Shown here: positions 1 through 64,000 of the stretch, piece by piece
Layout of the letters: each line of letters begins with the position of its first letter
Numbering within the stretch: position 1 is the first letter of the stretch
DNA from: Mucilaginibacter gilvus
GTDB lineage: Bacteria > Bacteroidota > Bacteroidia > Sphingobacteriales > Sphingobacteriaceae
Direction of reading: 5' to 3'
Assembly (NCBI RefSeq): GCF_004054195.1
Contig: NZ_SBIW01000001.1
Coordinates: 620,001 to 684,000 of the forward strand
DNA length: 64,000 nucleotides
Position numbers and translations under genes: made by a program
Notes under the pieces: model-generated
Databases searched by the model: none
What the model was told of the DNA's origin: nothing
Seen by the model: only the letters and a program-made list of their open reading frames with translations

Positions 1-573
1 GGTGTAGGGGTTTACGTGCTTAAAAAATTGCAGCAGGTAACGCTCCTGCGCTTCAAAAGCTTTTGGGTTAACGAGGGCTTTGTCCTTTCCATAAACATCA
101 GAGAAACTACCGGTATGCTCATCTTTGTCCGGATAGCCGTTACCCCAGAAAGCTATAGGCGTAATAATGGTACGGATACCACGCTCCTCCAGTTTGGCAA
201 GCAGGTAATCAAACAGACGTAAGTGTTCGTTATTTTTAAGGTTCCCCAGCGAATCGCTGATCTCGGTATCCCAAACATGCACCCGAAAGGCTGTTACGCC
301 AAGCCGGGCCAAATGATAAACATCCGCATTTATCGCTTTCTCCAGATCTACACCCAGGGTTTTATGCGAGCGGTAGCCGTATGCAAAAGGTACCGTATAA
401 TTCACGCCGAAAAAGCTTGCCTCGCTATCGTCCGTTTGCAAGCGGATAACGCCCTTGGCATCGATATAAATTTCGTTCGCCTTGTTTTTAGGCACACCTG
501 TTTGCGCGCGGCCAACAGTGGCCGCGCCAAGCAGGTAAAAGCAGGTTACAATTATTAAAGCCTTAAATCTCAT
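1..573 (-). CDS. Secreted TIM-barrel glycoside hydrolase, C-terminal part beyond left edge
   Basis: An open frame runs on the minus strand from an ATG at 573 to the left edge (191 codons, no stop). It starts with a Sec signal peptide (about residues 1-24, ending near GRAQ). After it comes a sequence typical of retaining TIM-barrel glycosidases: FFGVNY near residue 53, a stretch on how the catalytic barrel begins (FRVHVWD near 97) and AFWGNGYP near 142. No N-terminal jelly-roll precedes the barrel, which fits a GH5/cellulase-like or GH2-TIM-only enzyme better than a classical GH2. It lies downstream of the GH53 gene on the same strand, 231 bp away, so it probably belongs to the same galactan locus. 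The family assignment is tentative because the acid/base and nucleophile lie off the window. Confidence 0.6.
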   Translation of the reverse strand, partial: MRFKALIIVTCFYLLGAATVGRAQTGVPKNKANEIYIDAKGVIRLQTDDSEASFFGVNYTVPFAYGYRSHKTLGVDLEKAINADVYHLARLGVTAFRVHVWDTEISDSLGNLKNNEHLRLFDYLLAKLEERGIRTIITPIAFWGNGYPDKDEHTGSFSDVYGKDKALVNPKAFEAQERYLLQFFKHVNPYT

Positions 574-606
574 CAACCGTTTATATGTAATACAAGAATT
601 TATAAA

Positions 607-753
607 GCGTTCCGATGGAACGCTACTGCATCATTTAATTTTTTCTACCCATAATGTATCCCGCTGGGATAACGGTATGCTTCCATCGTTCCATCGGAAC
701 AGTTTATAGGTAGAAATAAGCAAAGTATCCATTTTTACGTTCCATCGGAACGT
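607..753. repeat. Four short palindromes between glycosidase genes (REP-like or operators)
   Basis: Three near-identical palindromes have the core GTTCC-N3-GGAAC: GCGTTCCGATGGAACGC (607-623), GTTCCATCGGAAC (688-700) and ACGTTCCATCGGAACGT (737-753). A fourth palindrome, ATCCCGCTGGGAT, lies at 658-670. They fill the gap between the stop of the GH53 gene and the start of the next glycosidase. The unequal spacing (68 and 36 bp between the like copies) and the unrelated fourth palindrome suggest interspersed extragenic palindromes rather than a set of operators. Binding sites for a LacI-type or other dimeric regulator cannot be excluded. Confidence 0.6.
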
Positions 754-804
754 TTTATGTTAGTTGAAATGCTAAAAATACAATGCCCAAAAAACCGCGG
801 GTAC

Positions 805-1839
805 TTACTGTATTAAAAATGCATCCATTGCGACGGTTGGTTTACCGGTGGCATCAAAAGCACCCAACTGGTAACCTTGCCAACCGTTATAAGCCTGTGG
901 TTCCCAATAGAAAACGCCCAGCCCCTTGCCACCTGCAAGGCTGTTGTTTTTGGTAATAATATCGGTTAAAAATGCTTTGGCTGCCGTAGCTTCGGCAACG
1001 GGCATCCCTACCTCGGCCAGCATTACTTCTTTACCATAGCGGGTTGCCATATCGTTCATATTGGTGAGGCATTGTGCGTTTAGGGTTTGCCAATTGGCTG
1101 CCGTTGGGTAAAGCGACATGCCGATAACATCCCAATTAGCACCGTTTGCCTTCAGCCCGTCAAATATAAAGCGGAACAGGCCATTATCATACCCGTTAGA
1201 AACGTGTACCATGACTTTGCTGGTATTGCTTACGCTCTTAACGGCGGCATAACCGACTTGTACCAAATCGGCATAATTTTTCATGTTAACAGATGCCTTA
1301 CCTTCTTCCCAAAGCATCCCGTTATTGGTTTCGTTACCAACCTGCACCCACTCGGGCGTAATGCCCTTGTCTTTCAGGGCGTTCATTATGCTCAGGGTGT
1401 AAGTGCCTACAGATGCTTTCAACGCGGTAATATCCTGCCCAACCCAGGCGGCAGGTTTTGCTTGGTGACCCGGGTCTGCCCAAATATCGCTGTAATGCAG
1501 ATCGAGCAAAATACGGAACCCGGCGTTCTTTGCACGCTGTGCTTTGGCTACCACATCGGCCGTATTGCACCAGCCATCGGTTGGGTTAACCCATGCCCGC
1601 AGGCGAATGGAGTTGATGCCCTTATCCTTCAAGATCTGGAACAGGTCCTGCTGGGTGCCGGCGCTGTTATAAAATTTGATGCCGCCGGCTTCCATCTGGC
1701 TTACCCAGCTTACGTCGGCTCCTTTTGCATAATTGGCAGCAAGCGCCGAGTCCGGGAAATCCGGCGCGGTAATATCTTTGGTGCAGCCCGCAAAAAGGGC
1801 GGTGGTTATGATGCTAATTCCTATAAATAGTTTCTTCAT
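805..1839 (-). CDS. GH53 arabinogalactan endo-beta-1,4-galactanase, lipoprotein
   Basis: This is a glycoside hydrolase family 53 enzyme, which cuts internal beta-1,4-galactosyl bonds of pectic galactan or type I arabinogalactan. The 344-residue protein begins with a lipoprotein signal peptide (lipobox ending at Cys19, FAGC), so it is probably surface or periplasm anchored. The GH53 fold starts at GADVSWV (residue 40). The acid/base Glu is E170 in QVGNETNNG and the nucleophile Glu is E276 in LAEVGMP; both are conserved. Length is normal for the family. The start is 3 bp from the stop of the SusE-like gene, so the two are co-transcribed. Function assignment is strong; the exact polymer is inferred. 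Confidence 0.93.
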   Translation of the reverse strand: MKKLFIGISIITTALFAGCTKDITAPDFPDSALAANYAKGADVSWVSQMEAGGIKFYNSAGTQQDLFQILKDKGINSIRLRAWVNPTDGWCNTADVVAKAQRAKNAGFRILLDLHYSDIWADPGHQAKPAAWVGQDITALKASVGTYTLSIMNALKDKGITPEWVQVGNETNNGMLWEEGKASVNMKNYADLVQVGYAAVKSVSNTSKVMVHVSNGYDNGLFRFIFDGLKANGANWDVIGMSLYPTAANWQTLNAQCLTNMNDMATRYGKEVMLAEVGMPVAEATAAKAFLTDIITKNNSLAGGKGLGVFYWEPQAYNGWQGYQLGAFDATGKPTVAMDAFLIQ

Positions 1840-1842
1840 TAC

Positions 1843-2916
1843 TTAGTTTTTGGTGATGGAGTACGAGTAATTGCCCGGGTTTGATAAATTTAACACAACG
1901 GTGTAGTTACCATCCGCAGGCACGGTGATATCAGCGCCGTTCAGTTTCAGGAAACCGTTTGCAGGTGCATTATCGCCATAATTGATGTCCCAGCTGTCGT
2001 TCGCGCGGAATTTTATTTTTTTACCCCCAACAAGGTTAGTGGTTATCTTCCACTCTTGCGTGGCAGAACTGAAAGTCATATCCGTATCGTTATCCCAGCC
2101 ACCCGGTGTGCTATCGCCAATAATACCGAACGATGTTTTGGTGGCGCTCCAGGTACTGTTATTTACGTTAGCCTTTAACAGGTAATAGCCTTTAGATGGT
2201 ACAAATAAATTCCCGCTTGCACCGGCAGCAAATGTACCGCTGACATAGCTATCGGTGTTGGTGCTGCTTGCCCAGCCGTAGTTCACTTTCCACTCCACAT
2301 CTTCGGTGTATTTGAAAGCAAAGTCGGTAGCGTTGTTAAAATCCACATAACCTTCGTATACCTTATCGTCTTTTACCGATGCCACTTTTGGCGCGGTAGC
2401 CGGGGCCCAGCCCTGGTAAGCACCGGGAACAAATAGGCCCGGGTAAACAATAATAATGGGGTAAGTAGTTACCGTAAGGTTTAAAACATTACTGTAAAGC
2501 GTGTTTACGCCGGGGCGCAGTTCTGCTTTAACCCTTACTTCCAGGCCGGAAGCTGTACCTGCCGAGTAACCCATTAATGCCAGGGCGTTGTTAAGATCGG
2601 CAACGTTAAATTTTTGCGCGCTGGCCGCTGCGTCTATCGGAAACTCCTTCGGCGAGGCAAAATTATTGCCTGCCTTATCTAATTGCAGGGTGTATTGCAC
2701 CGCCGCGTTGTAGCTGTAATCGGCCTTGTTCCAGTTGAAAGCCACGGCTTCGGTGGTTGCCTTATCACTGCTGAGCACCAGCGTGCTCGCGGTAGCGGTA
2801 AGTGCCGGCGCTGTTCCGTCTGACGATTTAACCAGTATATCGTCCCGTTTGCAGCCGCTGATGACAATCAGCAGTGCCAGCCCGCCAAATAATGCCTTTG
2901 ATATATTCTTTTTCAT
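1843..2916 (-). CDS. SusE/SusF-like outer-membrane glycan-binding lipoprotein
   Basis: The 357-residue protein has a lipoprotein signal (ISGC, Cys22), a SusE-type N-terminal Ig-like domain (about residues 35-150, rich in the pattern LxLxxD) and two beta-sandwich modules. The first begins at FVPGAYQGW and the second at FGIIGDSTPGGWDND; these are the starch-binding-type repeats of SusE/SusF. Such proteins sit on the cell surface and hold the glycan next to the SusCD complex. It lies between susD-like (19 bp upstream) and GH53 in a single operon. The ligand is inferred to be galactan from the neighbouring enzyme. Confidence 0.88.
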   Translation of the reverse strand: MKKNISKALFGGLALLIVISGCKRDDILVKSSDGTAPALTATASTLVLSSDKATTEAVAFNWNKADYSYNAAVQYTLQLDKAGNNFASPKEFPIDAAASAQKFNVADLNNALALMGYSAGTASGLEVRVKAELRPGVNTLYSNVLNLTVTTYPIIIVYPGLFVPGAYQGWAPATAPKVASVKDDKVYEGYVDFNNATDFAFKYTEDVEWKVNYGWASSTNTDSYVSGTFAAGASGNLFVPSKGYYLLKANVNNSTWSATKTSFGIIGDSTPGGWDNDTDMTFSSATQEWKITTNLVGGKKIKFRANDSWDINYGDNAPANGFLKLNGADITVPADGNYTVVLNLSNPGNYSYSITKN

Positions 2917-2935
2917 CTTTTATGATCTGTAAATA

Positions 2936-4516
2936 TTAATAACCTGCGTTTTGTACAAGATTAGGGTTGGCTATGATATCTGTTGACGGCAACGGATAAA
3001 GCACACGGAAGGCCTCAACGCCTTTACCGGCCTTGGCACCACCCTTCCACGGCCACAGGTAATTATCACCGGTGAACCTGCCGTAACGGATCAGGTCCGA
3101 ACGGCGGAAGCCTTCCCAATACAATTCGCGGCCACGCTCATCCAAAACGTCGTTTAGGGTATAGCTGGTTATGTTGCCGCTGGCATTACCATAAGCACGG
3201 GCGCGCAACAAGTTCAGGTAGGTAATAGCCTGCCCTTCTGCACCTGTACCGCCGCGTTTTACAGCCTCGGCATAAACCAGGTACATCTCCGCAAGGCGAA
3301 ACAACGGGAAATCGGTTGACGCATATACGCCATTTGCAGATGCGGGGATAGCACCCGTAGATGTGATGTTTTTGAATTTAGTTACAGCCAGCCCATCGGT
3401 GTAAACCGTAATGTCGTTCATTTCGATATTGCCGGGGGCGAACATGGCGCGTTTATCGGTAGCGCCGCTATAATCGGCAAATAGCAGGGGTAAGTTTTTT
3501 GTTGCACGCATCCCGCTCCAGCCACCGTTTGGCACGCCGAAGGTTTTTGGGTCGAGCGCCGCGCTGATAGCTGCGTTTATTAGGTAAGTAGTGCCACCAT
3601 ACGTTTGTGAGTTTACACCATCGTAGTTAAGCGCCAGTATGGTTTCGGGGTTGTTTACGTTGTTGTCCCCCAGGAAAAGGTTAGCATACTTGGGGTTTAA
3701 AGTATAACCCGAACTGATCACTTTTTGCGCGGCGGTAATCGCCTCGGTGTAACGTGCCTGGCCGGTGTATACTTCGGCGTTGAGGTAAAGCCTTGCCAGC
3801 AATGCATTGGCGGCGGCTTTATCGGCACGGCCATACTCATTTTGCTTTGCATCAACCAATAAGGGTTCAATAGCTTTCAGTTCCGATTCGATATAGGTGA
3901 ACAAATCGGCACGTTTTATCTGCGAGGGGATAAATTTACCAATCGGGTCGTTCTCGGTCACAAATGGCGGGTTGCCAAACAGATCCAGCAACACCCAATA
4001 CTCGTAGGCCCGTAAAAAACGTGCCTCGGCCTGGTAGTGGCGAATGTTATCCGCTTCTGAGCCAGTGATATTGCGACTGCTCAGTTTTGCCTCTGCGGAT
4101 TCGCGGATGAACTCGTTACACGCCGTAATGTGGTACATGCTGCGGCTATACAAGCCACGGATCATGATGTTAGTGGATGTCCAGTTCATCACATGGAAAT
4201 CCTGCAAACCGGGGTCGTTCCAAACAATGGCCGCCTCGTCTGTCGTTAGTTCCTGCAGGTTCCAAAACAAGCGTAAAAAATCTGACGAACCCTGGTCTAT
4301 ACCCGCTACATCTCCTACAGTTGCATCGGGGCCTCCGTTGCCGGTTAGGGCAAAGCCGCCGTACATTTTGGCTAACACCTGCTTGTAGCCCGCGGGGGTA
4401 TTGTAAGCCAAATCCGCGGTAATGGCGTTGGTTGGCGTCCGGTTAAGGTCCTTTTTGCACCCGGCCGATAAGATGATCAGCACGGATAAGCCTATTATAT
4501 AATTAAATTTTTTCAT
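2936..4516 (-). CDS. RagB/SusD family nutrient-uptake outer-membrane lipoprotein
   Basis: SusD-like proteins form the hinged lid on the SusC TonB-dependent transporter and bind the oligosaccharide. The 526-residue product has a lipoprotein signal (SAGC, Cys20), the helical TPR-like core (for example FLRAYEYWVLLDLFGNPPFV near residue 170) and the typical C-terminus (YPLPSTDIIANPNLVQNAGY). The gene begins 8 bp after the SusC-like gene, and the two are translated together. Substrate specificity cannot be read from sequence alone. Confidence 0.95.
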   Translation of the reverse strand: MKKFNYIIGLSVLIILSAGCKKDLNRTPTNAITADLAYNTPAGYKQVLAKMYGGFALTGNGGPDATVGDVAGIDQGSSDFLRLFWNLQELTTDEAAIVWNDPGLQDFHVMNWTSTNIMIRGLYSRSMYHITACNEFIRESAEAKLSSRNITGSEADNIRHYQAEARFLRAYEYWVLLDLFGNPPFVTENDPIGKFIPSQIKRADLFTYIESELKAIEPLLVDAKQNEYGRADKAAANALLARLYLNAEVYTGQARYTEAITAAQKVISSGYTLNPKYANLFLGDNNVNNPETILALNYDGVNSQTYGGTTYLINAAISAALDPKTFGVPNGGWSGMRATKNLPLLFADYSGATDKRAMFAPGNIEMNDITVYTDGLAVTKFKNITSTGAIPASANGVYASTDFPLFRLAEMYLVYAEAVKRGGTGAEGQAITYLNLLRARAYGNASGNITSYTLNDVLDERGRELYWEGFRRSDLIRYGRFTGDNYLWPWKGGAKAGKGVEAFRVLYPLPSTDIIANPNLVQNAGY

Positions 4517-4524
4517 GGTCGTAA

Positions 4525-7497
4525 TTAAAAATCAAGGTTAACACCTAATACAAATGTGCGCGGGCGCGGGTAGAAATTGTTATCGATACCGCTGCTTATT
4601 TCCGGGTCGAGGCCGGAGTATTTGGTAACGATGAATACGTTTTGGCAATTGGCATTCAGGCGCAGCCCTACTTTGCTGGTTGGCCCGAATATTTTACCCG
4701 CGTTGTACGATAGCCCTAAGTTATCCATCCGTAAGAACGAACCGTTCTCTACATAATAATCGCTCAGGTACTGGTTGTTATCAAAGCCCGATTTAAAGAT
4801 CTCGGTGCTTACGTTACCCAGGAATCCAGCCGGGTTAAGCAGGTTGCGAGTTACCCCAATATTGGCTTTTACGTTGTTATAAACATAGTTGCCCAGGTTT
4901 GCGCGCAACACGGTAGAGAGCGACCATTTTTTGTAGCTCAGCTGTGTGCTGAAACCTAAGATATACTTAGGCACGGCAGACTGAAAGCGGTACAAATCCT
5001 TCTCGTTGATGATGTTATCGCCGTTAAGGTCTTCATATATGCCCTCTTTTGGTTTGCCCGTGGCATCGTAAACTTGTTTGTACAGGTAATACGAGTAAGT
5101 GTTATAACCTACCGAATTGATCTGCACGGTATTTCCTGTACCGCCCGAGATCCCGCCGGTTAACACACCCGGGTAAGTAGGGCTTTCTACATTGGTAAGC
5201 CTGGTGATCTTGTTGCTGTTGTAGGTAAAGTTAAACCCGGCATCCCAGCTAAAGTTGCTGCTTTTTACCAACGCTCCGTTGATGGCAAACTCCACGCCTT
5301 TGTTCTCAATGTTACCCACATTGGTAGTGATGGTATTGCTAAAGTTTGAACCTAAAGGGATAGGGATGTTGTTCAGCAGGTCCTTTGTTTTCTTGAAATA
5401 AACATCAACGCTACCGTTTACACGGCCATCAAACAGGCCAAAATCCATACCGGCGTTGTAAGTAGCTGTTTGCTCCCATTTGATTGATTTATCGTAGGCC
5501 TGCGGGGCGTACATGCCGTAAAAAGTATCGCCTAACTGGTATTTGGCAGCGGCAACGCTTAGCGCATAAGTAGGCAGGTAAGAGTAGTATGGAATGCCAT
5601 CCTGCTGGCCGGTTACACCATAGCTTAAGCGGAGTTTAAGGTCGCTGATGGTTTTAGAATCTTTCAGGAAGTTCTCTTGGTTTATCCTCCAGGTGAAAGC
5701 TGCCGACGGGAATACGCCCCACCTGTTCTCGGGTGCGAATCTCGATGAACCATCGGTACGTACCGAACCGGCCAGGATATACTTGTTATTGAACGTATAA
5801 ATGGCACGGCCGTAGTAAGAGATAAGCGTAGTTTGTGGTTTATCAAACGCAAAGGCTGGTTCAGAACCGGCTACCACCACATGGTTGGCATTGTAGCTTG
5901 GGTAATAAAATATTTTGGTTAAAAAATCATAGTAACCATAACCCGCGGTTACATTAATGTTACTGTTGATGCCCTTCAGGTCTTTAATGTAATTGAGGTA
6001 AAACTCGCCTACCTTATTGCTGATGTTTTGTTGATAGTTATTATCGAGCCCTTGCACGGCAAAACTTTGCGCCGCGTTTGCAGGCACGTAGGTGGTACCT
6101 TTACCGTTTGAGATATCATACCCCAGGTTTAAATTGGCATGTAACTCGGGTAAAAAATGCATCGAATAATCAAACTGGGCGTTGCCGTAGCTGCGTTTTA
6201 CCTGGCTGTTATCGCTGCGCTGAGCTAATAAGGCGATGGGGTTACGCGTTGCATTGGGGTTAGGGATAACCGAGCCATCGCTGCTGGTGTTTGCCCACTC
6301 GTAGTAGTTACCAAATGAGTTTTTCACGTAAACCGGCTGCGTTGGGTCGAAAGAAACGGCGGAGCCGATGGCGCCCTGGTTTGCAAAGCGGCTTTCTGTT
6401 AAAGCGCCTTTCAGGTTCACATCTATCTTCAGGTGGTTATCAAACAGTTTTGGGTTAATGGTGATGCTACCTGTGGTACGCTGCAATTTATCGGTAACCA
6501 ATACACCCACCTGCCTCAGGTATCCGCCAGAGATACGGAAAGGGATAGTTTTATAAGTACCGGCAACGCTCAAGTTATTATCGGTACCCAGTGAGGTTTG
6601 GTAGATCTTATCCTGCCAGTCGGTGTTTTCGGTACCGAGCATGGCTTTCTGCGCGGCGGAGCCGTTGGTGTTCACATAATCGCGAAACGCTGCCGGACTA
6701 AGTACATCCAGCTTTTTACCAACCTTATAGGCCGATAACTGCGTGCTGAAGTTAAACTTAGGCGCGCCTGATATTCCTTTTTTGGTGGTAATTAAAATTA
6801 CTCCGTTTGATGCCCTGGAACCGTAGATAGCCGTAGCGGATGCATCCTTAAGTACTGTAAAGGTTTCGATATCGTTTGGGTTGATTAGGCTAAGCGGGTT
6901 GGATGCTCCCGAGATGCTGTTGTTGCTCAACGGCACGCCATCTATCACAATTAAGGGGTCGTTACTTGCCGATAGCGAAGCCCCACCACGCACCCGGATA
7001 ACACTACCAGAGCCCGGCGAACCACCATTTGACGTGATGCTGATACCAGGCACTTTACCGGCTATGAGTTGCTCCGGTGTGGTGATACTGCCCTTCTGGA
7101 AGTCTTTGGAGGTTACCGTAGAGACGGCGCCTGTTAGGTTCTTCTTCTGCACAGTACCGTAACCGATCACCACTACCTCGTTAAGGCCTGTAGACGATGG
7201 CTTAAGGCTGGCGTTGAATTTTGTATCGCCGTTAACCGGAATCAGTTGCTGCAAAACCTCGTAGCCCACAAATTTTACCGAAACGGAAATACTCCCGGCG
7301 GGTAAACCTGTGAGCGTGTATTTACCATCGGTATTGGTAATGGTGGCTTTGCCACCCGCCGAAACGGTGGCGCCCGGTAAGGGTAGCCCGGTTTCATCAA
7401 GCACCTGCCCGCTGATGCTGCCGGTTTGCGCATGAACGCACAGCGCGGTGAAAATAAACACTAATAAAAGTGTTAGTTTTAGATAAAGTTTTTTCAT
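4525..7497 (-). CDS. SusC/RagA family TonB-linked outer-membrane transporter
   Basis: This 990-residue transporter imports oligosaccharides across the outer membrane using TonB energy. It has a signal peptide (cleavage after VHAQ, residue 24), a carboxypeptidase-regulatory-like domain (residues 25-105, GSISGQVLDETGLPLPGATV), a plug domain (about 118-235, with the SusC signature ASATAIYGSRASNGVILITTK) and a 22-strand barrel to the C-terminal Phe. The TonB box is probably the EVVVIGYG segment at residue 107. It is first in the operon that runs to the left edge, and its promoter must lie in the 7498-7820 divergent gap. Slightly short for the family but complete. Confidence 0.95.
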   Translation of the reverse strand: MKKLYLKLTLLLVFIFTALCVHAQTGSISGQVLDETGLPLPGATVSAGGKATITNTDGKYTLTGLPAGSISVSVKFVGYEVLQQLIPVNGDTKFNASLKPSSTGLNEVVVIGYGTVQKKNLTGAVSTVTSKDFQKGSITTPEQLIAGKVPGISITSNGGSPGSGSVIRVRGGASLSASNDPLIVIDGVPLSNNSISGASNPLSLINPNDIETFTVLKDASATAIYGSRASNGVILITTKKGISGAPKFNFSTQLSAYKVGKKLDVLSPAAFRDYVNTNGSAAQKAMLGTENTDWQDKIYQTSLGTDNNLSVAGTYKTIPFRISGGYLRQVGVLVTDKLQRTTGSITINPKLFDNHLKIDVNLKGALTESRFANQGAIGSAVSFDPTQPVYVKNSFGNYYEWANTSSDGSVIPNPNATRNPIALLAQRSDNSQVKRSYGNAQFDYSMHFLPELHANLNLGYDISNGKGTTYVPANAAQSFAVQGLDNNYQQNISNKVGEFYLNYIKDLKGINSNINVTAGYGYYDFLTKIFYYPSYNANHVVVAGSEPAFAFDKPQTTLISYYGRAIYTFNNKYILAGSVRTDGSSRFAPENRWGVFPSAAFTWRINQENFLKDSKTISDLKLRLSYGVTGQQDGIPYYSYLPTYALSVAAAKYQLGDTFYGMYAPQAYDKSIKWEQTATYNAGMDFGLFDGRVNGSVDVYFKKTKDLLNNIPIPLGSNFSNTITTNVGNIENKGVEFAINGALVKSSNFSWDAGFNFTYNSNKITRLTNVESPTYPGVLTGGISGGTGNTVQINSVGYNTYSYYLYKQVYDATGKPKEGIYEDLNGDNIINEKDLYRFQSAVPKYILGFSTQLSYKKWSLSTVLRANLGNYVYNNVKANIGVTRNLLNPAGFLGNVSTEIFKSGFDNNQYLSDYYVENGSFLRMDNLGLSYNAGKIFGPTSKVGLRLNANCQNVFIVTKYSGLDPEISSGIDNNFYPRPRTFVLGVNLDF

Positions 7498-7820
7498 TTA
7501 ATTGGTTTAATTGGTTTGGTTCGGCTTATAAACAAGCGCCGCTAAATCATCCCCCGCATTAACAATGGCATTGCCGGCAAAAATTGTCAAACAAGAAAAT
7601 CGGTACAATTGGCGTGTTACAAAACAGTTGCAAGATAGGCTGCCTTTATGCCCGGGGCTTTGTGCAAATCAGCGTAAAAATTGTCCAAATCAGCTTTTTT
7701 ATACGGCAAGTGGTCATTAATTGGGCTCGTTTCAAAATAAATCAACCAATAAAGCCTATAATTGACTAACCATTATGAGGATTGCCCGTTAGCCTTAAAA
7801 GCAATTACCAGGAACACATC
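7498..7820. promoter_or_regulatory. Divergent intergenic region between SusC operon and hybrid regulator
   Basis: The 323-bp gap has no credible gene. It must hold the promoter of the SusCDE-GH53 operon (leftward) and that of the hybrid two-component regulator (rightward). I see no clear TAnnTTTG promoter or long direct repeat, so the binding site of the adjacent AraC-type domain is not located. The regulator's ribosome binding region is CCAGGAA just before the ATG at 7821. Confidence 0.5.
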
Positions 7821-10800
7821 ATGACTAAAATTTCGGCCCGGTTAGTTTGCTTTTACCTGCGCGTTGTGAGGGTGACCGGCTATGTATTGTTGTTTTCTAC
7901 CACCAGCTCTTTTGCCCAGTCGCCGGGCATTACTTTTAAGCATATTAATTACGAGCAGGGCTTATCAAACAGTACCATAGAAGCCATTACCCAGGATAGC
8001 CAGGGCTTTATCTGGATAGGCACGCGAGATGGGCTCAACCTTTACGATGGTTACCGGATGACGGTGTTCCGCAACGAAAAAGGCAACCCCGGCACCTTAA
8101 GCGATAACTACATCACCTGCCTTTATACCGATAAACAGAACACACTTTGGATAGGCACATTAAACGGGCTCAACCGCTTTGACGAAACCACAAAATCTTT
8201 TACCTCATACGTAAAACAGGCTGATGCAAACAGCATCACAGGTAATACCATCAACGCTATAATGGAGGATGCGGATAAAAAACTATGGATCTGTACCAAT
8301 AAGGGCCTGGATGTATTTGATCGCGGCAGCAAAAAATTCTCGCATATTACAAATCCTATGCTGCAGAGTTCTGTCAATTACATTCTGCAGGATAACAAAG
8401 AAAACATTTGGATAGCGGTTGATGGCGGGTTAGTAAAATACCTGCCCGGCACCAAAAGCTTCGCCATGCAGATAAAGGATAGCGGCCTGGGCATCAATTT
8501 TATTCAAGGAGGGTTAAACGGGCAGGTGTGGCTTGCAACAAAAGGCAAGGGACTAATAGTGCTAAACCCGGATGGCAAGTATAAAACCTATCGCCATAGC
8601 GATACAAACGCCGCGAGTTTGGGTAACGACCAAATCTTAAGTTTGCTGCGCGACAAGGCCGGCCATATTTGGGCTGGGACTATTAACGGCGGCTTAAACC
8701 TGTTCAACAACGATACCGAGGACTTTACTAAATACACCTACCAGCCTGCCAAGCCCTACAGCCTGAGCCAGCGTACCATATCTGCCATATTTGAAGACAG
8801 GCAGGGCAATTTTTGGATAGGCACACACCGCGGCGGCGTAAACTTATATAACCCGGGCGCTAAAAAATTCAACGTTTACCGGCAAGAAGTTGGCGCGAAC
8901 AGCCTGAGCTACAACGATGTAAAATGCTTTGAAGAAGACCATTACCGCAGGATATGGGTGGGTACTGATGGTGGCGGCCTGAACCTTTTTAACCAGCAGC
9001 AACAAACGTTTACCACCTATCGCCACCGGGTTAACGATGGTAACAGCCTGGGCAGCGATGCCGTGCTGGATATTACCGAGGATAGGCAGAACCGCCTTTG
9101 GATCTCTACCTGGGGTGGCGGCCTAAACCTGATGGGGGCTGCTTTTGGTTCCTTTACGAGTTTTAAAAATAACCCGGCGAGCCCATCATCCATCTCTTCA
9201 GATTTTGTGCAGAATGTTTACCAGGATAAGGCCGGCGCATTATGGGTAGGCACTTATTTTGGCGGCTTGAACCGTTTTGATCCAACAACCAAAAAGTTCA
9301 CCCGGGTAATTGCCGACCCGGCTGGTAAAACAAAACTGCAGGGGAATAATATAGTAGCCCTTAATGAAGATGCTGATGGCAATTTATGGATAGGCACCGA
9401 TGATGGCGGGCTTAACTGTTACCGCAAGCAGAGCCAAAGATTTGAACATTACTTTGATAAGGAGAACAAGAAACCCGATATCCGCGTGATATTTACCGAC
9501 CATACCGGCGGGTTATGGATAGGGCAATCTGGCTTATACAAATACGATAGACAGAAAAACACGTTCTCGCTTTTTACCTCCGAGGCCGGCCTGGGCCACG
9601 ACTTTATAAAAGGCCTTACCGAAGATGGCCAGGGCAACCTGTGGGTATCTACATCCAATGGCCTGGTTAAATTAAATCCAGGGACACGACACGCCAATAA
9701 ATTCAACACCAGCGATGGCCTGCAGGCGATGGAGTTTGAGGTGAACGCTTACATGAAAACCAGGGACGGGCAAATGTTCTTCGGCGGTATCAACGGTTTC
9801 AACTCCTTCTATCCCCGCGGTATTAAAAGCAACCATTACGTGCCGCCGGTTTACATTACCGATTTTCAGATCTTTGGTAGATCCGCGCTGCCGGGAAAAG
9901 ATTCAACGCTGGAAAAAGACATCAGCCTAACGCAACATATCAAGCTCAATTACCTGCAATCCAGCATCTCGTTCAGCTTTGCGGCGTTGAATTACCTGGC
10001 CCCCGAGAATAACAAATACGCCTACAAGCTAACCGACTTTGATAAAAGCTTTAATTACACCAACACGGCACCACAGGCAACCTACACCAATCTCGATCCC
10101 GGTGACTACACCTTCACCGTAAAAGCCGCCAATAACGATGGCGTTTGGAATAACACAGGCAGATCTATCACCATTACCATAACGCCGCCATGGTGGCTAA
10201 CCTGGTGGTTCCGTACATTGGTTGTCTTATTAAGCCTGGGTATGGCGTATGCAATTATCCGCTACCGGCAAAACCTGCAGCTCAAAAAACTGGAAGAAGA
10301 GAAAAAGGAGGAGGTACACCAACTACAGCTGCAATTTTTCACCAACATCTCGCACGAGTTTCGTACCCCGCTTACGCTGTTGCTTGGCCCGCTGGAAAAA
10401 CTGATGGGGAATGGAGCCCAGCCCGAAAGCCGTACCTACCAGCTAATGTACCGCAATGCTACGCGCCTGATGAACCTGATAAACGAGTTGATGGATTTCC
10501 GCAAGGCAGAAGCCGGTGTATTGAAGCTGAATGTTACACCCGGCAATATTACCGTTTTTATGAACGAGATAACCGGCGAATTTGACCTTTGGGCAGAACA
10601 AAAGCATATTAAATTCACGCTCCAAAACTTCGATCTTGTCGGCAAAGAAGTATACTTCGACAGGCAACTGTTAGAAAAAATACTGCTTAATCTTATCAAT
10701 AACGCGTTCAAGTACACCAACGATGGCGGCGAAATTACCGTAAAGCTGTTTTTTGATGAGCGCGAGTTTAAACCATCCTACCAAAACGAACTGAAGATAA

Positions 10801-11939
10801 CCAACACCTACCAGGCCAGGCAATACATGTACATTTTGGTGGCGGATACCGGCATTGGTATCTCCGCCGAATCTATCAAACACCTCTTTCAACGGTATTA
10901 TCGTATCACCTCAACGCACCTTGGCTCGGGCATTGGGCTGGCCTTTGTAAAAACGCTTACCCTGCTGCATAAAGGCTGTATCAATGTATACAGCGAACGT
11001 AATAAAGGCACCGAAATTTTGATAGCGCTGCCGGTTGAAGAGGCGGATTACCAGGTAAACGAGCGCTGGATAAGTGAAAATAAACCTGTACTACTGGAGA
11101 GCGTAACTACCGAATGGCAGCAACCTGAAGTGGGTACCGACCACAAAGAGCAATTTGCTGAAACCCGTGCTAATGTATCTGCCAGATACATATTGCTGGT
11201 GGAAGATAATACTGAATTGCGAACTTTCCTGAAAGAGATATTGGGCAGCATTTACCAGGTGATAGAGGCGAAAGACGGGCAGGAAGGCCTGGCAATGGCG
11301 CATGACAGGGCACCAAATATGATCATCAGCGATGTGATGATGCCGAACATGAACGGCATCGAACTTTGTAAACTGATAAAGCAGAACGAGCAAACCAAAC
11401 ACATCCCCTTCATTCTGCTTACCGCCAAAGATTCGCTGGAGGCAAAGCTGGAGGGTATAGAAAGCGGTGCCGATTTCTATTTTTCCAAACCAGTAAGCAT
11501 TAACCTGCTGCTGCTCACCATCAGGAATGTATTTCTTCAGCTCGACCAGCTTAAAGAACGCTATACGCACGATTACCAGGCCGAAGTAAAGGAAACCGTA
11601 CATTCCAATAAAGATAAGCAGTTTATGGACCAGCTGGTGACGGTAATAGAGGCCCAGCTGGAAAATCCCGACCTGGATGTTGATTATCTCTGCGCCAACC
11701 TTAACATGAGCCGCACCAAATTATACGAGCTGATCAAGCGGCTCACCGGCCAGTCTATTGTAGAATTTATTCGCACCATCAGGCTAAACAAAGCCATTTA
11801 CATTATGACGCACGAAGACGCCTCCACCACCGAAATTATGATGCGTGTGGGCATACAAACACAGGCGTACTTTACCAAAGCCTTTAAAAAGGAGTTTGGT
11901 AAAACGCCATCACAGTTTTTAAATGACCTGAAGAGATAA
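7821..11939 (+). CDS. Hybrid two-component system sensor kinase / response regulator / AraC (HTCS)
   Basis: A single protein of 1372 residues senses a breakdown product in the periplasm and activates the adjacent SusC operon. Order of parts: signal peptide (to about residue 33), a periplasmic beta-propeller of two-component-regulator repeats (many WIGT and GGLN motifs, about 40-690), a YYY immunoglobulin-like domain, one membrane helix near 792-815, HisKA with the phospho-acceptor His in NISHEFRTP (about 841), HATPase (N-box near 955, DTGIGI G1 box), a receiver domain (LLVEDN near 1125, phospho-Asp in SDVMMPNMNG near 1170) and a C-terminal AraC helix-turn-helix pair (1275-1370). I chose ATG 7821 over an upstream TTG at 7782 because AGGAA precedes it at good distance. 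It converges with the rubredoxin gene, 11 bp apart. Confidence 0.95.
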   Translation: MTKISARLVCFYLRVVRVTGYVLLFSTTSSFAQSPGITFKHINYEQGLSNSTIEAITQDSQGFIWIGTRDGLNLYDGYRMTVFRNEKGNPGTLSDNYITCLYTDKQNTLWIGTLNGLNRFDETTKSFTSYVKQADANSITGNTINAIMEDADKKLWICTNKGLDVFDRGSKKFSHITNPMLQSSVNYILQDNKENIWIAVDGGLVKYLPGTKSFAMQIKDSGLGINFIQGGLNGQVWLATKGKGLIVLNPDGKYKTYRHSDTNAASLGNDQILSLLRDKAGHIWAGTINGGLNLFNNDTEDFTKYTYQPAKPYSLSQRTISAIFEDRQGNFWIGTHRGGVNLYNPGAKKFNVYRQEVGANSLSYNDVKCFEEDHYRRIWVGTDGGGLNLFNQQQQTFTTYRHRVNDGNSLGSDAVLDITEDRQNRLWISTWGGGLNLMGAAFGSFTSFKNNPASPSSISSDFVQNVYQDKAGALWVGTYFGGLNRFDPTTKKFTRVIADPAGKTKLQGNNIVALNEDADGNLWIGTDDGGLNCYRKQSQRFEHYFDKENKKPDIRVIFTDHTGGLWIGQSGLYKYDRQKNTFSLFTSEAGLGHDFIKGLTEDGQGNLWVSTSNGLVKLNPGTRHANKFNTSDGLQAMEFEVNAYMKTRDGQMFFGGINGFNSFYPRGIKSNHYVPPVYITDFQIFGRSALPGKDSTLEKDISLTQHIKLNYLQSSISFSFAALNYLAPENNKYAYKLTDFDKSFNYTNTAPQATYTNLDPGDYTFTVKAANNDGVWNNTGRSITITITPPWWLTWWFRTLVVLLSLGMAYAIIRYRQNLQLKKLEEEKKEEVHQLQLQFFTNISHEFRTPLTLLLGPLEKLMGNGAQPESRTYQLMYRNATRLMNLINELMDFRKAEAGVLKLNVTPGNITVFMNEITGEFDLWAEQKHIKFTLQNFDLVGKEVYFDRQLLEKILLNLINNAFKYTNDGGEITVKLFFDEREFKPSYQNELKITNTYQARQYMYILVADTGIGISAESIKHLFQRYYRITSTHLGSGIGLAFVKTLTLLHKGCINVYSERNKGTEILIALPVEEADYQVNERWISENKPVLLESVTTEWQQPEVGTDHKEQFAETRANVSARYILLVEDNTELRTFLKEILGSIYQVIEAKDGQEGLAMAHDRAPNMIISDVMMPNMNGIELCKLIKQNEQTKHIPFILLTAKDSLEAKLEGIESGADFYFSKPVSINLLLLTIRNVFLQLDQLKERYTHDYQAEVKETVHSNKDKQFMDQLVTVIEAQLENPDLDVDYLCANLNMSRTKLYELIKRLTGQSIVEFIRTIRLNKAIYIMTHEDASTTEIMMRVGIQTQAYFTKAFKKEFGKTPSQFLNDLKR

Positions 11940-11950
11940 GGGTTTTGCCG

Positions 11951-13420
11951 CTAAAGTGAAGCCGTATACGCGAATTTGTTTCCTTCTATTAAAACCGGTT
12001 TAAACGCGTCTTTCGCCGATCCGCAAACCGGGCATTCATAATCAGCTAAGCCGGCAAATGACACACCCGGTAATATGCCGTTGTGTTCATCGCCGTACGC
12101 TTCGTCGTAAATGGTCAGGCAATCGTCGCATTGATGTACGGTGATGCCTTTGGCTTCAGGTGCATCGTCGGTAATAGTAGCTACCTGCTTTAACTCCGTA
12201 CTTTGCCGGGCATAAAACTCACTGCAAAGCGCCATCAGGTGTATGCTGAGTTCATTAGCTGGTACGCCTTGCCTGTACACGATCACTTCCTTGGTATTGG
12301 GGTTAAAATCCTGCGTATGGGATATTTCGTACAGATCTGTCCCGCGTACACGTATAATGATGGACCCGTACAGACCTGATTTTGGCGACCGCTTTATTAC
12401 AAAGCTAAGGCGATAGGTACGCAGGTCGGCTTCCTCAAATTCCCGTACTAACTGTTGCTTAAGCTGCAAGCATTGGCTGCACAGGTCCTCTACCTGCCAG
12501 TTGAGTTCGTTGGATGCATGGCGGATATTCACCCGGTATTTATTGAGGATATTGCCCCATAAAGGGCGATCGGCGGGTTCGATATTTTTGATCAGTAATG
12601 ATTTCCAGGGGCTGATGTATAACTGCCCTATGCGGGTTTGCATACATAAATTACAAATTTCTTTTAACAGTTCAATAGCAAAAAGCTCATCGCGGCGATA
12701 TATACCCAGCCAGTATTTGTTGCCCTGCTTGTTAAAACCTTCGTAATACGGTAACTGAAAATCGGGCAGTTTTAACGGCTGATCTATCTGCTGGATCACA
12801 AAATCACGGTCGGCAGTTACCATTTGATGTAGCAACAATGAGTTGATCTCCTGCTGATCGTAAAACAGCTGCTTATTGGCAAATATCAATTCCTCTATCG
12901 CTTTGGCTACCGCGGGGATATCTTCAGAATAAATTAAAGAGGGCCAGCTATATACAATATTGGTTTTAGGATATCTGATCTGCAGATACCAGTAATTACT
13001 TACCGATGAAGCTATAAAATTGAGGTTGCCGGTAAAAAACGGGGCAAAAGTTTGGCTGCCATCAACAATGTTTATTTTGAGGAGGGGCTTATAATCAAAC
13101 AAGTCGAAAATATCCTTATACACGCCCTCTTTCAGCCAGTTCTCCTGGTTAAAAATACCATCGGCAATGTAAGAGCTTACAATGTTGGGATATTCGGCGG
13201 CGTTCGCTTCATAATCAACACCGGCGTTCAGCAGTTCGGTATCCAAAGCCTCCAGCTCATAACCGTCGATCTCAAAATACAATTGCTGGCGGTTACCAAA
13301 CCGAATATGTGTGGCGTTAGCATTTTGAGCCAGTACCAATATCTCATACAAGTCACCGGCGGCAACCACGCCACCCGGTAAATTTATCTTGATCTGTTTT
13401 TTATTGCTGCTTTGCATCAT
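11951..13420 (-). CDS. Sulfite/nitrite-reductase-like protein with C-terminal rubredoxin domain
   Basis: The 489-residue protein has an N-terminal part that resembles the ferredoxin-like half domains of nitrite/sulfite reductases (INLPGG... ATHIRFGNRQQLYFEI, residues 12-50; a second copy is suggested by LYISPWKSLLIKNIE near 270). The paired cysteine motifs that bind siroheme-[4Fe-4S] are not seen. The C-terminus (about residues 425-480) is a rubredoxin: CDDC and CPVCG ligate one iron. A role as electron carrier or adaptor for the nitrate reductase is inferred, because its ATG overlaps the reductase stop by 4 bp (ATGA) and it is last in the operon. No experimental function is known to me. Confidence 0.8.
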   Translation of the reverse strand: MMQSSNKKQIKINLPGGVVAAGDLYEILVLAQNANATHIRFGNRQQLYFEIDGYELEALDTELLNAGVDYEANAAEYPNIVSSYIADGIFNQENWLKEGVYKDIFDLFDYKPLLKINIVDGSQTFAPFFTGNLNFIASSVSNYWYLQIRYPKTNIVYSWPSLIYSEDIPAVAKAIEELIFANKQLFYDQQEINSLLLHQMVTADRDFVIQQIDQPLKLPDFQLPYYEGFNKQGNKYWLGIYRRDELFAIELLKEICNLCMQTRIGQLYISPWKSLLIKNIEPADRPLWGNILNKYRVNIRHASNELNWQVEDLCSQCLQLKQQLVREFEEADLRTYRLSFVIKRSPKSGLYGSIIIRVRGTDLYEISHTQDFNPNTKEVIVYRQGVPANELSIHLMALCSEFYARQSTELKQVATITDDAPEAKGITVHQCDDCLTIYDEAYGDEHNGILPGVSFAGLADYECPVCGSAKDAFKPVLIEGNKFAYTASL

Positions 13421-16400
13421 ACCGCGCTAACTGTTTGCATTTCTTCCAGTAACCTTTTCACCTCAGGCTTGCAGCTGCCGCAACCCATGCCGGCGCCGGT
13501 GGCTGTGCAAAGGCTGGCGAGGTTATCGCAGCCCGCGTTTATCTTGTTGCGGATATTACCCGCGCCCACATTGTTACAGCTACACACTAACTTCCCTAAA
13601 ACAGGCTCGGCGGTTTTGCCGCTGCGAAGCAGTTTTAGCCGCTTATCGCTCAGTTCGGTTTTGTTGGCTATTAGTTCCTTAAATTCTAAAAACTCGCTTT
13701 TATCGCCCACCAAAATGGTGCCCACCAGCTTATCCTGGTGGATGATACATTTTTTATAGTAGCGTTTGGCTTTATCAATAAACACTATCTCCTCGTAATC
13801 CTTATCGTCCGGGCAGTCAGACAGGCCAATACTGCACAGGTCGAACCCGTGGATCTTGATGATATTCATAAACAGGCTGCCCTTATAGTAACTGGCAATA
13901 TCGCCGTTCATGTAAGCGGCTACTACCTCTGCCTGCTGCTCGGCGGCGGCAGTGATGCCATACAAGGTGCCGTTAAATTCGGCTATTTCGCCAATGGCAT
14001 AAATGGATGGGTCGCTGGTGAGCAGGCGTTCGTTCACCACAACACCGCGCTTGCAATCCAGGCCGCAATCTTTGGCTATCTCCAGGTTTGGCGTGGTACC
14101 AATAGCCAGTATCATGGCATCGCAGTTTATTTTGCGCCCGCTCCTTAGTCCTATGCCTGTTAATTTAGAGCGACCGAAGAACAGCTGCACTTCATCATCA
14201 TAAAAAATATCGCAGCCCTGGTCGGCCATTTCCTCGTGCAACAGGCGACTGCCCAATTCATCAAGCTGCCGGTTTAAAAACCTGGAAGTACGCTGAATAA
14301 TGGTGATGGTAATACCTATCTCGCGAAGCGACGCGGCCATTTCCAGCCCTAACAAGCCGCCGCCAACAATAACCACATGCCCGCCTTTGGGCACGTGTCT
14401 TTTAAAATTATCGGCATCGTTACGGTTACGCATGGTGAAGATGCCGGAAAGCGATGGGACATTTTTTGGGACAGATGCGCGGCTGCCGGTAGCCAGCAGC
14501 AATACATCGTAATAAGTTTTTACGCCACGGCTATCTATCACAAATTTGTTTACGCGGTCTATCTTTTCCACGCTCACACCGCGCAGCAAACGGATGTTGT
14601 AGCCGGGTTCTTCCTCATCGGTCATTTTAACCAACTGTTCCCAACGCTGCTCGCCGCTAATATAATCCGGCAGCATTACCCGGTTGTAGAACGGAAAATC
14701 CTCCTTACTAAAAATGGTGATCTCATCATCTTTATTCAGTTCCCGGTATGATTTAACGAAACCATAAGCCCCCGCCCCGGCCCCAACCACCACGATTCGC
14801 TGGAACGGCTTTTTATATTTTTGAACGCTTACCGCGCAATACTTAAAATCGGGTTCTTTTGAAATGGGGTCTACCGCATCGTTAGTTAAGTTGTTTACAC
14901 GGTTAAGATCGTTGCCCAATATTTTGCCCCAATGCATCGGCATAAAAACTACGCCTTGTTTTATTTCTGCGGATAGCTTTGCCTTTACCCTTACCTCGCC
15001 CCTGCGGGATGTGATAACCGTTACTTCCCCCTCTTTGATGCCCAATTGCGCAGCATCCCTCGGGTGAATCTCTATAAAAGCCTGCTTAATATGCTGGTTC
15101 AGCTTATTAACCTTACCTGTTTTACTCATGGTGTGCCATTGGTCACGGATGCGGCCAGTGGTGAGGATAAAAGGATAAGAGTTGTCTGGCAGTTCGCTGG
15201 TCAGAGTATCGGGCACCGCGCTAATAACGGCGTTTTTATTTTCGGTAAAAAAGCGTTTATCGGTGAATAAACGCGGGGTGCCTGTTCCTTTTTTTGCTTT
15301 GTAGGGCCATTGTACAGTGCCTTGTTGTTTCAATATCTCATAACTCAATCCGCTGATATCAATGGTGGTTTTTGCGGTGAGTTTGGCATGTTCGGCATAA
15401 ATTTCGGTAGCATTTTTAAAATCGAATCCTTTATACCCCATTTTTTGCGCAAAGCGACAAATGATCTCGCTATCGGGCAAAGCCTCGCCGGGTGCGTCTA
15501 AAATCTTTTCCAGGTAGCTAATGCGCCTTTCAGAATTGGTCATGGTGCCTTCCTTTTCGGCCCAGGCGGCGGCGGGAAGTATCACATCGGCGTAAGCCAA
15601 GCTTTCGGGTTTGTTGCTCACCTCCTGTACCACTACAAACTTCGCTTTTTTAAGGGCCTCTTCTGCCAAACGCACATTGGGCAAACTGGTGAGCGGGTTG
15701 GTACACATTATCCAGATGGCTTTTAAACGGCCATCGTTCAGCGCTTCAAACATCTCGGTAGCGGTAAGTCCCGGTTTGGCGGCTATTTCTGTTCCGCCCC
15801 AAAACTTTTGTACCTCCGCCCGGTGCAGCGGATTGGCCAGGTTGCGATGAGCGGGCAGCAGGTTGGCTAACCCGCCAACTTCGCGCCCGCCCATTGCATT
15901 TGGCTGCCCGGTTAATGATAGCGGGCCCGAGCCCGGCTTACCAATGTGCCCGGTTATTAAATTTAGGTTTATAAGGCTTAAATTTTTGTTTACCCCAATG
16001 CTGCTCTGGTTTAGCCCCATCGTCCACATAGAGATAAAGCCTTTGGCCTGCCCTATGTATTGGGCGGCAAGGCGAATATCGCGTTCGGATATGCCGCAGA
16101 TCTGTGCTGCTTCGGCCACGCTGCGTTCAAATACCAAGCGACTGTATTGCTCAAAGCCATCGGCATGGTTGGTGATAAAATTCACATCGATATCGCCATT
16201 TTCTATCAGCACACGGCCAATAGCATGGTTAAGCGTAATATCAGTGCCGGGGTTTAGCTGCAGATGAAGGTCGGCAATGCCGCAGGTATCCGTAGTACGC
16301 GGGTCTACCACAATGATCTTTACGCCCGGGTTGGCTGCCTTATGTGCTTCCACCCTTCTCCATAAAATAGGGTGGCACCAGGCCGGGTTGGCACCTGTTA

Positions 16401-16926
16401 CATAAAAGCAATCGGCAAGCTCAATATCATCATAGCAAACCGGTACGCTATCCTCACCCAAAGCTATTTTATAGGCGGCCACCGCGCTGCTCATACACAG
16501 GCGCGAATTGGTATCGATATTATTACTGCCGATGAAGCCCTTCATCAGTTTATTTACCACGTAATATTCCTCGGTAAGGCATTGCCCCGAGGCATAGAAC
16601 GCTACCGATTCGGGTCCGTATTTTTGGATGAAAGTTTTAAAAACGGCTGCCGTACGCGCCAGGGCATCATCCCAGCTTACCCTTTGTATGGGCATACTTT
16701 TGCTGTAACGCATTTGCGGGTACAGCAGCCTGTCGGTTTTATCGTTAACGGTGTAGTGCAGGTTTAGCCCTTTGCTGCAAAGCATCCCCTTGTTTACCGG
16801 GTGGGTTTTATCACCTTCCAGCGTTATACTGCCGTTTTTTTGCTTATTGATAACAACGCCGCAACCCACCCCGCAATAGCAGCAGGTACTTTTTTGAGTA
16901 TGAGCGGATAGTTTTGCTTTAGACAT
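13417..16926 (-). CDS. Assimilatory nitrate reductase fused to FAD/NAD(P) and BFD-type [2Fe-2S] modules
   Basis: The 1169-residue protein reduces nitrate to nitrite in the cytoplasm. Residues 1-60 hold a [4Fe-4S] domain (C15, C18, C22, C50 in the CxYCGVGCG pattern). Residues 60-690 are a molybdopterin oxidoreductase with the Mo-ligand Cys in SRLCMSSAV and a molydopterin-dinucleotide-binding tail. About 700-1090 is a NirB-like FAD/NAD(P) oxidoreductase (GAGAGAYGF and GGGLLGLEMA Rossmann motifs). The last 60 residues are a BFD-like [2Fe-2S] domain (VCSCNN ... CGSCKPEV). In many bacteria the flavoprotein is a separate subunit; here one chain holds the whole chain from NAD(P)H to Mo. ATG at 16926 is preferred to the TTG at 16935. 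It follows the transporter by 19 bp. Confidence 0.9.
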   Translation of the reverse strand: MSKAKLSAHTQKSTCCYCGVGCGVVINKQKNGSITLEGDKTHPVNKGMLCSKGLNLHYTVNDKTDRLLYPQMRYSKSMPIQRVSWDDALARTAAVFKTFIQKYGPESVAFYASGQCLTEEYYVVNKLMKGFIGSNNIDTNSRLCMSSAVAAYKIALGEDSVPVCYDDIELADCFYVTGANPAWCHPILWRRVEAHKAANPGVKIIVVDPRTTDTCGIADLHLQLNPGTDITLNHAIGRVLIENGDIDVNFITNHADGFEQYSRLVFERSVAEAAQICGISERDIRLAAQYIGQAKGFISMWTMGLNQSSIGVNKNLSLINLNLITGHIGKPGSGPLSLTGQPNAMGGREVGGLANLLPAHRNLANPLHRAEVQKFWGGTEIAAKPGLTATEMFEALNDGRLKAIWIMCTNPLTSLPNVRLAEEALKKAKFVVVQEVSNKPESLAYADVILPAAAWAEKEGTMTNSERRISYLEKILDAPGEALPDSEIICRFAQKMGYKGFDFKNATEIYAEHAKLTAKTTIDISGLSYEILKQQGTVQWPYKAKKGTGTPRLFTDKRFFTENKNAVISAVPDTLTSELPDNSYPFILTTGRIRDQWHTMSKTGKVNKLNQHIKQAFIEIHPRDAAQLGIKEGEVTVITSRRGEVRVKAKLSAEIKQGVVFMPMHWGKILGNDLNRVNNLTNDAVDPISKEPDFKYCAVSVQKYKKPFQRIVVVGAGAGAYGFVKSYRELNKDDEITIFSKEDFPFYNRVMLPDYISGEQRWEQLVKMTDEEEPGYNIRLLRGVSVEKIDRVNKFVIDSRGVKTYYDVLLLATGSRASVPKNVPSLSGIFTMRNRNDADNFKRHVPKGGHVVIVGGGLLGLEMAASLREIGITITIIQRTSRFLNRQLDELGSRLLHEEMADQGCDIFYDDEVQLFFGRSKLTGIGLRSGRKINCDAMILAIGTTPNLEIAKDCGLDCKRGVVVNERLLTSDPSIYAIGEIAEFNGTLYGITAAAEQQAEVVAAYMNGDIASYYKGSLFMNIIKIHGFDLCSIGLSDCPDDKDYEEIVFIDKAKRYYKKCIIHQDKLVGTILVGDKSEFLEFKELIANKTELSDKRLKLLRSGKTAEPVLGKLVCSCNNVGAGNIRNKINAGCDNLASLCTATGAGMGCGSCKPEVKRLLEEMQTVSAV

Positions 16927-16945
16927 TGTTATCAAATAGTTTTTA

Positions 16946-18241
16946 TTAAGCGATGCTCGCCTCTAAAACAGGCTCTTCGACTTGTTTTTGTAAGGGTTGT
17001 TTTTGAAAACGGGTGATGAGCACAATTACAGATACCGCTATAACCGCGTACCCGATATAGGTAAAAGCCTGCACGTAAGTAATAGATTCCGACTTGAATA
17101 AAAAGCCGAACATCATACCGCCAAGGTTCCCGCCGGCACCCACAATACCACTTACCAGTCCTACATTTTTAGCGTTTACAAAGGGCACAATGCCATAAGT
17201 GGCCCCATTAGACATTTTGAGGAACAGCGCGAACGTAAGCATCGTAACAATAGCCATCACCAGTGAACCAGAATGAGCGAACAATACCAGCCCGGCACCT
17301 TCCAGCAGCAACACACCGGCCAGTAACAAGCCCTTGCCGCGCATACCGAATTTGCCGCCTACTTTGTCTGATACGATACCGCCCAGCGCACGGGCAAAAA
17401 TATTCATGAAACCAAAGATACCGGCCCAAAAACCAGCCGAACTTTGCGAGAGTTTAAAGGTATCTACAAAGTGCAGCGATGCTACATTATCAAAGGTGAT
17501 CTCCATGCCAAAGCACATGGCGTAAGCCAGGGTAAGTGCCCAGATGCGCCAGTCGCCAAGGATAGACCAATCGGTTTTTGCGGAGTTTGCTTTGGTGTAG
17601 CCAATTTCATCGTAATTACCATTGGGGGTGTCCTTGGTGTATCTCCAATACAAAAAAGCCATCACCAGCATCATCACCCCGGGCACTATCATGGCGTAGC
17701 GCCAGGCTTCTGCTTTGGTATATCCAAACCCAACAATGGCGGCAAATATTACCGGCATCAGCATATTGGTTACGCCGCCGCCCAGGTTACCCCAGCCACC
17801 GGTTACCGCGTTTGCCGTGCCTTTTATGTTCGGCGCAAACATCATAGAGGTATGAAACTGCGTAATAACAAACGATGCCCCAATAACCCCAATAGCCAGC
17901 CTGAACAGCAGGAAAGAAGTATAATCGTGTGCCAGGCCTACTAAAAACACCGGCAGGCAGCCAACCAGTAAAAGCCTTACCGCTGTTTTGCGGGGGCCCC
18001 AGGTATCGCAAAGCTTGCCAATAATCAGGCGGGCGATAATGGTAGCAGCCACCGATGCGATAATAGTATTACCCACCTGCCCTTTTGTTAAATGTAGTTC
18101 GGCGCGGATGGTAGGCATCAGCGGTGCCAGGCCAAACCAGCCAAAAAAGCACACAAAGAACATGAGCCAGGTGGTGTGGAAGGTGCGCATCTGCACGCCT
18201 TTAAGCGAAAATATATTGAGTTTGGTAAGTTGTTTTTCCAT
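16946..18241 (-). CDS. NNP-family nitrate/nitrite transporter (MFS)
   Basis: The 431-residue protein has twelve predicted membrane helices and the two glycine-rich nitrate signatures of the nitrate-nitrite porter family: TGGWGNLGGGVTN (near residue 148) and SGIVGAGGNLGGMMFG (near 360). It brings nitrate into the cytoplasm for the reductase encoded 19 bp downstream. It sits between the porin gene and the nitrate reductase in one minus-strand operon. Direction of transport (uptake or nitrite exchange) is not readable from sequence, but the assimilatory context favours nitrate uptake. Confidence 0.92.
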   Translation of the reverse strand: MEKQLTKLNIFSLKGVQMRTFHTTWLMFFVCFFGWFGLAPLMPTIRAELHLTKGQVGNTIIASVAATIIARLIIGKLCDTWGPRKTAVRLLLVGCLPVFLVGLAHDYTSFLLFRLAIGVIGASFVITQFHTSMMFAPNIKGTANAVTGGWGNLGGGVTNMLMPVIFAAIVGFGYTKAEAWRYAMIVPGVMMLVMAFLYWRYTKDTPNGNYDEIGYTKANSAKTDWSILGDWRIWALTLAYAMCFGMEITFDNVASLHFVDTFKLSQSSAGFWAGIFGFMNIFARALGGIVSDKVGGKFGMRGKGLLLAGVLLLEGAGLVLFAHSGSLVMAIVTMLTFALFLKMSNGATYGIVPFVNAKNVGLVSGIVGAGGNLGGMMFGFLFKSESITYVQAFTYIGYAVIAVSVIVLITRFQKQPLQKQVEEPVLEASIA

Positions 18242-18315
18242 GATCGTTTTTAATTTAAAAGCAGGTCATTTAATTTATGATATTCAGCGTTGAGCCTTAA
18301 GCACGCGGCGCTATT

Positions 18316-19857
18316 CTATTTATTCAAAAATTCGGGTTTGATATTCAATTGCAGGTAGGCCCAAACCGGGTGCAGTTTGCTGCTGCCGGGTGTTAATGCC
18401 TTCGCGTATTCCATGCTGCGGGTGGCTGCCATGTAGGATAAGCCCAGATCTACATTGGTGAATTTATTGAGCTTATACACCGTGGTGAGATCAAATTCGG
18501 TACCCAGGTATTTGTGAATTGCCTGCCCATCGGTACCTTTTTGATCATTAGCCAGCAGGAAACCATGCCCGGCCAGTTCTGTGCTGAAACGTTTGTTGTT
18601 GGATACGTATTTCAGCTTTAAATATGGATTGCTTAGGCCGCCAGTTGGCGAGCCGCTGCCTGCATAAAAATAATCCATATAGCCCCAAAACTTATGCGGC
18701 GTACCGTAAAGCGGATCGAACCGGTGGTTGGTTTTGGATGCCGAAAAAGCATCGTTGCCTGATAGGTAATCCAAACCCGCGGTATAACTTACATTACTGC
18801 CTTTATATAGCAGGGCTATAGTATAAGTGTAGGCATTAAGTGCCAGCCCGTCCTTGTCATGCCCGCCCTGGTAGTAAAAGCCGGCGTTGATACCCCATTT
18901 ATCTTTTGCGCCAAATACAGGGTTTATTAATAACCCGGTTGTGTACCTGCCATTTACGCCCGCTTGGTTAAACCTTTTGCCGTAAACGTAACCTTCTTCG
19001 GTACCGCTAATATTTTTTACAGAATCGAGTTTGTATTTGCCAAACTGGTCGGCCAAAAACAATCCTGATACTTTTGTTTTATTGAATTTTCTGGAGAAAT
19101 AAACATACTCCAGCGCTTTGTAATTTTGGTTGAGCGCGTTGGTTCCGGGCGGGTTTAAAAATGCCGGTGTACCTGTTTTTGAGCTCAACCCGGCGGCGTT
19201 TAACAGCGGAATAAAACCTGCAGGTGTATTGGCCATATTGCCATTACTATCCTTTACGGTAGCGGGTACATTGGCGGGGGTATAATAAGTACCGTTGTAA
19301 TTAATGGCGTCGCTACTTTGGTTAAAGGCGCCGCCCAGATCTACCTGCCAACCTTTTTGGATCAGCTTTAACACTACCGCGTCGTGGCGGCGGGCCTGCT
19401 GTAGCCAGTCGGACCCGCCCATCAATCGCTCATCATCATACACCAGCTCTTGCCGGCCTATTTTAACCGCGAAGTAATCTACCGGAGATACTTTAAAAGC
19501 AGTTTCTTTTTTGTTGGATAATATCAGTTCTGCCCAGGCTTCGTGTAAACTTAAACGGCTGCCATCATTAATGGTAATAGTTGATGCATCCTGCCCCCAA
19601 AGCCTTACATCCTGAACAGATGTTTGAAAAATAAGCTTGCTGCTTTTATAGTTAAAGGTAAGCCTCGTTCGTTGCGACACTAAGGCGGCATTACTACTAC
19701 CAATAGGCTTTAAAGTTCCGTAACCGTCTCGTAATTCACCTCTTGTTTTTAGCTGACCGGTTAAGGTTAACTGTGCCGAAGCTGTATAAGAAGCGAAACA
19801 TGATACAATTAATAGAATTTTGCCTAAAGTGTATTGGTTTAATACATTTTTGTACAT
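18316..19857 (-). CDS. Alginate-export-type outer-membrane beta-barrel, probable nitrate porin
   Basis: The 513-residue protein has a signal peptide (cut after TASAQ, about residue 28) followed by a long beta-barrel sequence with alternating polar and aromatic residues, similar to the alginate export (AlgE-like) porin family: TRLTFNYKS, KIGRQELVYDDERLMGGSDWLQQARRHDAV patterns, and a barrel ending in PEFLNK. It is first in the nitrate operon, 74 bp before the transporter. I infer that it lets nitrate through the outer membrane; transport of alginate is unlikely here. The ATG at 19857 is chosen because it begins the signal peptide; the frame upstream to 20031 has no such feature. Confidence 0.8.
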   Translation of the reverse strand: MYKNVLNQYTLGKILLIVSCFASYTASAQLTLTGQLKTRGELRDGYGTLKPIGSSNAALVSQRTRLTFNYKSSKLIFQTSVQDVRLWGQDASTITINDGSRLSLHEAWAELILSNKKETAFKVSPVDYFAVKIGRQELVYDDERLMGGSDWLQQARRHDAVVLKLIQKGWQVDLGGAFNQSSDAINYNGTYYTPANVPATVKDSNGNMANTPAGFIPLLNAAGLSSKTGTPAFLNPPGTNALNQNYKALEYVYFSRKFNKTKVSGLFLADQFGKYKLDSVKNISGTEEGYVYGKRFNQAGVNGRYTTGLLINPVFGAKDKWGINAGFYYQGGHDKDGLALNAYTYTIALLYKGSNVSYTAGLDYLSGNDAFSASKTNHRFDPLYGTPHKFWGYMDYFYAGSGSPTGGLSNPYLKLKYVSNNKRFSTELAGHGFLLANDQKGTDGQAIHKYLGTEFDLTTVYKLNKFTNVDLGLSYMAATRSMEYAKALTPGSSKLHPVWAYLQLNIKPEFLNK

Positions 19858-19901
19858 TTGGTTTGGTTTTTTATTTGTTAAAGCGATTAAAAACTGTTTA
19901 A

Positions 19902-19939
19902 CCCTGTCTGGGAATGCGACCTCCCGGCAGGGCTTTTTT
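19902..19939. promoter_or_regulatory. GC-rich two-part hairpin in the nitrate-operon leader
   Basis: In an AT-rich region, CCCTG (19902-19906) pairs with CAGGG (19928-19932), and inside it GGGA (19910-19913) pairs with TCCC (19922-19925), leaving an 8-nt loop. A run of six T follows on the plus strand (19934-19939). On the minus strand the hairpin sits 45 nt before the start codon of the porin gene, in the leader of the nitrate operon. It may be a leader regulatory element of the minus-strand transcript, or a terminator for plus-strand transcripts. No gene ends upstream on the plus strand, which favours the leader reading. Confidence 0.5.
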
Positions 19940-20057
19940 GTTACTTTTCTATTTTCATCATAGGCAGGGACTATTGCGTTTTTTAAGTGATTTATTATTA
20001 TAAATATATCATAATTAATAAATAAAAGCAATTTTTATGGTTTTAAAATCAATTTTT

Positions 20058-20071
20058 ATGATTAAAATCAT
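20058..20071. promoter_or_regulatory. FNR-type palindrome ATGAT-N4-ATCAT
   Basis: ATGATTAAAATCAT is a perfect palindrome of two 5-bp arms with four bases between them, the geometry of Crp/Fnr-family sites (TTGAT-N4-ATCAA). It lies in the 427-bp AT-rich gap (19858-20284) between the divergent nitrate operon and the Crp/Fnr gene. The AT-rich surroundings make chance occurrence fairly likely. Apart from this site and the hairpin at 19902 I see nothing else definite in the gap. Confidence 0.4.
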
Positions 20072-20284
20072 ACAATAAGTCATTTTTTATCAAAAACATA
20101 AATAACTATCAGTAAAAATTACTCAAAATATAGTTTTGATAATTTTAAAGTGATATAAAAATGTATTTTGGATTTAAATTTTATGATGTAATTAATATTT
20201 TACACGCATTTAACACTGAAAACACTAATAAAACACCTAATTTTTATAATTTAGCTCACAAAAAGCGCGAAAACAGCAAAACAA

Positions 20285-20980
20285 ATGAAAAAAAACACCC
20301 AGTGCGATAATCAATCATGCTTTTTGTGCCGAAGCTGCGTAAAAGAGTGGCTGCCAGCGGTCGCCGCTAATAAAAAAAACTTTGTTGCTAAGAAAGGGCA
20401 GGTGATTTTCAGTGAGGGAGATCCGGTTACGGGGATTTATTTTGTTTACGAGGGCAATGTAAAAGTGCATAAAAAATGGGGCGCCGATAAAGAGCTTATA
20501 ATTCGCTTTGCTAATAAGGGTGCCATCTTTGGGCACAGAATATTGGGTAAGCAAGCCAGCAATTACCCCATCTCGGCCACTGCTTTAGAAGAAAGCCTGA
20601 TATGCTACGTGGATATGGAGTTTTTTGATGCCACCTTAAAAGTAAACCCAGGCTTTACTTATGATCTGATGCTGTTTTTTGCCGAGGAATTAAAAGAGGC
20701 GGAACGGAAAATGCGGAACCTGGCGCACATGCCGGTAAAAGGCCGGGTAGCCCAGGCGCTGATCTCCCTGAAAGAGCAATTTGGCACCAATGAGGAGGGG
20801 CACGTAAATATAGAACTTACCCGACAGGATTTGGCCTCATACGCAGGCGCTACCTACGAAACCGTTTTTAGGGTGGTAAATGAGATGATACAGGAAACTA
20901 CCATTATTGCCAACGGTAAAAAAATAAGCATTACCAATACCGACAAGCTATTTGCCCTAACACAGGATACCAACCTATAA
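20285..20980 (+). CDS. Crp/Fnr-family regulator with N-terminal four-cysteine cluster
   Basis: The 231-residue regulator has a cNMP-binding-like beta roll (about 35-140), the dimer helix, and a winged HTH (ELTRQDLASYAGATYETVFRVV near 178-200). Its N-terminus has C7, C12, C15 and C18 (CX4CX2CX2C), and a lone C107 lies in the sensor domain (LICYVD). Three N-terminal cysteines plus one central cysteine is the iron-sulfur arrangement of FNR, so a [4Fe-4S] sensor of oxygen or nitric oxide is a reasonable inference. The gene is divergent from the nitrate operon, and its stop abuts the stop of nirD with no gap. It probably controls the nitrate and nitrite genes. A paralogue lies at 27941. Confidence 0.85.
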   Translation: MKKNTQCDNQSCFLCRSCVKEWLPAVAANKKNFVAKKGQVIFSEGDPVTGIYFVYEGNVKVHKKWGADKELIIRFANKGAIFGHRILGKQASNYPISATALEESLICYVDMEFFDATLKVNPGFTYDLMLFFAEELKEAERKMRNLAHMPVKGRVAQALISLKEQFGTNEEGHVNIELTRQDLASYAGATYETVFRVVNEMIQETTIIANGKKISITNTDKLFALTQDTNL

Positions 20981-21331
20981 TTAATCCACCCCGATAAACA
21001 CCTTACCGTTCTCCACCTTTATCGGGTAGGTTTTAATAGCCATATCATCTTCGCCAAGGCATTCGCCCGTAAGCAATGAAAATGTCTTTTTGTGAAAGGG
21101 GCAAGCCACTTTGGGCTCGCAGCTGTCGCCGGCACTGCCAATCATCCCGCGCGAAAGCGCCATCTGCTGTTTATGCGGACAAAGATTTTGGGTGGCGTAC
21201 CATTCGCCGCGGCGACTAAAATTAAAGATAGCAATTTGCTCATCGCCATGCTTAATGCACGATCCGCCATTATCCGGCACATCATCCACATAGCAGGCCA
21301 GTATCCAGTTGGTTGTTAATGTTGTATCCAT
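20981..21331 (-). CDS. nirD: Nitrite reductase (NADH) small subunit, Rieske-type
   Basis: The 116-residue protein is the NirD partner of the siroheme nitrite reductase NirB. It carries a Rieske-like fold with the cluster motifs CPH (residues 43-45) and CPFHKKTF (near 78), so this is a form that keeps all four ligands (two Cys, two His); many NirD proteins lack them. It is encoded 170 bp after nirB on the same strand, and its stop touches the stop of the convergent Crp/Fnr gene. Product identity is secure; whether it binds a [2Fe-2S] cluster is inferred from the ligands. Confidence 0.92.
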   Translation of the reverse strand: MDTTLTTNWILACYVDDVPDNGGSCIKHGDEQIAIFNFSRRGEWYATQNLCPHKQQMALSRGMIGSAGDSCEPKVACPFHKKTFSLLTGECLGEDDMAIKTYPIKVENGKVFIGVD

Positions 21332-21501
21332 GATTTTTTATATTTATCAGGCGTCAAAGTATGTTAACCCTTAATTATTAACTTATTGATTATCAAATAT
21401 TTAAAAGTTAACACTTGAAATTGTGTTAACTTTTGTAAACTTTTTCACCTCGCCAATTACCTTTTTTTTGAATTTTCACTTTTGAGTTTTGACTTAAAAC
21501 C

Positions 21502-23997
21502 CTACCACTCTTTGGCCCGCACCTGTTCGCGCATGGGTTCAAATTGGGCGTGCGGGTCTTTTTCGTCGGGAGCATTTATAAAATGTGAAAAGCGTTTGCG
21601 CGCAGTTGGGCTTTCTATCACTTCCTTCCATTCGCAATGGTAGGTGTTCACCAGCGCCTGCATTTCTTCTTCCAATTGCTCCGCCAAACCCAGGCTATCA
21701 TTAATAACCACATTTTTAAGGTAACTCATCCCTCCATCCAGTTTATTTAACCAGGTTGCGGTGCGGGTAAGCTGGTCGGCGGTTTTGATATAGAACATCA
21801 AAAAGCGATCGAGGTATTTGATAACGGTTTGGTTATCTATATCGGTAGCCAGCAATTGTGCGTGCTGCGGTTTAGAGCCGCCGTTACCGCATACATATAA
21901 GTTCCAGCCTTTTTCGGTGGCGATGATGCCAAAATCTTTAGATTGCGCTTCGGCACATTCGCGTACGCAGCCGCTTACGCCGCCCTTTATTTTGTGCGGG
22001 GCACGGATGCCCTTGTACCTATCTTCAATTTCGATGGCGAAGGTTACGCTATCGTGTAGCCCAAAACGACACCAGGTACTGCCCACGCAACTTTTTACCG
22101 TACGCAAGGCCTTGCCATAGGCGTGACCACTTTCAAAACCGGCGTCAATGAGTTCTTCCCAAATTGCCGGCAGATCATTCAAATGCGCACCAAACATATC
22201 TATACGCTGGCCGCCGGTTATTTTGGTGTACAACCCATACTTTTTGGCCACCTGGCCAATCACTATCAGTTTATCGGGCGTTATCTCGCCGCCGGGGATA
22301 CGCGGCACAACAGAGTACGTACCACCTTTTTGAATGTTGGCCAAAAAGCGGTCGTTACTATCCTGTATTACTTCCTGCTTTACAATTACATCGTTCCATA
22401 AGCTGGAGAGAATACTGGCAACAACAGGCTTACAAACTTCGCAGCCATCACCTTTGCCGTAATGATCCAGCACCAGGTCGTAATTCTTCAGTCCGTTTAT
22501 TTTCACCAGGTCAAAAAGCTCCTGGCGCGAATAATCAAAATGCTCGCACACCACATTCTTAATGTATTGGCCATTGGCCTTCATGGTTCCTGCTATCAGG
22601 TCTTTCACCAGTGGCACGCAACCACCGCAACCTGTACCGGCTTTAGTGCATTTTTTTATGCCATCCATATTGGTAATGCCCTGCTCATTCACCGCGCCGC
22701 AAATTGCCGCTTTGGTAACCGCCTCGCATGAACAAATAAGCGCGTCATCCGGCAGATTCATTACACCCGCGCCATCGCTGGCCGCACCACCGCGCGAACC
22801 CAGGATCAAGTCCTCCGGATCGGGCGGCAACACAATTTTATTATTTACGGTTTGCAGCAGCATGTTGTAAGCTTCTGCTTCACCAATTAATATACCTCCC
22901 AAAAGTTGCTTACCATCGTTACTGATGTTAATGCGTTTGTAAATGCCTTTATGCGTATCCTCAAACAATATGGTACGGCAATCGGGCTCGGTGATAAAGG
23001 CATCGCCAAAGCTGGCCACATCAACACCTATCAGCTTTAGCTTGGTGCTCATATCGTACCCGTAAAAAGACTTATCGCCTTTGGTTAAATGCGCGGCAAC
23101 AATGTCTGCCATTTCGTACCCAGGGGCAACCAGCCCGTATATCACACCTTCGTAAAGGGCGCATTCGCCAATGGCGTAAATATGCTCGTCGCTGGTTTGC
23201 ATTTTTTCGTTCACTATAACACCACCACGGGTACCTACATGCAAGCCGGCAAGTTTTGCGAGCTCATCGCGCGGGCGGATCCCCGCCGAAATCACCAGCA
23301 TATCTACCACCAGCAGACTATCATCGTTAAAACGCAGGGCATCTATCTTTTTATCACCCAATATAGCGGCGGTACTTTTATTTAAATGAATATGTAGGCC
23401 CAATTGGTTAAGTTTCAACTGCAGCATATTACTCCCTGCCGAATCTATCTGCCGCGGCATCAGCCTTGGCGCAAACTCAATTACGTGCGGCTCGGCTATA
23501 CCCAGATCCATCAATGCCTTGGCAGCCTCCAGCCCAAGTAAACCGCCACCCATTACCGCGCCCGACTTTGCCGTAGCGGCGCAGGCTTTGATCAGTTCCA
23601 GGTCCTCTATAGTACGGTAAACAAATACACCTTCTTTTTCTATTCCCGGGATATCGGGCACAAATGCAGAGGAGCCGGTCGCTAAGATGAGGTAATCGTA
23701 ATGCAGGGTTACGCCCTGTAAAGAATGAATGGTTTTTTGAGCGCGGTTAATTTCCTGGATAGGATCGCCAAGATGCAGTGTAATACCGTTATCGGCATAC
23801 CAGGAGTGGGTGGAAAGCGAAAGATCGTCGGCGGTTTTACCGTTGAAGTATTCGCTGAGATGCACCCTATCATAAGCATGGCGGGGCTCTTCGCCAAAAA
23901 CAATGATTTGGAACTGTAATGACCGGGCCAGAAGTTTTTCGCAAAACTTGTAGCCTACCATGCCGTTGCCTGCAACAATAATGGTTGGTTTTGACAT
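21502..23997 (-). CDS. nirB: Nitrite reductase (NADH) large subunit
   Basis: The 831-residue enzyme reduces nitrite to ammonium in the cytoplasm. N-terminal residues 1-400 are a pyridine nucleotide-disulfide oxidoreductase (GNGMVGYKF, then GGGLLGLEAAKAL). Two BFD-like [2Fe-2S] segments follow (ICSCEAVTKAAICGAV ... CGGCVPLVK near 420-470, and a second with CEVCKPVV near 530). The C-terminal part is the siroheme-[4Fe-4S] domain, with cluster cysteines in CVGSTWC and GCVRECAEAQ (near 645-690). Length and order match NirB of enterics. It is followed by nirD and is divergent from cobA, which makes the siroheme precursor. Confidence 0.96.
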   Translation of the reverse strand: MSKPTIIVAGNGMVGYKFCEKLLARSLQFQIIVFGEEPRHAYDRVHLSEYFNGKTADDLSLSTHSWYADNGITLHLGDPIQEINRAQKTIHSLQGVTLHYDYLILATGSSAFVPDIPGIEKEGVFVYRTIEDLELIKACAATAKSGAVMGGGLLGLEAAKALMDLGIAEPHVIEFAPRLMPRQIDSAGSNMLQLKLNQLGLHIHLNKSTAAILGDKKIDALRFNDDSLLVVDMLVISAGIRPRDELAKLAGLHVGTRGGVIVNEKMQTSDEHIYAIGECALYEGVIYGLVAPGYEMADIVAAHLTKGDKSFYGYDMSTKLKLIGVDVASFGDAFITEPDCRTILFEDTHKGIYKRINISNDGKQLLGGILIGEAEAYNMLLQTVNNKIVLPPDPEDLILGSRGGAASDGAGVMNLPDDALICSCEAVTKAAICGAVNEQGITNMDGIKKCTKAGTGCGGCVPLVKDLIAGTMKANGQYIKNVVCEHFDYSRQELFDLVKINGLKNYDLVLDHYGKGDGCEVCKPVVASILSSLWNDVIVKQEVIQDSNDRFLANIQKGGTYSVVPRIPGGEITPDKLIVIGQVAKKYGLYTKITGGQRIDMFGAHLNDLPAIWEELIDAGFESGHAYGKALRTVKSCVGSTWCRFGLHDSVTFAIEIEDRYKGIRAPHKIKGGVSGCVRECAEAQSKDFGIIATEKGWNLYVCGNGGSKPQHAQLLATDIDNQTVIKYLDRFLMFYIKTADQLTRTATWLNKLDGGMSYLKNVVINDSLGLAEQLEEEMQALVNTYHCEWKEVIESPTARKRFSHFINAPDEKDPHAQFEPMREQVRAKEW

Positions 23998-24286
23998 TGT
24001 GATATTTTTTAAATGTTAAAGCAATTTTTTAGAACCAAATACATCAAACTGCGACCTTAAATGCATTTACATCACAATTATAATTTAAAAAAACATCAAA
24101 AAGAAATAAAAAATCGTTTTTTTATTAAATAAATCATATAAATTATCTTTTTTATTCATAGTTTAGAACAATTAATATAATATAAATCATTTTTAGTTGT
24201 CTTTTAATTACATTTTCACATAAAAAAGTCCGCTAAATGATAACTAGATTGATAAAATTCATTTTTTGACGCTAATTTTTTACGAA
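23998..24286. promoter_or_regulatory. AT-rich divergent promoter region of nirB and cobA
   Basis: The 289-bp gap is very AT-rich and has no gene. It holds the leftward nirB promoter and the rightward cobA promoter. I find several ATCAT and TGAT half-sites (for example near 24135 and 24185) but no clean ATGAT-N4-ATCAT palindrome. The cobA start is ATG 24287. Confidence 0.4.
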
Positions 24287-25075
24287 ATGCAAAATAAATC
24301 AACAAAACCAGAATTATTTGTGATGGGAGCCGGCCCCGGCGATCCGGACCTGATAACCGTAAAAGGATATAAAATACTACAGCAAGCCAATGTAGTATTA
24401 TATGATAACCTGGCCAATACCGAATTACTGGCCCTTTGCCGCGAAGATTGCGAAAAGGTATACGTTGGTAAACGCCCGTATGGCGATTACACCCCGCAGG
24501 AAAACATACACGAGCTGATACGCCACTACGCTTTCACCAAAGGCATGGTAGTAAGGCTTAAGGGCGGCGACCCCTTTATCTTCGGGCGTGGTTTCGAGGA
24601 GATCATCTATGCGAGACAGCATGGCATTAAAACACATTTTATCCCGGGTATTACCAGCATGCAGGCATGCGGTTTTGAGGATATCCCCCTCACCCACCGT
24701 TCGGTAAGCGAAAGCGTTTGGATGATAACCGGTACCAAAAAAGATGGCAGGCTGTCCGCCGATTTGAAACTGGCCATGCAAAGCAATGCTACAGTAGTGA
24801 TATATATGGGTATGAAGAAACTGGCGGAGATATCTAAAAGCTATGTAGATGCAGGTTTCGGAAACACGCCGGCTGCTATTATTCAACATGCATCGTTACC
24901 AAGCCAGCGCAGCGCTGTTGGCATGGCCCGCAACCTGGAGTGGCTGGCAGAGCAACATCAACTAAGCTACCCCGCTATTATTATAATAGGCGATGTGGTA
25001 ACCGTTCAATCACAAGAAATATTATGTTATGAAGATAAGGATAAAGGGCAATTCGCTGCGGTACCGGCTTACTAA
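24287..25075 (+). CDS. cobA: Uroporphyrinogen-III C-methyltransferase
   Basis: The 262-residue S-adenosylmethionine methyltransferase adds two methyl groups to uroporphyrinogen III, giving precorrin-2, the precursor of siroheme. Family motifs are visible: the GAGPGDPDLITVKG loop (near residue 14), the DNLANTELLAL strand, KRPYGDYTPQENIHELI, RLKGGDPFIFGRGFEE (SAM site) and ITGTKKDGRL. Its place opposite nirB shows that it supplies siroheme for nitrite reduction. The precorrin-2 dehydrogenase/ferrochelatase is not fused and not in the window. ATG 24287 is chosen over the TTG at 24266, which adds seven unlikely residues. The end overlaps the next gene by 47 bp. Confidence 0.94.
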   Translation: MQNKSTKPELFVMGAGPGDPDLITVKGYKILQQANVVLYDNLANTELLALCREDCEKVYVGKRPYGDYTPQENIHELIRHYAFTKGMVVRLKGGDPFIFGRGFEEIIYARQHGIKTHFIPGITSMQACGFEDIPLTHRSVSESVWMITGTKKDGRLSADLKLAMQSNATVVIYMGMKKLAEISKSYVDAGFGNTPAAIIQHASLPSQRSAVGMARNLEWLAEQHQLSYPAIIIIGDVVTVQSQEILCYEDKDKGQFAAVPAY

Positions 25076-25376
25076 AAGCGATGTGGCAACGCTTGCTACC
25101 AATGGCTTTATAGAAGAGACCACCCATTTTGGCACACAGGTGTTGAGGTATGCTTTGCGCCGTGGCATGGTCAGTTCTCTATCCGCCACTTTTGAGGATA
25201 ACACGATAACCATCCACATGCCCGACCAAATGATAGAGGAATGGGTGCATACCGACCGCATTGGCTTTGAAAACAGCAACAGCGCCATGTATTTATTAGT
25301 GGAGAAAGATTTTGTTTGCCTGGATAACGTAGCGGAGGACCAAAGCGATAACTACCCAAACCCGTTACTTTGCTGA
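25029..25376 (+). CDS. Small conserved protein of unknown function (DUF7009-like)
   Basis: This 115-residue protein overlaps the last 47 bp of cobA in another frame, so it is probably translationally coupled. The sequence begins MKIRIKGNSLRYRLTKSDV and has no signal or membrane segment. It is predicted to be a compact alpha/beta protein with few cysteines (C at 96 and 115). I recognise the N-terminus from small Bacteroidota proteins (a DUF7009-type family, not certain) but know no function. Coupling to cobA suggests a part in siroheme or nitrite metabolism; that is inference only. Confidence 0.7.
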   Translation: MKIRIKGNSLRYRLTKSDVATLATNGFIEETTHFGTQVLRYALRRGMVSSLSATFEDNTITIHMPDQMIEEWVHTDRIGFENSNSAMYLLVEKDFVCLDNVAEDQSDNYPNPLLC

Positions 25377-25402
25377 AAAGGTAATTGCCAGCGAGGTACT
25401 TG

Positions 25403-25426
25403 GCTACTATTTAGTAGCACCGGTTA
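25403..25426. terminator. Weak hairpin between convergent genes
   Basis: GCTACTA (25403-25409) and TAGTAGC (25412-25418) form a 7-bp stem in the 47-bp gap between the convergent small cobA-coupled gene and the ClC gene. A T-rich run (TTATTTTTG) follows on the plus side after six more bases. The stem is short and the loop tight, so strength is doubtful. Confidence 0.35.
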
Positions 25427-27295
25427 TTTTTGTTCGTTTTCTGCAGCTTTTTTAAACATGGATTTCCCTCGCAACAGCACTTTCATTCGCTGGCGCTTTA
25501 ACGATATATGGGTCACTGCCGTTTCGTTGTCCTCAAAGTTTTGTTTGTAAGTGGATATAACATCGCGATAGTTTAAAACACCAATCAATTTATGGTTCTT
25601 TACAACCGGCAGTAGCTCAACTTCCTGTTGTGCCATTAATTCTACGGCGTTTCGCAGGCTTTCATTTGATTTGATAGCGGCGATACCAATTTTGGCAATC
25701 CGCTCAACCGCAGAAAGGTCATTATTTTTCACATCGTATATATCTGCCAGTTCTACAACGCCCTTAAATTCCGCCCGCTCACTTACAACCGCAAAGCAAT
25801 TCTCTTTAGCCGGATTATTGGCTAAGCGATCCTTCACCTGCGCAATGCTCATGGCAGCATTTAATTTAATATTGTCTGCCCTCATTACCTGCCCCACGCT
25901 GATCTTTTGAAGCGCGTCCGGCTCATAAGAATCAGGTGTGACAACTCCCCGCCGCGCTATCTTTTCGGTCATGATGGTGTTCTCCATCAGGAAAAAGGAA
26001 ACAATATAAGATGCTGTACAAGCACCCAACAAAGGCAACAGCGCGTGCGACTGCATAGTAGCCTCTAACGCGAAGGTGATACTTGTTAAATAAGCCCGGG
26101 ACGCGCCCGCAAACATCGCCGACATGCCAATTAAAACCCCCATAGGTATGCTGATGCCGACGTTTGGAAATAGGCTTAATATAACCGAGCTGATAATGGC
26201 GCCCGCCGCCCCGCCGATAGTAAGCAATGGGGCAAGTGTACCACCGGATGTTCCACTACCCAGAGCGATAGCCCAGGACAAAAACTTAAACAGGCACAAA
26301 CTTAAAATTAAGGCTAAAGGCACTTTACCGGAAAGCAAACTGGTAATATTATCGTAGCCTACACCTAAAGTATGCGGGTAAAAATAACCGATAAGCCCTA
26401 CCACCAAACCGCCCATGGCCGGCCACCACATCCAGTGCACGGGTAATTTTTCAAAAAGGTCCTCAATCACATATACAGCCTTTGTGAGAAACAATGAAAG
26501 GAAGCCAATGAGTATCCCAATAAAACTGTAAACCGCCAATGCTAAATTGGACGGTGTTTCCAGATCGGGCATGGGGAATACGGGCCCTGCTTCAAACAAT
26601 AAATGATGCCCTGCTGCACCGGTAATGCACGCTAAAGCAACCGGCAGGATAGCCTTGGGAGAAAATTCAAACAACAAAAGTTCGATAGCTAAAAAAACCG
26701 CCGCAATGGGTGTACCAAATATTGCCGACATACCCGCTGTAGCCCCCGCCGCCAATATTACCTTGCGCTCGCTCGATGTAATTTTTAATAATTGCCCCAG
26801 CGTTGAACCAAGCGCGCCACCGGTGGCTATAATTGGCCCTTCCGCACCGAACGGCCCGCCGGTACCAATGGCAATGGCCGATGATATGGGCTTTAAAAAA
26901 GTAATAGAGGGTTTAATTTTACTTTGATTAACTAAAATTTGTTCCATGGCTTCGGGTATGCCATGGCCTCTTATTGCTTTAGAGCCGTACAAGGCCATTA
27001 GCCCAACCAAAATACCACCAACGGCCGGTATAGCTATTACCCATGCGCCAAGGTGGTTGCCTGCCGGGCTTTGAAAGCCTAAATTAAACGAGCCGTAAAA
27101 AGAGATATTAGTTACCAGGTTGATAAGCAGCACCAGGAATTTGGCTATAAAACTAATGGCGACAGCTACCAGCACGGCGTAAATAGAAATTCTTATAAGG
27201 CGGCTTTTTTTGAAGCTTACATATTTTACGTCTTCCTCAAGTGATTTTAAGATGGGAGAAATAGGAATACTATCGTTCTTTTTATTTTTTTGCAT
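25424..27295 (-). CDS. ClC-family anion channel/antiporter with CBS pair
   Basis: The 623-residue protein is a ClC anion transporter. Signature segments: GHGIPEAM (selectivity region, near residue 112; E. coli ClC has Ser in place of the His), GPFGAEGPI (gating Glu of the GxEGP motif, near 150) and GSGTSGGTLAPLL (near 350). About ten to twelve membrane helices precede a cytosolic pair of CBS domains (about 470-600), which usually bind nucleotides. It lies close to the nitrate genes, and some ClC proteins carry nitrate, but the substrate cannot be read here. ATG 27295 is preferred over TTG 27316. Confidence 0.93.
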   Translation of the reverse strand: MQKNKKNDSIPISPILKSLEEDVKYVSFKKSRLIRISIYAVLVAVAISFIAKFLVLLINLVTNISFYGSFNLGFQSPAGNHLGAWVIAIPAVGGILVGLMALYGSKAIRGHGIPEAMEQILVNQSKIKPSITFLKPISSAIAIGTGGPFGAEGPIIATGGALGSTLGQLLKITSSERKVILAAGATAGMSAIFGTPIAAVFLAIELLLFEFSPKAILPVALACITGAAGHHLLFEAGPVFPMPDLETPSNLALAVYSFIGILIGFLSLFLTKAVYVIEDLFEKLPVHWMWWPAMGGLVVGLIGYFYPHTLGVGYDNITSLLSGKVPLALILSLCLFKFLSWAIALGSGTSGGTLAPLLTIGGAAGAIISSVILSLFPNVGISIPMGVLIGMSAMFAGASRAYLTSITFALEATMQSHALLPLLGACTASYIVSFFLMENTIMTEKIARRGVVTPDSYEPDALQKISVGQVMRADNIKLNAAMSIAQVKDRLANNPAKENCFAVVSERAEFKGVVELADIYDVKNNDLSAVERIAKIGIAAIKSNESLRNAVELMAQQEVELLPVVKNHKLIGVLNYRDVISTYKQNFEDNETAVTHISLKRQRMKVLLRGKSMFKKAAENEQK

Positions 27296-27440
27296 CTTTA
27301 TATATTGTATTAACAATATTAATTAATTAATTTTATAACAAAAATAGCTATTTAGTGTTGCATAAACAATAAAAATAACACAACCAGGCTTACAACCAAT
27401 GGCCTGTACCTATTTTACAGCTTAACCATTGCCAATAAAT

Positions 27441-27884
27441 ATGAAAGCTATCCATTATGTTGAAGATTGGGGCAACCGGCATCACCCGGCCGCAATTGAT
27501 GTTTTGCGGATATTGCTGGGGGCATTTTTATTAGCTAAAGGGTACGCCTTCCTCCAAAACATGGCCTATTTAAAATGGATCCTTTCCAATCATGATTTAG
27601 CAGGCTTACCTTCAGAAACCATGTCTTTCCTGATGTTTTATGTGATCTTTGTGCACATGACGGGCGGGGCATTAATTATGCTGGGAATCTCCACCAGAGT
27701 TGCCTCCTTATTACAATTACCCATCATCGTTGCCGCCATATTTGTTATCAATAATTTTAAATCTCCGTTAAATACAGAGCTTTGGCTCTCGGTTTTAAGC
27801 GGTATATTATTATTGGTGTTTTTAGTGATCGGCTCCGGGCCATTTTCTCTTGATCATTATCTAACCGAATTAAAAGAGGACTGA
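27441..27884 (+). CDS. DoxX-family membrane protein
   Basis: The 147-residue protein has four predicted membrane helices and the DoxX-type layout: HPAAIDVLRILLGAFLLAKG near residue 12, then FVHMTGGALIMLG near 75 and a C-terminal helix ending in FSLDHYL. DoxX proteins are small inner-membrane proteins with unclear functions linked to redox stress or quinone oxidases. Its ATG at 27441 follows a TTG at 27429 that I reject. It is transcribed toward the second Crp/Fnr gene, 56 bp away, and may share its promoter. Confidence 0.8.
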   Translation: MKAIHYVEDWGNRHHPAAIDVLRILLGAFLLAKGYAFLQNMAYLKWILSNHDLAGLPSETMSFLMFYVIFVHMTGGALIMLGISTRVASLLQLPIIVAAIFVINNFKSPLNTELWLSVLSGILLLVFLVIGSGPFSLDHYLTELKED

Positions 27885-27940
27885 GGCTGATGCAAACATC
27901 GCAGGCCTGCGCCACAGTTATTTTTTGCAACTTCGTATAA

Positions 27941-28639
27941 ATGAAAGAAACAAAAAACGGGTGCGATCTAACCAACTGCTACCTGTGTACGCATTGTATT
28001 AACGATTGGAAACCCGCTATAACTGCTCATAAAACCAATTTTACGGTGAAAAAAGGGCAGCGGATCTTTAATGAAGGCGATGCGGTTACGGGGATATACT
28101 TTATTTTTTCGGGAAAAGTAAAGGTGCATAAAAGATGGGACGACGAAAAAGAGATCATCATTCGTTTTGCGCAGGCCGGCGACATTTTGGGGCATTTAGG
28201 GTTAGGGAACGACTCAACCTACCCGGTATCAACAACGGCCATCGAGCCAACCATTGTTTGCTACATCGATCTGCCTTTTTTTGAATCGTCCCTGCAGGTT
28301 AACACCAGGCTCACCTATTCGCTGATGAAGTTATTTGCGAATGAGCTGCAGGAATCAGAAAAAAGGATGCGGAACCTGGTACACATGCCGGTAAAAAAAA
28401 GAATAGCATTGGCCTTACTTACCTTACAAAAGCAATTTGGTGTAACCGCAACCGGTACAATAAATATTGAATTAACGAAGCAGGATATGTCTTCCTTCGC
28501 TGCCGTATCTTATGAAACCCTTTTTAAGGTGACTAACGATTTTATCCAAAATAATTGGATCGCCTCAAACGGAAAGTCGATAAAGATAATTAACGAAGCT
28601 TTATTAACGGCGATAACGCTGGACCTTAAAAACGATTAA
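27941..28639 (+). CDS. Second Crp/Fnr-family regulator with the same four-cysteine N-terminus
   Basis: A 232-residue paralogue of the regulator at 20285, with the same domain order and the same cysteine frame: C8, C13, C16, C19 (CX4CX2CX2C) and a central C107 in IVCYID. The HTH segment (ELTKQDMSSFAAVSYETLFKV) differs from the first protein in the recognition helix (ETLFKV against ETVFRV), so the two may bind different sites. It follows a DoxX gene, so oxygen, NO or redox sensing is a fair guess. The region 28640-28691 after it holds only a small GCCC-TCC-GGGC hairpin. Confidence 0.85.
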   Translation: MKETKNGCDLTNCYLCTHCINDWKPAITAHKTNFTVKKGQRIFNEGDAVTGIYFIFSGKVKVHKRWDDEKEIIIRFAQAGDILGHLGLGNDSTYPVSTTAIEPTIVCYIDLPFFESSLQVNTRLTYSLMKLFANELQESEKRMRNLVHMPVKKRIALALLTLQKQFGVTATGTINIELTKQDMSSFAAVSYETLFKVTNDFIQNNWIASNGKSIKIINEALLTAITLDLKND

Positions 28640-28691
28640 CCCCGGCCATCACGACGCCCTCCGGGCGAGCTCCCATTGCAGATATCACACA

Positions 28692-29338
28692 TTAGCTATT
28701 CGTTGCTAATTTTGCGCGTTTACCCGATCTGATATGAGCGAAATCTTCCTTTTGGGTGAAATATTCAAGGCCTAAAATTAATAATGTTGAACTTATAAAA
28801 TTCACCTTTTGCGTAACGGGCAGCAAACTCCAATTACTTGTACCCCATAGGTATACACTGTAATAAAAAAACAAAAGGCAAACTATACAAACGAATTTAA
28901 ATAAGTGAAGCCTTGTCTTCAGGATAAAAACCGTGATAACAATTAAACACGTCCAAAACAACTGGTTGATATGATCAACATAATGTCGTGCAAAGAGGTG
29001 ACAGTTAAAAACGTAAAAAAGATGTTAACTATCCCTCCGTATTTTAAAATATAGGCTGCATTTCTTTCAGGTATCTTTTTCGACATATTAACGAAAAATA
29101 TGGCATAAGTAATTGGGAGGAAAATCATTCCCGCGTATGCCCAAATCCTGGAGGGGTTTTCAGTACCGTTCAGCGCTTTTGTTCCAAACAGGTTGCTCAT
29201 GAAATTTTTTGACCAGTCAAATCCAACAGAATATTCATTGAACATTGTCCCGCCCGGATAAACGTAAATGGCTATCAATATTAAAATTACCGAAATTGCT
29301 ATCCCTGTTAAAACTGAATATTTCTTAAGTATTTGCAT
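28692..29338 (-). pseudogene. Frameshifted integral membrane protein (DUF998-like)
   Basis: Two overlapping minus-strand frames together make one membrane protein of about 215 residues. The upstream frame starts at ATG 29338 and has three hydrophobic helices with the motif YPGGTMFNEYSVGFDWSKNF, then runs out at 28943 with a short unrelated tail. The other frame continues with FNCHLFARHYVDHINQLFW and three more helices to the stop at 28692. Both frames read naturally if one base is gained or lost near 29020, in a run of six T. This looks like a frameshifted gene or a sequencing slip. The family name is a guess from the YPGG and layout. Confidence 0.6.
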
Positions 29339-29495
29339 AAAGCATCGGTTTATAAAACTGGCAATTAGAGTAAACCGCACCTCTATTGTTACGAATTGCG
29401 TTTTATTTCAAAATAAAAAAACGCTAAGCTAAATCAGGTATCAGCCCTCGCAACCCAACTCCTTTTCGTTCGCCAAAAAATATTTTCAAAAAATC

Positions 29496-29541
29496 TTGCG
29501 CAGTTGATTGACTGCATATATATTTGCAGTCAATCAACTGC
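29496..29541 (+). promoter_or_regulatory. ArsR operator (17-bp perfect inverted repeat) around a TATATTTG promoter
   Basis: GCAGTTGATTGACTGCA (29500-29516) and its exact inverse TGCAGTCAATCAACTGC (29525-29541) flank an 8-bp spacer. The Bacteroidota -7 motif TATATTTG (29519-29526) lies across the spacer, with a TTG at 29496-29498, 20 bp upstream. RNA polymerase and the repressor would compete for the same DNA, which fits autorepression by the ArsR protein that starts at 29550. Confidence 0.85.
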
Positions 29542-29549
29542 AAGTAATT

Positions 29550-29855
29550 ATGAGACGAGATATTTTCCAAGCCATTGCCGACCCTACCCGCAGAGCCATT
29601 TTGACTTTGCTGGCATTAGGCGCCATGACACCTAATGCTGTAGCAGAGCACTTTGATAGTACCCGGCAAACGATATCTAAACATATCCAGATCCTGACTG
29701 AGTGTGAGGTACTGATACAGAAAAAGAACGGCAGAGAAATTTATTACCACTTTAACCCCGAGAAAATGAAGGAAATAGATATTTGGCTGGAACGTTTCCG
29801 CAAGATGTGGGAGGACAGCTTTAACCAATTAGATGACCTATTAAAAGACTTATAA
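29550..29855 (+). CDS. ArsR-family winged-helix repressor, SRPBCC-linked type
   Basis: The 101-residue protein has the ArsR helix-turn-helix ([18 protein letters not shown], then [24 protein letters not shown] near residues 30-55) and the wing [14 protein letters not shown]. There are no metal-binding cysteine clusters, which is typical of the ArsR type that is coupled to SRPBCC (AHSA1) genes and responds to small organic ligands or to none known. The ATG at 29550 follows the operator by 8 bp. The gene is first of four co-oriented genes: ArsR, two SRPBCC and a reductase-like protein. Confidence 0.92.
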
Positions 29856-29865
29856 ACCAAAAAAC

Positions 29866-30360
29866 ATGACAAACAATTTTGTGTTCGAAACAGACATGGC
29901 TGCCAAGACGATTCATATAGCACGCGAATTTAACGCGCCGGTTGAAAAAGTTTGGAGGGCCTGGACAGAGGCTGACCTGCTTGAAAAGTGGATAGCGCCA
30001 AAACCGTGGACGGCCAAAACCAAAATTATGGATTTTACCGTTGGTGGAATATGGCTTTACGCTATGGTTGGTACCGAGGGCCAGAAACATTGGGTGTACG
30101 CCAAATTTACCGCGATAGAAAATGGCAGTGCCTTTTCATCAACGGGTATGTTTTGTGATGGAGAGGGAAACCCGGTTGTTGATGGGCCAAAATCTTACCG
30201 GGATACTAAATTCACAACTGTTGACGGTAACAGAACCAGGGTAGATTCGGTGATCACCTTCGAAGAAGAATCAACCATAAAAATGTTCGCTCAAGGTGGC
30301 TTTAAAGAAGGCACCACAATGACCTTTAGCCAACTGGACGAGTTTTTGACCATAAAATAA
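29866..30360 (+). CDS. SRPBCC (AHSA1-type) ligand-binding protein
   Basis: The 164-residue protein belongs to the START/AHSA1 fold, a helix-grip barrel with a hydrophobic cavity. Visible family features are the first strand TIHIAREFNAPVEKVWRAWTEADLLEKW (near residue 14) and the WLYAMVG turn near 62. It begins 10 bp after the ArsR stop and is the first of a tandem pair. The ligand is unknown; in related operons such proteins often act with ArsR as effectors. Confidence 0.9.
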   Translation: MTNNFVFETDMAAKTIHIAREFNAPVEKVWRAWTEADLLEKWIAPKPWTAKTKIMDFTVGGIWLYAMVGTEGQKHWVYAKFTAIENGSAFSSTGMFCDGEGNPVVDGPKSYRDTKFTTVDGNRTRVDSVITFEEESTIKMFAQGGFKEGTTMTFSQLDEFLTIK

Positions 30361-30422
30361 GAATACTAAACAAGAGTTTGGAACCAATCAGACTAAATAA
30401 TAAACGATTTAAAACTTTAAAG

Positions 30423-30914
30423 ATGAAAAGCAACATGGTATTTGAGAAAGACATTGCGAGTAAAAAAATTCACATCGTACGCGAATTTAATGCGCCAATT
30501 GAAAAAGTATGGAAAGCCTGGACAGAATCAAGCCTGCTGGAAAAATGGTGGGGACCAAAACCATGGTTCGTAAAAACCAAATCGATGGATTTTACAGTGG
30601 GCGGTGCCTGGCTGTATGCCATGGTGGGCCCGGAAGGTCAAAAGCACTGGAGCTACGTAAAGTTTACCGATATCGAAGATGGAAGCAGATTTGCGGCCGA
30701 TTCCATTTTCTGCGATGAGGACGGCAACACATTGCCAGACGCGCCGGCAGCGCATTGGGATAACAAATTTGTAGCCGAAGGCGATAAAACCAAAGTGGTA
30801 GTAGACCTAACCTTTGATCAGGAAGCCGATATAAAAATGTTAGTGGAAATGGGCTTTGAAGGCGGCTTTACTATGGGCCTTAACCAACTGGATGAATTGC
30901 TTGCTTCGGAATAG
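30423..30914 (+). CDS. SRPBCC (AHSA1-type) protein, tandem paralogue
   Basis: The 163-residue protein is clearly a duplicate of the gene at 29866: the first 70 residues match at most positions (REFNAPIEKVWKAWTE, LLEKW, DFTVGGAWLYAMVG, EGQKHW). It carries an extra WGPKPW instead of IAPKPW. The ATG at 30423 is preferred over the TTG at 30378, which would add a tail with no SRPBCC character. Divergence between the copies suggests separate ligands or partners. Confidence 0.9.
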   Translation: MKSNMVFEKDIASKKIHIVREFNAPIEKVWKAWTESSLLEKWWGPKPWFVKTKSMDFTVGGAWLYAMVGPEGQKHWSYVKFTDIEDGSRFAADSIFCDEDGNTLPDAPAAHWDNKFVAEGDKTKVVVDLTFDQEADIKMLVEMGFEGGFTMGLNQLDELLASE

Positions 30915-30964
30915 GCTCATCTCCGTTTTAAATGCTACAAAAAACTAAACTAATAACAAACAAA

Positions 30965-31534
30965 ATGAGAAAGATCCGAATTTTTGAACACATCTCGCTG
31001 GACGGCGTAAGTGAACACAATGAAGGTTACGAGTATGGCGGATGGACAGCACCATATAGAACCCCGGCAGGGTTAGCCTCCCTCCTCGAGGCATACGGCA
31101 CAAGTTTCGATCTCCTGCTTGGCCGCGGCACCTACAATGCTTGGTCGGGCTTTTGGCCTAAGGCAGGGGGCAACCCCATGGCAGACGCTCTGAACACGGC
31201 GACCAAATACGTAGCAACCCACAGGCCCGACGGCCTTGAATGGGGCCCGGTACAGTACCTTGGGGCAGATGCCATAGAGGGTATTCGCGCGCTCAAGGCA
31301 ACAGATGGGCCGGATCTCATCGTTTCAGGAAGTTTAACACTGACTTCGGAGTTGCTGGACCAAGGGTTGGCAGATGAGGTTGTGATGATTGTTTATCCGG
31401 TATTGCTGGGCAGGGGTAAACGCCTCGTTTCAGACAGCTTTAACGCGTGCGAACTCGCATTTGTTAGCAGCGTGGCCACGCCAACGGGCGTGCTTCTCAA
31501 CACTTATAAACACCTGGGAGCATTGAAAAAATAA
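30965..31534 (+). CDS. Dihydrofolate-reductase-fold protein (RibD C-terminal type)
   Basis: The 189-residue protein has the RibD C-terminal fold: FEHISLDGVSE at the start, FDLLLGRGTYNAWSGFWP near residue 48, VSGSLTLTSELLDQGLADEVVMIVYPVLLGRGKRL near 120-155. Proteins of this group bind NADPH and pteridine-like substrates. It follows the second SRPBCC gene by 50 bp and probably shares the ArsR operon. True substrate unknown; not a canonical DHFR. Confidence 0.88.
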   Translation: MRKIRIFEHISLDGVSEHNEGYEYGGWTAPYRTPAGLASLLEAYGTSFDLLLGRGTYNAWSGFWPKAGGNPMADALNTATKYVATHRPDGLEWGPVQYLGADAIEGIRALKATDGPDLIVSGSLTLTSELLDQGLADEVVMIVYPVLLGRGKRLVSDSFNACELAFVSSVATPTGVLLNTYKHLGALKK

Positions 31535-31772
31535 CCGGATTGCACCAGTCAAAAAAAACAGTGTCATAAATGCAAAGTCAGCAGACGTGTGGGGCTTTGC
31601 TATTAATTGAGCTTTTCAAATACCCTTTCACTTAATTAAAGGATATAATCATCGCGGCGGTTGCTGTAAGCTAATTACAATCAATAGAAATCACTTCCTA
31701 ATTATTGCAAATAGCTCATTCAGCCTTTTTTTTTATACGCTTCCTGATCCGGCTTAGGGAGGATCATCAGCG

Positions 31773-31934
31773 GTGGCCAGTCTAATCATAGGCGGCACTT
31801 CTTTCATCATCCTGGCTTACGACCCTACAAAGGGAATTGCAAGCTCAGCGGGGTATGCCGCTTTCGGCGCCTTTTATTACCTGCTTGCAGCATTTCGGCT
31901 GTCAAAAACAGTTAACCAGGTTGCTTCGGTGTAA
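31773..31934 (+). pseudogene. C-terminal remnant of a membrane protein
   Basis: A 53-codon frame from GTG 31773 to TAA 31932-31934 encodes two hydrophobic segments (SLIIGGTSFIILAYDP and YAAFGAFYYLLAAFRL). A poly-T stretch and an AGGGAGGA sequence precede it at 31723-31762. It has the look of the last two helices of a larger permease or a very small membrane protein. The rest of the gap 31535-32035 holds no gene. Confidence 0.35.
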
Positions 31935-31978
31935 TCAGGATAAAAAATATAAGCGCAATAATTCATCCAAACAAAAAA

Positions 31979-32002
31979 GCCTCACATTGCTGTGAGGCTT
32001 TT
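31979..32002. terminator. Bidirectional hairpin terminator
   Basis: GCCTCACA (31979-31986), loop TTGC, TGTGAGGC (31991-31998), with AAAAAA on the left and TTTT on the right. It lies 33 bp past the stop of the minus-strand VOC gene and about 45 bp past the plus-strand remnant, so it can serve both directions. Confidence 0.85.
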
Positions 32003-32035
32003 GAATTATTATTCGACGTTCGTAGTTTTCTTCGG

Positions 32036-32476
32036 TTAAATTTGCCTGCTATCAGTTGGGTCAAATTCCACAATCCATTCTATGCCGTATTTGTCTCTAA
32101 ACATTCCGGCGTATGTACCCCAGGGAGTGTCGCCGATTGGCCCTTCAACATCTCCGCCTGCAGATAATCCGTTAAATACATTGTCTGCTTCTTCACGGCT
32201 TTCGGCACTAACTGATATTTTAGACCTGTTTTCATTTTCGTTTGTCGGTCCCATAAATTCGGGGACATCATTGGCTATTAGCACATTGTGTTTGCCAAGT
32301 GGCAAACCAATATACATTATTTTATTTGCTTCATTTTCGGCTACCTGAAATTCGGGGCCCGATAGATCTTTAAAACGGATGATCTTTGTGAACTCTCCGC
32401 CAAAAACTGATTTGTAAAAAGTGAATGCTTCTTCGGTGTTTCCGTTGAAGTTGATCCAGGGATTAATTGTTCTCAT
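32036..32476 (-). CDS. VOC superfamily (PhnB-type) protein
   Basis: The 146-residue protein has the PhnB/3-demethylubiquinone-like VOC pattern: INPWINFNGNTEEAFTFYKSVFGG at the N-terminus, VLIANDVPEF near 66 and GGDVEGPIGDTPWGTYAGMFRDKYGIEWIVEF at the C-terminus. It is a small metal-dependent or metal-independent vicinal-oxygen-chelate fold whose substrate is unknown. It follows the SRPBCC gene at 32560 by 83 bp and belongs to the second ArsR cassette. Confidence 0.9.
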   Translation of the reverse strand: MRTINPWINFNGNTEEAFTFYKSVFGGEFTKIIRFKDLSGPEFQVAENEANKIMYIGLPLGKHNVLIANDVPEFMGPTNENENRSKISVSAESREEADNVFNGLSAGGDVEGPIGDTPWGTYAGMFRDKYGIEWIVEFDPTDSRQI

Positions 32477-32559
32477 AATTTTATTTTTAATTTGTTAGTT
32501 TTTTTCTTCTTATTCTCCGGGTTATCTGCCCGTTGCTAAAGTGGTTGATGATTTCCCTC

Positions 32560-33060
32560 TTATAATTTCTGCGATAAGGCCGTCAACAGATTCTCCAGGT
32601 TTCCTAATGTTATGGCAAACCCTATTTTGAAGCCCTCCAGTAATTTTTCCAACCGCTCAAACGATTCATTATAAATGGTAATGTCCACTTTAGTTATACC
32701 GTTTTGTTCGCTAAAATTGTAATCCCAGTCAGAACCCGGCAGTTCGCGATTTTCGTCCTTATCTGCAAAAGCGTTGTACATCTTAAAATTGGTTTTCGGC
32801 GTAATGGAGGTAAATTCCTGAACCGCCCAACGCTCCTGCCCGTCGGGGCTTATCATCGCGTAAAACCTTCGCCCGCCAACTTTGAAATCCATATACTTGG
32901 TTTTGGCGCGCATAGGTGCAGGAGCGCCCCACTGGTCCAATAATTCGGGTTTAGTAAATGCGTCCCACACCAAATATAACCCGGCATTAAATTCCCTGGT
33001 TATATATACAGTTTTGGCCGGTTTATCAACTGTAAAATCAAATAGTAAGTGGTTGTTCAT
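32560..33060 (-). CDS. SRPBCC (AHSA1-type) protein of the second ArsR cassette
   Basis: The 166-residue protein is a more distant relative of the SRPBCC pair at 29.9-30.9 kb: [33 protein letters not shown] near residue 18, [22 protein letters not shown] near 55. Its ATG (33060-33058) overlaps the ArsR stop at 33057 by 4 bp, so the two are translationally coupled. The ligand is unknown. Confidence 0.92.
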
Positions 33061-33377
33061 TTTTTCTGTTCTTTAAGTGTTGATAAAACTTCGTCGAGTT
33101 GATTAAATTGAGTTTCCCAGTTTTGCCTGAATTGTGCTAACCAATTATCAAACTCCTGCATTTTTTTCGCATTAAAGTGATAATAAATTTCCCTGCCAGC
33201 CTGCGCAGGTTTAATCAATTGGCATTCGTGTAATACTTTAATATGTTTGGATACTGCCTGCCGGCTCATATCAAATTTTTCTGCCATAGCATTTGGTGTT
33301 AACGCCTGTATAGCAATTAAAGTTAAAATAGCCCTGCGTGTTGGGTCGGCTATGGCCTGGAATATATCTTGTTTCAT
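33057..33377 (-). CDS. ArsR-family winged-helix repressor of the second cassette
   Basis: The 106-residue protein is similar to the ArsR at 29550 ([60 protein letters not shown]). Start ATG 33377 is preferred to TTG 33392. The recognition helix differs from the first protein (SRQAVSKH against TRQTISKH), and so do the two operators, so cross-talk is probably small. Translation couples to the SRPBCC gene. Confidence 0.92.
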
Positions 33378-33396
33378 TTTACAAACGTTCAATTAA

Positions 33397-33438
33397 GCAA
33401 CCTACGGGTTGCAAATATATACGCAACTTTTGAGTTGC
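33397..33438 (-). promoter_or_regulatory. Second ArsR promoter between two 16-bp palindromes
   Basis: GCAACCTACGGGTTGC (33397-33412) and GCAACTTTTGAGTTGC (33423-33438) share the arms GCAAC and GTTGC. On the minus strand the -7 motif TATATTTG (33412-33419) lies between them, and a TTG begins in the outer palindrome. This differs from the first cassette, which has one long inverted repeat over the promoter. Confidence 0.8.
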
Positions 33439-33473
33439 GCAAATTTATTTTCAATTCAGTTTACGGTTTTGTT

Positions 33474-34041
33474 TTACCGCCGTAGCCCTATATCTGTAAA
33501 GTTTATTCCTATCAAATAAAATGACAACATGTAATAATCTCTTGCCCTACATATAGGTGTATTATCCAAAAGCAATAGTTCCTAAATAGACGCGATAGTA
33601 GACTTACTAAACGCTCGTTTTGCTGTCTTCTCAGTTTTGATGGCGATGTCGCTGAATGGATAATATTTCTTATCTACAATCTTCAATTTAATAGTCTTAT
33701 TATAAATCGCCCCTATTGTACATAGGCAGTTGCTAACAGTATTTACTTTGCAGCCTATCTAATGAGAATACCGCTTCGTCTTCTAACTCATGACTGCTTT
33801 CTGCAATTCAAAGCAACACTTACTAATTGAGGTGTTAATAGTCTGCGCATGGGATTAGACTTCTTAACTTGGTTCTTAGTATCATCCCATTGGGTGGGTA
33901 CAATAGAAACCCAGTATAGATGTAAGCTACTTTCTTTTTTTCTGTTATCCAATAGTAAATAGGGCAAGTGCCGTTGGTCTTTGGCTTCCTCCTATCTAAG
34001 ATTACTTTTAATTGTATCATTGATGTGGTGATTAACCACAT
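33474..34041 (-). pseudogene. Decayed tyrosine integrase remnant
   Basis: The N-terminal arm-binding domain of a Bacteroidota tyrosine recombinase is intact at 33835-34041 (IQLKVILDRRKPKTNGTCPIYYWI). After a gap with deletions, an in-frame piece at about 33560-33710 reads RAIYNKTIKLKIVDKKYYPFSDIAIKTEKTAKRAF. A TAG interrupts it, and a third piece reads ARDYYMLSFYLIGINFTDIGLRR to a stop at 33474. That is catalytic box I; the rest of the catalytic domain is lost. The gene is dead. It marks an old integration site next to the tRNA-tail-like sequence at 34173. The rest of the gap to 34410 shows only that sequence. Confidence 0.75.
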
Positions 34042-34134
34042 GTATGATATATACTCAAACTATATTCAAACCAAACATTGCATAAAGGCTCACCATCACA
34101 CTATTTCTTACTGGGCGTAAAGCCCTAAAAGAGA

Positions 34135-34202
34135 AAAGCACCTACATCGGAAATGATGTAAGTGCTTTGTTTTGCTCCCCAGACTGGGCATAATTCGAAC
34201 CA
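34135..34202 (-). repeat. tRNA 3'-tail-like sequence with terminator hairpin (site A)
   Basis: On the minus strand the sequence reads TGGTTCGAATTATGCCCAG, then TCTGGGGAGCA at 34202-34173. It looks like a degenerate T-arm plus acceptor 3' strand of a tRNA. The hairpin AAAGCAC-c-TACATC / GATGTA-a-GTGCTTT follows at 34168-34135, like a tRNA terminator. The same order is seen at 45863 and 48641. A short-range attachment site remnant is the likely reading. Confidence 0.5.
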
Positions 34203-34410
34203 TTTGATGGCGCAATTGAAACTTTTAAATGAATTGCCGGTTGCTGAGGCGGGTTTCGATTTCGTAACCCATTTATTAGATCAATTCTGTTAAAGGGTAC
34301 TGGTAGGGGGCTTGCCAACTTACCTTTTAAATTACATTATATTAAAATCAACTATTGAGAACGAAAGCGAAGGTTTTCCAAATTCATTCAGTTGTACATA
34401 TGTTGATTTG

Positions 34411-36690
34411 CTAATTTTTCAACTTAAAATAACAGAACAATGGCCAGGTATGCGGATGAGAACAATATCCCTGAAAGGCTCTTTTACGGTCAGGTGAGGG
34501 TACCCAGAAGGCATATAGACCCTCCCTGGATAAAGTTGAGTTCATTTCATCGGGTGCGGTCCATTGCCCTACCCAGTAGTTGGGGTATTGTTTAGCGAAG
34601 TTGTCGAAAGAAAATTTCAATAACAAACGCCGGGCTTCCACTTTATCAAAAGTAGCGACACCCAATAGAACAGGGTATTCAAGCGAATACCATATGCCAC
34701 CGTCTTCCCCGTCAGGGTTACCACCCCAAAGTGGTTTCTCCCGCGTTCTTATACCAATCTTTTCCGGTGTTAGTAATTTGCTTTTTACATATTCGTAAAT
34801 CTGTTTTTTCCGTTCTACAGGTAAACCTGGTATCTGAAGCAAATAACCTTGCGGTTCTATACATACATTGTCCAGGCCAAATTTCAAATCTTTGCTCAGG
34901 TAAGCTCTCGCTGCAAATTTCCGGTCACCCAGATCCTCCATAAAGGCATCGCTTATAGATACCCGGTACTTTTCCATAGCGATGATCAAATCCTTTGCCG
35001 CCGGGTTCCCTGAAAGCTTCAGTGCTTCGGTTAGTTTAGGAAATACTGCTAATAGCATCGCACTGTTAAGGTGCGATTCGGCAGACCCACCGTATACATT
35101 TGGCGAATATTTATGAAAAAAGCTATCGCTCCAATCTGAATTCAACATTCTAACCAACCCGTTGGGCCCTTGGCCTATCTCGTCCCTTAAATAAATGAAG
35201 TATTTCTTTACAACATTAAGCACTACTTCTTTATGGCCGGTCTCAGCTGGATATAGCGTTACCCGCTCATTTAAAAATGAATAGTTTTTGGTTATAAGCA
35301 GATATTCGGCCAGGGTATTAAAAAAGTATAGCTGCTCGTCGCTTTCTTTAAAAAAAGATGGTTGTGAATAGCCGTAGCCTGTATTACCACGCTTGAGTTC
35401 GCCATCCGATTCAGTGTGCGCCATTACATACCGTATAGCTGAACGCGCCAGTTCGGGGTTGGTATAACAGAGAGGCAATATTGCCGCCAAATGATCCCTG
35501 TTAGAAATATTATCGCCGAAGTAGTAACTATATACCGTCCCCTGTGGTATAAAAGTTTCTTTGTAATAGCTGCTGTATTTAGCCGAAGCTTCCATCATGT
35601 GGGCATTCCAAAGCATCTCACGCTTTAAAATTTCGTTTTTTTCTAAGGATAAATCAGGCAACCGGCTTTTCCATTGATTTGCGTATAATCCATTTTCCGG
35701 ATTTTTTTGGTCAGTGCCAAGCAGCAATTCATTTACTTGTTTACTTATATCCGCGTAGGATTTGCCATCGGCTAACCCAATTACTACCTGGAATATTTTG
35801 CTTTCCCCGGGTTTGAGGGATGTAGTTACCACCGAAGATAAGGTGTCTTTCGAGACTCTTACTTCAGAATGATATGAACTGTTGAAATTTCTGGCATACA
35901 TGAAAACTGCCGGTGGTGCTACGTCATAAATAAAACGCTCATTTTTGCCGGGTGTAGGCAAAAAGCTGTTCTTTTTGGCAGTTATTACGGCCAAGCCAAT
36001 CTGTCCTGCCTGGTCAACCCTCATATCAGTCGGGTAAACAATCGGCCGTTTTCCCGGGTCGGTATATTGTAACGAGTTCATCACGTAATTTACCCGCATT
36101 CGCTCCCGATAAATCAAGTGCTTGACTGCTTTACCACCATTTTTTATGGTGACGGTTATTACGAACGAAGGGTTGCCGGTATTGATATGTTGAGACGGTT
36201 TAACGGATAAGACACGTGTACAAGCCACGCCATCATCCAGTTGATAAGTGTAACGAGCGAACCCGACACCAAAATATTTATGGGTAAGCACACTGTCCGA
36301 TGCAATAGAGTTGATGCCGGTTAACCGAATCCTTTTTGCTCCTCCGGAATTACTGATAGTTACATCAGCCTCGTTAGCACCGTAATTGGTTTGGCTTGCG
36401 CTATTGACCCTGGCCCAGGCACGTTCTGCCGTGAAAAACTGGTATACACCGCTGGCATGAGTGATCAGGGCCATTCTATAATTTCCGAGCAAAAAGAACG
36501 GATCTTCGGGCTGGTCGGCATCTTTTCCGTTCTTGTCAGCAACTATGAAAGGTAATCTGCCTGTATATTCATAGCACGGCAACCCAGCTTTAGTAAATGA
36601 CCAGGAACCTATACCCTGTGCAAAAAGTGCATTGCCGGGTAACAACGAGGCAACAAAAACTAAAAGGAATAAGATGTTTTTTCTAAGCAT
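34411..36690 (-). CDS. Secreted (alpha/alpha)6-barrel glycosidase/phosphorylase-like protein (GH94/GH36-type)
   Basis: The 759-residue protein has a signal peptide (cut after ALFAQ, residue 25), an N-terminal beta-sandwich (about 30-330) and an alpha-helical barrel. The central motif YYFGDNISNRDHLAAILPLCYTNPELARSAIRYVMAHTESDGEL near 395-435 matches the entrance to the barrel of GH94/GH36-type and related enzymes. Near the end LWGGNPDGEDGGIWYSLEYPVLL and TAPDEMNS are present. I cannot name the substrate or decide between hydrolase and phosphorylase. It lies last in the minus-strand group with the GMC oxidoreductase. Confidence 0.65.
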   Translation of the reverse strand: MLRKNILFLLVFVASLLPGNALFAQGIGSWSFTKAGLPCYEYTGRLPFIVADKNGKDADQPEDPFFLLGNYRMALITHASGVYQFFTAERAWARVNSASQTNYGANEADVTISNSGGAKRIRLTGINSIASDSVLTHKYFGVGFARYTYQLDDGVACTRVLSVKPSQHINTGNPSFVITVTIKNGGKAVKHLIYRERMRVNYVMNSLQYTDPGKRPIVYPTDMRVDQAGQIGLAVITAKKNSFLPTPGKNERFIYDVAPPAVFMYARNFNSSYHSEVRVSKDTLSSVVTTSLKPGESKIFQVVIGLADGKSYADISKQVNELLLGTDQKNPENGLYANQWKSRLPDLSLEKNEILKREMLWNAHMMEASAKYSSYYKETFIPQGTVYSYYFGDNISNRDHLAAILPLCYTNPELARSAIRYVMAHTESDGELKRGNTGYGYSQPSFFKESDEQLYFFNTLAEYLLITKNYSFLNERVTLYPAETGHKEVVLNVVKKYFIYLRDEIGQGPNGLVRMLNSDWSDSFFHKYSPNVYGGSAESHLNSAMLLAVFPKLTEALKLSGNPAAKDLIIAMEKYRVSISDAFMEDLGDRKFAARAYLSKDLKFGLDNVCIEPQGYLLQIPGLPVERKKQIYEYVKSKLLTPEKIGIRTREKPLWGGNPDGEDGGIWYSLEYPVLLGVATFDKVEARRLLLKFSFDNFAKQYPNYWVGQWTAPDEMNSTLSREGLYAFWVPSPDRKRAFQGYCSHPHTWPLFCYFKLKN

Positions 36691-36741
36691 TTTCTGCGGT
36701 TTATGTAGTTATGCAAACCGCTAAAGCAAGTAAGCGCCTGA

Positions 36742-38439
36742 TCAAATATTGTTTCTTTTTAATTCTGCTACCGCATAATCAACCGCCCGCGCGGTTAAAG
36801 CCATATAGGTTAAGGAGGGGTTTTGGCAGGCAGTTGATGTCATGCAAGCACCATCTGTCACAAAAACATTTGGCGCTCCCCAAACCTGGTTATGCTCATT
36901 TAGCACAGAGGTGTTTAAGTCTTTGCCCATGCGGGCCGTTCCCATCTCGTGGATGCCTAAACCGGGTGCCTGCTCAGAATCTTTTATAGTTATATTCTTG
37001 AAACCTGCGGTTGCCAGCATCTCCTGCCCATTGTTTAGGATATCCTGAAGCATTTTAAGCTCGTTTTCTTTATAAGAGCAGTCTATTTCCAATAAGGGCA
37101 TGCCCCATGAATCTTGCTTGTCTTTGCTAAGCGTTACTTTATTATCATGATAGGGCAAACATTCGCCCATGCCCACCATGTGCATCTGCCAGTTTCCCGG
37201 TTCTGTGAGCGCGTCTTTATAGCCCGCCCCGATGCTTTGCTCTTGCACGTTCCCGGTTGCCCTGAAACCGCTGCCAGCAAAGGCAAACCCACGGATATAT
37301 TCCGCGTGCTTATCACCGTTTAGGTTGGTAAAGCGCGGTACGTATATACCGGTAGGCCTTCTGCCATAAGTATATTTATCTTGCAAGCCTTCATATTCGG
37401 CGGTTACACTACCGCGGTAATTATGATCCATCAGGAAGTGACCCAATACCCCGCTATAGTTCCCCAATCCGTTTGGAAATGAAGCTGATATTGAATTTTT
37501 CAAGATCAGGGTTGTATTCAATGTTCCTGCATTTACGAATATGATCTTCGCAAAATACTCGGACATTTGGTGCGTATTTGCGTCAATTACTCTTACGCCT
37601 GTCGCTTTTTGCTTCTTCTCATCGTAAATGATGGAGTGCACTACTGAGAACGGCCGTAAAACCAAATTGCCACTGGCTTTCGCTGCGGGCAGGGTAGCCG
37701 AAACGCTGCTGAAATAGCCCGCAAACGGGCATCCCCTAAAACACATGTCCCGGTACTGGCAGGGTCCTCTTCCTTTTAATCCCTTTGTAAGGTTGGCCGT
37801 TCTTGAGATAATAACATGCCGCTCCGGGTAGCTCTTTTCCACAGCTTGCTTAAAGTGTTTTTCTACACTATTCATTTCCATCGGCGGCTGAAACTCTCCG
37901 TCGGGCAAATGAGGGATGCCATCGCGGTTGCCGCTGATGCCTACAAATTTTTCAACGTAAGAGTACCAGGGTGCTATATCTTTGTACCTGATGGGCCAGT
38001 CAATCGCTATGCCTTCTTTCAAATTAGCTTCAAAGTCCAGGTCGCTCCAGCGTTGGGTCCACCTGCCCCACAACAATGATTTGCCTCCTACCTGGTAGGC
38101 TTTTATCCAGTCGAAAGGTTTTATTTGAATGTAGGGGTGCTCCTTGTCTTTTACAAAAAAATGCCTGGTTGCTTCGGTATAAGCGTAGCACCTGGAAACA
38201 ATGGGGTTTTCTTCTTTATCCTTTAGCGTAAGATTGTTGTGATGCTCAAATTCCCAAGGTGTCATGGTGGCGGTAGGATAGTCTTTGATGTGTTCGATAT
38301 TCCTGCCACGCTCTAAAACCAGCGTTTTAAGGCCTTTTTCGCAAAGTTCCTTTGCAGCCCATCCGCCACTCATGCCGGATCCTACAACTATGGCGTCAAA
38401 GGTGTGTTGTTCGGTGCCTTTTGTATTAATGTTTGGCAT
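36742..38439 (-). CDS. GMC-family oxidoreductase
   Basis: The 565-residue FAD enzyme has the Rossmann motif VVGSGMSGGWAAKELCEKG near residue 18, the FAD-binding GGKSLLWGRWTQRW near 115, and a C-terminal HEMGTARMG and PSLTYMALTARAVDYAV with the active His/Asn pair of GMC enzymes. In this group it usually oxidises sugar hydroxyls (gluconate-2-dehydrogenase-like, for instance C-3 of glycosides). The gluconate-2-dehydrogenase subunit-3 gene that is often next to it is not seen. ATG 38439 is preferred over TTG 38454. Confidence 0.9.
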   Translation of the reverse strand: MPNINTKGTEQHTFDAIVVGSGMSGGWAAKELCEKGLKTLVLERGRNIEHIKDYPTATMTPWEFEHHNNLTLKDKEENPIVSRCYAYTEATRHFFVKDKEHPYIQIKPFDWIKAYQVGGKSLLWGRWTQRWSDLDFEANLKEGIAIDWPIRYKDIAPWYSYVEKFVGISGNRDGIPHLPDGEFQPPMEMNSVEKHFKQAVEKSYPERHVIISRTANLTKGLKGRGPCQYRDMCFRGCPFAGYFSSVSATLPAAKASGNLVLRPFSVVHSIIYDEKKQKATGVRVIDANTHQMSEYFAKIIFVNAGTLNTTLILKNSISASFPNGLGNYSGVLGHFLMDHNYRGSVTAEYEGLQDKYTYGRRPTGIYVPRFTNLNGDKHAEYIRGFAFAGSGFRATGNVQEQSIGAGYKDALTEPGNWQMHMVGMGECLPYHDNKVTLSKDKQDSWGMPLLEIDCSYKENELKMLQDILNNGQEMLATAGFKNITIKDSEQAPGLGIHEMGTARMGKDLNTSVLNEHNQVWGAPNVFVTDGACMTSTACQNPSLTYMALTARAVDYAVAELKRNNI

Positions 38440-38476
38440 ACTATTATTGACCAATTTCTTTTAATGATTATACCAG

Positions 38477-39379
38477 TTACCAACTAAAAGTGTCTCTTAC
38501 ATACATTCTGCTTTTCTTCCAGTCGTCCTTTATTGGGTTAACGGGTGGCGCGTCGAAAGCAAGTTCAATAGCGGCCCTGCCTTTGAAATTCACCTTTTTT
38601 AACGCATCGGCGATGGCTGTAAAATTAATCACTCCATCCCCAACCGCCTCAGTCCACTTACCATCAGCTTTCTGATCGCGGATGTGCATATACACCATTT
38701 GATGGCCGTAGGTCTGAATAAAAGTAACCGGGTCGATGCCCGCTCTCACCAGCCAGTTAAGGTCTGGTCCCAGTGCTATACCCGGAATACGTGCTATGGT
38801 GCCTTTTAGGTCGTGCATATTATTTTCAACCTCGTAGGTGTGGTTATGCAGGTTGGGTTGGATTTTGTTTTTCTTACAAACCTTCCATACGTCTTTTAGA
38901 AGCGCAGCCTGTGCATCCAGTTCATCTTCAGTTTTTACGCGGCCGGCGTTACCTACCGATATGCCAAATGTTTTACCGCCTGCCTGGTGCAATCTTTGGG
39001 TAATCAGATCTACATCGTCCAGTATTTGGGTATGCTTGCTTTTATTCCACATATCTGCGCCGTAGCTGCTGCCGGTTACCGGCACGCTGTATTTGCCGCT
39101 TAGGTCGAGCAATTTTTGTACTGCGTCATCGTGCCTTAAAATGGCCTCCATCAATTCCAAGCCATCTATACCGGCATATTTGAAATCGCCGAAAATTGTT
39201 TCGAGTACCGGGGTGCAATCATAGCCGCTTTCGGGCGAATATTTGCTGGCATAAATCCATAGGTGGCCGCTAACAGGCACAGATGTTTTAAAGTTGCCGG
39301 CGAAGGTAGTGTGTGTTAATGCCGCACCAGCAAGCAGGGCGGATGAGTTTTTTATAAAGCGGCGGCGTGATTGATTCAT
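38477..39379 (-). CDS. Sugar phosphate isomerase/epimerase family protein, Tat-like signal
   Basis: The 300-residue protein starts with MNQSRRRFIKNSSALLAGAALTHTTFA, a twin-arginine type signal, and continues as an AP-endonuclease-2/xylose-isomerase-like TIM barrel (YAGIDGLELMEAIL near 72, GISVGNAG near 138, LHNHTYEV near 177, DLNWLVRAGIDPVTFI near 205, VYMHIRDQ near 227, GVINFTAIADALKKVNFKGRAAIEL near 245). Metal ligands Glu/His in these strands are conserved. Probably periplasmic. In such clusters the fold isomerises, hydrates or lyses keto-sugars; the reaction here is unknown. Confidence 0.85.
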   Translation of the reverse strand: MNQSRRRFIKNSSALLAGAALTHTTFAGNFKTSVPVSGHLWIYASKYSPESGYDCTPVLETIFGDFKYAGIDGLELMEAILRHDDAVQKLLDLSGKYSVPVTGSSYGADMWNKSKHTQILDDVDLITQRLHQAGGKTFGISVGNAGRVKTEDELDAQAALLKDVWKVCKKNKIQPNLHNHTYEVENNMHDLKGTIARIPGIALGPDLNWLVRAGIDPVTFIQTYGHQMVYMHIRDQKADGKWTEAVGDGVINFTAIADALKKVNFKGRAAIELAFDAPPVNPIKDDWKKSRMYVRDTFSW

Positions 39380-39430
39380 ATAACTTTGTTAATAATTTGA
39401 TGAAAGGCTTAAAGCCATTCGCTAAAGGAG

Positions 39431-40633
39431 TTAAACTTCTGAGGTAACGATGCTGATCTTACTGACAACACCCGTAGTCTTATCTTTGAGGATACGGCTG
39501 ATGTTTCCATCCGGCAATATCTCTTCCTTGATGAGGTAATGATGCTCGTCATAGTCATGGTAGCTTATCGAATGTGCTTCTGCTTCCGTACCACGCCACA
39601 CGGGCAAATCAACAGGCTCCCAGCTACCCGATGCTGCAGATTTGTAGGCTGCATCAATGAGGCAGTTAACGACGTATCCGTCATAAAAAGTTTCTGAAGG
39701 TTCACGGTGGTGCTCAATGGCTTCAAACATGTCTGTAAACATGTGGCTGTACCCTAATTCATGCACTTCATCGCCAACCGGGAAAAGCCAGCCGCTATTA
39801 GACTCCGTTTTTTCGGCTACATATCCTGTTCCCTTGCCGGTGCTGAACATTTCGAAACCGGTGCGTAAAAAGCTATTTAACCAAATGGTTCCTTCTGTTC
39901 CCATCACTTCGTCCCTCAAATCCATCCCGCCGCGAAAGCACCAGCTTACTTCAAACTGACCTATTGCGCCATTAGCGTATTTTACTAATCCGATAGCATG
40001 ATCTTCGGCGGCTATGGGGTGCACCTGGGTTGCGGCCCAGCACATTACCTCAACCGGTTTAATGCCTTTTCCAATAAAATTCCTGGCAATCTCTATACAA
40101 TGGCAACCCAGATCGATAATAGCGCCACCGCCCGATTTTTCCTTATCCCAAAACCAGTCGCTGTGAGGCCCCGGATGGGCTTCTCTTGATTTTGCCCACA
40201 GCACCCGGCCAATGCTGTTGTTTTTTACACTTTCCAGCGATTTTAAAAACTTAGGGGTATAGCAGAGGTCCTCCAGATAGCCACCCATAATGCCGGCTTT
40301 TTCCACCAATTCCATCATTAGCCTGGCTTCCTCGCCCGTGCGGCCCAATGGTTTGGTGCATAAAACATGCTTATGGGCTTGAGCACAAATCTCAATCGCT
40401 GCCAGGTGCAGGTGATTGGCAAGCGCGATTATTACTACATCAACTTCGGGATGGTTAACCGCTTGCGCCATATCCGTAAAAAAATGTGGCACTTGGTAGT
40501 CCGTCGCAAATTTTTCGGCATTGGCTTCAGTGCGTGAGTAAACAACGTGCAGCGTGTCTTTTCTACGCTGGCCAGCGAGTGTATCCGCATAAAACCGGGC
40601 AATAAATCCCGATCCAAGTATTGCTATTTTCAT
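39431..40633 (-). CDS. Gfo/Idh/MocA-family oxidoreductase
   Basis: The 400-residue protein has an N-terminal Rossmann fold (AILGSGFIARFYADTL near residue 4, VDVVIIALANHLH near 66, LCTKPLGRTGEEARLMMELV near 92, the position of the usual EKP motif) and a C-terminal alpha/beta domain with GGGAIIDLGCHCIEIA near 168. It oxidises or reduces sugars with NAD(P). It has no signal peptide, so it acts in the cytoplasm. It is between the two TIM-barrel genes in the same minus-strand group. Confidence 0.92.
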   Translation of the reverse strand: MKIAILGSGFIARFYADTLAGQRRKDTLHVVYSRTEANAEKFATDYQVPHFFTDMAQAVNHPEVDVVIIALANHLHLAAIEICAQAHKHVLCTKPLGRTGEEARLMMELVEKAGIMGGYLEDLCYTPKFLKSLESVKNNSIGRVLWAKSREAHPGPHSDWFWDKEKSGGGAIIDLGCHCIEIARNFIGKGIKPVEVMCWAATQVHPIAAEDHAIGLVKYANGAIGQFEVSWCFRGGMDLRDEVMGTEGTIWLNSFLRTGFEMFSTGKGTGYVAEKTESNSGWLFPVGDEVHELGYSHMFTDMFEAIEHHREPSETFYDGYVVNCLIDAAYKSAASGSWEPVDLPVWRGTEAEAHSISYHDYDEHHYLIKEEILPDGNISRILKDKTTGVVSKISIVTSEV

Positions 40634-40810
40634 AAAATTTCAGAATAATTCAGGTCAATCATTTTGCCTCCCCACAACTTGCCAGTTTTGCCCGGCAAGT
40701 TGAACTCGGGAAACAATGAGAGAGATTTAGTTGATTTAACAACTCAAAATACCTGCATTTAGTTGATGTAAACTACCTTGTAGCTGTTCTGAAATGATAC
40801 TTTTCTAACA

Positions 40811-41644
40811 TTAACGTTCATCAATAGTAGAATACCGTTTTCTTAAAATTTCCATCATGTGCACATTAATATCCCACTGGCTGGCAATAGGCTGATGCGA
40901 ACCAGGCAAAAGCGTTGTATAGGGAGGTGCGCCGAATTCCGGAGTGACCGTAAAAACAGAGGACCCTTGTTGGCGCTTCAGTTTAATCACGCGATCCCAC
41001 CACTCCAAATGGTGTTGCAGGGCATCCGCCCAAAGGGAGTCTCTCGGATCGGGCACTTGCGGCCCTTCGGTGTGCCCGATACGAACATGGAGATGATCCG
41101 TATGGTTTATGGCCAGTTCGACGGCCTCCGGCTGGTCTTCCAGATAGGTTTCCGCCACATTGCACCAATGTGAAATATCCAGGGTGATCCTGATTCCCGG
41201 GTGTTGCTCGAGGTAGGCTTTTGTAATATGCGCTGCAAAACTCCATTTACCGCGATGCGTTTCGTGTATGATATGGATGCCGGCTTTGCTGCTAATTTCA
41301 TCGGCGAGTTTAATTAATTGCAGATTTTGATCCATTGTAAAATGATCTTTACCTGTTTGCGAGTTAATAAACAGCGGACTGCCGGAAACAAGACTGAGTA
41401 GATTTTCTTCGTAAACCCTGAGATGCGTATGGAAATCCTGATCGACTGTTTGCCAGTGCTGCCCTATGAATGACAAGTTATATTGTTTAAGACCCTTCAT
41501 AATGATCGACCTTTCTTCGGATGTCAACGTGGGCGGGAAGCCCATTTCAACACCATCGTAACCAGCATCCTTTACTTTCTTAAAAAAGATATCCCAGGGC
41601 AGGTTTTCCGAGCCCCACCTCGGGCAAAAAAACAGAATTTTCAT
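40811..41644 (-). CDS. Cytoplasmic sugar phosphate isomerase/epimerase (TIM barrel)
   Basis: The 277-residue protein has the xylose-isomerase-like TIM barrel: VKDAGYDGVEMGFPP near 26, FIGQHWQT near 58, IIHETHRGKWSFA near 124, ITLDISHWCNVAETYLE near 154 and LHVRIGHTEGPQVPDPR near 186. Glu, Asp and His ligands of the metal site are present. It lacks a signal peptide, unlike the paralogue at 38477. The 177-bp gap before the dehydrogenase has no gene. It could act on the keto-sugar phosphate or free keto-sugar made by its neighbours. Confidence 0.85.
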   Translation of the reverse strand: MKILFFCPRWGSENLPWDIFFKKVKDAGYDGVEMGFPPTLTSEERSIIMKGLKQYNLSFIGQHWQTVDQDFHTHLRVYEENLLSLVSGSPLFINSQTGKDHFTMDQNLQLIKLADEISSKAGIHIIHETHRGKWSFAAHITKAYLEQHPGIRITLDISHWCNVAETYLEDQPEAVELAINHTDHLHVRIGHTEGPQVPDPRDSLWADALQHHLEWWDRVIKLKRQQGSSVFTVTPEFGAPPYTTLLPGSHQPIASQWDINVHMMEILRKRYSTIDER

Positions 41645-41714
41645 ATATAGATCGTTTATTTGTAGATTAGAAAAGTTAGTTGAATTAAGGGCACCTTTGT
41701 TGCTTTGTGTTAGA

Positions 41715-42584
41715 TTATGCCTTAACGATGTATTGGTTTCTGTATGCTAAAGGGCTTAATCCATATAAGCTTTTAAATTGCCTGTTAAAGTTGGACAGAT
41801 TATTAAACCCTGATGCAAAGCAGATTTCCGAAACGCTTTTGTCGGTATCAGCCAGCAACCTGGAGGAGTGGCTAAGCCTTATTTCGTTCACGAAGGCTGA
41901 GAACGTTTTGCGGGTACGCTGGCTAAAATACCGTGAAAACGAATTTTCTGCCATATGCACCAGGCCGGCAACATCTGTAATACTGATCTCCGACAGGAAA
42001 TTTTTCATAACGTATTCAAATACCTTGTTCAACCTTTCAGATTCCCTATCATTCTCGCCTTTTACCAGCTGATTAGAGATGTGCCTTTTGTCCTTTGTTT
42101 CTGCGAGTGTGTTCAAAATGTCAAGCAGTTTCAATAGCCGCGGAACGCCTTTTAGTTCCAATAATTGATGCATTTGTTCAGCCACCATAATATTTGCTTT
42201 GCCTTTAATGTCAAGCCCCATCGCCGATTTACTTAAAAGTTCCCTTATCTTTCTACAGGCAGGCAAAGCCAAAAAATCGTCGCCTATTGAACTCGCCAGG
42301 AAATGTATAACAATAGATTTTGCCCTTACGCCCGATTGGGGTTGATAATAGGGCGGGTCGTTACGGTATAAATGCGGCACATTCGGGCCGATCAGCGCAA
42401 GATCGCCCGGGCTAAAGCTTTTGATATTATCCCCTATAAAACGCTTGCCGGTACTTTCGGTTACCAGCACAAGCTCATATTCGGGGTGATAATGCCAGGG
42501 CGTAGGATAATAATCATAATCGAAATATTTTACTACGAATGATTCTTCCTCCTCCCTTGGTAAATATTCAAGTACGGGTTTCAT
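41715..42584 (-). CDS. AraC-family regulator with N-terminal cupin
   Basis: The 289-residue protein has an N-terminal sugar-binding cupin (PTPWHYHPEYELVLVTESTGKRFIGDN near 30-55) and a C-terminal double HTH (ISITDVAGLVHMAENSFSRYFSQR near 197, SVSEICFASGFNNLSNFNRQFKSLYG near 250). It lies between the minus-strand sugar-oxidation genes and the divergent PhyH gene, and is the likely activator of both groups. Confidence 0.92.
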   Translation of the reverse strand: MKPVLEYLPREEEESFVVKYFDYDYYPTPWHYHPEYELVLVTESTGKRFIGDNIKSFSPGDLALIGPNVPHLYRNDPPYYQPQSGVRAKSIVIHFLASSIGDDFLALPACRKIRELLSKSAMGLDIKGKANIMVAEQMHQLLELKGVPRLLKLLDILNTLAETKDKRHISNQLVKGENDRESERLNKVFEYVMKNFLSEISITDVAGLVHMAENSFSRYFSQRTRKTFSAFVNEIRLSHSSRLLADTDKSVSEICFASGFNNLSNFNRQFKSLYGLSPLAYRNQYIVKA

Positions 42585-42703
42585 TTTAAATTTTTTGTAA
42601 TGATAGGGAAAAATACAATGTTAGGAAAGTATCATTTTCAGCATGCCTTGTTGTGGATGTTTTTTGCCATTGCAAGTAAATTTGTTTAACAATAAATCCA
42701 ATT

Positions 42704-43561
42704 ATGTCAAATACCCAATTATCCACCAACCAAATAGCGGCCTATAATAAAGATGGCTATATCGTAATAAAAGGTTTTTGCAGCCGGCCGGAAGCAGAAA
42801 AGTTGTACCAGACAGCATTACAGGATGATGCCATGAAAAAAAACGCGCTTGACCTGAACGACCAGACCGGCAAGAAGACAAAGCTTTCGTTATGGTTTAC
42901 GCCCGGCGATAATGTATTTGGATATTTAACGCGAAGCGAAAAAATGGTGACATCGGTTGCGTCTCTATTGGATAGCACAGCCCCGGTATGTCACTTTCAT
43001 TCCAAATTGATGCAAAAAGAACCTAAAGTTGGCGGAGCGTGGGAGTGGCACCAGGATTATGGCTATTGGTATAAAAACCAATTTATGTTCCCGGACCAGT
43101 TGATCAGTGTGATGATCGCGCTCACTCCGGCTAATAGGGCAAATGGCGGTTTACAAGTAATTAAAGGGTCTCACAAATTAGGCAGGGTTAACCACGGTTT
43201 TTCGGGCGAACAGGTGGGTGCAGATATGGTGATGGTGGAGAACGCTTTGAAAACCATGGAATTGGTTTATTGCGAATTGGAGCCGGGTGACGCGCTTATA
43301 TTTCATAGTAATCTGCTTCACCGCTCTGAGGCAAATCTTTCGGACCATCCACGCTGGTCCATCATTTCCTGCTACAGTTCGCAATCCAACCTCGCTTATA
43401 GCGAAAACTCTACATCATGGAAAACGCCGGTAAAAATAGTTCCTGATAATGCAATTTTGGAATGGGAAACTTCTGACGCCGCTGCAGTTGATTTTTTAGT
43501 AAAAGAAAATGACCCGGCATTGAAAGAAACTGGTTGGGAGAATAAAGTTAAAACTGTTTAG
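42704..43561 (+). CDS. Phytanoyl-CoA dioxygenase (PhyH) family protein
   Basis: The 285-residue protein is an Fe(II)/2-oxoglutarate-type dioxygenase. The iron-binding HxD is in WEWHQDYGYW (near residue 105) and the distal His in FHSNLLHRSEA (near 203-208); an Arg for 2-oxoglutarate follows (HPRWSI). A -7 promoter TAAATTTG lies at 42677-42684, 20 bp before the ATG. PhyH members act on lipids, amino acids or sugars; this one stands between an AraC regulator and an alpha-galactosidase, so a sugar or glycoside target is plausible. Confidence 0.9.
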   Translation: MSNTQLSTNQIAAYNKDGYIVIKGFCSRPEAEKLYQTALQDDAMKKNALDLNDQTGKKTKLSLWFTPGDNVFGYLTRSEKMVTSVASLLDSTAPVCHFHSKLMQKEPKVGGAWEWHQDYGYWYKNQFMFPDQLISVMIALTPANRANGGLQVIKGSHKLGRVNHGFSGEQVGADMVMVENALKTMELVYCELEPGDALIFHSNLLHRSEANLSDHPRWSIISCYSSQSNLAYSENSTSWKTPVKIVPDNAILEWETSDAAAVDFLVKENDPALKETGWENKVKTV

Positions 43562-43670
43562 CACACGTCCGTTTTCATCTTGTGTAAAACATCCTCCGTA
43601 AAACCCCGATTAATTTGATGTACTTCAATTAAATATTAGTTTAGTCACCATTTACCAATGACGTTTACTA

Positions 43671-45776
43671 ATGAAAAAACAAATCCTTTTGGTGTTTAAT
43701 TTAATTTTTATTACTGTGTCTGCGTTTTGCCAAACGCCTTCAGGGCAGCTGAGTGATTGTAAAGCAACACTTAAAGATGGAACACTTACGCTGGAGAATA
43801 GCAAGCTCTGCCGCAGTTATAAATGGAATGAGGGAGCTATAAAAAGCATTTCTTTAACGGATAAAACCACGGGGCGAAAGTGGGAGTTGGCTGGCGGCAA
43901 TGCCGATAATGCTTTCCCCGGTGCAGGTAAACCGGCTAACGGTAGCTTTAAAGTTGAAAGTATACCGGCAAACAGCATATCCCCCGCATTTTTAAAAGCA
44001 GAGGTTTATGTAAAATTAGGCACCCTGGAAGTTAAGAGAGTATTCAAGATCTATGAAAATTGCCCTGCTATCGCTTGTGATTACTATCTACGGGGCAATG
44101 TTACCGGTAAATGGTCTAATGAGATGGTTAATAATGGTGAATTGCATAATATTGAAACCAACGACGAACAAATCACGAAAGAAGAAAAGGTACCGGTTAT
44201 GGAAACTCTCGCTTTGCCGGGGACGCACTGGAATTTACATACCGTAAAATTTTTTGATATTACAGATCGTAACAATACGTTTGTTCAGGAAAATGAACAA
44301 TTAATTTATCGCGCGGAAAGCCGGATGGCAGGTAACTTGCTTTTTGCTGATGAATTAACAGGCGATCAGGGCCTGTTTATTTTAAAAGAAGCTCCCTCAT
44401 CGGATGTACAGTTAGCTTATCCGGGCTTTGATTTCAGGGCCCGCACGGGTAGCATAGAGGCTGTTGGTTTTGGCGTTAGTCCTAATGATATAACCCCTGA
44501 TAAGTGGACGCGCTGTTATGGCATAGTAACCGGTGTTACAAGCGGCGGTGCGTTAGGGCGTTTACAAGCACTGCGATCTTACCAGGAAAAGGTTCGTGTT
44601 CATCAACCCGGGCGGGATGAAATGATCATGATGAATACCTGGGGAGACCGCAGCCAGGATAAACATATCGGCGAAGCATTTACTATAAAAGAGCTGCATG
44701 CGGCACATCGCTTGCACATTACCCACTTCCAGGTTGATGACGGATGGCAATCGGGCCGCTCATCAAATTCTGCTTTTAAGGGAGGTACGCTAACCAATAT
44801 TTGGGATAATCCCAATTACTGGAAGCCGGATCCAATAAAATTCCCAAATGGATTGGCACCGCTTGTAGATCTGGGCAAAAAACTGGGTATAGAAATTTGT
44901 CTATGGTTTAATCCAAGCAAAGATAGTAGCTATATCCACTGGAAAAATGATGCGGAAGCGCTAATCAGTTTGTACAAAACTTATGGTATTCGCACCTTCA
45001 AAATTGACGGTGTGCAGATCATCGACAAAAAAGGAGAAGTGAATCTTCGTAAGATGTTTGACACGGTAATGGCCGTGACAAACAATCAGGCAGTTTTCAA
45101 TCTCGATGTAACCACAGGGCGACGAAATGGCTATCATTATTTTAATACGTATGGTAACATATTTTTGGAAAATAGATATACCGACTGGGGTAATTATTAT
45201 CCTTATACTACCCTGAGAAATTTATGGATGCTTTCCAAATATGTTCCTGCTCAAAATCTCCAAATCGAGTTTCTGAATAATTACCGTAATACGGATAAAT
45301 ATGCAGCAGATGATTCGCTTGCCCCTTATAAAAATAGCCTGGAATATGAATTTGCGATAACAATGATGGCACAGCCTTTAGCCTGGATGGAAGCTACGGG
45401 GCTGCCTGAAAAAGCGTTTGCCGTTGCTCTGGTGATAAATAAGTATCGTAGTTTACAAGCCGATATACATGCCGGGCAGATATTTCCAATTGGGAACCAG
45501 CCCTCGGGAACCTCTTGGACAGGGTTTCAATCCATAAAAAAAACAGACGGTTATTTGTTATTGATTAGGGAGCGGAATGAGTTGAGCCAGGCGTTGATAA
45601 AAACCTGGTTGCCGGTTGGAAAAAAAATCTTACTGAAACCTGTTATGGGCATCGGAGACAATAAGATCATAACAACTAATTCGCGTGGCGAATTGAATGT
45701 TACTTTACCAAAGCCGAATAGTTATGTGCTATATTATTACTGCATTCAAAAAGGAACTCGGCAATTGAGAAAATAA
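43671..45776 (+). CDS. Secreted GH36-like alpha-galactosidase
   Basis: The 701-residue protein has a signal peptide (cut after SAFCQ, residue 21), an N-terminal beta-supersandwich and a TIM barrel. Barrel signatures: THFQVDDGWQSGRSS near 350, EICLWFNPSKDSSY near 410, RTFKIDGVQIID near 440 (Asp nucleophile) and LDVTTGRRNGYHYFNTYGNIFLENRYTDWGNYYPY near 475 (acid/base region). This is GH36/GH27-clan D. It releases alpha-linked galactose or a related sugar. It follows PhyH by 109 bp and is in the AraC regulon by position. Confidence 0.88.
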   Translation: MKKQILLVFNLIFITVSAFCQTPSGQLSDCKATLKDGTLTLENSKLCRSYKWNEGAIKSISLTDKTTGRKWELAGGNADNAFPGAGKPANGSFKVESIPANSISPAFLKAEVYVKLGTLEVKRVFKIYENCPAIACDYYLRGNVTGKWSNEMVNNGELHNIETNDEQITKEEKVPVMETLALPGTHWNLHTVKFFDITDRNNTFVQENEQLIYRAESRMAGNLLFADELTGDQGLFILKEAPSSDVQLAYPGFDFRARTGSIEAVGFGVSPNDITPDKWTRCYGIVTGVTSGGALGRLQALRSYQEKVRVHQPGRDEMIMMNTWGDRSQDKHIGEAFTIKELHAAHRLHITHFQVDDGWQSGRSSNSAFKGGTLTNIWDNPNYWKPDPIKFPNGLAPLVDLGKKLGIEICLWFNPSKDSSYIHWKNDAEALISLYKTYGIRTFKIDGVQIIDKKGEVNLRKMFDTVMAVTNNQAVFNLDVTTGRRNGYHYFNTYGNIFLENRYTDWGNYYPYTTLRNLWMLSKYVPAQNLQIEFLNNYRNTDKYAADDSLAPYKNSLEYEFAITMMAQPLAWMEATGLPEKAFAVALVINKYRSLQADIHAGQIFPIGNQPSGTSWTGFQSIKKTDGYLLLIRERNELSQALIKTWLPVGKKILLKPVMGIGDNKIITTNSRGELNVTLPKPNSYVLYYYCIQKGTRQLRK

Positions 45777-45862
45777 TTCCAGATTAAACGTAACACTCGA
45801 GTTACATTCTGAAAATAAAAATGGGTAATATTATCTACTTAATTAACAGCAAAATATTCGGC

Positions 45863-45927
45863 AAAAAAGAAGGGCAAGCGACCGTTTTACCGTGCTTGCC
45901 CATTGTGGCTCCCCAGGCTGGGCTCGA
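45863..45927. repeat. Direct repeat B: terminator hairpin plus tRNA-like tail, left border of decayed island
   Basis: 65 bp matching 48641-48705 at 57 of 65 positions with no gaps. It contains the hairpin GGGCAAGC ... GCTTGCCC (45872-45901) and then, on the minus strand, CTGGGGAGCCA, an acceptor-like tRNA end (45916-45906). The two copies bracket about 2.7 kb of broken genes. I read them as the two attachment sites of an old island. The rest of 45777-46227 holds this repeat and the terminator at 46002. Confidence 0.65.
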
Positions 45928-46001
45928 CCGTCTAAAAACTTTCAGCGATACGCTTTAAATTTTCCATCAAATGGTTCGAAAAAAGTCCAATAGGGATCAC
46001 A

Positions 46002-46041
46002 AGCAAAGCCCCTCCTATCAATAGGAGGGGCTTTGCTGTTT
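46002..46041. terminator. Strong GC-rich terminator hairpin
   Basis: AGCAAAGCCCCTCCTAT (46002-46018) is the exact inverse of ATAGGAGGGGCTTTGCT (46021-46037), followed by GTTTT. A 17-bp stem is unusually long. It lies about 225 bp after the alpha-galactosidase stop with the direct repeat in between. It can end transcription from the left. Confidence 0.85.
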
Positions 46042-46227
46042 TATAATGAGCGTTTCTTGAGCGGAATTATTCAACCCTAACAAAAGAAGCCCTGTGGCAA
46101 AAATGATAGTATGGTTGCCGCGCAGCCTGTTTAAACTTTGTTATTGTACTTATAGCACCGTCGACGATACAAAAGACAATATTTTATATCAGATTTTTTC
46201 AGGATATTAGAAAATTAAATCTAAATC

Positions 46228-46969
46228 ATGAAAAAATTAATAGTCCTGATTTGCCTGCTATTACCCGTGTTTAGTAAGGCTACTTGTATAATTATTTACC
46301 TGAAAGGGAATGATATTTATATTGCAGCCGACAGCCGGAGAAACTACAGTATTTTTAAAAACGGGAAGTTAACATCAAATATTTTTCAAACTGTTTGTAA
46401 AATACACAATGTAGGTAATGTTTTTTATGCAATAGCTGGGCACGATGATGGCGGCCTGATGAGTGTATCTACAAAAAGCTTAAAAAAGTTTGTGGCCGTC
46501 GATAGCGATTAACGATTTTAAAAAAAATATGGCCCTGTATTACACATTTATTATGAAACAGGCTAAAAGAACAAAAGAAGCCGATTTTAATTACTGGGTA
46601 CACAATCGTTTAGGTGATGTTGCATTTTGCTATTATCTTAATGGAAAGGCATATGTTAAAATTGCCAGTTTTTCTATGGTGATCGTGGGTGAAAATATTG
46701 CAATAAAACCTTACTCTTATGAATTAAAGGTATTAAACCCAATGTACACACTGGGTATAAGCGATCATTTAAATTCTGGTAACTTCACGAAGGCGGAATC
46801 AGCAACGTTTAACATCCCACCAGATCATACGGAACTATTATTACAGCAATTCATAAGAGTAGAAGCTAAATATCATCCAAAAGAAATAGCAGAACCTATC
46901 GATTTGCTTAAATTAACTAATGGAAATGTGTTCTGGCTGCAGAAAAACAAAAATATAGTTAATTATTAG
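46228..46969 (+). pseudogene. Frameshifted secreted Ntn-hydrolase-like (proteasome-type) protein
   Basis: The frame from ATG 46228 has a signal peptide, then after LPVFSKA a mature start TCIIIYLKGNDIYIAADSRRN. A Thr at the new N-terminus followed by an ADSR loop is the pattern of proteasome-fold Ntn hydrolases (Thr nucleophile, Asp17-like residue, and CKI near a Lys). The frame stops at 46512, and the continuation (INDFKKNMALYYTFIMKQAK ... to 46969) is in another frame, so one or two bases are gained or lost near 46484-46510. Probably dead; a recent slip is possible because both halves read well. Confidence 0.6.
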
Positions 46970-47023
46970 TACAGGCAGTATATTTTGCCTTATCAATAAC
47001 AAATGGTATCAGAGCAACTTAAA

Positions 47024-47262
47024 TCATACTTGTTGACCAAATATAAAATTATCCTTTGCGATAGTTTCAAAGGAATCGTAAGTATCGCTCGCTTTTACCA
47101 TCTCGATGATCTTCTTAATTTTTAATTCGGATGTTTCATTGGTATCAAAGGCTGAGCTTGTCTCGATTAGCATGCTATTGGAAAAGGTCTCTGCGGTTCC
47201 CTATTGCAAGCCAACATCAATAAACAAACGATAGACCAGAGATGAATTTTTGTATTTTTCAT
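47024..47262 (-). pseudogene. Frameshifted small lipoprotein
   Basis: The N-terminus MKNTKIHLWSIVCLLMLACN (ATG 47262) is a clear lipoprotein signal ending at a cysteine. Shortly after (near 47205) the frame breaks; another frame continues with AETFSNSMLIETSSAFDTNETSELKIKKIIEMVKASDTY and ends at 47024. Together they would make a lipoprotein of about 75-80 residues. No known family. Confidence 0.45.
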
Positions 47263-47308
47263 TTGGATTTTATTAGTGTTGATCATTTGAAAATGCGTTT
47301 CCAGTAGC

Positions 47309-47540
47309 TTACATGACGATACCGTGCCAGCAAAGAAAAACCGCCAGAGCACCAAGTATTACCAGCCCCGCAACCCATGACCATGCCCCGAATGATGACT
47401 TCGAATCAACGGTTTTTAATTTCTTTTCCACCCGGGTACTATTGCGCGCGGTGGCGATGCTTTCGTTCAATCTACTATCGCTTACACCTTTCAATTCGCC
47501 TGCTGTCTCCTGTAGGTTGCTATTGAGTGTGGTGGTGCTA
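47309..47540 (-). pseudogene. C-terminal fragment of a membrane-anchored helical protein
   Basis: A frame enters without a start near 47540 (TLNSNLQETAGELKGVSDSRLNESI), forms an amphipathic helix and ends with one membrane helix (AWSWVAGLVILGALAVFLCW) at 47309. Its 5' end overlaps the truncated barrel gene in another frame, so a deletion has joined two unrelated genes near 47500-47540. Confidence 0.4.
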
Positions 47541-47829
47541 CATTAGGCAGCGCAAATGTTTGTTTGCCGGATGAATACTCGAGAGAAGCGCCCAGGTCAA
47601 GGTTGTTAGCCAAAAAGTAACTGTATGACGGCCCAATGCTAAAGCTGTGCGTTTTGTCGTTAAACACATCCGGAGCGCTCCCTGGTACCGAGCTATATTC
47701 GGTGTTGGTGCCACTCGCAGTACTTAATGATAAGGAGCCACCTAATAGCTGATTGCCCTTTTGCGTTTGCGCACGGCCCGCTAACGAAATAACTGATAAA
47801 GTTAATAACAGGTAAAATTTTTTACTCAT
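47491..47829 (-). pseudogene. Truncated outer-membrane beta-barrel protein
   Basis: The 112-residue frame starts with a signal peptide (cut after AGRAQ) and has the first strands of a small porin-fold barrel (LLGGSLSLSTASGTN, SFSIGPSYSYFLANNLDLGASLEYSSG). Normal members have about 180-200 residues and a C-terminal aromatic strand, which are missing. After about residue 93 the sequence is foreign (PPHSIATYRRQQAN). Upstream of the gene, 47830-48119 holds nothing I can assign. Confidence 0.5.
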
Positions 47830-48119
47830 AAATCAAATTTTTTAATGTGCGCAAAGCAAATACTAAAAGCTTGAAACCAAATTAATTAAGTAGAAATGCA
47901 TGCTTATTGGAAGTTTGTGCTATATCTTACATGTTTATCAGAGTTTCAGCACAAATCAGAAGGATGCAGTTTTTTAGTGTCCCCCGCAGGTGTCAGTTAC
48001 AGCAAACAAGATTATGGCTACCTGTTTGTACTAACTATGTACTATCAAAGTACTATCTGAGGCTTGAATTAAACAAAAAAAGCCTCTACACTTGGAGCAC
48101 CTGATAAAGCCGCGTATGC

Positions 48120-48680
48120 AGATATAAGGCTGAAGAGGTAAACAAAGTATTTAATGAGGTGATAGAGGAGTTTACCATCGAAGAGAATTATGCAGAACTA
48201 TTTACAGAAGTTATCGCTGATACTTACAAAGCCAAAACACTACGCAATTGATCTCCCGCTCGGAACTGCTTAAAGAGATCAACGACCTGAACAGCCGCAT
48301 TGCCAAAGCAAGGGAGTTACTTTTGAACGGCGACATAGACGGCGCGGATTACAAAACCATTAAGTCTGAAAATGAATATAAGATAAACGTACTGGAAGCG
48401 AAGTTGGCAGAGGCGGCAGCAGTGAACTCTAAGGCTGAAAACATAGAACCGATACTTAGGAGAGCAATTACCAAATTGACACAGTTGAACACAATCTATT
48501 CAAAATCAAATACTTCTGCAAAGCGTGAATTAATTGGTTCGATGTACCCCCAAAAATTCACTTTCGAGGAATTGCAACATCGAACCGCTTTACAAGTAAA
48601 TTATTCTTGTATCTACTTGATAAACAGAAAAATAGCGGGTAAAAAAGAAGGGCAAGCGACCGATTTTTCGTGCTTGCCCA
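48120..48680 (+). pseudogene. C-terminal remnant of a large serine recombinase, frameshifted
   Basis: A frame without a start reads YKAEEVNKVFNEVIEEFTIEENYAELFTEVIADTYKAKTLRN from about 48121 and hits TGA at 48249-48251. A shifted frame carries on with SRSELLKEINDLNSRIAKARELLLNGDIDGADYKTIKSE and a coiled coil, then RELIGSMYPQKFTFEE. This is the coiled-coil C-terminal domain of Bacteroidota resolvase/integrase proteins. The catalytic N-terminus is gone. The open frame runs on into the tRNA-like tail to 48721, giving the false ending GLEPGTL. It belongs to the decayed island that ends here. Confidence 0.7.
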
Positions 48681-48705
48681 TTCTGGCTCCTGAGCCTGGA
48701 CTCGA
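48641..48705. repeat. Direct repeat C: terminator hairpin plus tRNA-Asn tail
   Basis: Second copy of the 65-bp repeat at 45863. GGGCAAGC ... GCTTGCCC (48650-48679) is the hairpin; the rest is the end of the tRNA-Asn fragment. This copy is the better preserved one, with a proper T-arm and acceptor strand. Confidence 0.7.
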
Positions 48706-48730
48706 ACCAGGGACCCTCTGATTAACAGTC
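48684..48730 (-). other. 3' fragment of tRNA-Asn(GTT), attachment site of the right-hand island
   Basis: On the minus strand 48730-48684 reads GACTGTTAATCAGAGGGTC then CCTGGTTCGAGTCCAGG and CTCAGGAGCCA. The anticodon loop CTGTTAA holds anticodon GTT (Asn), the T-arm pairs CCTGG with CCAGG, and the acceptor 3' strand CTCAGGA ends with CCA. The 5' half (acceptor, D-arm) is absent; AT-rich DNA stands there. This is the usual outcome when an island inserts in a tRNA 3' end: a fragment on one side, the full gene on the other. The intact tRNA-Asn should lie beyond the right edge. Confidence 0.85.
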
Positions 48731-48842
48731 ATATTTTACACATTATTGGTATTTTGTAATTCATTGTTATGTATTGATAATCAACAATTTATGAATATTT
48801 CATTATTGGGTAATTTGTGATATTTTGCGATTTGTTGTCCAT

Positions 48843-48890
48843 TTTTCTGCAAATTTTCTGCAAATAATTCAATCGTTTTTCTTATATTTG
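48843..48890 (+). promoter_or_regulatory. Integrase promoter motif and TTTTCTGCAAAT repeats
   Basis: TTTTCTGCAAAT occurs twice head to tail (48843-48854 and 48854-48865), and TTTCTGCAAAT again at 48956-48966. The -7 motif TATATTTG is at 48883-48890, about 100 bp before the integrase ATG. The repeats may be arm-type binding sites for the integrase, since they lie between the attachment fragment and the gene. The rest of 48731-48989 is plain AT-rich DNA. Confidence 0.4.
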
Positions 48891-48989
48891 TATTAGTAAA
48901 TCGCACTATAAATCAGCATTTTATTTCATTTATTGCGATGCTTACATTTTGTTTGTTTCTGCAAATTTATACATTTAATTATTAAAATC

Positions 48990-50261
48990 ATGAAAGCAGA
49001 AGTTTCTTTATATCTGGACACAAGGCGGGCATTGAAAGATGGCACTTACCCTTTAAAACTACACGTTTATTTTACCGCAAAAATGGAACGGTGGTATAAA
49101 ACTGATTACAAATTGAGCAATGAACAGTTTGAACAATCTTATTTGGCTGCCAAGCCAAGAGGAGAACTTAAGGAACTTAAAATTGAGTTGGATGCTATTA
49201 TACAAAAAGCGGCAGAACTGGCTAAGGATTTAGGTGATAGCTTTACTTTTGAAAAATTTGAACGCAAGATGTTCCGTACCAAAGCAAGCGCGAATAATGT
49301 TATTGACCATTTTGCTGCTTATGTAAAGGTACTGGACAAAAATGAGCAGATCGGCACAGCTTCCAGTTACAATTGCAGCATTAATTCTATTACGGCTTAT
49401 TTGAGTGAGGGTAAAAAAAATCCGGTTACGTATATTCCTTTTACCGCACTTTCAGCCGAAGTTTTAAATAAATATGAACAATGGATGATTTCCAAAAATA
49501 GTTCCAAAACAACAGTTGGCATTTATATGCGTAATTTAAGGGCGATCTTTAATAAAGCAATTGCAGCCGGGGACATTTCCCCTGAACTTTATCCCTTTAA
49601 AACCTATAAAATCCCTAACGGTAAAAATGTAAAAAAGGCGTTGGAAACGCCTGATCTTAACGCTTTGTATATTGCAGATGCCACAGATAGCTTTATGCTA
49701 AAGGCCAGGGATTTCTGGTTTTTCAGTTACCAGTGCAACGGAATGAATTTCAGGGATATTGCTGAATTAAGGTTTAAAGATATTCATGACACCTATTTTT
49801 CATTTTTAAGGCACAAGACGAAAAATACTACAAAGGAAGACCCGACACCTATTGTTGTTCCCTTGACCAGCTATATTAAAGATTTTATTAAAAAGTATGC
49901 CAACGAAAAAGGTAAGCCTAATGAATACTTGTTTCCTATATTCCAGACAGGCATGTCAGCAAAAGAGCGGCATCGAGTCAACCAAAATTTTATCCGGTTT
50001 GTAAACCAGCACATGCAAAAATTGGTCGATCAGTTAGGCTTATCATTTAAATTGGGCACGATGGTAGCCCGCCATTCATTCACTACCCAGGCAACCCGTA
50101 CAATGGGTCTGGAATTTGCACAGGAAGCTTTGGGGCATACAACCATGAACACAACACAGAACTACTGGAAAGGCTTTGAAAATGATGCTAAAAAGAGCAT
50201 GGCAGAAAAGCTTATGGAATTTACAGTAGCAAAACCAACAGTAATTCAAGAGGCCGTTTGA
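48990..50261 (+). CDS. Tyrosine recombinase/integrase of the tRNA-Asn island
   Basis: The 423-residue protein has an arm-type DNA-binding N-terminus (residues 1-75, KAEVSLYLDTRRALKDGTYPLKLHVYF), a SAM-like core-binding domain (about 105-210) and the catalytic domain with the tetrad: Arg in NGMNFRDIAEL (near 252), Lys in HKTKNTT (near 275), HxxR-type box as ARHSFTTQ (near 357), His in EALGHTTMNTTQNYW with the nucleophile Tyr (near 388). It catalyses insertion and excision at the tRNA-Asn site 260 bp upstream. ATG 48990 is chosen; the frame upstream to 48933 is not integrase-like. No directionality factor is seen next to it. Confidence 0.95.
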   Translation: MKAEVSLYLDTRRALKDGTYPLKLHVYFTAKMERWYKTDYKLSNEQFEQSYLAAKPRGELKELKIELDAIIQKAAELAKDLGDSFTFEKFERKMFRTKASANNVIDHFAAYVKVLDKNEQIGTASSYNCSINSITAYLSEGKKNPVTYIPFTALSAEVLNKYEQWMISKNSSKTTVGIYMRNLRAIFNKAIAAGDISPELYPFKTYKIPNGKNVKKALETPDLNALYIADATDSFMLKARDFWFFSYQCNGMNFRDIAELRFKDIHDTYFSFLRHKTKNTTKEDPTPIVVPLTSYIKDFIKKYANEKGKPNEYLFPIFQTGMSAKERHRVNQNFIRFVNQHMQKLVDQLGLSFKLGTMVARHSFTTQATRTMGLEFAQEALGHTTMNTTQNYWKGFENDAKKSMAEKLMEFTVAKPTVIQEAV

Positions 50262-50272
50262 AACGGCCTCTT
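50250..50272 (+). terminator. Terminator overlapping the integrase stop codon
   Basis: GAGGCCGTTT (50250-50259) pairs with AAACGGCCTC (50261-50270), followed by TT. The stop codon TGA is at the loop. A 10-bp perfect stem with a one-base loop will open slightly at the top but remains strong. Confidence 0.75.
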
Positions 50273-50403
50273 ATCAATACCAACCTACTTGCGGCATATC
50301 GAAAACAAACAGGGAAGGACGCTTTTGACCCGCTGTGCAATACGCCATGCAAGTCAAGAACACACCATTCCATTTTCACCATGTAAGCAACCAAAAGCGG
50401 GAG

Positions 50404-50492
50404 CCGGGTAAATAGTCAAGGCCGGGCCACCGCTAAAAAACAAAACAAAATGGCCCGCTCTGCATGGCCTTTACTTTTTACCCGGCGGTGGC
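50404..50492. repeat. Long imperfect inverted repeat downstream of the integrase
   Basis: CCGGGTAAATAGTCAAGGCC (50404-50423) matches the inverse of 50466-50485 at 18 of 20 positions. GGGCCA (50424-50429) pairs with TGGCCC (50451-50456), and an alternative pair GCCACCGC (50426-50433) with GCGGTGGC (50485-50492) overlaps it. In the otherwise gene-free stretch 50273-50865 this is the only clear structure. It could be a transfer origin, a structured RNA or a recombination site. No gene is credible in this stretch. Confidence 0.6.
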
Positions 50493-50865
50493 TATCTTCG
50501 CGGTACTGGTGAATATGGGATTTGGGAATTTTTACTACACCCAGTTTATCGTACCATCCATAAGAACTCAAAACTCAAACCCCTCAACAAAAAAATCATA
50601 CTTTGCATAGGAAAGCCGAAGAGTTGGCTTTGGACAATCAAAGTCAATATCCGACTCATTATAATCTTCTGCTATTTCTTTAGAATTTAGCACCTATAAA
50701 TGATCCTAAAAATGGCCAGAATAGAATTTGCAACTATCTCACAATTAGCTACATTCAAAAAGCAATAAATAAATAACACTGCAATAAAAAATTTATTGCG
50801 CGGATTCAAAAATGGAGAATTAAATTTTAATTCGATACTATGACATTCCTGCTTATTTTTACAAG

Positions 50866-52434
50866 ATGCCATTACACGTCAATATTGAAGATTTATTAAA
50901 CGCTCGTTCTGTTGAATCGGAACGGCTCGAATTTAAAGAGGGGTGGAATCCTGATGCTATATACCGTTCAATTTGTGCTTTTGCGAATGATTTTGAAAAT
51001 GTGGGTGGTGGCTATATTCTGATTGGCGTGGAAGAAGAAAGCGGGATTGCCAAGCGGCCCGTTGTAGGTTTAAGTGCCTCCAAGATTGCCTCTATTCAAA
51101 AAGAGATGATCGGGTATAATAACCTGATTAACCCCGTTTACCATCCTAAACTCTTTATTGAAACTGTGGATGGCCAGCAAATTTTAGTTATTTGGGTGCC
51201 CGGTGGCTCTAACCGCCCTTATGAAGTGCCTGAACAAATTACGGCCAAACAAAAACGATATTCTTATTATGTTCGTAGGTATGCCAGTTCTGCTGTTGCA
51301 GATATGGAAACTCAGCAAGAACTGATTAGTCTGGCCAACCAAATTCCTTTTGATGACCGCTCTAATCAATATGCCAGCATAGATGATATTTCAATGGTAC
51401 TCATTCAGGATCATTTGCGCCTGATAGGCAGTAAATTGATGGAAACTTCCGATCAGCATACCAAAACGGTAATATTAGAACAGATGCTCCTGGTTGATGG
51501 CCCGCCCGAACACCGCTTTCCCCGGAATGTGGCATTGATGATGTTTAATGAACACCCGGAAAAATTCTTTCCTGCCACCTGGGTGGATGTCGTGTATTTT
51601 CCAAGGGGTGAAGGAGAATCGGAATTTCTTGAATACCCGCGTATTACAGGCCCCGTACCTACTTTAATCAGAAAGACACTGGACTTATTAAAAACAAACT
51701 TTTTAAAGGAAAAAGTCATTAAGCAAGCTGACAAGGCCGAAGCAATCCGTATTTGGAATTACCCTTACGCTGCACTGGAAGAAGCTGTGGCGAATGCATT
51801 ATTTCATCGTGATTATCAACTGAGGGAGCAGGTTGAAATCCGGGTTTCACCGGAATCCATCGTGCTGCTTAATTATGGTGGCCCTGATCGCTCTATCCGT
51901 CAAGAAGATTTTATCAGCGGCAGGATAAGGCCGCGCCGTTACCGCAACCGCCGTTTAGGAGATTTTTTAAAGGAACTCGATTTAACGGAAGGCCGTGCTA
52001 CAGGTATTCCCACTATTAAACGTGTTTTGGAACGTAATGGCTCTCCTGAACCATCTTTTCGCACAGATGATGAACGTACCTTTTTCGAAGTAGAAATATT
52101 TTGTCATCCTGCTTTTAAAAACGATGTTATTCTTATAGATGATGCCCAAAAGGAAGTGGCAAGTAATAAGGAAGGTAATAGAGATGGTAATAGGGATGGT
52201 AATAGAGATGGTATTTTGTTATCCCCGAAACAAAAGGAAATATTAAACTTTTGTCAAAACCCCCAAAGCCGGGCAGATATATTCGATCACCTCGGCATTT
52301 CGAACCAGCCCAAAAATTACCGCCTGCATATTTTACCACTAATACAAGCTGGTTATATCACTCTTACCGAACCTGATAAACTTTCCAGTAAATATCAAAA
52401 GTATCAAACCAGCAATACGGCCCCCGCTACCTGA
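50866..52434 (+). CDS. AlbA_2 (Schlafen-like) / RecG-C-terminal-type ATP-binding protein
   Basis: The 522-residue protein has an AlbA_2 domain at the N-terminus (RLEFKEGWNPDAIYRSICAFANDFENVGGGYILIGVEE, residues 20-57) and a GHKL-type ATPase segment in the middle (YPYAALEEAVANALFHRDY near 302, a Bergerat-like N-box). A winged-helix end (PKQKEILNFCQNPQSRADIFDHLGIS near 455) follows. Between them a short repeat GNRDGNRDGNRDG (residues 443-455 region) is encoded by three 12-bp units. Such proteins are common on mobile elements and are linked with transcription control or defence. Function not known. Confidence 0.85.
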   Translation: MPLHVNIEDLLNARSVESERLEFKEGWNPDAIYRSICAFANDFENVGGGYILIGVEEESGIAKRPVVGLSASKIASIQKEMIGYNNLINPVYHPKLFIETVDGQQILVIWVPGGSNRPYEVPEQITAKQKRYSYYVRRYASSAVADMETQQELISLANQIPFDDRSNQYASIDDISMVLIQDHLRLIGSKLMETSDQHTKTVILEQMLLVDGPPEHRFPRNVALMMFNEHPEKFFPATWVDVVYFPRGEGESEFLEYPRITGPVPTLIRKTLDLLKTNFLKEKVIKQADKAEAIRIWNYPYAALEEAVANALFHRDYQLREQVEIRVSPESIVLLNYGGPDRSIRQEDFISGRIRPRRYRNRRLGDFLKELDLTEGRATGIPTIKRVLERNGSPEPSFRTDDERTFFEVEIFCHPAFKNDVILIDDAQKEVASNKEGNRDGNRDGNRDGILLSPKQKEILNFCQNPQSRADIFDHLGISNQPKNYRLHILPLIQAGYITLTEPDKLSSKYQKYQTSNTAPAT

Positions 52435-52496
52435 AATCCTTGCAATAAAATTTATTGGCCGTGAGTTAAAGGGATTTACAGTAGTGCCGTTACATG

Positions 52497-53255
52497 CTAA
52501 AGTTCAATACACTTATCGGTATGGTAGAGCGAATGCTCGTTACGCTGAACGTAGCCAAGCTGATTGGTCAGCAATTTTGTATGACCTATTTTAAACTCAG
52601 GAATATTTTGATGGTGATGCCCGTAAATCCAATAATCCGGCGTGGTATCTAAAATCAAATCATCCAATATCGTTGCAAAAGCCTCGTTCAGGTAGTCTCC
52701 TTTATATTCTGGAGGATAGTTTTTAAAAGTAGGAACATGATGTGTGATCACTACTTTTTTGCCAGTTGTATCTGCTTCTAAAGAGGAACGTAGAAACGTA
52801 AGGCTGTTTGCATGAAAATCATTATAGTCAGGAATTTGAAAGCGCTTCCCATCATAACTAATTTGATAAAAATCATTCAGGCTACGTTCTATCCGCCAGC
52901 CATTTAACAAGCTGATGGACGACCACAATGTCGAAAATAGCAACTGATGCGCGCCAATTTCTTTAACCACATTATTTATTAGTGACACATTACTTTTAAT
53001 CTTTTCTTCAAATGACCCCGATCTGTTTGAAATATCACTTTGATAGTATTCGTGATTCCCTGGTATCCAATAGGTTGCTTCAAAGTGATCGCTGATATAA
53101 TCAAAAAAGTCCTTTTGTCTGTCTATCCTGGTAAACAAAGTAATATCGCCAGCCAATATCAAAATGTCGCCTATGGGCTTAATGGGGTTAGCTTTTATAT
53201 AGGCTTCATTTTGGGGGAACTCTAAATGAAGATCGGAGCAGTACTGTAAAATCAT
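52497..53255 (-). CDS. Metallophosphoesterase
   Basis: The 252-residue protein has the calcineurin-like metal motifs: SDLHLEF (D and H, residue 7), LAGDI (near 34), PGNHEYY (near 65), THHVPTF (near 173) and YGHHHQN (near 213). It is a stand-alone cytosolic phosphatase or phosphodiesterase without signal peptide. It is convergent with the AlbA_2 gene, 62 bp apart. Substrate unknown; such enzymes appear both as housekeeping and as mobile cargo. Confidence 0.9.
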   Translation of the reverse strand: MILQYCSDLHLEFPQNEAYIKANPIKPIGDILILAGDITLFTRIDRQKDFFDYISDHFEATYWIPGNHEYYQSDISNRSGSFEEKIKSNVSLINNVVKEIGAHQLLFSTLWSSISLLNGWRIERSLNDFYQISYDGKRFQIPDYNDFHANSLTFLRSSLEADTTGKKVVITHHVPTFKNYPPEYKGDYLNEAFATILDDLILDTTPDYWIYGHHHQNIPEFKIGHTKLLTNQLGYVQRNEHSLYHTDKCIEL

Positions 53256-53605
53256 GGCGTTTCAAAATTAGAAAAAGGGCGCTTTAAAATCAATATTCAA
53301 GACAATTATCTGACTTAGCCTTTTAAATTCACTTATTTGTATTGCTTTTAAATTGGAACGATATTAAAATAAGTTGACATAAAAATTACCATTACAGCAA
53401 TACCTAAGCATTTCTATTGATTGAATTTATTATATTTGCAATATAATTTGCTGCCCGCAAGATGGCAAACTTTTGTAAAGTTTGTTTTGGGCCCTACAGA
53501 AAAGACCGGTTATCATGATGCCGGCATTTTGTCTTCTGTATTGTTTCGTGACTTGACACCGAAGCAATTTTTTCAATATTTTGCCTCAATTACCCCCTTG
53601 ATTTT
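53256..53605. other. Gene-poor stretch between metallophosphoesterase and IS21 element
   Basis: The 350-bp stretch has a TATATTTG motif at 53431-53438, then an open frame without an ATG (53421-53678) that crosses the IS left end. A peptide GPTEKTGYHDAGILSSVLFRDLTPKQFF is encoded there. It may be a fragment of a gene disrupted by the IS; I cannot identify it. Confidence 0.3.
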
Positions 53606-53628
53606 TGTTGTGGAGATTCTGATGAATG

Positions 53629-53709
53629 TGACCACTCCATTCCGGCGCAAGCTGACCACCCATTCCGGGCGAAACTGACCAGGGCATTCCGGGGGAAATT
53701 GACCACCCC
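53629..53709 (+). repeat. Three 24-bp subterminal repeats at IS21 left end
   Basis: Units start at 53629, 53653 and 53677, each TGACCA... CATTCCGG...; a fourth GACCACCCC begins at 53701. They are the multiple transposase-binding repeats known from IS21 ends. On the right end only two inverted copies are seen. Confidence 0.75.
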
Positions 53710-53772
53710 AAACGCGTAGCAAATGCTGTAGAAGTAACCATCTTTTTGAGGGCAAAGACACCTTCGTAAAGC

Positions 53773-55323
53773 ATGGCCAACTTAACAATCAGCATGAGTA
53801 AGATTAGAAAGATACTAAAGATGTACAGCCAGCAGCGGGCGATAATGACCATAGCTGCCCAAGCCGATGCATCGAGAAACACCGTAAAGAAGTACATAGC
53901 AGCTTTTAATGACAGCGGCTTTACCTTTGAAGAGGTTAACGCACTGAACGACAAAGAGCTGGAAGATTTGTTCGGTAAAAGCAGGGAACACCCGCCTAAC
54001 GCACGTATGCAGTCCATGCTGCGCTGCTTTCCCCACGTCGATAAAGAACTCAAACGAACTGGCGTTAACCGGCAGATGCTATGGGAAGCCTACTATAAAG
54101 AGTTTCCTGACGGCTACCAATACAGCCAGTTTTGTTTTTATTATAACCAATGGAAGGCCAGAGTAAACCCGACCATGCACATGGATCACAAGGTCGGTGA
54201 CAAGCTGTACGTTGACTTTGCCGGTGAAAAGATGAGCTATACGGACAAGGAAACCGGGGAGATCATACCTGTAGAGGTTTTTGTAGCTATTCTGGGTGCC
54301 AGTCAGTTAACCTATGTAGAGGCTGTTATGAGCCAGCAAAAGGAAGACTTTATAGCGGCCTGCGAGAATACCCTGCACTTTATCGGCGGCGTTCCCGCCG
54401 CCATTGTACCGGATAACCTGAAAGCTGCAGTAACCAAAAGCAGCCGCTATGAACCTACCCTGAACGAAACGTTTGAAGACTTCGCCGACCATTACGGTAC
54501 AACCATTCTACCAGCGCGGGCGTACCGCCCGCGCGATAAGGCATTGGTAGAAGGTGCCGTTAAGATCATTTATACCAAGATCTACGCCCCTTTAAACAAA
54601 CATGTCTACCATTCTTTAACAGAACTCAATACAGCGATCTGGCAGGCCCTGGAAGTCCATAACAGCCAATTGCTTAAAGGTCGCAACTACAGCAGAAAGC
54701 TACAGTTTGAAGAGATAGAGCGCCAAACTCTGGCACCACTGCCTGTTCTGCGCTACCAGTTCAAAAAGCAATTCCAGGCCAGGGTGATCAAGAACGGCCA
54801 CGTTAACCTCGGCCCGGACAAGCACTATTACAGCGTTCCTTACCGCTATATCGGCAAACGGGTCAAGCTGTTATACTCGCGCACCATTGTAGAGATCTAC
54901 TCCAACTATGAGCGTATCGCATTGCACCCTCGCAATAAAAACCCTTATGGCTATACCACTGACAAAGAGCATATGGCCAGTACCCACCGCTTTAAAAGTG
55001 ACTGGACACCAGATATGTTTTTGGATTGGGCAGCCTCCATTCATGAGGATGTCAGGCTGTATATCCTTCAGATACTGGAACGTAAACAACACCCGGAACA
55101 GGCTTACAAGTCCTGCCTGGGGGTACTTGGCTTTGCTAAAAAAGCAGGGAATGAACGGTTAACAGTGGCTTGCCAGCGGGCATTGAGTTACGGCGTCTAT
55201 AACTATAAAACGATACAAACCATACTGGAAAACAAGATGGATAACTATGAGGAAAGCTTATTTGCCGATGAGTTGCCTATGCCTGATCATGGTAATATCC
55301 GGGGAGAAGACTATTACAAATAA
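53773..55323 (+). CDS. istA: IS21 transposase
   Basis: The 516-residue protein has an N-terminal HTH (MSKIRKILKMYSQQRAIMTIAAQADASRNTVKKYI) and the rve integrase core. The DDE residues are in KLYVDFAGEK (near residue 143), VPDNLKAAV (near 214) and DKALVEGAVK (Glu, near 255). The C-terminal Mu-type domain (VPYRYIGKRVKLLYSRTIVEIY) follows. Two starts are possible, ATG 53773 and ATG 53794; the second begins directly at the HTH. Translation is followed by istB 20 bp later. Confidence 0.95.
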   Translation: MANLTISMSKIRKILKMYSQQRAIMTIAAQADASRNTVKKYIAAFNDSGFTFEEVNALNDKELEDLFGKSREHPPNARMQSMLRCFPHVDKELKRTGVNRQMLWEAYYKEFPDGYQYSQFCFYYNQWKARVNPTMHMDHKVGDKLYVDFAGEKMSYTDKETGEIIPVEVFVAILGASQLTYVEAVMSQQKEDFIAACENTLHFIGGVPAAIVPDNLKAAVTKSSRYEPTLNETFEDFADHYGTTILPARAYRPRDKALVEGAVKIIYTKIYAPLNKHVYHSLTELNTAIWQALEVHNSQLLKGRNYSRKLQFEEIERQTLAPLPVLRYQFKKQFQARVIKNGHVNLGPDKHYYSVPYRYIGKRVKLLYSRTIVEIYSNYERIALHPRNKNPYGYTTDKEHMASTHRFKSDWTPDMFLDWAASIHEDVRLYILQILERKQHPEQAYKSCLGVLGFAKKAGNERLTVACQRALSYGVYNYKTIQTILENKMDNYEESLFADELPMPDHGNIRGEDYYK

Positions 55324-55343
55324 CCATTTAAAACAACAATAAC

Positions 55344-56090
55344 ATGAACACAAGCACCTTAGACAAACTGCGGAAGATGAAGTTCTTCGGCATGTTCCAT
55401 GCCTTTAAAAGCAGCATGGAAACCGGTAAAACAAATGAGTATACAGCGGATGAACTACTGGCCCACCTGGTGGAAGCTGAATGGGATGACCGGCAAAACA
55501 GGCGTATTGAACGCACCATCCTTTATGCCAAGTTCCGCTATAAAGCTGCTATAGAGGACGTTCATTACCATGCTGACAGAAGTATCGACCGCAACCAAAT
55601 CATGCGCCTGGCGGACTGTACGTTTATTGACCGCTTCGAGAACCTGCTGATCACCGGAAGCACCGGTATCGGTAAAAGCTATGTGGCTTCTGCTATAGGC
55701 TACCAGGCCTGCATATTGGGCTACCGTGTATTATACACCAGTACGCCCAAGCTATTCGCTAAACTGAAGATGGCAAAGGCAGACGGCTCCTATATCAAGG
55801 AGATCGCCAAGCTTGAACGGCAGCAACTGCTGATACTGGATGACTTCGGCATCCAACCTTTTGACGCACAAAGCAGGGCCGCCCTGATGGAGATCATTGA
55901 GGACCGGCATGGAAAGACCTCGCTGATCATTACCTCACAACTGCCGGTTAGTAAATGGTTTGAAGTAATTGGTGAAAAAACGATTGCTGATGCTATCCTT
56001 GATCGGATCGTTCATGATGCACACCGTATAGAACTGAAGGGGGAATCTATGAGAAGAAAACGTAGTGTTGAACCGGAAAACAACCACTAA
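55344..56090 (+). CDS. istB: IS21 helper ATPase
   Basis: The 248-residue AAA+ ATPase helps IstA select the target. Walker A is GSTGIGKSYVA (near residue 105), Walker B LLILDDFG (near 165), sensor region ITSQLPVSKWFEVIGE near 197. Intact length. It ends 125 bp before the right end of the IS. Confidence 0.96.
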   Translation: MNTSTLDKLRKMKFFGMFHAFKSSMETGKTNEYTADELLAHLVEAEWDDRQNRRIERTILYAKFRYKAAIEDVHYHADRSIDRNQIMRLADCTFIDRFENLLITGSTGIGKSYVASAIGYQACILGYRVLYTSTPKLFAKLKMAKADGSYIKEIAKLERQQLLILDDFGIQPFDAQSRAALMEIIEDRHGKTSLIITSQLPVSKWFEVIGEKTIADAILDRIVHDAHRIELKGESMRRKRSVEPENNH

Positions 56091-56329
56091 TGAAATTACC
56101 TTTTAAATAACTATTTTTGTACATGCTTTTATAGCATTTGCTGCAACCCAAAAGTCAGCTAACCCAGTGGTCAATTTGGCCCGGAACAGGGTGGTCAACA
56201 TCTCCATAATATACACCACCTAAAATTACGATTTTTGCCCTCAAAAAAAATAAAAATCCACAAACATCTTTACGTTACCTAACAAATAATCCATATATTT
56301 CTGTATTATTCTTGAAATTATTGGAGAAA

Positions 56330-57889
56330 TTATGGCTTTTTCTTAATTATGTCGCGTAGCCTATCGGTTACTATTTGTTTTGCTATCAATTTTTTTTCTA
56401 AATCTTCTGCCTTCTTTTTTAAATCATCAATAGTTATTTTATTTAAGTCTTTAATATTAATATTTTTCAGTTTCTCGATAGCCACAATAGTATTGGTAAG
56501 TTCCTTCTCAAACTCAGGCTTTTCTAAATCATAATGGCTAAAAGGGTTCATTACAGTACTACGATGTGTTTCAATCTCCTTTACCAGTGCGGGATCTAAA
56601 TCAGTCTGCTTTGTAATGGCTTCCCAAAAGTCCTCTGTTTTGAAATCCTTTTGTCTAATTTTATAGCTAACCTGTAGCACTTTCTTCTCACATATATTCA
56701 TCACAATACGTTCAAATTCTGTACGAATATAAACGGCTGATGCTTTATTATCCTTTTCTAATAGATAATATTTGGCCTTCTCAATATAACCGAGCGTGTT
56801 TTTAATAATAGGGAACTCGAAATCTTCATCTATTAATTTTTTAGAATAAATTTCAATGTAGTTCCATTTTTCACTTCCAAAGTAATTGCTAACTAAATCG
56901 AACCATACTTTATCATAAGTGGTCATTACTATTTGAAACTGTTCACTTTGCTTTATATCAATAAAATGATTTTTTAAAATAGAAAGGAGTGGCAACCTAT
57001 TACTCATGTCTAAACCTATCAATAAGTCATCAAGGACTAAAATTTTAAGTGCTCCTGTTAAAGGATTTACCTTGATTGATGCCAAGTAGACACTAATTGC
57101 AAGTGCTGATAACCTTGCTTCATTTAAAAAAAATTGGTGTTTTGGTATATGTTTTTTTACGAATTCAATCTCTAAATCGATATTGTTGCCTATGATCCCT
57201 CTTCTCCCTGTGTACTCAACTTTATCAAAATTTAACTTGATAATAATATTATTCCCGAAATAAGACATAAATGTATTTACATCCTTCTCTATATCCGCAA
57301 GAAGTATTTTAAGACCGGGGTTGAATTTATTTTTTAAATAATCTCTTATTGCGTTTTGCTGCTTTTTGGTTTGTTTCTTATTATAAATGTCATTGTAAAT
57401 ATTATCCCATTCTCGCCCAATTTCCTCGGTAGAAAAACGATTAATCGAGTGGTACAAAATTTCTTTAACTAAGATTTTAAATAAATTGACGTTTGAATCG
57501 TGATCAATGTGAGTTTTCAACAAACTCCTATAATCGAAAAAACCTTTTACTTTATTTGCATTAGCTATAAGCGACTTATCGCCGCTAATAATTTCCTTAT
57601 TAACGGTGTCAACTTCAAATTCCTGCGTTACGGTCGCGTCTGCATTTTCCCTGATTTTTATGCGTATGCTTGCTGTGTTTTTCTGAGAGACTGGAATAAA
57701 AATATTCTCTTCTACTTCGACTTTTCCTATTGATGCTTTAAAGAAACTTTGCAATGCTGTAAACAAAGAACTTTTACCACTGCCGTTTTCTCCATATACC
57801 ATTAGATTCTTTCCACCCTTATCTAAAGTTATATGGTATTCACCATAGAATGCACGGTAATTTTTAATGTATATGTCCGTGATTCTCAT
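56330..57889 (-). CDS. RecF/SMC-like AAA ATPase of the helicase-methylase operon
   Basis: The 519-residue protein has an SMC/RecF-type N-terminus (ITDIYIKNYRAFYGEYHI), Walker A GENGSGKSS (residues 33-41), a helical insertion (about 90-260) and Walker B ILVLDDLLIGLD (near 286, followed by a D-loop). No TOPRIM nuclease domain (as in OLD proteins) follows; the C-terminus is a coiled coil ending about 515 with many Lys. The ATG overlaps the methylase stop by 4 bp (ATGA), so it is made together with that protein. I infer a sensor or effector role in a defence system; it may instead load or regulate the methylase. Family not further recognised. Confidence 0.75.
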   Translation of the reverse strand: MRITDIYIKNYRAFYGEYHITLDKGGKNLMVYGENGSGKSSLFTALQSFFKASIGKVEVEENIFIPVSQKNTASIRIKIRENADATVTQEFEVDTVNKEIISGDKSLIANANKVKGFFDYRSLLKTHIDHDSNVNLFKILVKEILYHSINRFSTEEIGREWDNIYNDIYNKKQTKKQQNAIRDYLKNKFNPGLKILLADIEKDVNTFMSYFGNNIIIKLNFDKVEYTGRRGIIGNNIDLEIEFVKKHIPKHQFFLNEARLSALAISVYLASIKVNPLTGALKILVLDDLLIGLDMSNRLPLLSILKNHFIDIKQSEQFQIVMTTYDKVWFDLVSNYFGSEKWNYIEIYSKKLIDEDFEFPIIKNTLGYIEKAKYYLLEKDNKASAVYIRTEFERIVMNICEKKVLQVSYKIRQKDFKTEDFWEAITKQTDLDPALVKEIETHRSTVMNPFSHYDLEKPEFEKELTNTIVAIEKLKNINIKDLNKITIDDLKKKAEDLEKKLIAKQIVTDRLRDIIKKKP

Positions 57890-60800
57890 TGTTTACCCTC
57901 AATTATAGCAATTTCTAGTATAGAGCTCATATAAAATAAATTTACACGCACGGGATGTTCCTTATCATTCATTCTATCAAATACGCTAACGATGCGATTT
58001 AATTTTTCCTCATCATCAAGATTATTTAGTGATGGCAACGTTCCAATATTTTTTATTATTTCACGTCTGTTTTTGGCAATTAATTCCGGAAAGTATAGCT
58101 CGTAGACAATGCCGTTTATGACTTGTTCAAAGTAAACTGGCATAAGTTGTTCATTTACACTTAGCAGCGCCTGTGATTTTAAGAAAATTATAGATTGAAC
58201 AAAAAAAGATAGTTCCTCAACGTTCGATATTTTGCAAATTGGTATTTCAGATAAGGGTGTATAATATAACTCTAACGTTTCACCCTTTCTTTTTCCTCTA
58301 TTATATAGCCAAAAATATACAAGCTTACTATTGAGTATAGCCACAAGGGCTTCTATAGTTAAATTAGATATGTTATTTTCTAAAAGTGATATGTAAAACA
58401 CATCTCTGCTCGAATACACTGGATCTTTAGCGAGTGCAAACGTATTTGAGTTTGATCGATAAGGAGCTATTATTTTGGCTGAACTTTCAAAAATTTTAGC
58501 TTCGCGAGGTCGATGAAGTGAATACCAGGGCCAATTTGGCTCATCGTATCTTAAAATCTGGTCATCTAATATTGGTTTATAGGGTTTTAAATATTGAATT
58601 AGGTTAGGGATTTTACTCTCCGGAATATTCCACCCTATATATAAAAGAAAATCTTCTGAAAATGAGTGGTCATACTTATGAATATTGGAGTTTTTAATAT
58701 AAGGCTTGACAAGTCGTAATTCATAGTCAGTTAATTGCGACTTCAAAATGTCAATTTCTTTTTTACTAAGCACAAACACACCTTTACCTTTGACGTAATT
58801 ATTTGTTGGGAATTGCTCAATGTGTTTATCAGTAATTCTACTTATAGTAATGTCACAACCGGAATTTATGGAAGCCAGTTTTTCTAAAGTGTCTGAATTT
58901 GATGATATTTGTTTAAAGATGCCTTCGTAATTGTCGGGGCCTATATGACCAATTCGTAAATAAAGTTTGGGCCCGTCAAACAACTGATCTAACTCAAAAT
59001 CAGCATAATTGGATTTACTATCGGTTCCGTTAAGTATATTCCTTAATATTTCCGCGCCGGTCTCATTTTTACGATTAACATTGGTGATTCTTGTCGGATT
59101 TTTTGATACCTGTTTTTTTAAAAAAGTAATCATATTATGCTGCCCCAATGCAGAATCGAAAACTTTAAATTCATTGAAATTTATAACACTTAAAACTGTT
59201 GTATCATTTTTAATTTGCTCCCTAAGTTTAAATGCTCCATCTGCTGTTGGAAAATAATTTGTCGTTATGAAATTGGTAGTTCCGCCTGCTTTGCATAATT
59301 TAATAGCTAAATGAAAGAAAAAATAAAATAAGTCCATTTTAGCTAGGTAAAAGTCTTTCATAAATCCCAGCTTTATTTGGTGAAACTTTTCTTTATTCCC
59401 TTTTTCACCAACATATGGCGGGTTACCGATCACGATGTCAAAGCCCACATGTTGGGTAATCTTCTCATTGAGGACTTCCGGAAAATTTAACTTCCAATCA
59501 AAAAAATCTAAGGGTTCTTCTCCAGTGAAATTAGACAATATCTTTATTGAATTGCTTAGGTTATTCTCAACTATTAGGTTATCAAGATTCTTTTTTAAGT
59601 CTTTTGCGGTCGGTGCGAATCCGCCCAATTTTGGATTACTCTGCTCAAATGAAATCTTTGTGAGATTTAATTGATTTAGAAGAACAGTTGCCTTTAATTT
59701 TTCAATATCTTTTTTTAGTTGATTTTTTTGTCCACTTGCCTTAAAATAATTGGCTTGCTTGGTCTCTAATAATTTAAGTTTGGATTGTTGATCTGCAATA
59801 ATTTTTTCTACCGCCGAAACATTCTTGCTCTTAATATTCCAATCTATATCAATTACTTCATCATTGAACTTGCTAACTAAGCTATTTCCAACGACAATCT
59901 TATAATCTAAATTTGGGAGCGCTTTAGGTTTTGGTTCATCTACAATTAAACTTAGCCAAAAACGCAATCTCGCAATATCTACGGCTCCCTTCTCAATGTC
60001 CACGCCATATATACTATTTTGGATAATATCACCTTTAACATCCGCCGGGTTCCATTTTTTTTGAGTTTCGTAAGCTATAAGCTCCTTTATTGCAAATATT
60101 TCCTGTAATAAGCCCATAGGAAAGGCACCGCTGCCTATTGCTGGATCACAAATTTTAACTACATCCAATAATTTATCAATGTTTTGTATTTGTTGGTTTG
60201 AACAAGCATGGACATTTTTATTTTTTACGATTGCTGATATTTTAGCAAGATCCAACGGTTCGTAGTTTAAGGTCGATTTAGTGCTGAGATGTGTTGAAAG
60301 ATATTCAATTATGCTTTCTTGACACATATAATGAACTATTTCCTTTGGCGTATAAAAAGCGCCGGTGTCTTTGTTATATTCCAGCAGGTTTTCAAAAATG
60401 TGCCCAAGCATTTCTGGATCAACTGCAACAGTGTGGTCGTCTGGGCTATCTTCAAATACAGTAAAGTTAAATGAATTTAGAAAGTCAAGAAAGCCCCGGT
60501 GCTTAGGATCATCTTCATTGTCAGGATTATGAAACAATAGGGGTTTGAAAGTAAGTGTATAGTTATCATGGGCCTCTTTATCAAATAAGCCTCCGTTTAA
60601 GAATGGAATTTTAACAAATGTGCCATCCGGCATTTCAAAATCATCGTTTTTCCTTTTTCTATTTTGGGTTTCATTTTGGTTGAGAGTTTCGAAAAATAAA
60701 ACAGACAGCCAATTAGGATAAAACGTTTCATCCCCCCCGCTTTTAGCAAATAATGAAAAAATAAAATTTTTGTCTCCATCATAGTATTCTTTACTGCTTG

Positions 60801-61539
60801 CACCCAGCCAGCCTTTTTTTTGTACAAAGTATAGGAATACAATACGCCCTAATAATTTCTTTGTAAAATCTCTTACCGCTTTATCGTCATTTTTAAAATA
60901 TGATTTTATAAAGTTTGTTTCTTTACTTAAGTAATTAATAAAATTTGAATAGTGTAGAGTATATTCATCAAAAAAAGCCTTGCTTAGTTTTTCGACAGAA
61001 AAAGCCTTAATTAATGCTCCAAATTCGATGCTTCTTTCTGTACTTAAAATTTCAAATCGCTCAGCTGCCGTCTTACATGTTTCGTTGGGCCCCAGTAAAT
61101 AGGTGTATCTTTTGGAATTAGTAGTTTTTTCTTTAATTCCCGAATCAGTTAACACGCTATCTTTTGCGATAAGAGTTAATCGCCAAACATCCTTATTAAT
61201 GGGGGCAATAAAATTAACTAAAGCCGCTTGTCCTGCGGTAAGTAATTTTCGTACATATTGTTGTATGGCTACTTTACTATGTTCTAAACGGACGGTCGGC
61301 TGTAATACAATTTCATAGCAGATAATTTCAGTATTATCATCCAGTCTGATGTTGCCAAAAATTGAAACTTTATCAATAACAATAGATTCAGCCTGGTTAA
61401 GTATTGTAGGTGCAATAATTTCATTTGCATACAATGAAAACCCATTGCCAAACACCGGACTTAATATTTCCTTTGCGAACAGCAGCCTATCATATGGTTT
61501 ATGTAAGGCGTTTTGTAATTGTAAGCGGTTTGCTGGCAT
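57886..61539 (-). CDS. Eco57I-class DNA methyltransferase, probable restriction-modification enzyme
   Basis: The 1217-residue protein has an N-terminal region (1-200) with the pattern seen before Eco57I-type methylases (EIICYEIVLQPTVRLEHSKVAIQQYVRKLL near 70-100, FSVEKLSKAFFDEYTLHYSNFINYL near 178). The methylase core has motif I CDPAIGSGAFPMG (near residue 464) and motif IV VIGNPPYVG (near 707), an N6-adenine type. The C-terminal third (about 850-1150) looks like a TaqI-type recognition domain. A clear PD-(D/E)XK nuclease is not seen in the N-terminal stretch; the D...E of DDNTEIICYE lacks the usual K. The start is 1 bp after the helicase stop. Could be type IIG restriction or a methylase-only component. 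Confidence 0.85.
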   Translation of the reverse strand: MPANRLQLQNALHKPYDRLLFAKEILSPVFGNGFSLYANEIIAPTILNQAESIVIDKVSIFGNIRLDDNTEIICYEIVLQPTVRLEHSKVAIQQYVRKLLTAGQAALVNFIAPINKDVWRLTLIAKDSVLTDSGIKEKTTNSKRYTYLLGPNETCKTAAERFEILSTERSIEFGALIKAFSVEKLSKAFFDEYTLHYSNFINYLSKETNFIKSYFKNDDKAVRDFTKKLLGRIVFLYFVQKKGWLGASSKEYYDGDKNFIFSLFAKSGGDETFYPNWLSVLFFETLNQNETQNRKRKNDDFEMPDGTFVKIPFLNGGLFDKEAHDNYTLTFKPLLFHNPDNEDDPKHRGFLDFLNSFNFTVFEDSPDDHTVAVDPEMLGHIFENLLEYNKDTGAFYTPKEIVHYMCQESIIEYLSTHLSTKSTLNYEPLDLAKISAIVKNKNVHACSNQQIQNIDKLLDVVKICDPAIGSGAFPMGLLQEIFAIKELIAYETQKKWNPADVKGDIIQNSIYGVDIEKGAVDIARLRFWLSLIVDEPKPKALPNLDYKIVVGNSLVSKFNDEVIDIDWNIKSKNVSAVEKIIADQQSKLKLLETKQANYFKASGQKNQLKKDIEKLKATVLLNQLNLTKISFEQSNPKLGGFAPTAKDLKKNLDNLIVENNLSNSIKILSNFTGEEPLDFFDWKLNFPEVLNEKITQHVGFDIVIGNPPYVGEKGNKEKFHQIKLGFMKDFYLAKMDLFYFFFHLAIKLCKAGGTTNFITTNYFPTADGAFKLREQIKNDTTVLSVINFNEFKVFDSALGQHNMITFLKKQVSKNPTRITNVNRKNETGAEILRNILNGTDSKSNYADFELDQLFDGPKLYLRIGHIGPDNYEGIFKQISSNSDTLEKLASINSGCDITISRITDKHIEQFPTNNYVKGKGVFVLSKKEIDILKSQLTDYELRLVKPYIKNSNIHKYDHSFSEDFLLYIGWNIPESKIPNLIQYLKPYKPILDDQILRYDEPNWPWYSLHRPREAKIFESSAKIIAPYRSNSNTFALAKDPVYSSRDVFYISLLENNISNLTIEALVAILNSKLVYFWLYNRGKRKGETLELYYTPLSEIPICKISNVEELSFFVQSIIFLKSQALLSVNEQLMPVYFEQVINGIVYELYFPELIAKNRREIIKNIGTLPSLNNLDDEEKLNRIVSVFDRMNDKEHPVRVNLFYMSSILEIAIIEGKQ

Positions 61540-61540
61540 G

Positions 61541-64000
61541 TTAACTAAAGCTTTGAGTTAATACAATTTTGGGATTTATGATACCTATTGTTGTTTTGCT
61601 ATTTTTTTTATTTTCGTCGGTGTTAAGACTTAAGTCATACCTATCCAAAACCTCAATAAATAGTTGCTCGACTAATAATACTGGTTGTTTTACCAACTTC
61701 ATATTCACAATAAAAAAATCATTAATTGATTTGGGTAACCCTTTGCTCGCAAAAGTTCCTTTCTTAATTAATTCAATAACCCGCTGTAAAGCCATCCTCT
61801 TTTGTTCGGTCGGGGCAACCTTTATAATAGCATTAATATTAATAATAGCTTTGTTTTCAGCCGGGCTTAAATTCTTTTTCGATACCGATTGTATATTTTC
61901 TTGGTTCTTTTCAGCTCTAAAATAGTTTAATCCAGCTAAAGTTTGCTCATGATGTTGGCTATGTAAAGTAATCGGAATTTCTTCTGGAGTTGCTTTATAT
62001 ATTTTTACTGCTTGCAAAAAGTTAAGTTCTATTGTATTGAGTTCGGGTGTTACAAGACAAAAAATGCCGGGATGGTTTTTACTTTTAAGGTATGCAATAG
62101 ATGTATTGGCCAGCGGATAGTTGATTTCTATCGCTTCCGTATCTATCAATGTTATTTGTTTTCCAGGCAATGCCTTTCGACCACACCGCGCTTTATTCGG
62201 TATTTGCTCTATTTCTGCGAAACGCTTTGTGTTTTTCTTTTTAAAATCTCTTAATTCGTTTAAATAAGTTAAGATCTCGCTTTCTTCTTTTTGAATTTTA
62301 TTTCCAAATAGGCCGTTGCCATCTTCGTTCATCTCCTCTAATAAAGAAAATATCTTATTATCTTCTCCAAATGCCGTATGAAAAGCTTGTAATTTTCGAA
62401 GTGCGTTATTAACTAAGTTAATTTTAGCATCGCCATGCGTGGAAGGGTAGAAATTATATACATAAATTCTTTTGGCTCTACTTCCTATTCTATTTACACG
62501 TCCAATTCGTTGCATTAGTCGAGTAGAATTCCAGGGTACATCGTAGTTAACAATGATGTTACTTCTATGCAAGTTAATACCTTCCGCCAATACCTCAGTG
62601 GTTATTATGATTTCATAATCATTTTTCCAGTATTGATCTTCTAAATTTGCGTCAAAATTCTCTCTAAGAATATTTTCGACGGCTTTCCTGTTATCTGCAC
62701 TTACAGTTAATATCCGGTGTTTTGTAGTAGAAGATAATTTTTTCGATAAATCAATAGCTGTTTCTTTACTTTCAGTAAAAATCACCAATTTTCCACTTGG
62801 GTTCTTTTTAATATTAAAAAACTCGTTATCAACTTGATCCGCAAACTGTATAAGCTTCGGGTCTTTTTTAACATCCGCCCACCTTGAAACCAAGTCATCA
62901 ATTCGATTTTTATCCTCCTGTAATAATTTGATGAATTTTTTATTGAAAGACTCTTTTTTGAATTCCTTATTATTTCCTCCTCGTTCATTGATCTTAGCTT
63001 CAATTTGATCGAAACTGAACCCTTCTTCCATAAGTTTGTTTATATCCAAATCAGGGGCAATAAAAATTCTGTCTTCTTCAAACATTCCAATCATATTGTC
63101 AATTGCCTTTTGCAATCTGCCTATTGATTGTTTGAAAGCAAAAAAGCTACTTTCTAACCGTTTTATCAGTAATGTCTTCATTATAGCAGAAAGTCTACCG
63201 GAAATTGATTTTACGTTTCCATATATTTCTTGATCTTCTTTATTTAATAAAAACTCTATTGCACGATAACGATAATATCCAAATCCATCTGATTCATTTC
63301 CAAATTCGTCAAGGCCCGTAATTAACGATACTGTTTCATAAAAGAGTGTACTTAAATTTTGATCCAATTCATAGAAAAGAGGGATTGGGTCACCAATTTT
63401 CGGGAAAATGATATTTTGTTCTTTCATATCTTCCAAGTACTCTTGGTTGTTCTCAATATCTGTTCTCGTTCTCCTGATAACTAAGGGTTCAACAACATCA
63501 TCTCTTAACTTCTGAAACAATGATTTTAACTTATTTACATTAAGTTTCTTTTCACTCGCTAATTTTTTATACTGTTCGTTTAAGGGTTTAAAATATTCCT
63601 GGAGATTTCTAATATTTTCAAGCGTGCCATTGCGCCTGTCTTGAAATAAATATAATTGATTTTCAATATCTTGCGGACGATTGTTTAGTGGTGTTGCTGA
63701 GATTAATATAACTTTCTTACGAATATCACCTGTTTCTGATGGTCTTGAACGTGGCATTTTACAAATCTCTTGTAAGTCTATATACATCTCGGTGTAGTCA
63801 TTTCTAAACTTATGCGATTCATCAACAATAATTAAATCAAACTTATCAGCATTTGAATAAGTGTAATTCCTCTCATCAATTACTTTCTTAAGACTTCCCA
63901 GCGTTATAAATTCGAAATGATTTTTTATTTGAAATTCTTCTGTTGTTCTTCTCCAATTGGCTTCTAATGCAGGTGGTACAACCACCAAAACTTTTGAATG
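61541..64000 (-). CDS. SNF2-like superfamily 2 helicase, N-terminus beyond right edge
   Basis: The frame is open to the right edge (820 codons in the window). The first residues (SKVLVVVPPALEANW) are already motif Ia, so Walker A lies outside. Visible motifs: DESHKFRN (motif II, near codon 56), SATPLNNRP (motif III, near 105), FTESKETAIDLSKKL (near 420), TTEVLAEGINLHRSNIIVNYDVPW (motif V, near 475) and QRIGRVNRIGS (motif VI, near 505). A 280-residue helical tail follows. It resembles DISARM DrmD-like or type-I/III-like SNF2 translocases and helicases in restriction loci. Stop TAA at 61541-61543 then ATG of the methylase 1 bp later. Confidence 0.88.
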   Translation of the reverse strand, partial: HSKVLVVVPPALEANWRRTTEEFQIKNHFEFITLGSLKKVIDERNYTYSNADKFDLIIVDESHKFRNDYTEMYIDLQEICKMPRSRPSETGDIRKKVILISATPLNNRPQDIENQLYLFQDRRNGTLENIRNLQEYFKPLNEQYKKLASEKKLNVNKLKSLFQKLRDDVVEPLVIRRTRTDIENNQEYLEDMKEQNIIFPKIGDPIPLFYELDQNLSTLFYETVSLITGLDEFGNESDGFGYYRYRAIEFLLNKEDQEIYGNVKSISGRLSAIMKTLLIKRLESSFFAFKQSIGRLQKAIDNMIGMFEEDRIFIAPDLDINKLMEEGFSFDQIEAKINERGGNNKEFKKESFNKKFIKLLQEDKNRIDDLVSRWADVKKDPKLIQFADQVDNEFFNIKKNPSGKLVIFTESKETAIDLSKKLSSTTKHRILTVSADNRKAVENILRENFDANLEDQYWKNDYEIIITTEVLAEGINLHRSNIIVNYDVPWNSTRLMQRIGRVNRIGSRAKRIYVYNFYPSTHGDAKINLVNNALRKLQAFHTAFGEDNKIFSLLEEMNEDGNGLFGNKIQKEESEILTYLNELRDFKKKNTKRFAEIEQIPNKARCGRKALPGKQITLIDTEAIEINYPLANTSIAYLKSKNHPGIFCLVTPELNTIELNFLQAVKIYKATPEEIPITLHSQHHEQTLAGLNYFRAEKNQENIQSVSKKNLSPAENKAIININAIIKVAPTEQKRMALQRVIELIKKGTFASKGLPKSINDFFIVNMKLVKQPVLLVEQLFIEVLDRYDLSLNTDENKKNSKTTIGIINPKIVLTQSFS

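Follow-up and report, generated by a model that had tools for sequence, protein, structure and literature searches.

Integrative mobilizable elements that use a tyrosine integrase to enter the 3′ ends of tRNA genes, and their accretion in tandem, are outlined in a review (PMC5704250). CTnDOT-like genomic islands carrying metal resistance and mating-pore genes have been described in Mucilaginibacter (PMC6316836), and ssrA islands of Dehalococcoides encode a serine recombinase called DsiB, whose predicted insertion point is the T-loop of tmRNA (PMC3146451). Here we describe a tRNA gene fragment in Mucilaginibacter gilvus that lies between remnants of a serine recombinase and a tyrosine integrase. 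The DNA analysed (the window) is a stretch of 64,000 nucleotides, C20:620001-684000 of a 5.42-Mb draft genome in 31 contigs. Our main reading, to which we give a probability of roughly 0.9, is that the 46-nt fragment is an attachment scar at the left end of a tyrosine-integrase element specific for tRNA-Asn, called T1, within a stack of elements at a repeatedly used gene.

Table 1. Features of the window and of the linked tRNA-Asn locus. Positions are those of the window unless a contig is named.
Feature	Position	Strand	Basis or remark
Chromosomal backbone	806..30344	.	Collinear with the left tRNA-Asn flank of sister genome G041, some gaps
Older serine-recombinase right-end remnant, 37 aa, 65%, with degenerate tRNA T-arm/acceptor piece	45818..45928	(+)	tblastn with C24 copy
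Serine recombinase remnant, residues 317-518 in two frames, 1-316 absent	48117..48721	(+)	tblastn with intact C24 copy, 82.5% and 91.5%
Hairpin GGGCAAGC...GCTTGCCC, then T-rich run on minus strand	48650..48679	(-)	By eye
tRNA-Asn(GTT) 3′ part, 46 nt	48686..48731	(-)	Exact match to C24:50730-50804; T1 left-end attachment scar
Tyrosine integrase of T1, 423 aa	48990..50261	(+)	Pfam Phage_integrase / Phage_int_SAM_5
Schlafen/AlbA_2 + RecG-like C-terminal domain protein (T1 cargo)	50866..52434	(+)	Pfam
Metallophosphoesterase (T1 cargo)	52497..53255	(-)	Pfam
IS21-type transposase pair inside T1	53773..56090	(+)	Pfam IstB_IS21, Mu-transpos_C_2
SMC/RecF-like AAA ATPase (T1 cargo)	56330..57889	(-)	Pfam; weak PADLOC matches
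Eco57I-type methyltransferase, type IIG-like (T1 cargo)	57886..61539	(-)	Pfam; PADLOC REase_MTase_IIG 1.5e-77
SNF2/PLD helicase (T1 cargo), 1121 aa	61541..64000, on to C20:684906	(-)	PADLOC C3a139 HKD+Snf2 6.2e-39
Element T2, 41 kb	C24:9640-50730		Second scar to full tRNA-Asn
Full tRNA-Asn(GTT)	C24:50730-50804	(-)	Sequence match, on other contig than scar

The fragment is an exact copy of the 3′ part of the full tRNA-Asn(GTT) gene and contains the anticodon arm, variable loop, T-arm, acceptor 3′ strand and discriminator. Tolerating one mismatch, BLAST aligns 48 of 49 nt (C20:668686-668734). The first-pass annotation had placed a 47-nt tRNA-Asn(GTT) end at 48684-48730; the piece is real and its extent is now corrected. 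The T-arm, acceptor 3′ strand and anticodon loop that it listed are present, but the CCA it assigned to the tRNA is not part of it: in this genome, the full gene encodes no CCA, its ...GGAG being followed directly by CTTG. The CCA at 48684-48686, which overlaps the 46-nt block by one base, belongs to the right end of the serine-recombinase remnant on the left. The 5′ half is absent, as had been noted: ARAGORN reports no complete tRNA in the window, the Rfam tRNA model gives the piece 19.2 bits (cut-off 29 bits), and no acceptor 5′ strand was found in the 270 nt to the right of the scar. A 34-base pattern taken from the scar, with up to 3 mismatches allowed, occurs at 3 sites in the 5.4-Mb genome, all exact and all on the minus strand (the window scar, C24:9603-9636 and C24:50739-50772), compared with 0 sites for the reversed pattern used as a control; the piece is thus not a chance match. 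A single full tRNA-Asn was found in this genome, by sequence searches rather than by an ARAGORN scan of all 31 contigs.

A catalytic-domain tyrosine integrase, recognized by its Pfam matches, stands beside this exact 46-nt direct repeat at one T1 end. Its ATG lies 258 bp to the right of the block, close to the 260 bp first estimated. A single scan of the named genomes with the T1 integrase yielded 18 loci, 17 of which have a tRNA 3′ piece upstream of the integrase, at a distance of 171-260 bp (15 Asn and 2 Lys, the latter with anticodon CTT). The sole exception is a partial integrase match with no tRNA piece (L050), and one tRNA-Asn scar (L048) has one changed anticodon base. The integrases at the two tRNA-Lys(CTT) loci (L040 and L041) are about 50% identical to that of the window; near the loop, a single anticodon base separates their target from tRNA-Asn(GTT). 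The shortest shared tRNA block (L037) starts at the 5′ edge of the anticodon loop. Furthermore, when the window element is aligned to relatives in M. flavus (L033), two metagenome-assembled genomes (MAGs; L034 and L035) and M. pineti (L036 and L038), similarity starts at 48686 each time; at L048 and in G027, where a serine recombinase precedes the scar, it reaches further left than the scar. These loci bear out the original identification of an attachment scar, which is one of the ordinary, textbook kind. The description of the element as young also fits, as the integrase protein has 100% amino acid identity in M. flavus (L033) and one MAG (L034), and the window is 95.2% identical to M. flavus over 5.0 kb.

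The same loci bear on the idea that the piece had no role in T1 integration, being instead a pseudogene, a tRNA-like sequence that arose by chance or a passenger of a serine element. The piece does supply the last codons of the serine recombinase remnant as well, and tRNA 3′ ends are present at the right ends of serine recombinases. However, a strong upstream serine recombinase was found at just one of the 17 scar loci (L048), with a weak match at L042 (61 aa, 3e-4), and at the other 15 the piece occupies the same place with no serine recombinase at 1e-3 in the upstream DNA examined. Because between-strain homology also starts exactly at the piece, we regard a fragment with no role as exceedingly improbable, and attachment by T1 as the origin of the scar.

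The element runs rightward, and a full tRNA-Asn on the minus strand does lie on that side, both as predicted, although the gene is on another contig. Contig C20 (694822 nt) ends 26.1 kb to the right of the scar, and the C24 gene is placed by comparison with the sister genome G041. There, C2 32301-73854 is collinear with C20:610295-650344 (main blocks 79-88%), and 92257-111999 is collinear with C24:50730-71803; a minus-strand tRNA-Asn (92258-92332) lies between the C20-like and C24-like blocks. Because G041 holds both blocks on one contig, we infer that the right end of C20 and the left end of C24 flank one tRNA-Asn locus, in the order C20, gap, C24. The distance from scar to full gene is at least 76.8 kb (26.1 + 50.7), plus the gap, so the limit of about 100 kb within which the gene had been expected is neither exceeded for certain nor strictly kept to. 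For T1, it is this synteny with G041 that would place the full gene at the far end, T1 itself being interrupted by contig ends and by two further elements, S1 and T2.

The left flank was compared in 12 genomes, and G041 is the only one with long collinearity to C20. A genome whose flanking kinase is 99% identical (G047) has no collinearity with the C20 left flank in 80 kb, G048 shares a 1.4-kb block only and G144 a 70% block only, and eight others (G042, G055, G007, G039, G058, G064, G122 and G012) offer no useful collinear left flank. The pfkB-type kinase that flanks the full gene was detected in 139 of the 149 genomes of the genus; in our C24, G041, G027 and G121, 88-549 bp separate it from tRNA-Asn. 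The end of C20 (694706-694822) and the start of C24 (1-117) carry similar IS-like terminal repeats in opposite orientation, which are a likely cause of the assembly break. A direct join of the contigs through these IS-like ends was not used because no matching target duplication was seen by eye.

On its left side, the scar had been taken for the border of the foreign DNA, which it is not. Collinearity with G041 already ends at 30344, and the stretches 45818-45928 and 48117-48721 are remnants of serine-recombinase elements. The scar marks where T1, one member of a tandem array, begins on the left, and not where the variable region does. GC content is 0.369 from 48.7 to 64 kb and 0.452 from 7.8 to 30.4 kb. 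To the left of the scars, positions 30344-45800 form a variable stretch that is not shared with G041, ending in a 701-aa open reading frame with no Pfam match at 1e-5.

A second scar, identical to the first, lies at C24:9594-9639. It is followed by an integrase that is 91% identical to that of T1 (C24:9897-11168) and then by 41 kb leading to the full gene, such that scar, integrase and full tRNA-Asn of T2 are all on C24. Because this scar has its own integrase, the element of the window ends to the left of it and not at the full gene, and the proposal of one island extending to that gene is not supported. A single island could be kept if the scar at 9.6 kb of C24 were an internal duplication, and the full tRNA-Asn does lie on the right side in the predicted orientation. 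Nevertheless, the second scar comes with its own relaxase as well as its own integrase, and similarity between T1 and T2 is mostly limited to the integrase end, where 2.2 kb that take in a portion of the serine recombinase match at 85%, and to a block of 1.5 kb on the mobilization side (76%). We consider a single island very improbable and treat T1 and T2 as two elements because of the integrase and relaxase that accompany the second scar.

Comparable arrangements occur in relatives. On G098:C26, a full tRNA-Asn (94501-94576) and a scar (122115-122158) with a 49% identical integrase are 27 kb apart. One contig of G027 carries, over 160 kb, a serine recombinase, a scar, a T-type integrase, a second scar 43 kb on, which has no T-family integrase beside it, and a full tRNA-Asn 158 kb on. 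In G040, the unit of serine recombinase and scar is inverted relative to the full gene. Two full tRNA-Asn genes lie 13.6 kb apart in G121 (C1:4426834-4440504), each with a serine recombinase or its remnant at the 3′ side.

Our model for the array is as follows. The tyrosine integrase would recombine the anticodon-loop region of tRNA-Asn with the copy on the element circle. With the new 3′ part brought by the element, the gene would remain complete on the right of the insertion, and the former 3′ part, now displaced, would persist on the left, at 258 bp from the integrase. Repeated use of the same gene may have added first a serine element that has since decayed (S0), then T1, then a second serine element (S1) and finally the 41-kb T2, at whose far right end the full tRNA-Asn would now stand; this order of insertion is read from the arrangement of the parts. 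The T-stem is CCTGG/CCAGG in the tRNA-Asn of this genome and in both scars, compared with GCTGG/CCAGC in G041; such a paired difference in the stem suggests that an incoming element has replaced the 3′ part of the gene with its own. T1 is putatively still able to excise. At the left end of S1 (C24:746), a search of C24:1-8000 with up to 3 mismatches in 16 found no tRNA piece.

Beyond the window, T1 continues to the end of C20 with a HEPN protein, a PD-Lambda-2_B-like protein, a relaxase, and MobC/NikA-like and helix-turn-helix proteins. The relaxase (PF03432) and NikA/MobC genes lie at the contig end, where the T1 sequence is incomplete. Because it carries a MobA-type relaxase, T1 is probably an integrative mobilizable element, with cargo of restriction/helicase type. 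An RteC label for a gene at the C20 end was dropped, as Pfam and NCBIfam gave no match. T2 carries a relaxase followed by ATP synthase subunits, phosphoketolase, acetate kinase, PPK2, a P-type ATPase and a CheB/CheR histidine kinase, that is, an energy-metabolism package at tRNA-Asn. The scar is therefore useful as a landmark: one tRNA-Asn gathers restriction/helicase-type (T1) and energy-metabolism (T2) cargo in separate, stackable units.

A large serine recombinase (Pfam Resolvase and Recombinase) adjoins the tRNA sequence to the left of both scars, intact on C24 (518 aa, C24:8073-9629) and decayed in the window. An open reading frame within the window remnant (48248-48721) has its last codons antisense in the tRNA piece (...LAPEPGLEPGTL), and the C24 copy likewise ends antisense to the tRNA piece at its own scar. 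The hairpin just before that piece would make a terminator-like site for the tRNA strand, inside the reading frame of the serine recombinase, and similar hairpins occur at other junctions of serine recombinase and tRNA. Matches to this recombinase were found in 115 of the 149 genomes of the genus. With all loci recounted by one rule, 52 of 70 have an intact tRNA where the recombinase gene ends, on the other strand: 23 of the 30 best (L051-L080) and 29 of 40 further ones (L154-L193), which were hand-picked down the ranking before their flanks were seen, some ranks being skipped. The same rule applied to random points in 67 stretches of relatives gave 13 hits in 20000. By ARAGORN label, the adjoining tRNAs are those for ten amino acids (Asn, His, Arg, Lys, Met, Leu, Phe, Val, Pro and Glu). 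In the first set, the loci with no intact tRNA are L051, L052 and L053 (tRNA-Asn scar next to the recombinase), together with L055, L064, L068 and L072. The second set has 11 misses, among them L187, which is cut by a contig end, and L189-L191 (38-39% identity), which have no hairpin/tRNA junction by eye.

Left scars were sought for nine serine elements in nine genomes, and a convincing one was found in G090 only. In that genome, a 17-bp repeat, with no further copy in 16 kb, flanks an element of 6019 bp. On the right, the repeat belongs to an intact tRNA-Met; on the left, it comes after a terminator-like hairpin, presumably that of tRNA-Met itself, and breaks off in the T-loop. The G090 element, the one with both ends resolved, thus appears from its sequence to have cut the T-loop. 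Two candidate left scars were not accepted, one in G036 with 13 matching nt, at 30 kb, and one in G050 with 16 of 18, at 29 kb; G121, G011, G048, G022, G026 and G013 gave no left-scar match longer than 14 nt. By eye, truncated tRNAs follow the right ends of serine recombinases at L064, L155, L175, L182 and C28:427782-427933; they are Met pieces cut in or just after the T-loop, and a Phe-like piece at L182. Perhaps these are scars of further element families.

We slightly favour a joint reading in which serine-recombinase elements of Mucilaginibacter target the T-arm of almost any tRNA and leapfrog with the tyrosine family into mixed arrays. The recombinase gene would end within the antisense strand of the tRNA, its last codons and stop varying with the host tRNA, and the hairpin inside its reading frame would substitute for the terminator of the tRNA itself. 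The serine family would cut the T-loop and the tyrosine family the anticodon loop, and we propose that, because both rebuild the tRNA after insertion, each regenerates the target of the other.

A simpler arrangement would be one element, whose circle holds a serine recombinase, an attachment site and a tyrosine integrase in that order. This order is indeed seen on our own C20 and C24, in G027 and at L048, and G040 has a serine recombinase followed by a scar. Even so, a serine element on contig C22 has its own MobC/relaxase and no T1-type integrase, the serine relatives adjoin intact tRNAs of ten amino acids, and no serine recombinase (at 1e-3, in the upstream DNA examined) accompanies 15 of the 17 tyrosine-integrase loci with a scar. 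One composite element is accordingly improbable, and two families sharing the tRNA-Asn gene is the reading that we retain. If T-loop targeting holds, the serine family would form a natural collection of recombinases, unusual in the many kinds of tRNA that it targets. The scar itself is ordinary; the serine-recombinase family at many tRNAs is mildly novel, and the mixed array, above all through this tRNA-wide family, raises the interest of the locus a little.

A literature search, mostly of titles, returned no description of a serine-recombinase family that targets tRNAs in Bacteroidota; this is weak evidence that none has been described. The CTnDOT-like islands (PMC6316836) resemble T1 in being mobile islands of the same genus with tyrosine recombinases; they carry metal resistance and mating-pore genes, and the word tRNA is absent from the main text of that paper. 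As outlined in the review (PMC5704250), tyrosine-integrase elements share with the present locus an integrase beside the repeat of the target gene end, the full gene at the other end and stacking with decayed elements, whereas here tyrosine and serine elements are mixed at one tRNA-Asn of Mucilaginibacter. For the serine family, the DsiB islands (PMC3146451), compared by description, appear to be the nearest published parallel found. They likewise have a serine recombinase at a tRNA-like gene, a predicted insertion in the T-loop, tandem islands and 20-bp repeats. DsiB has one described target, tmRNA, whereas recombinases of the Mucilaginibacter family adjoin tRNAs for ten different amino acids, and the 3′ codons of their genes overlap the tRNA.
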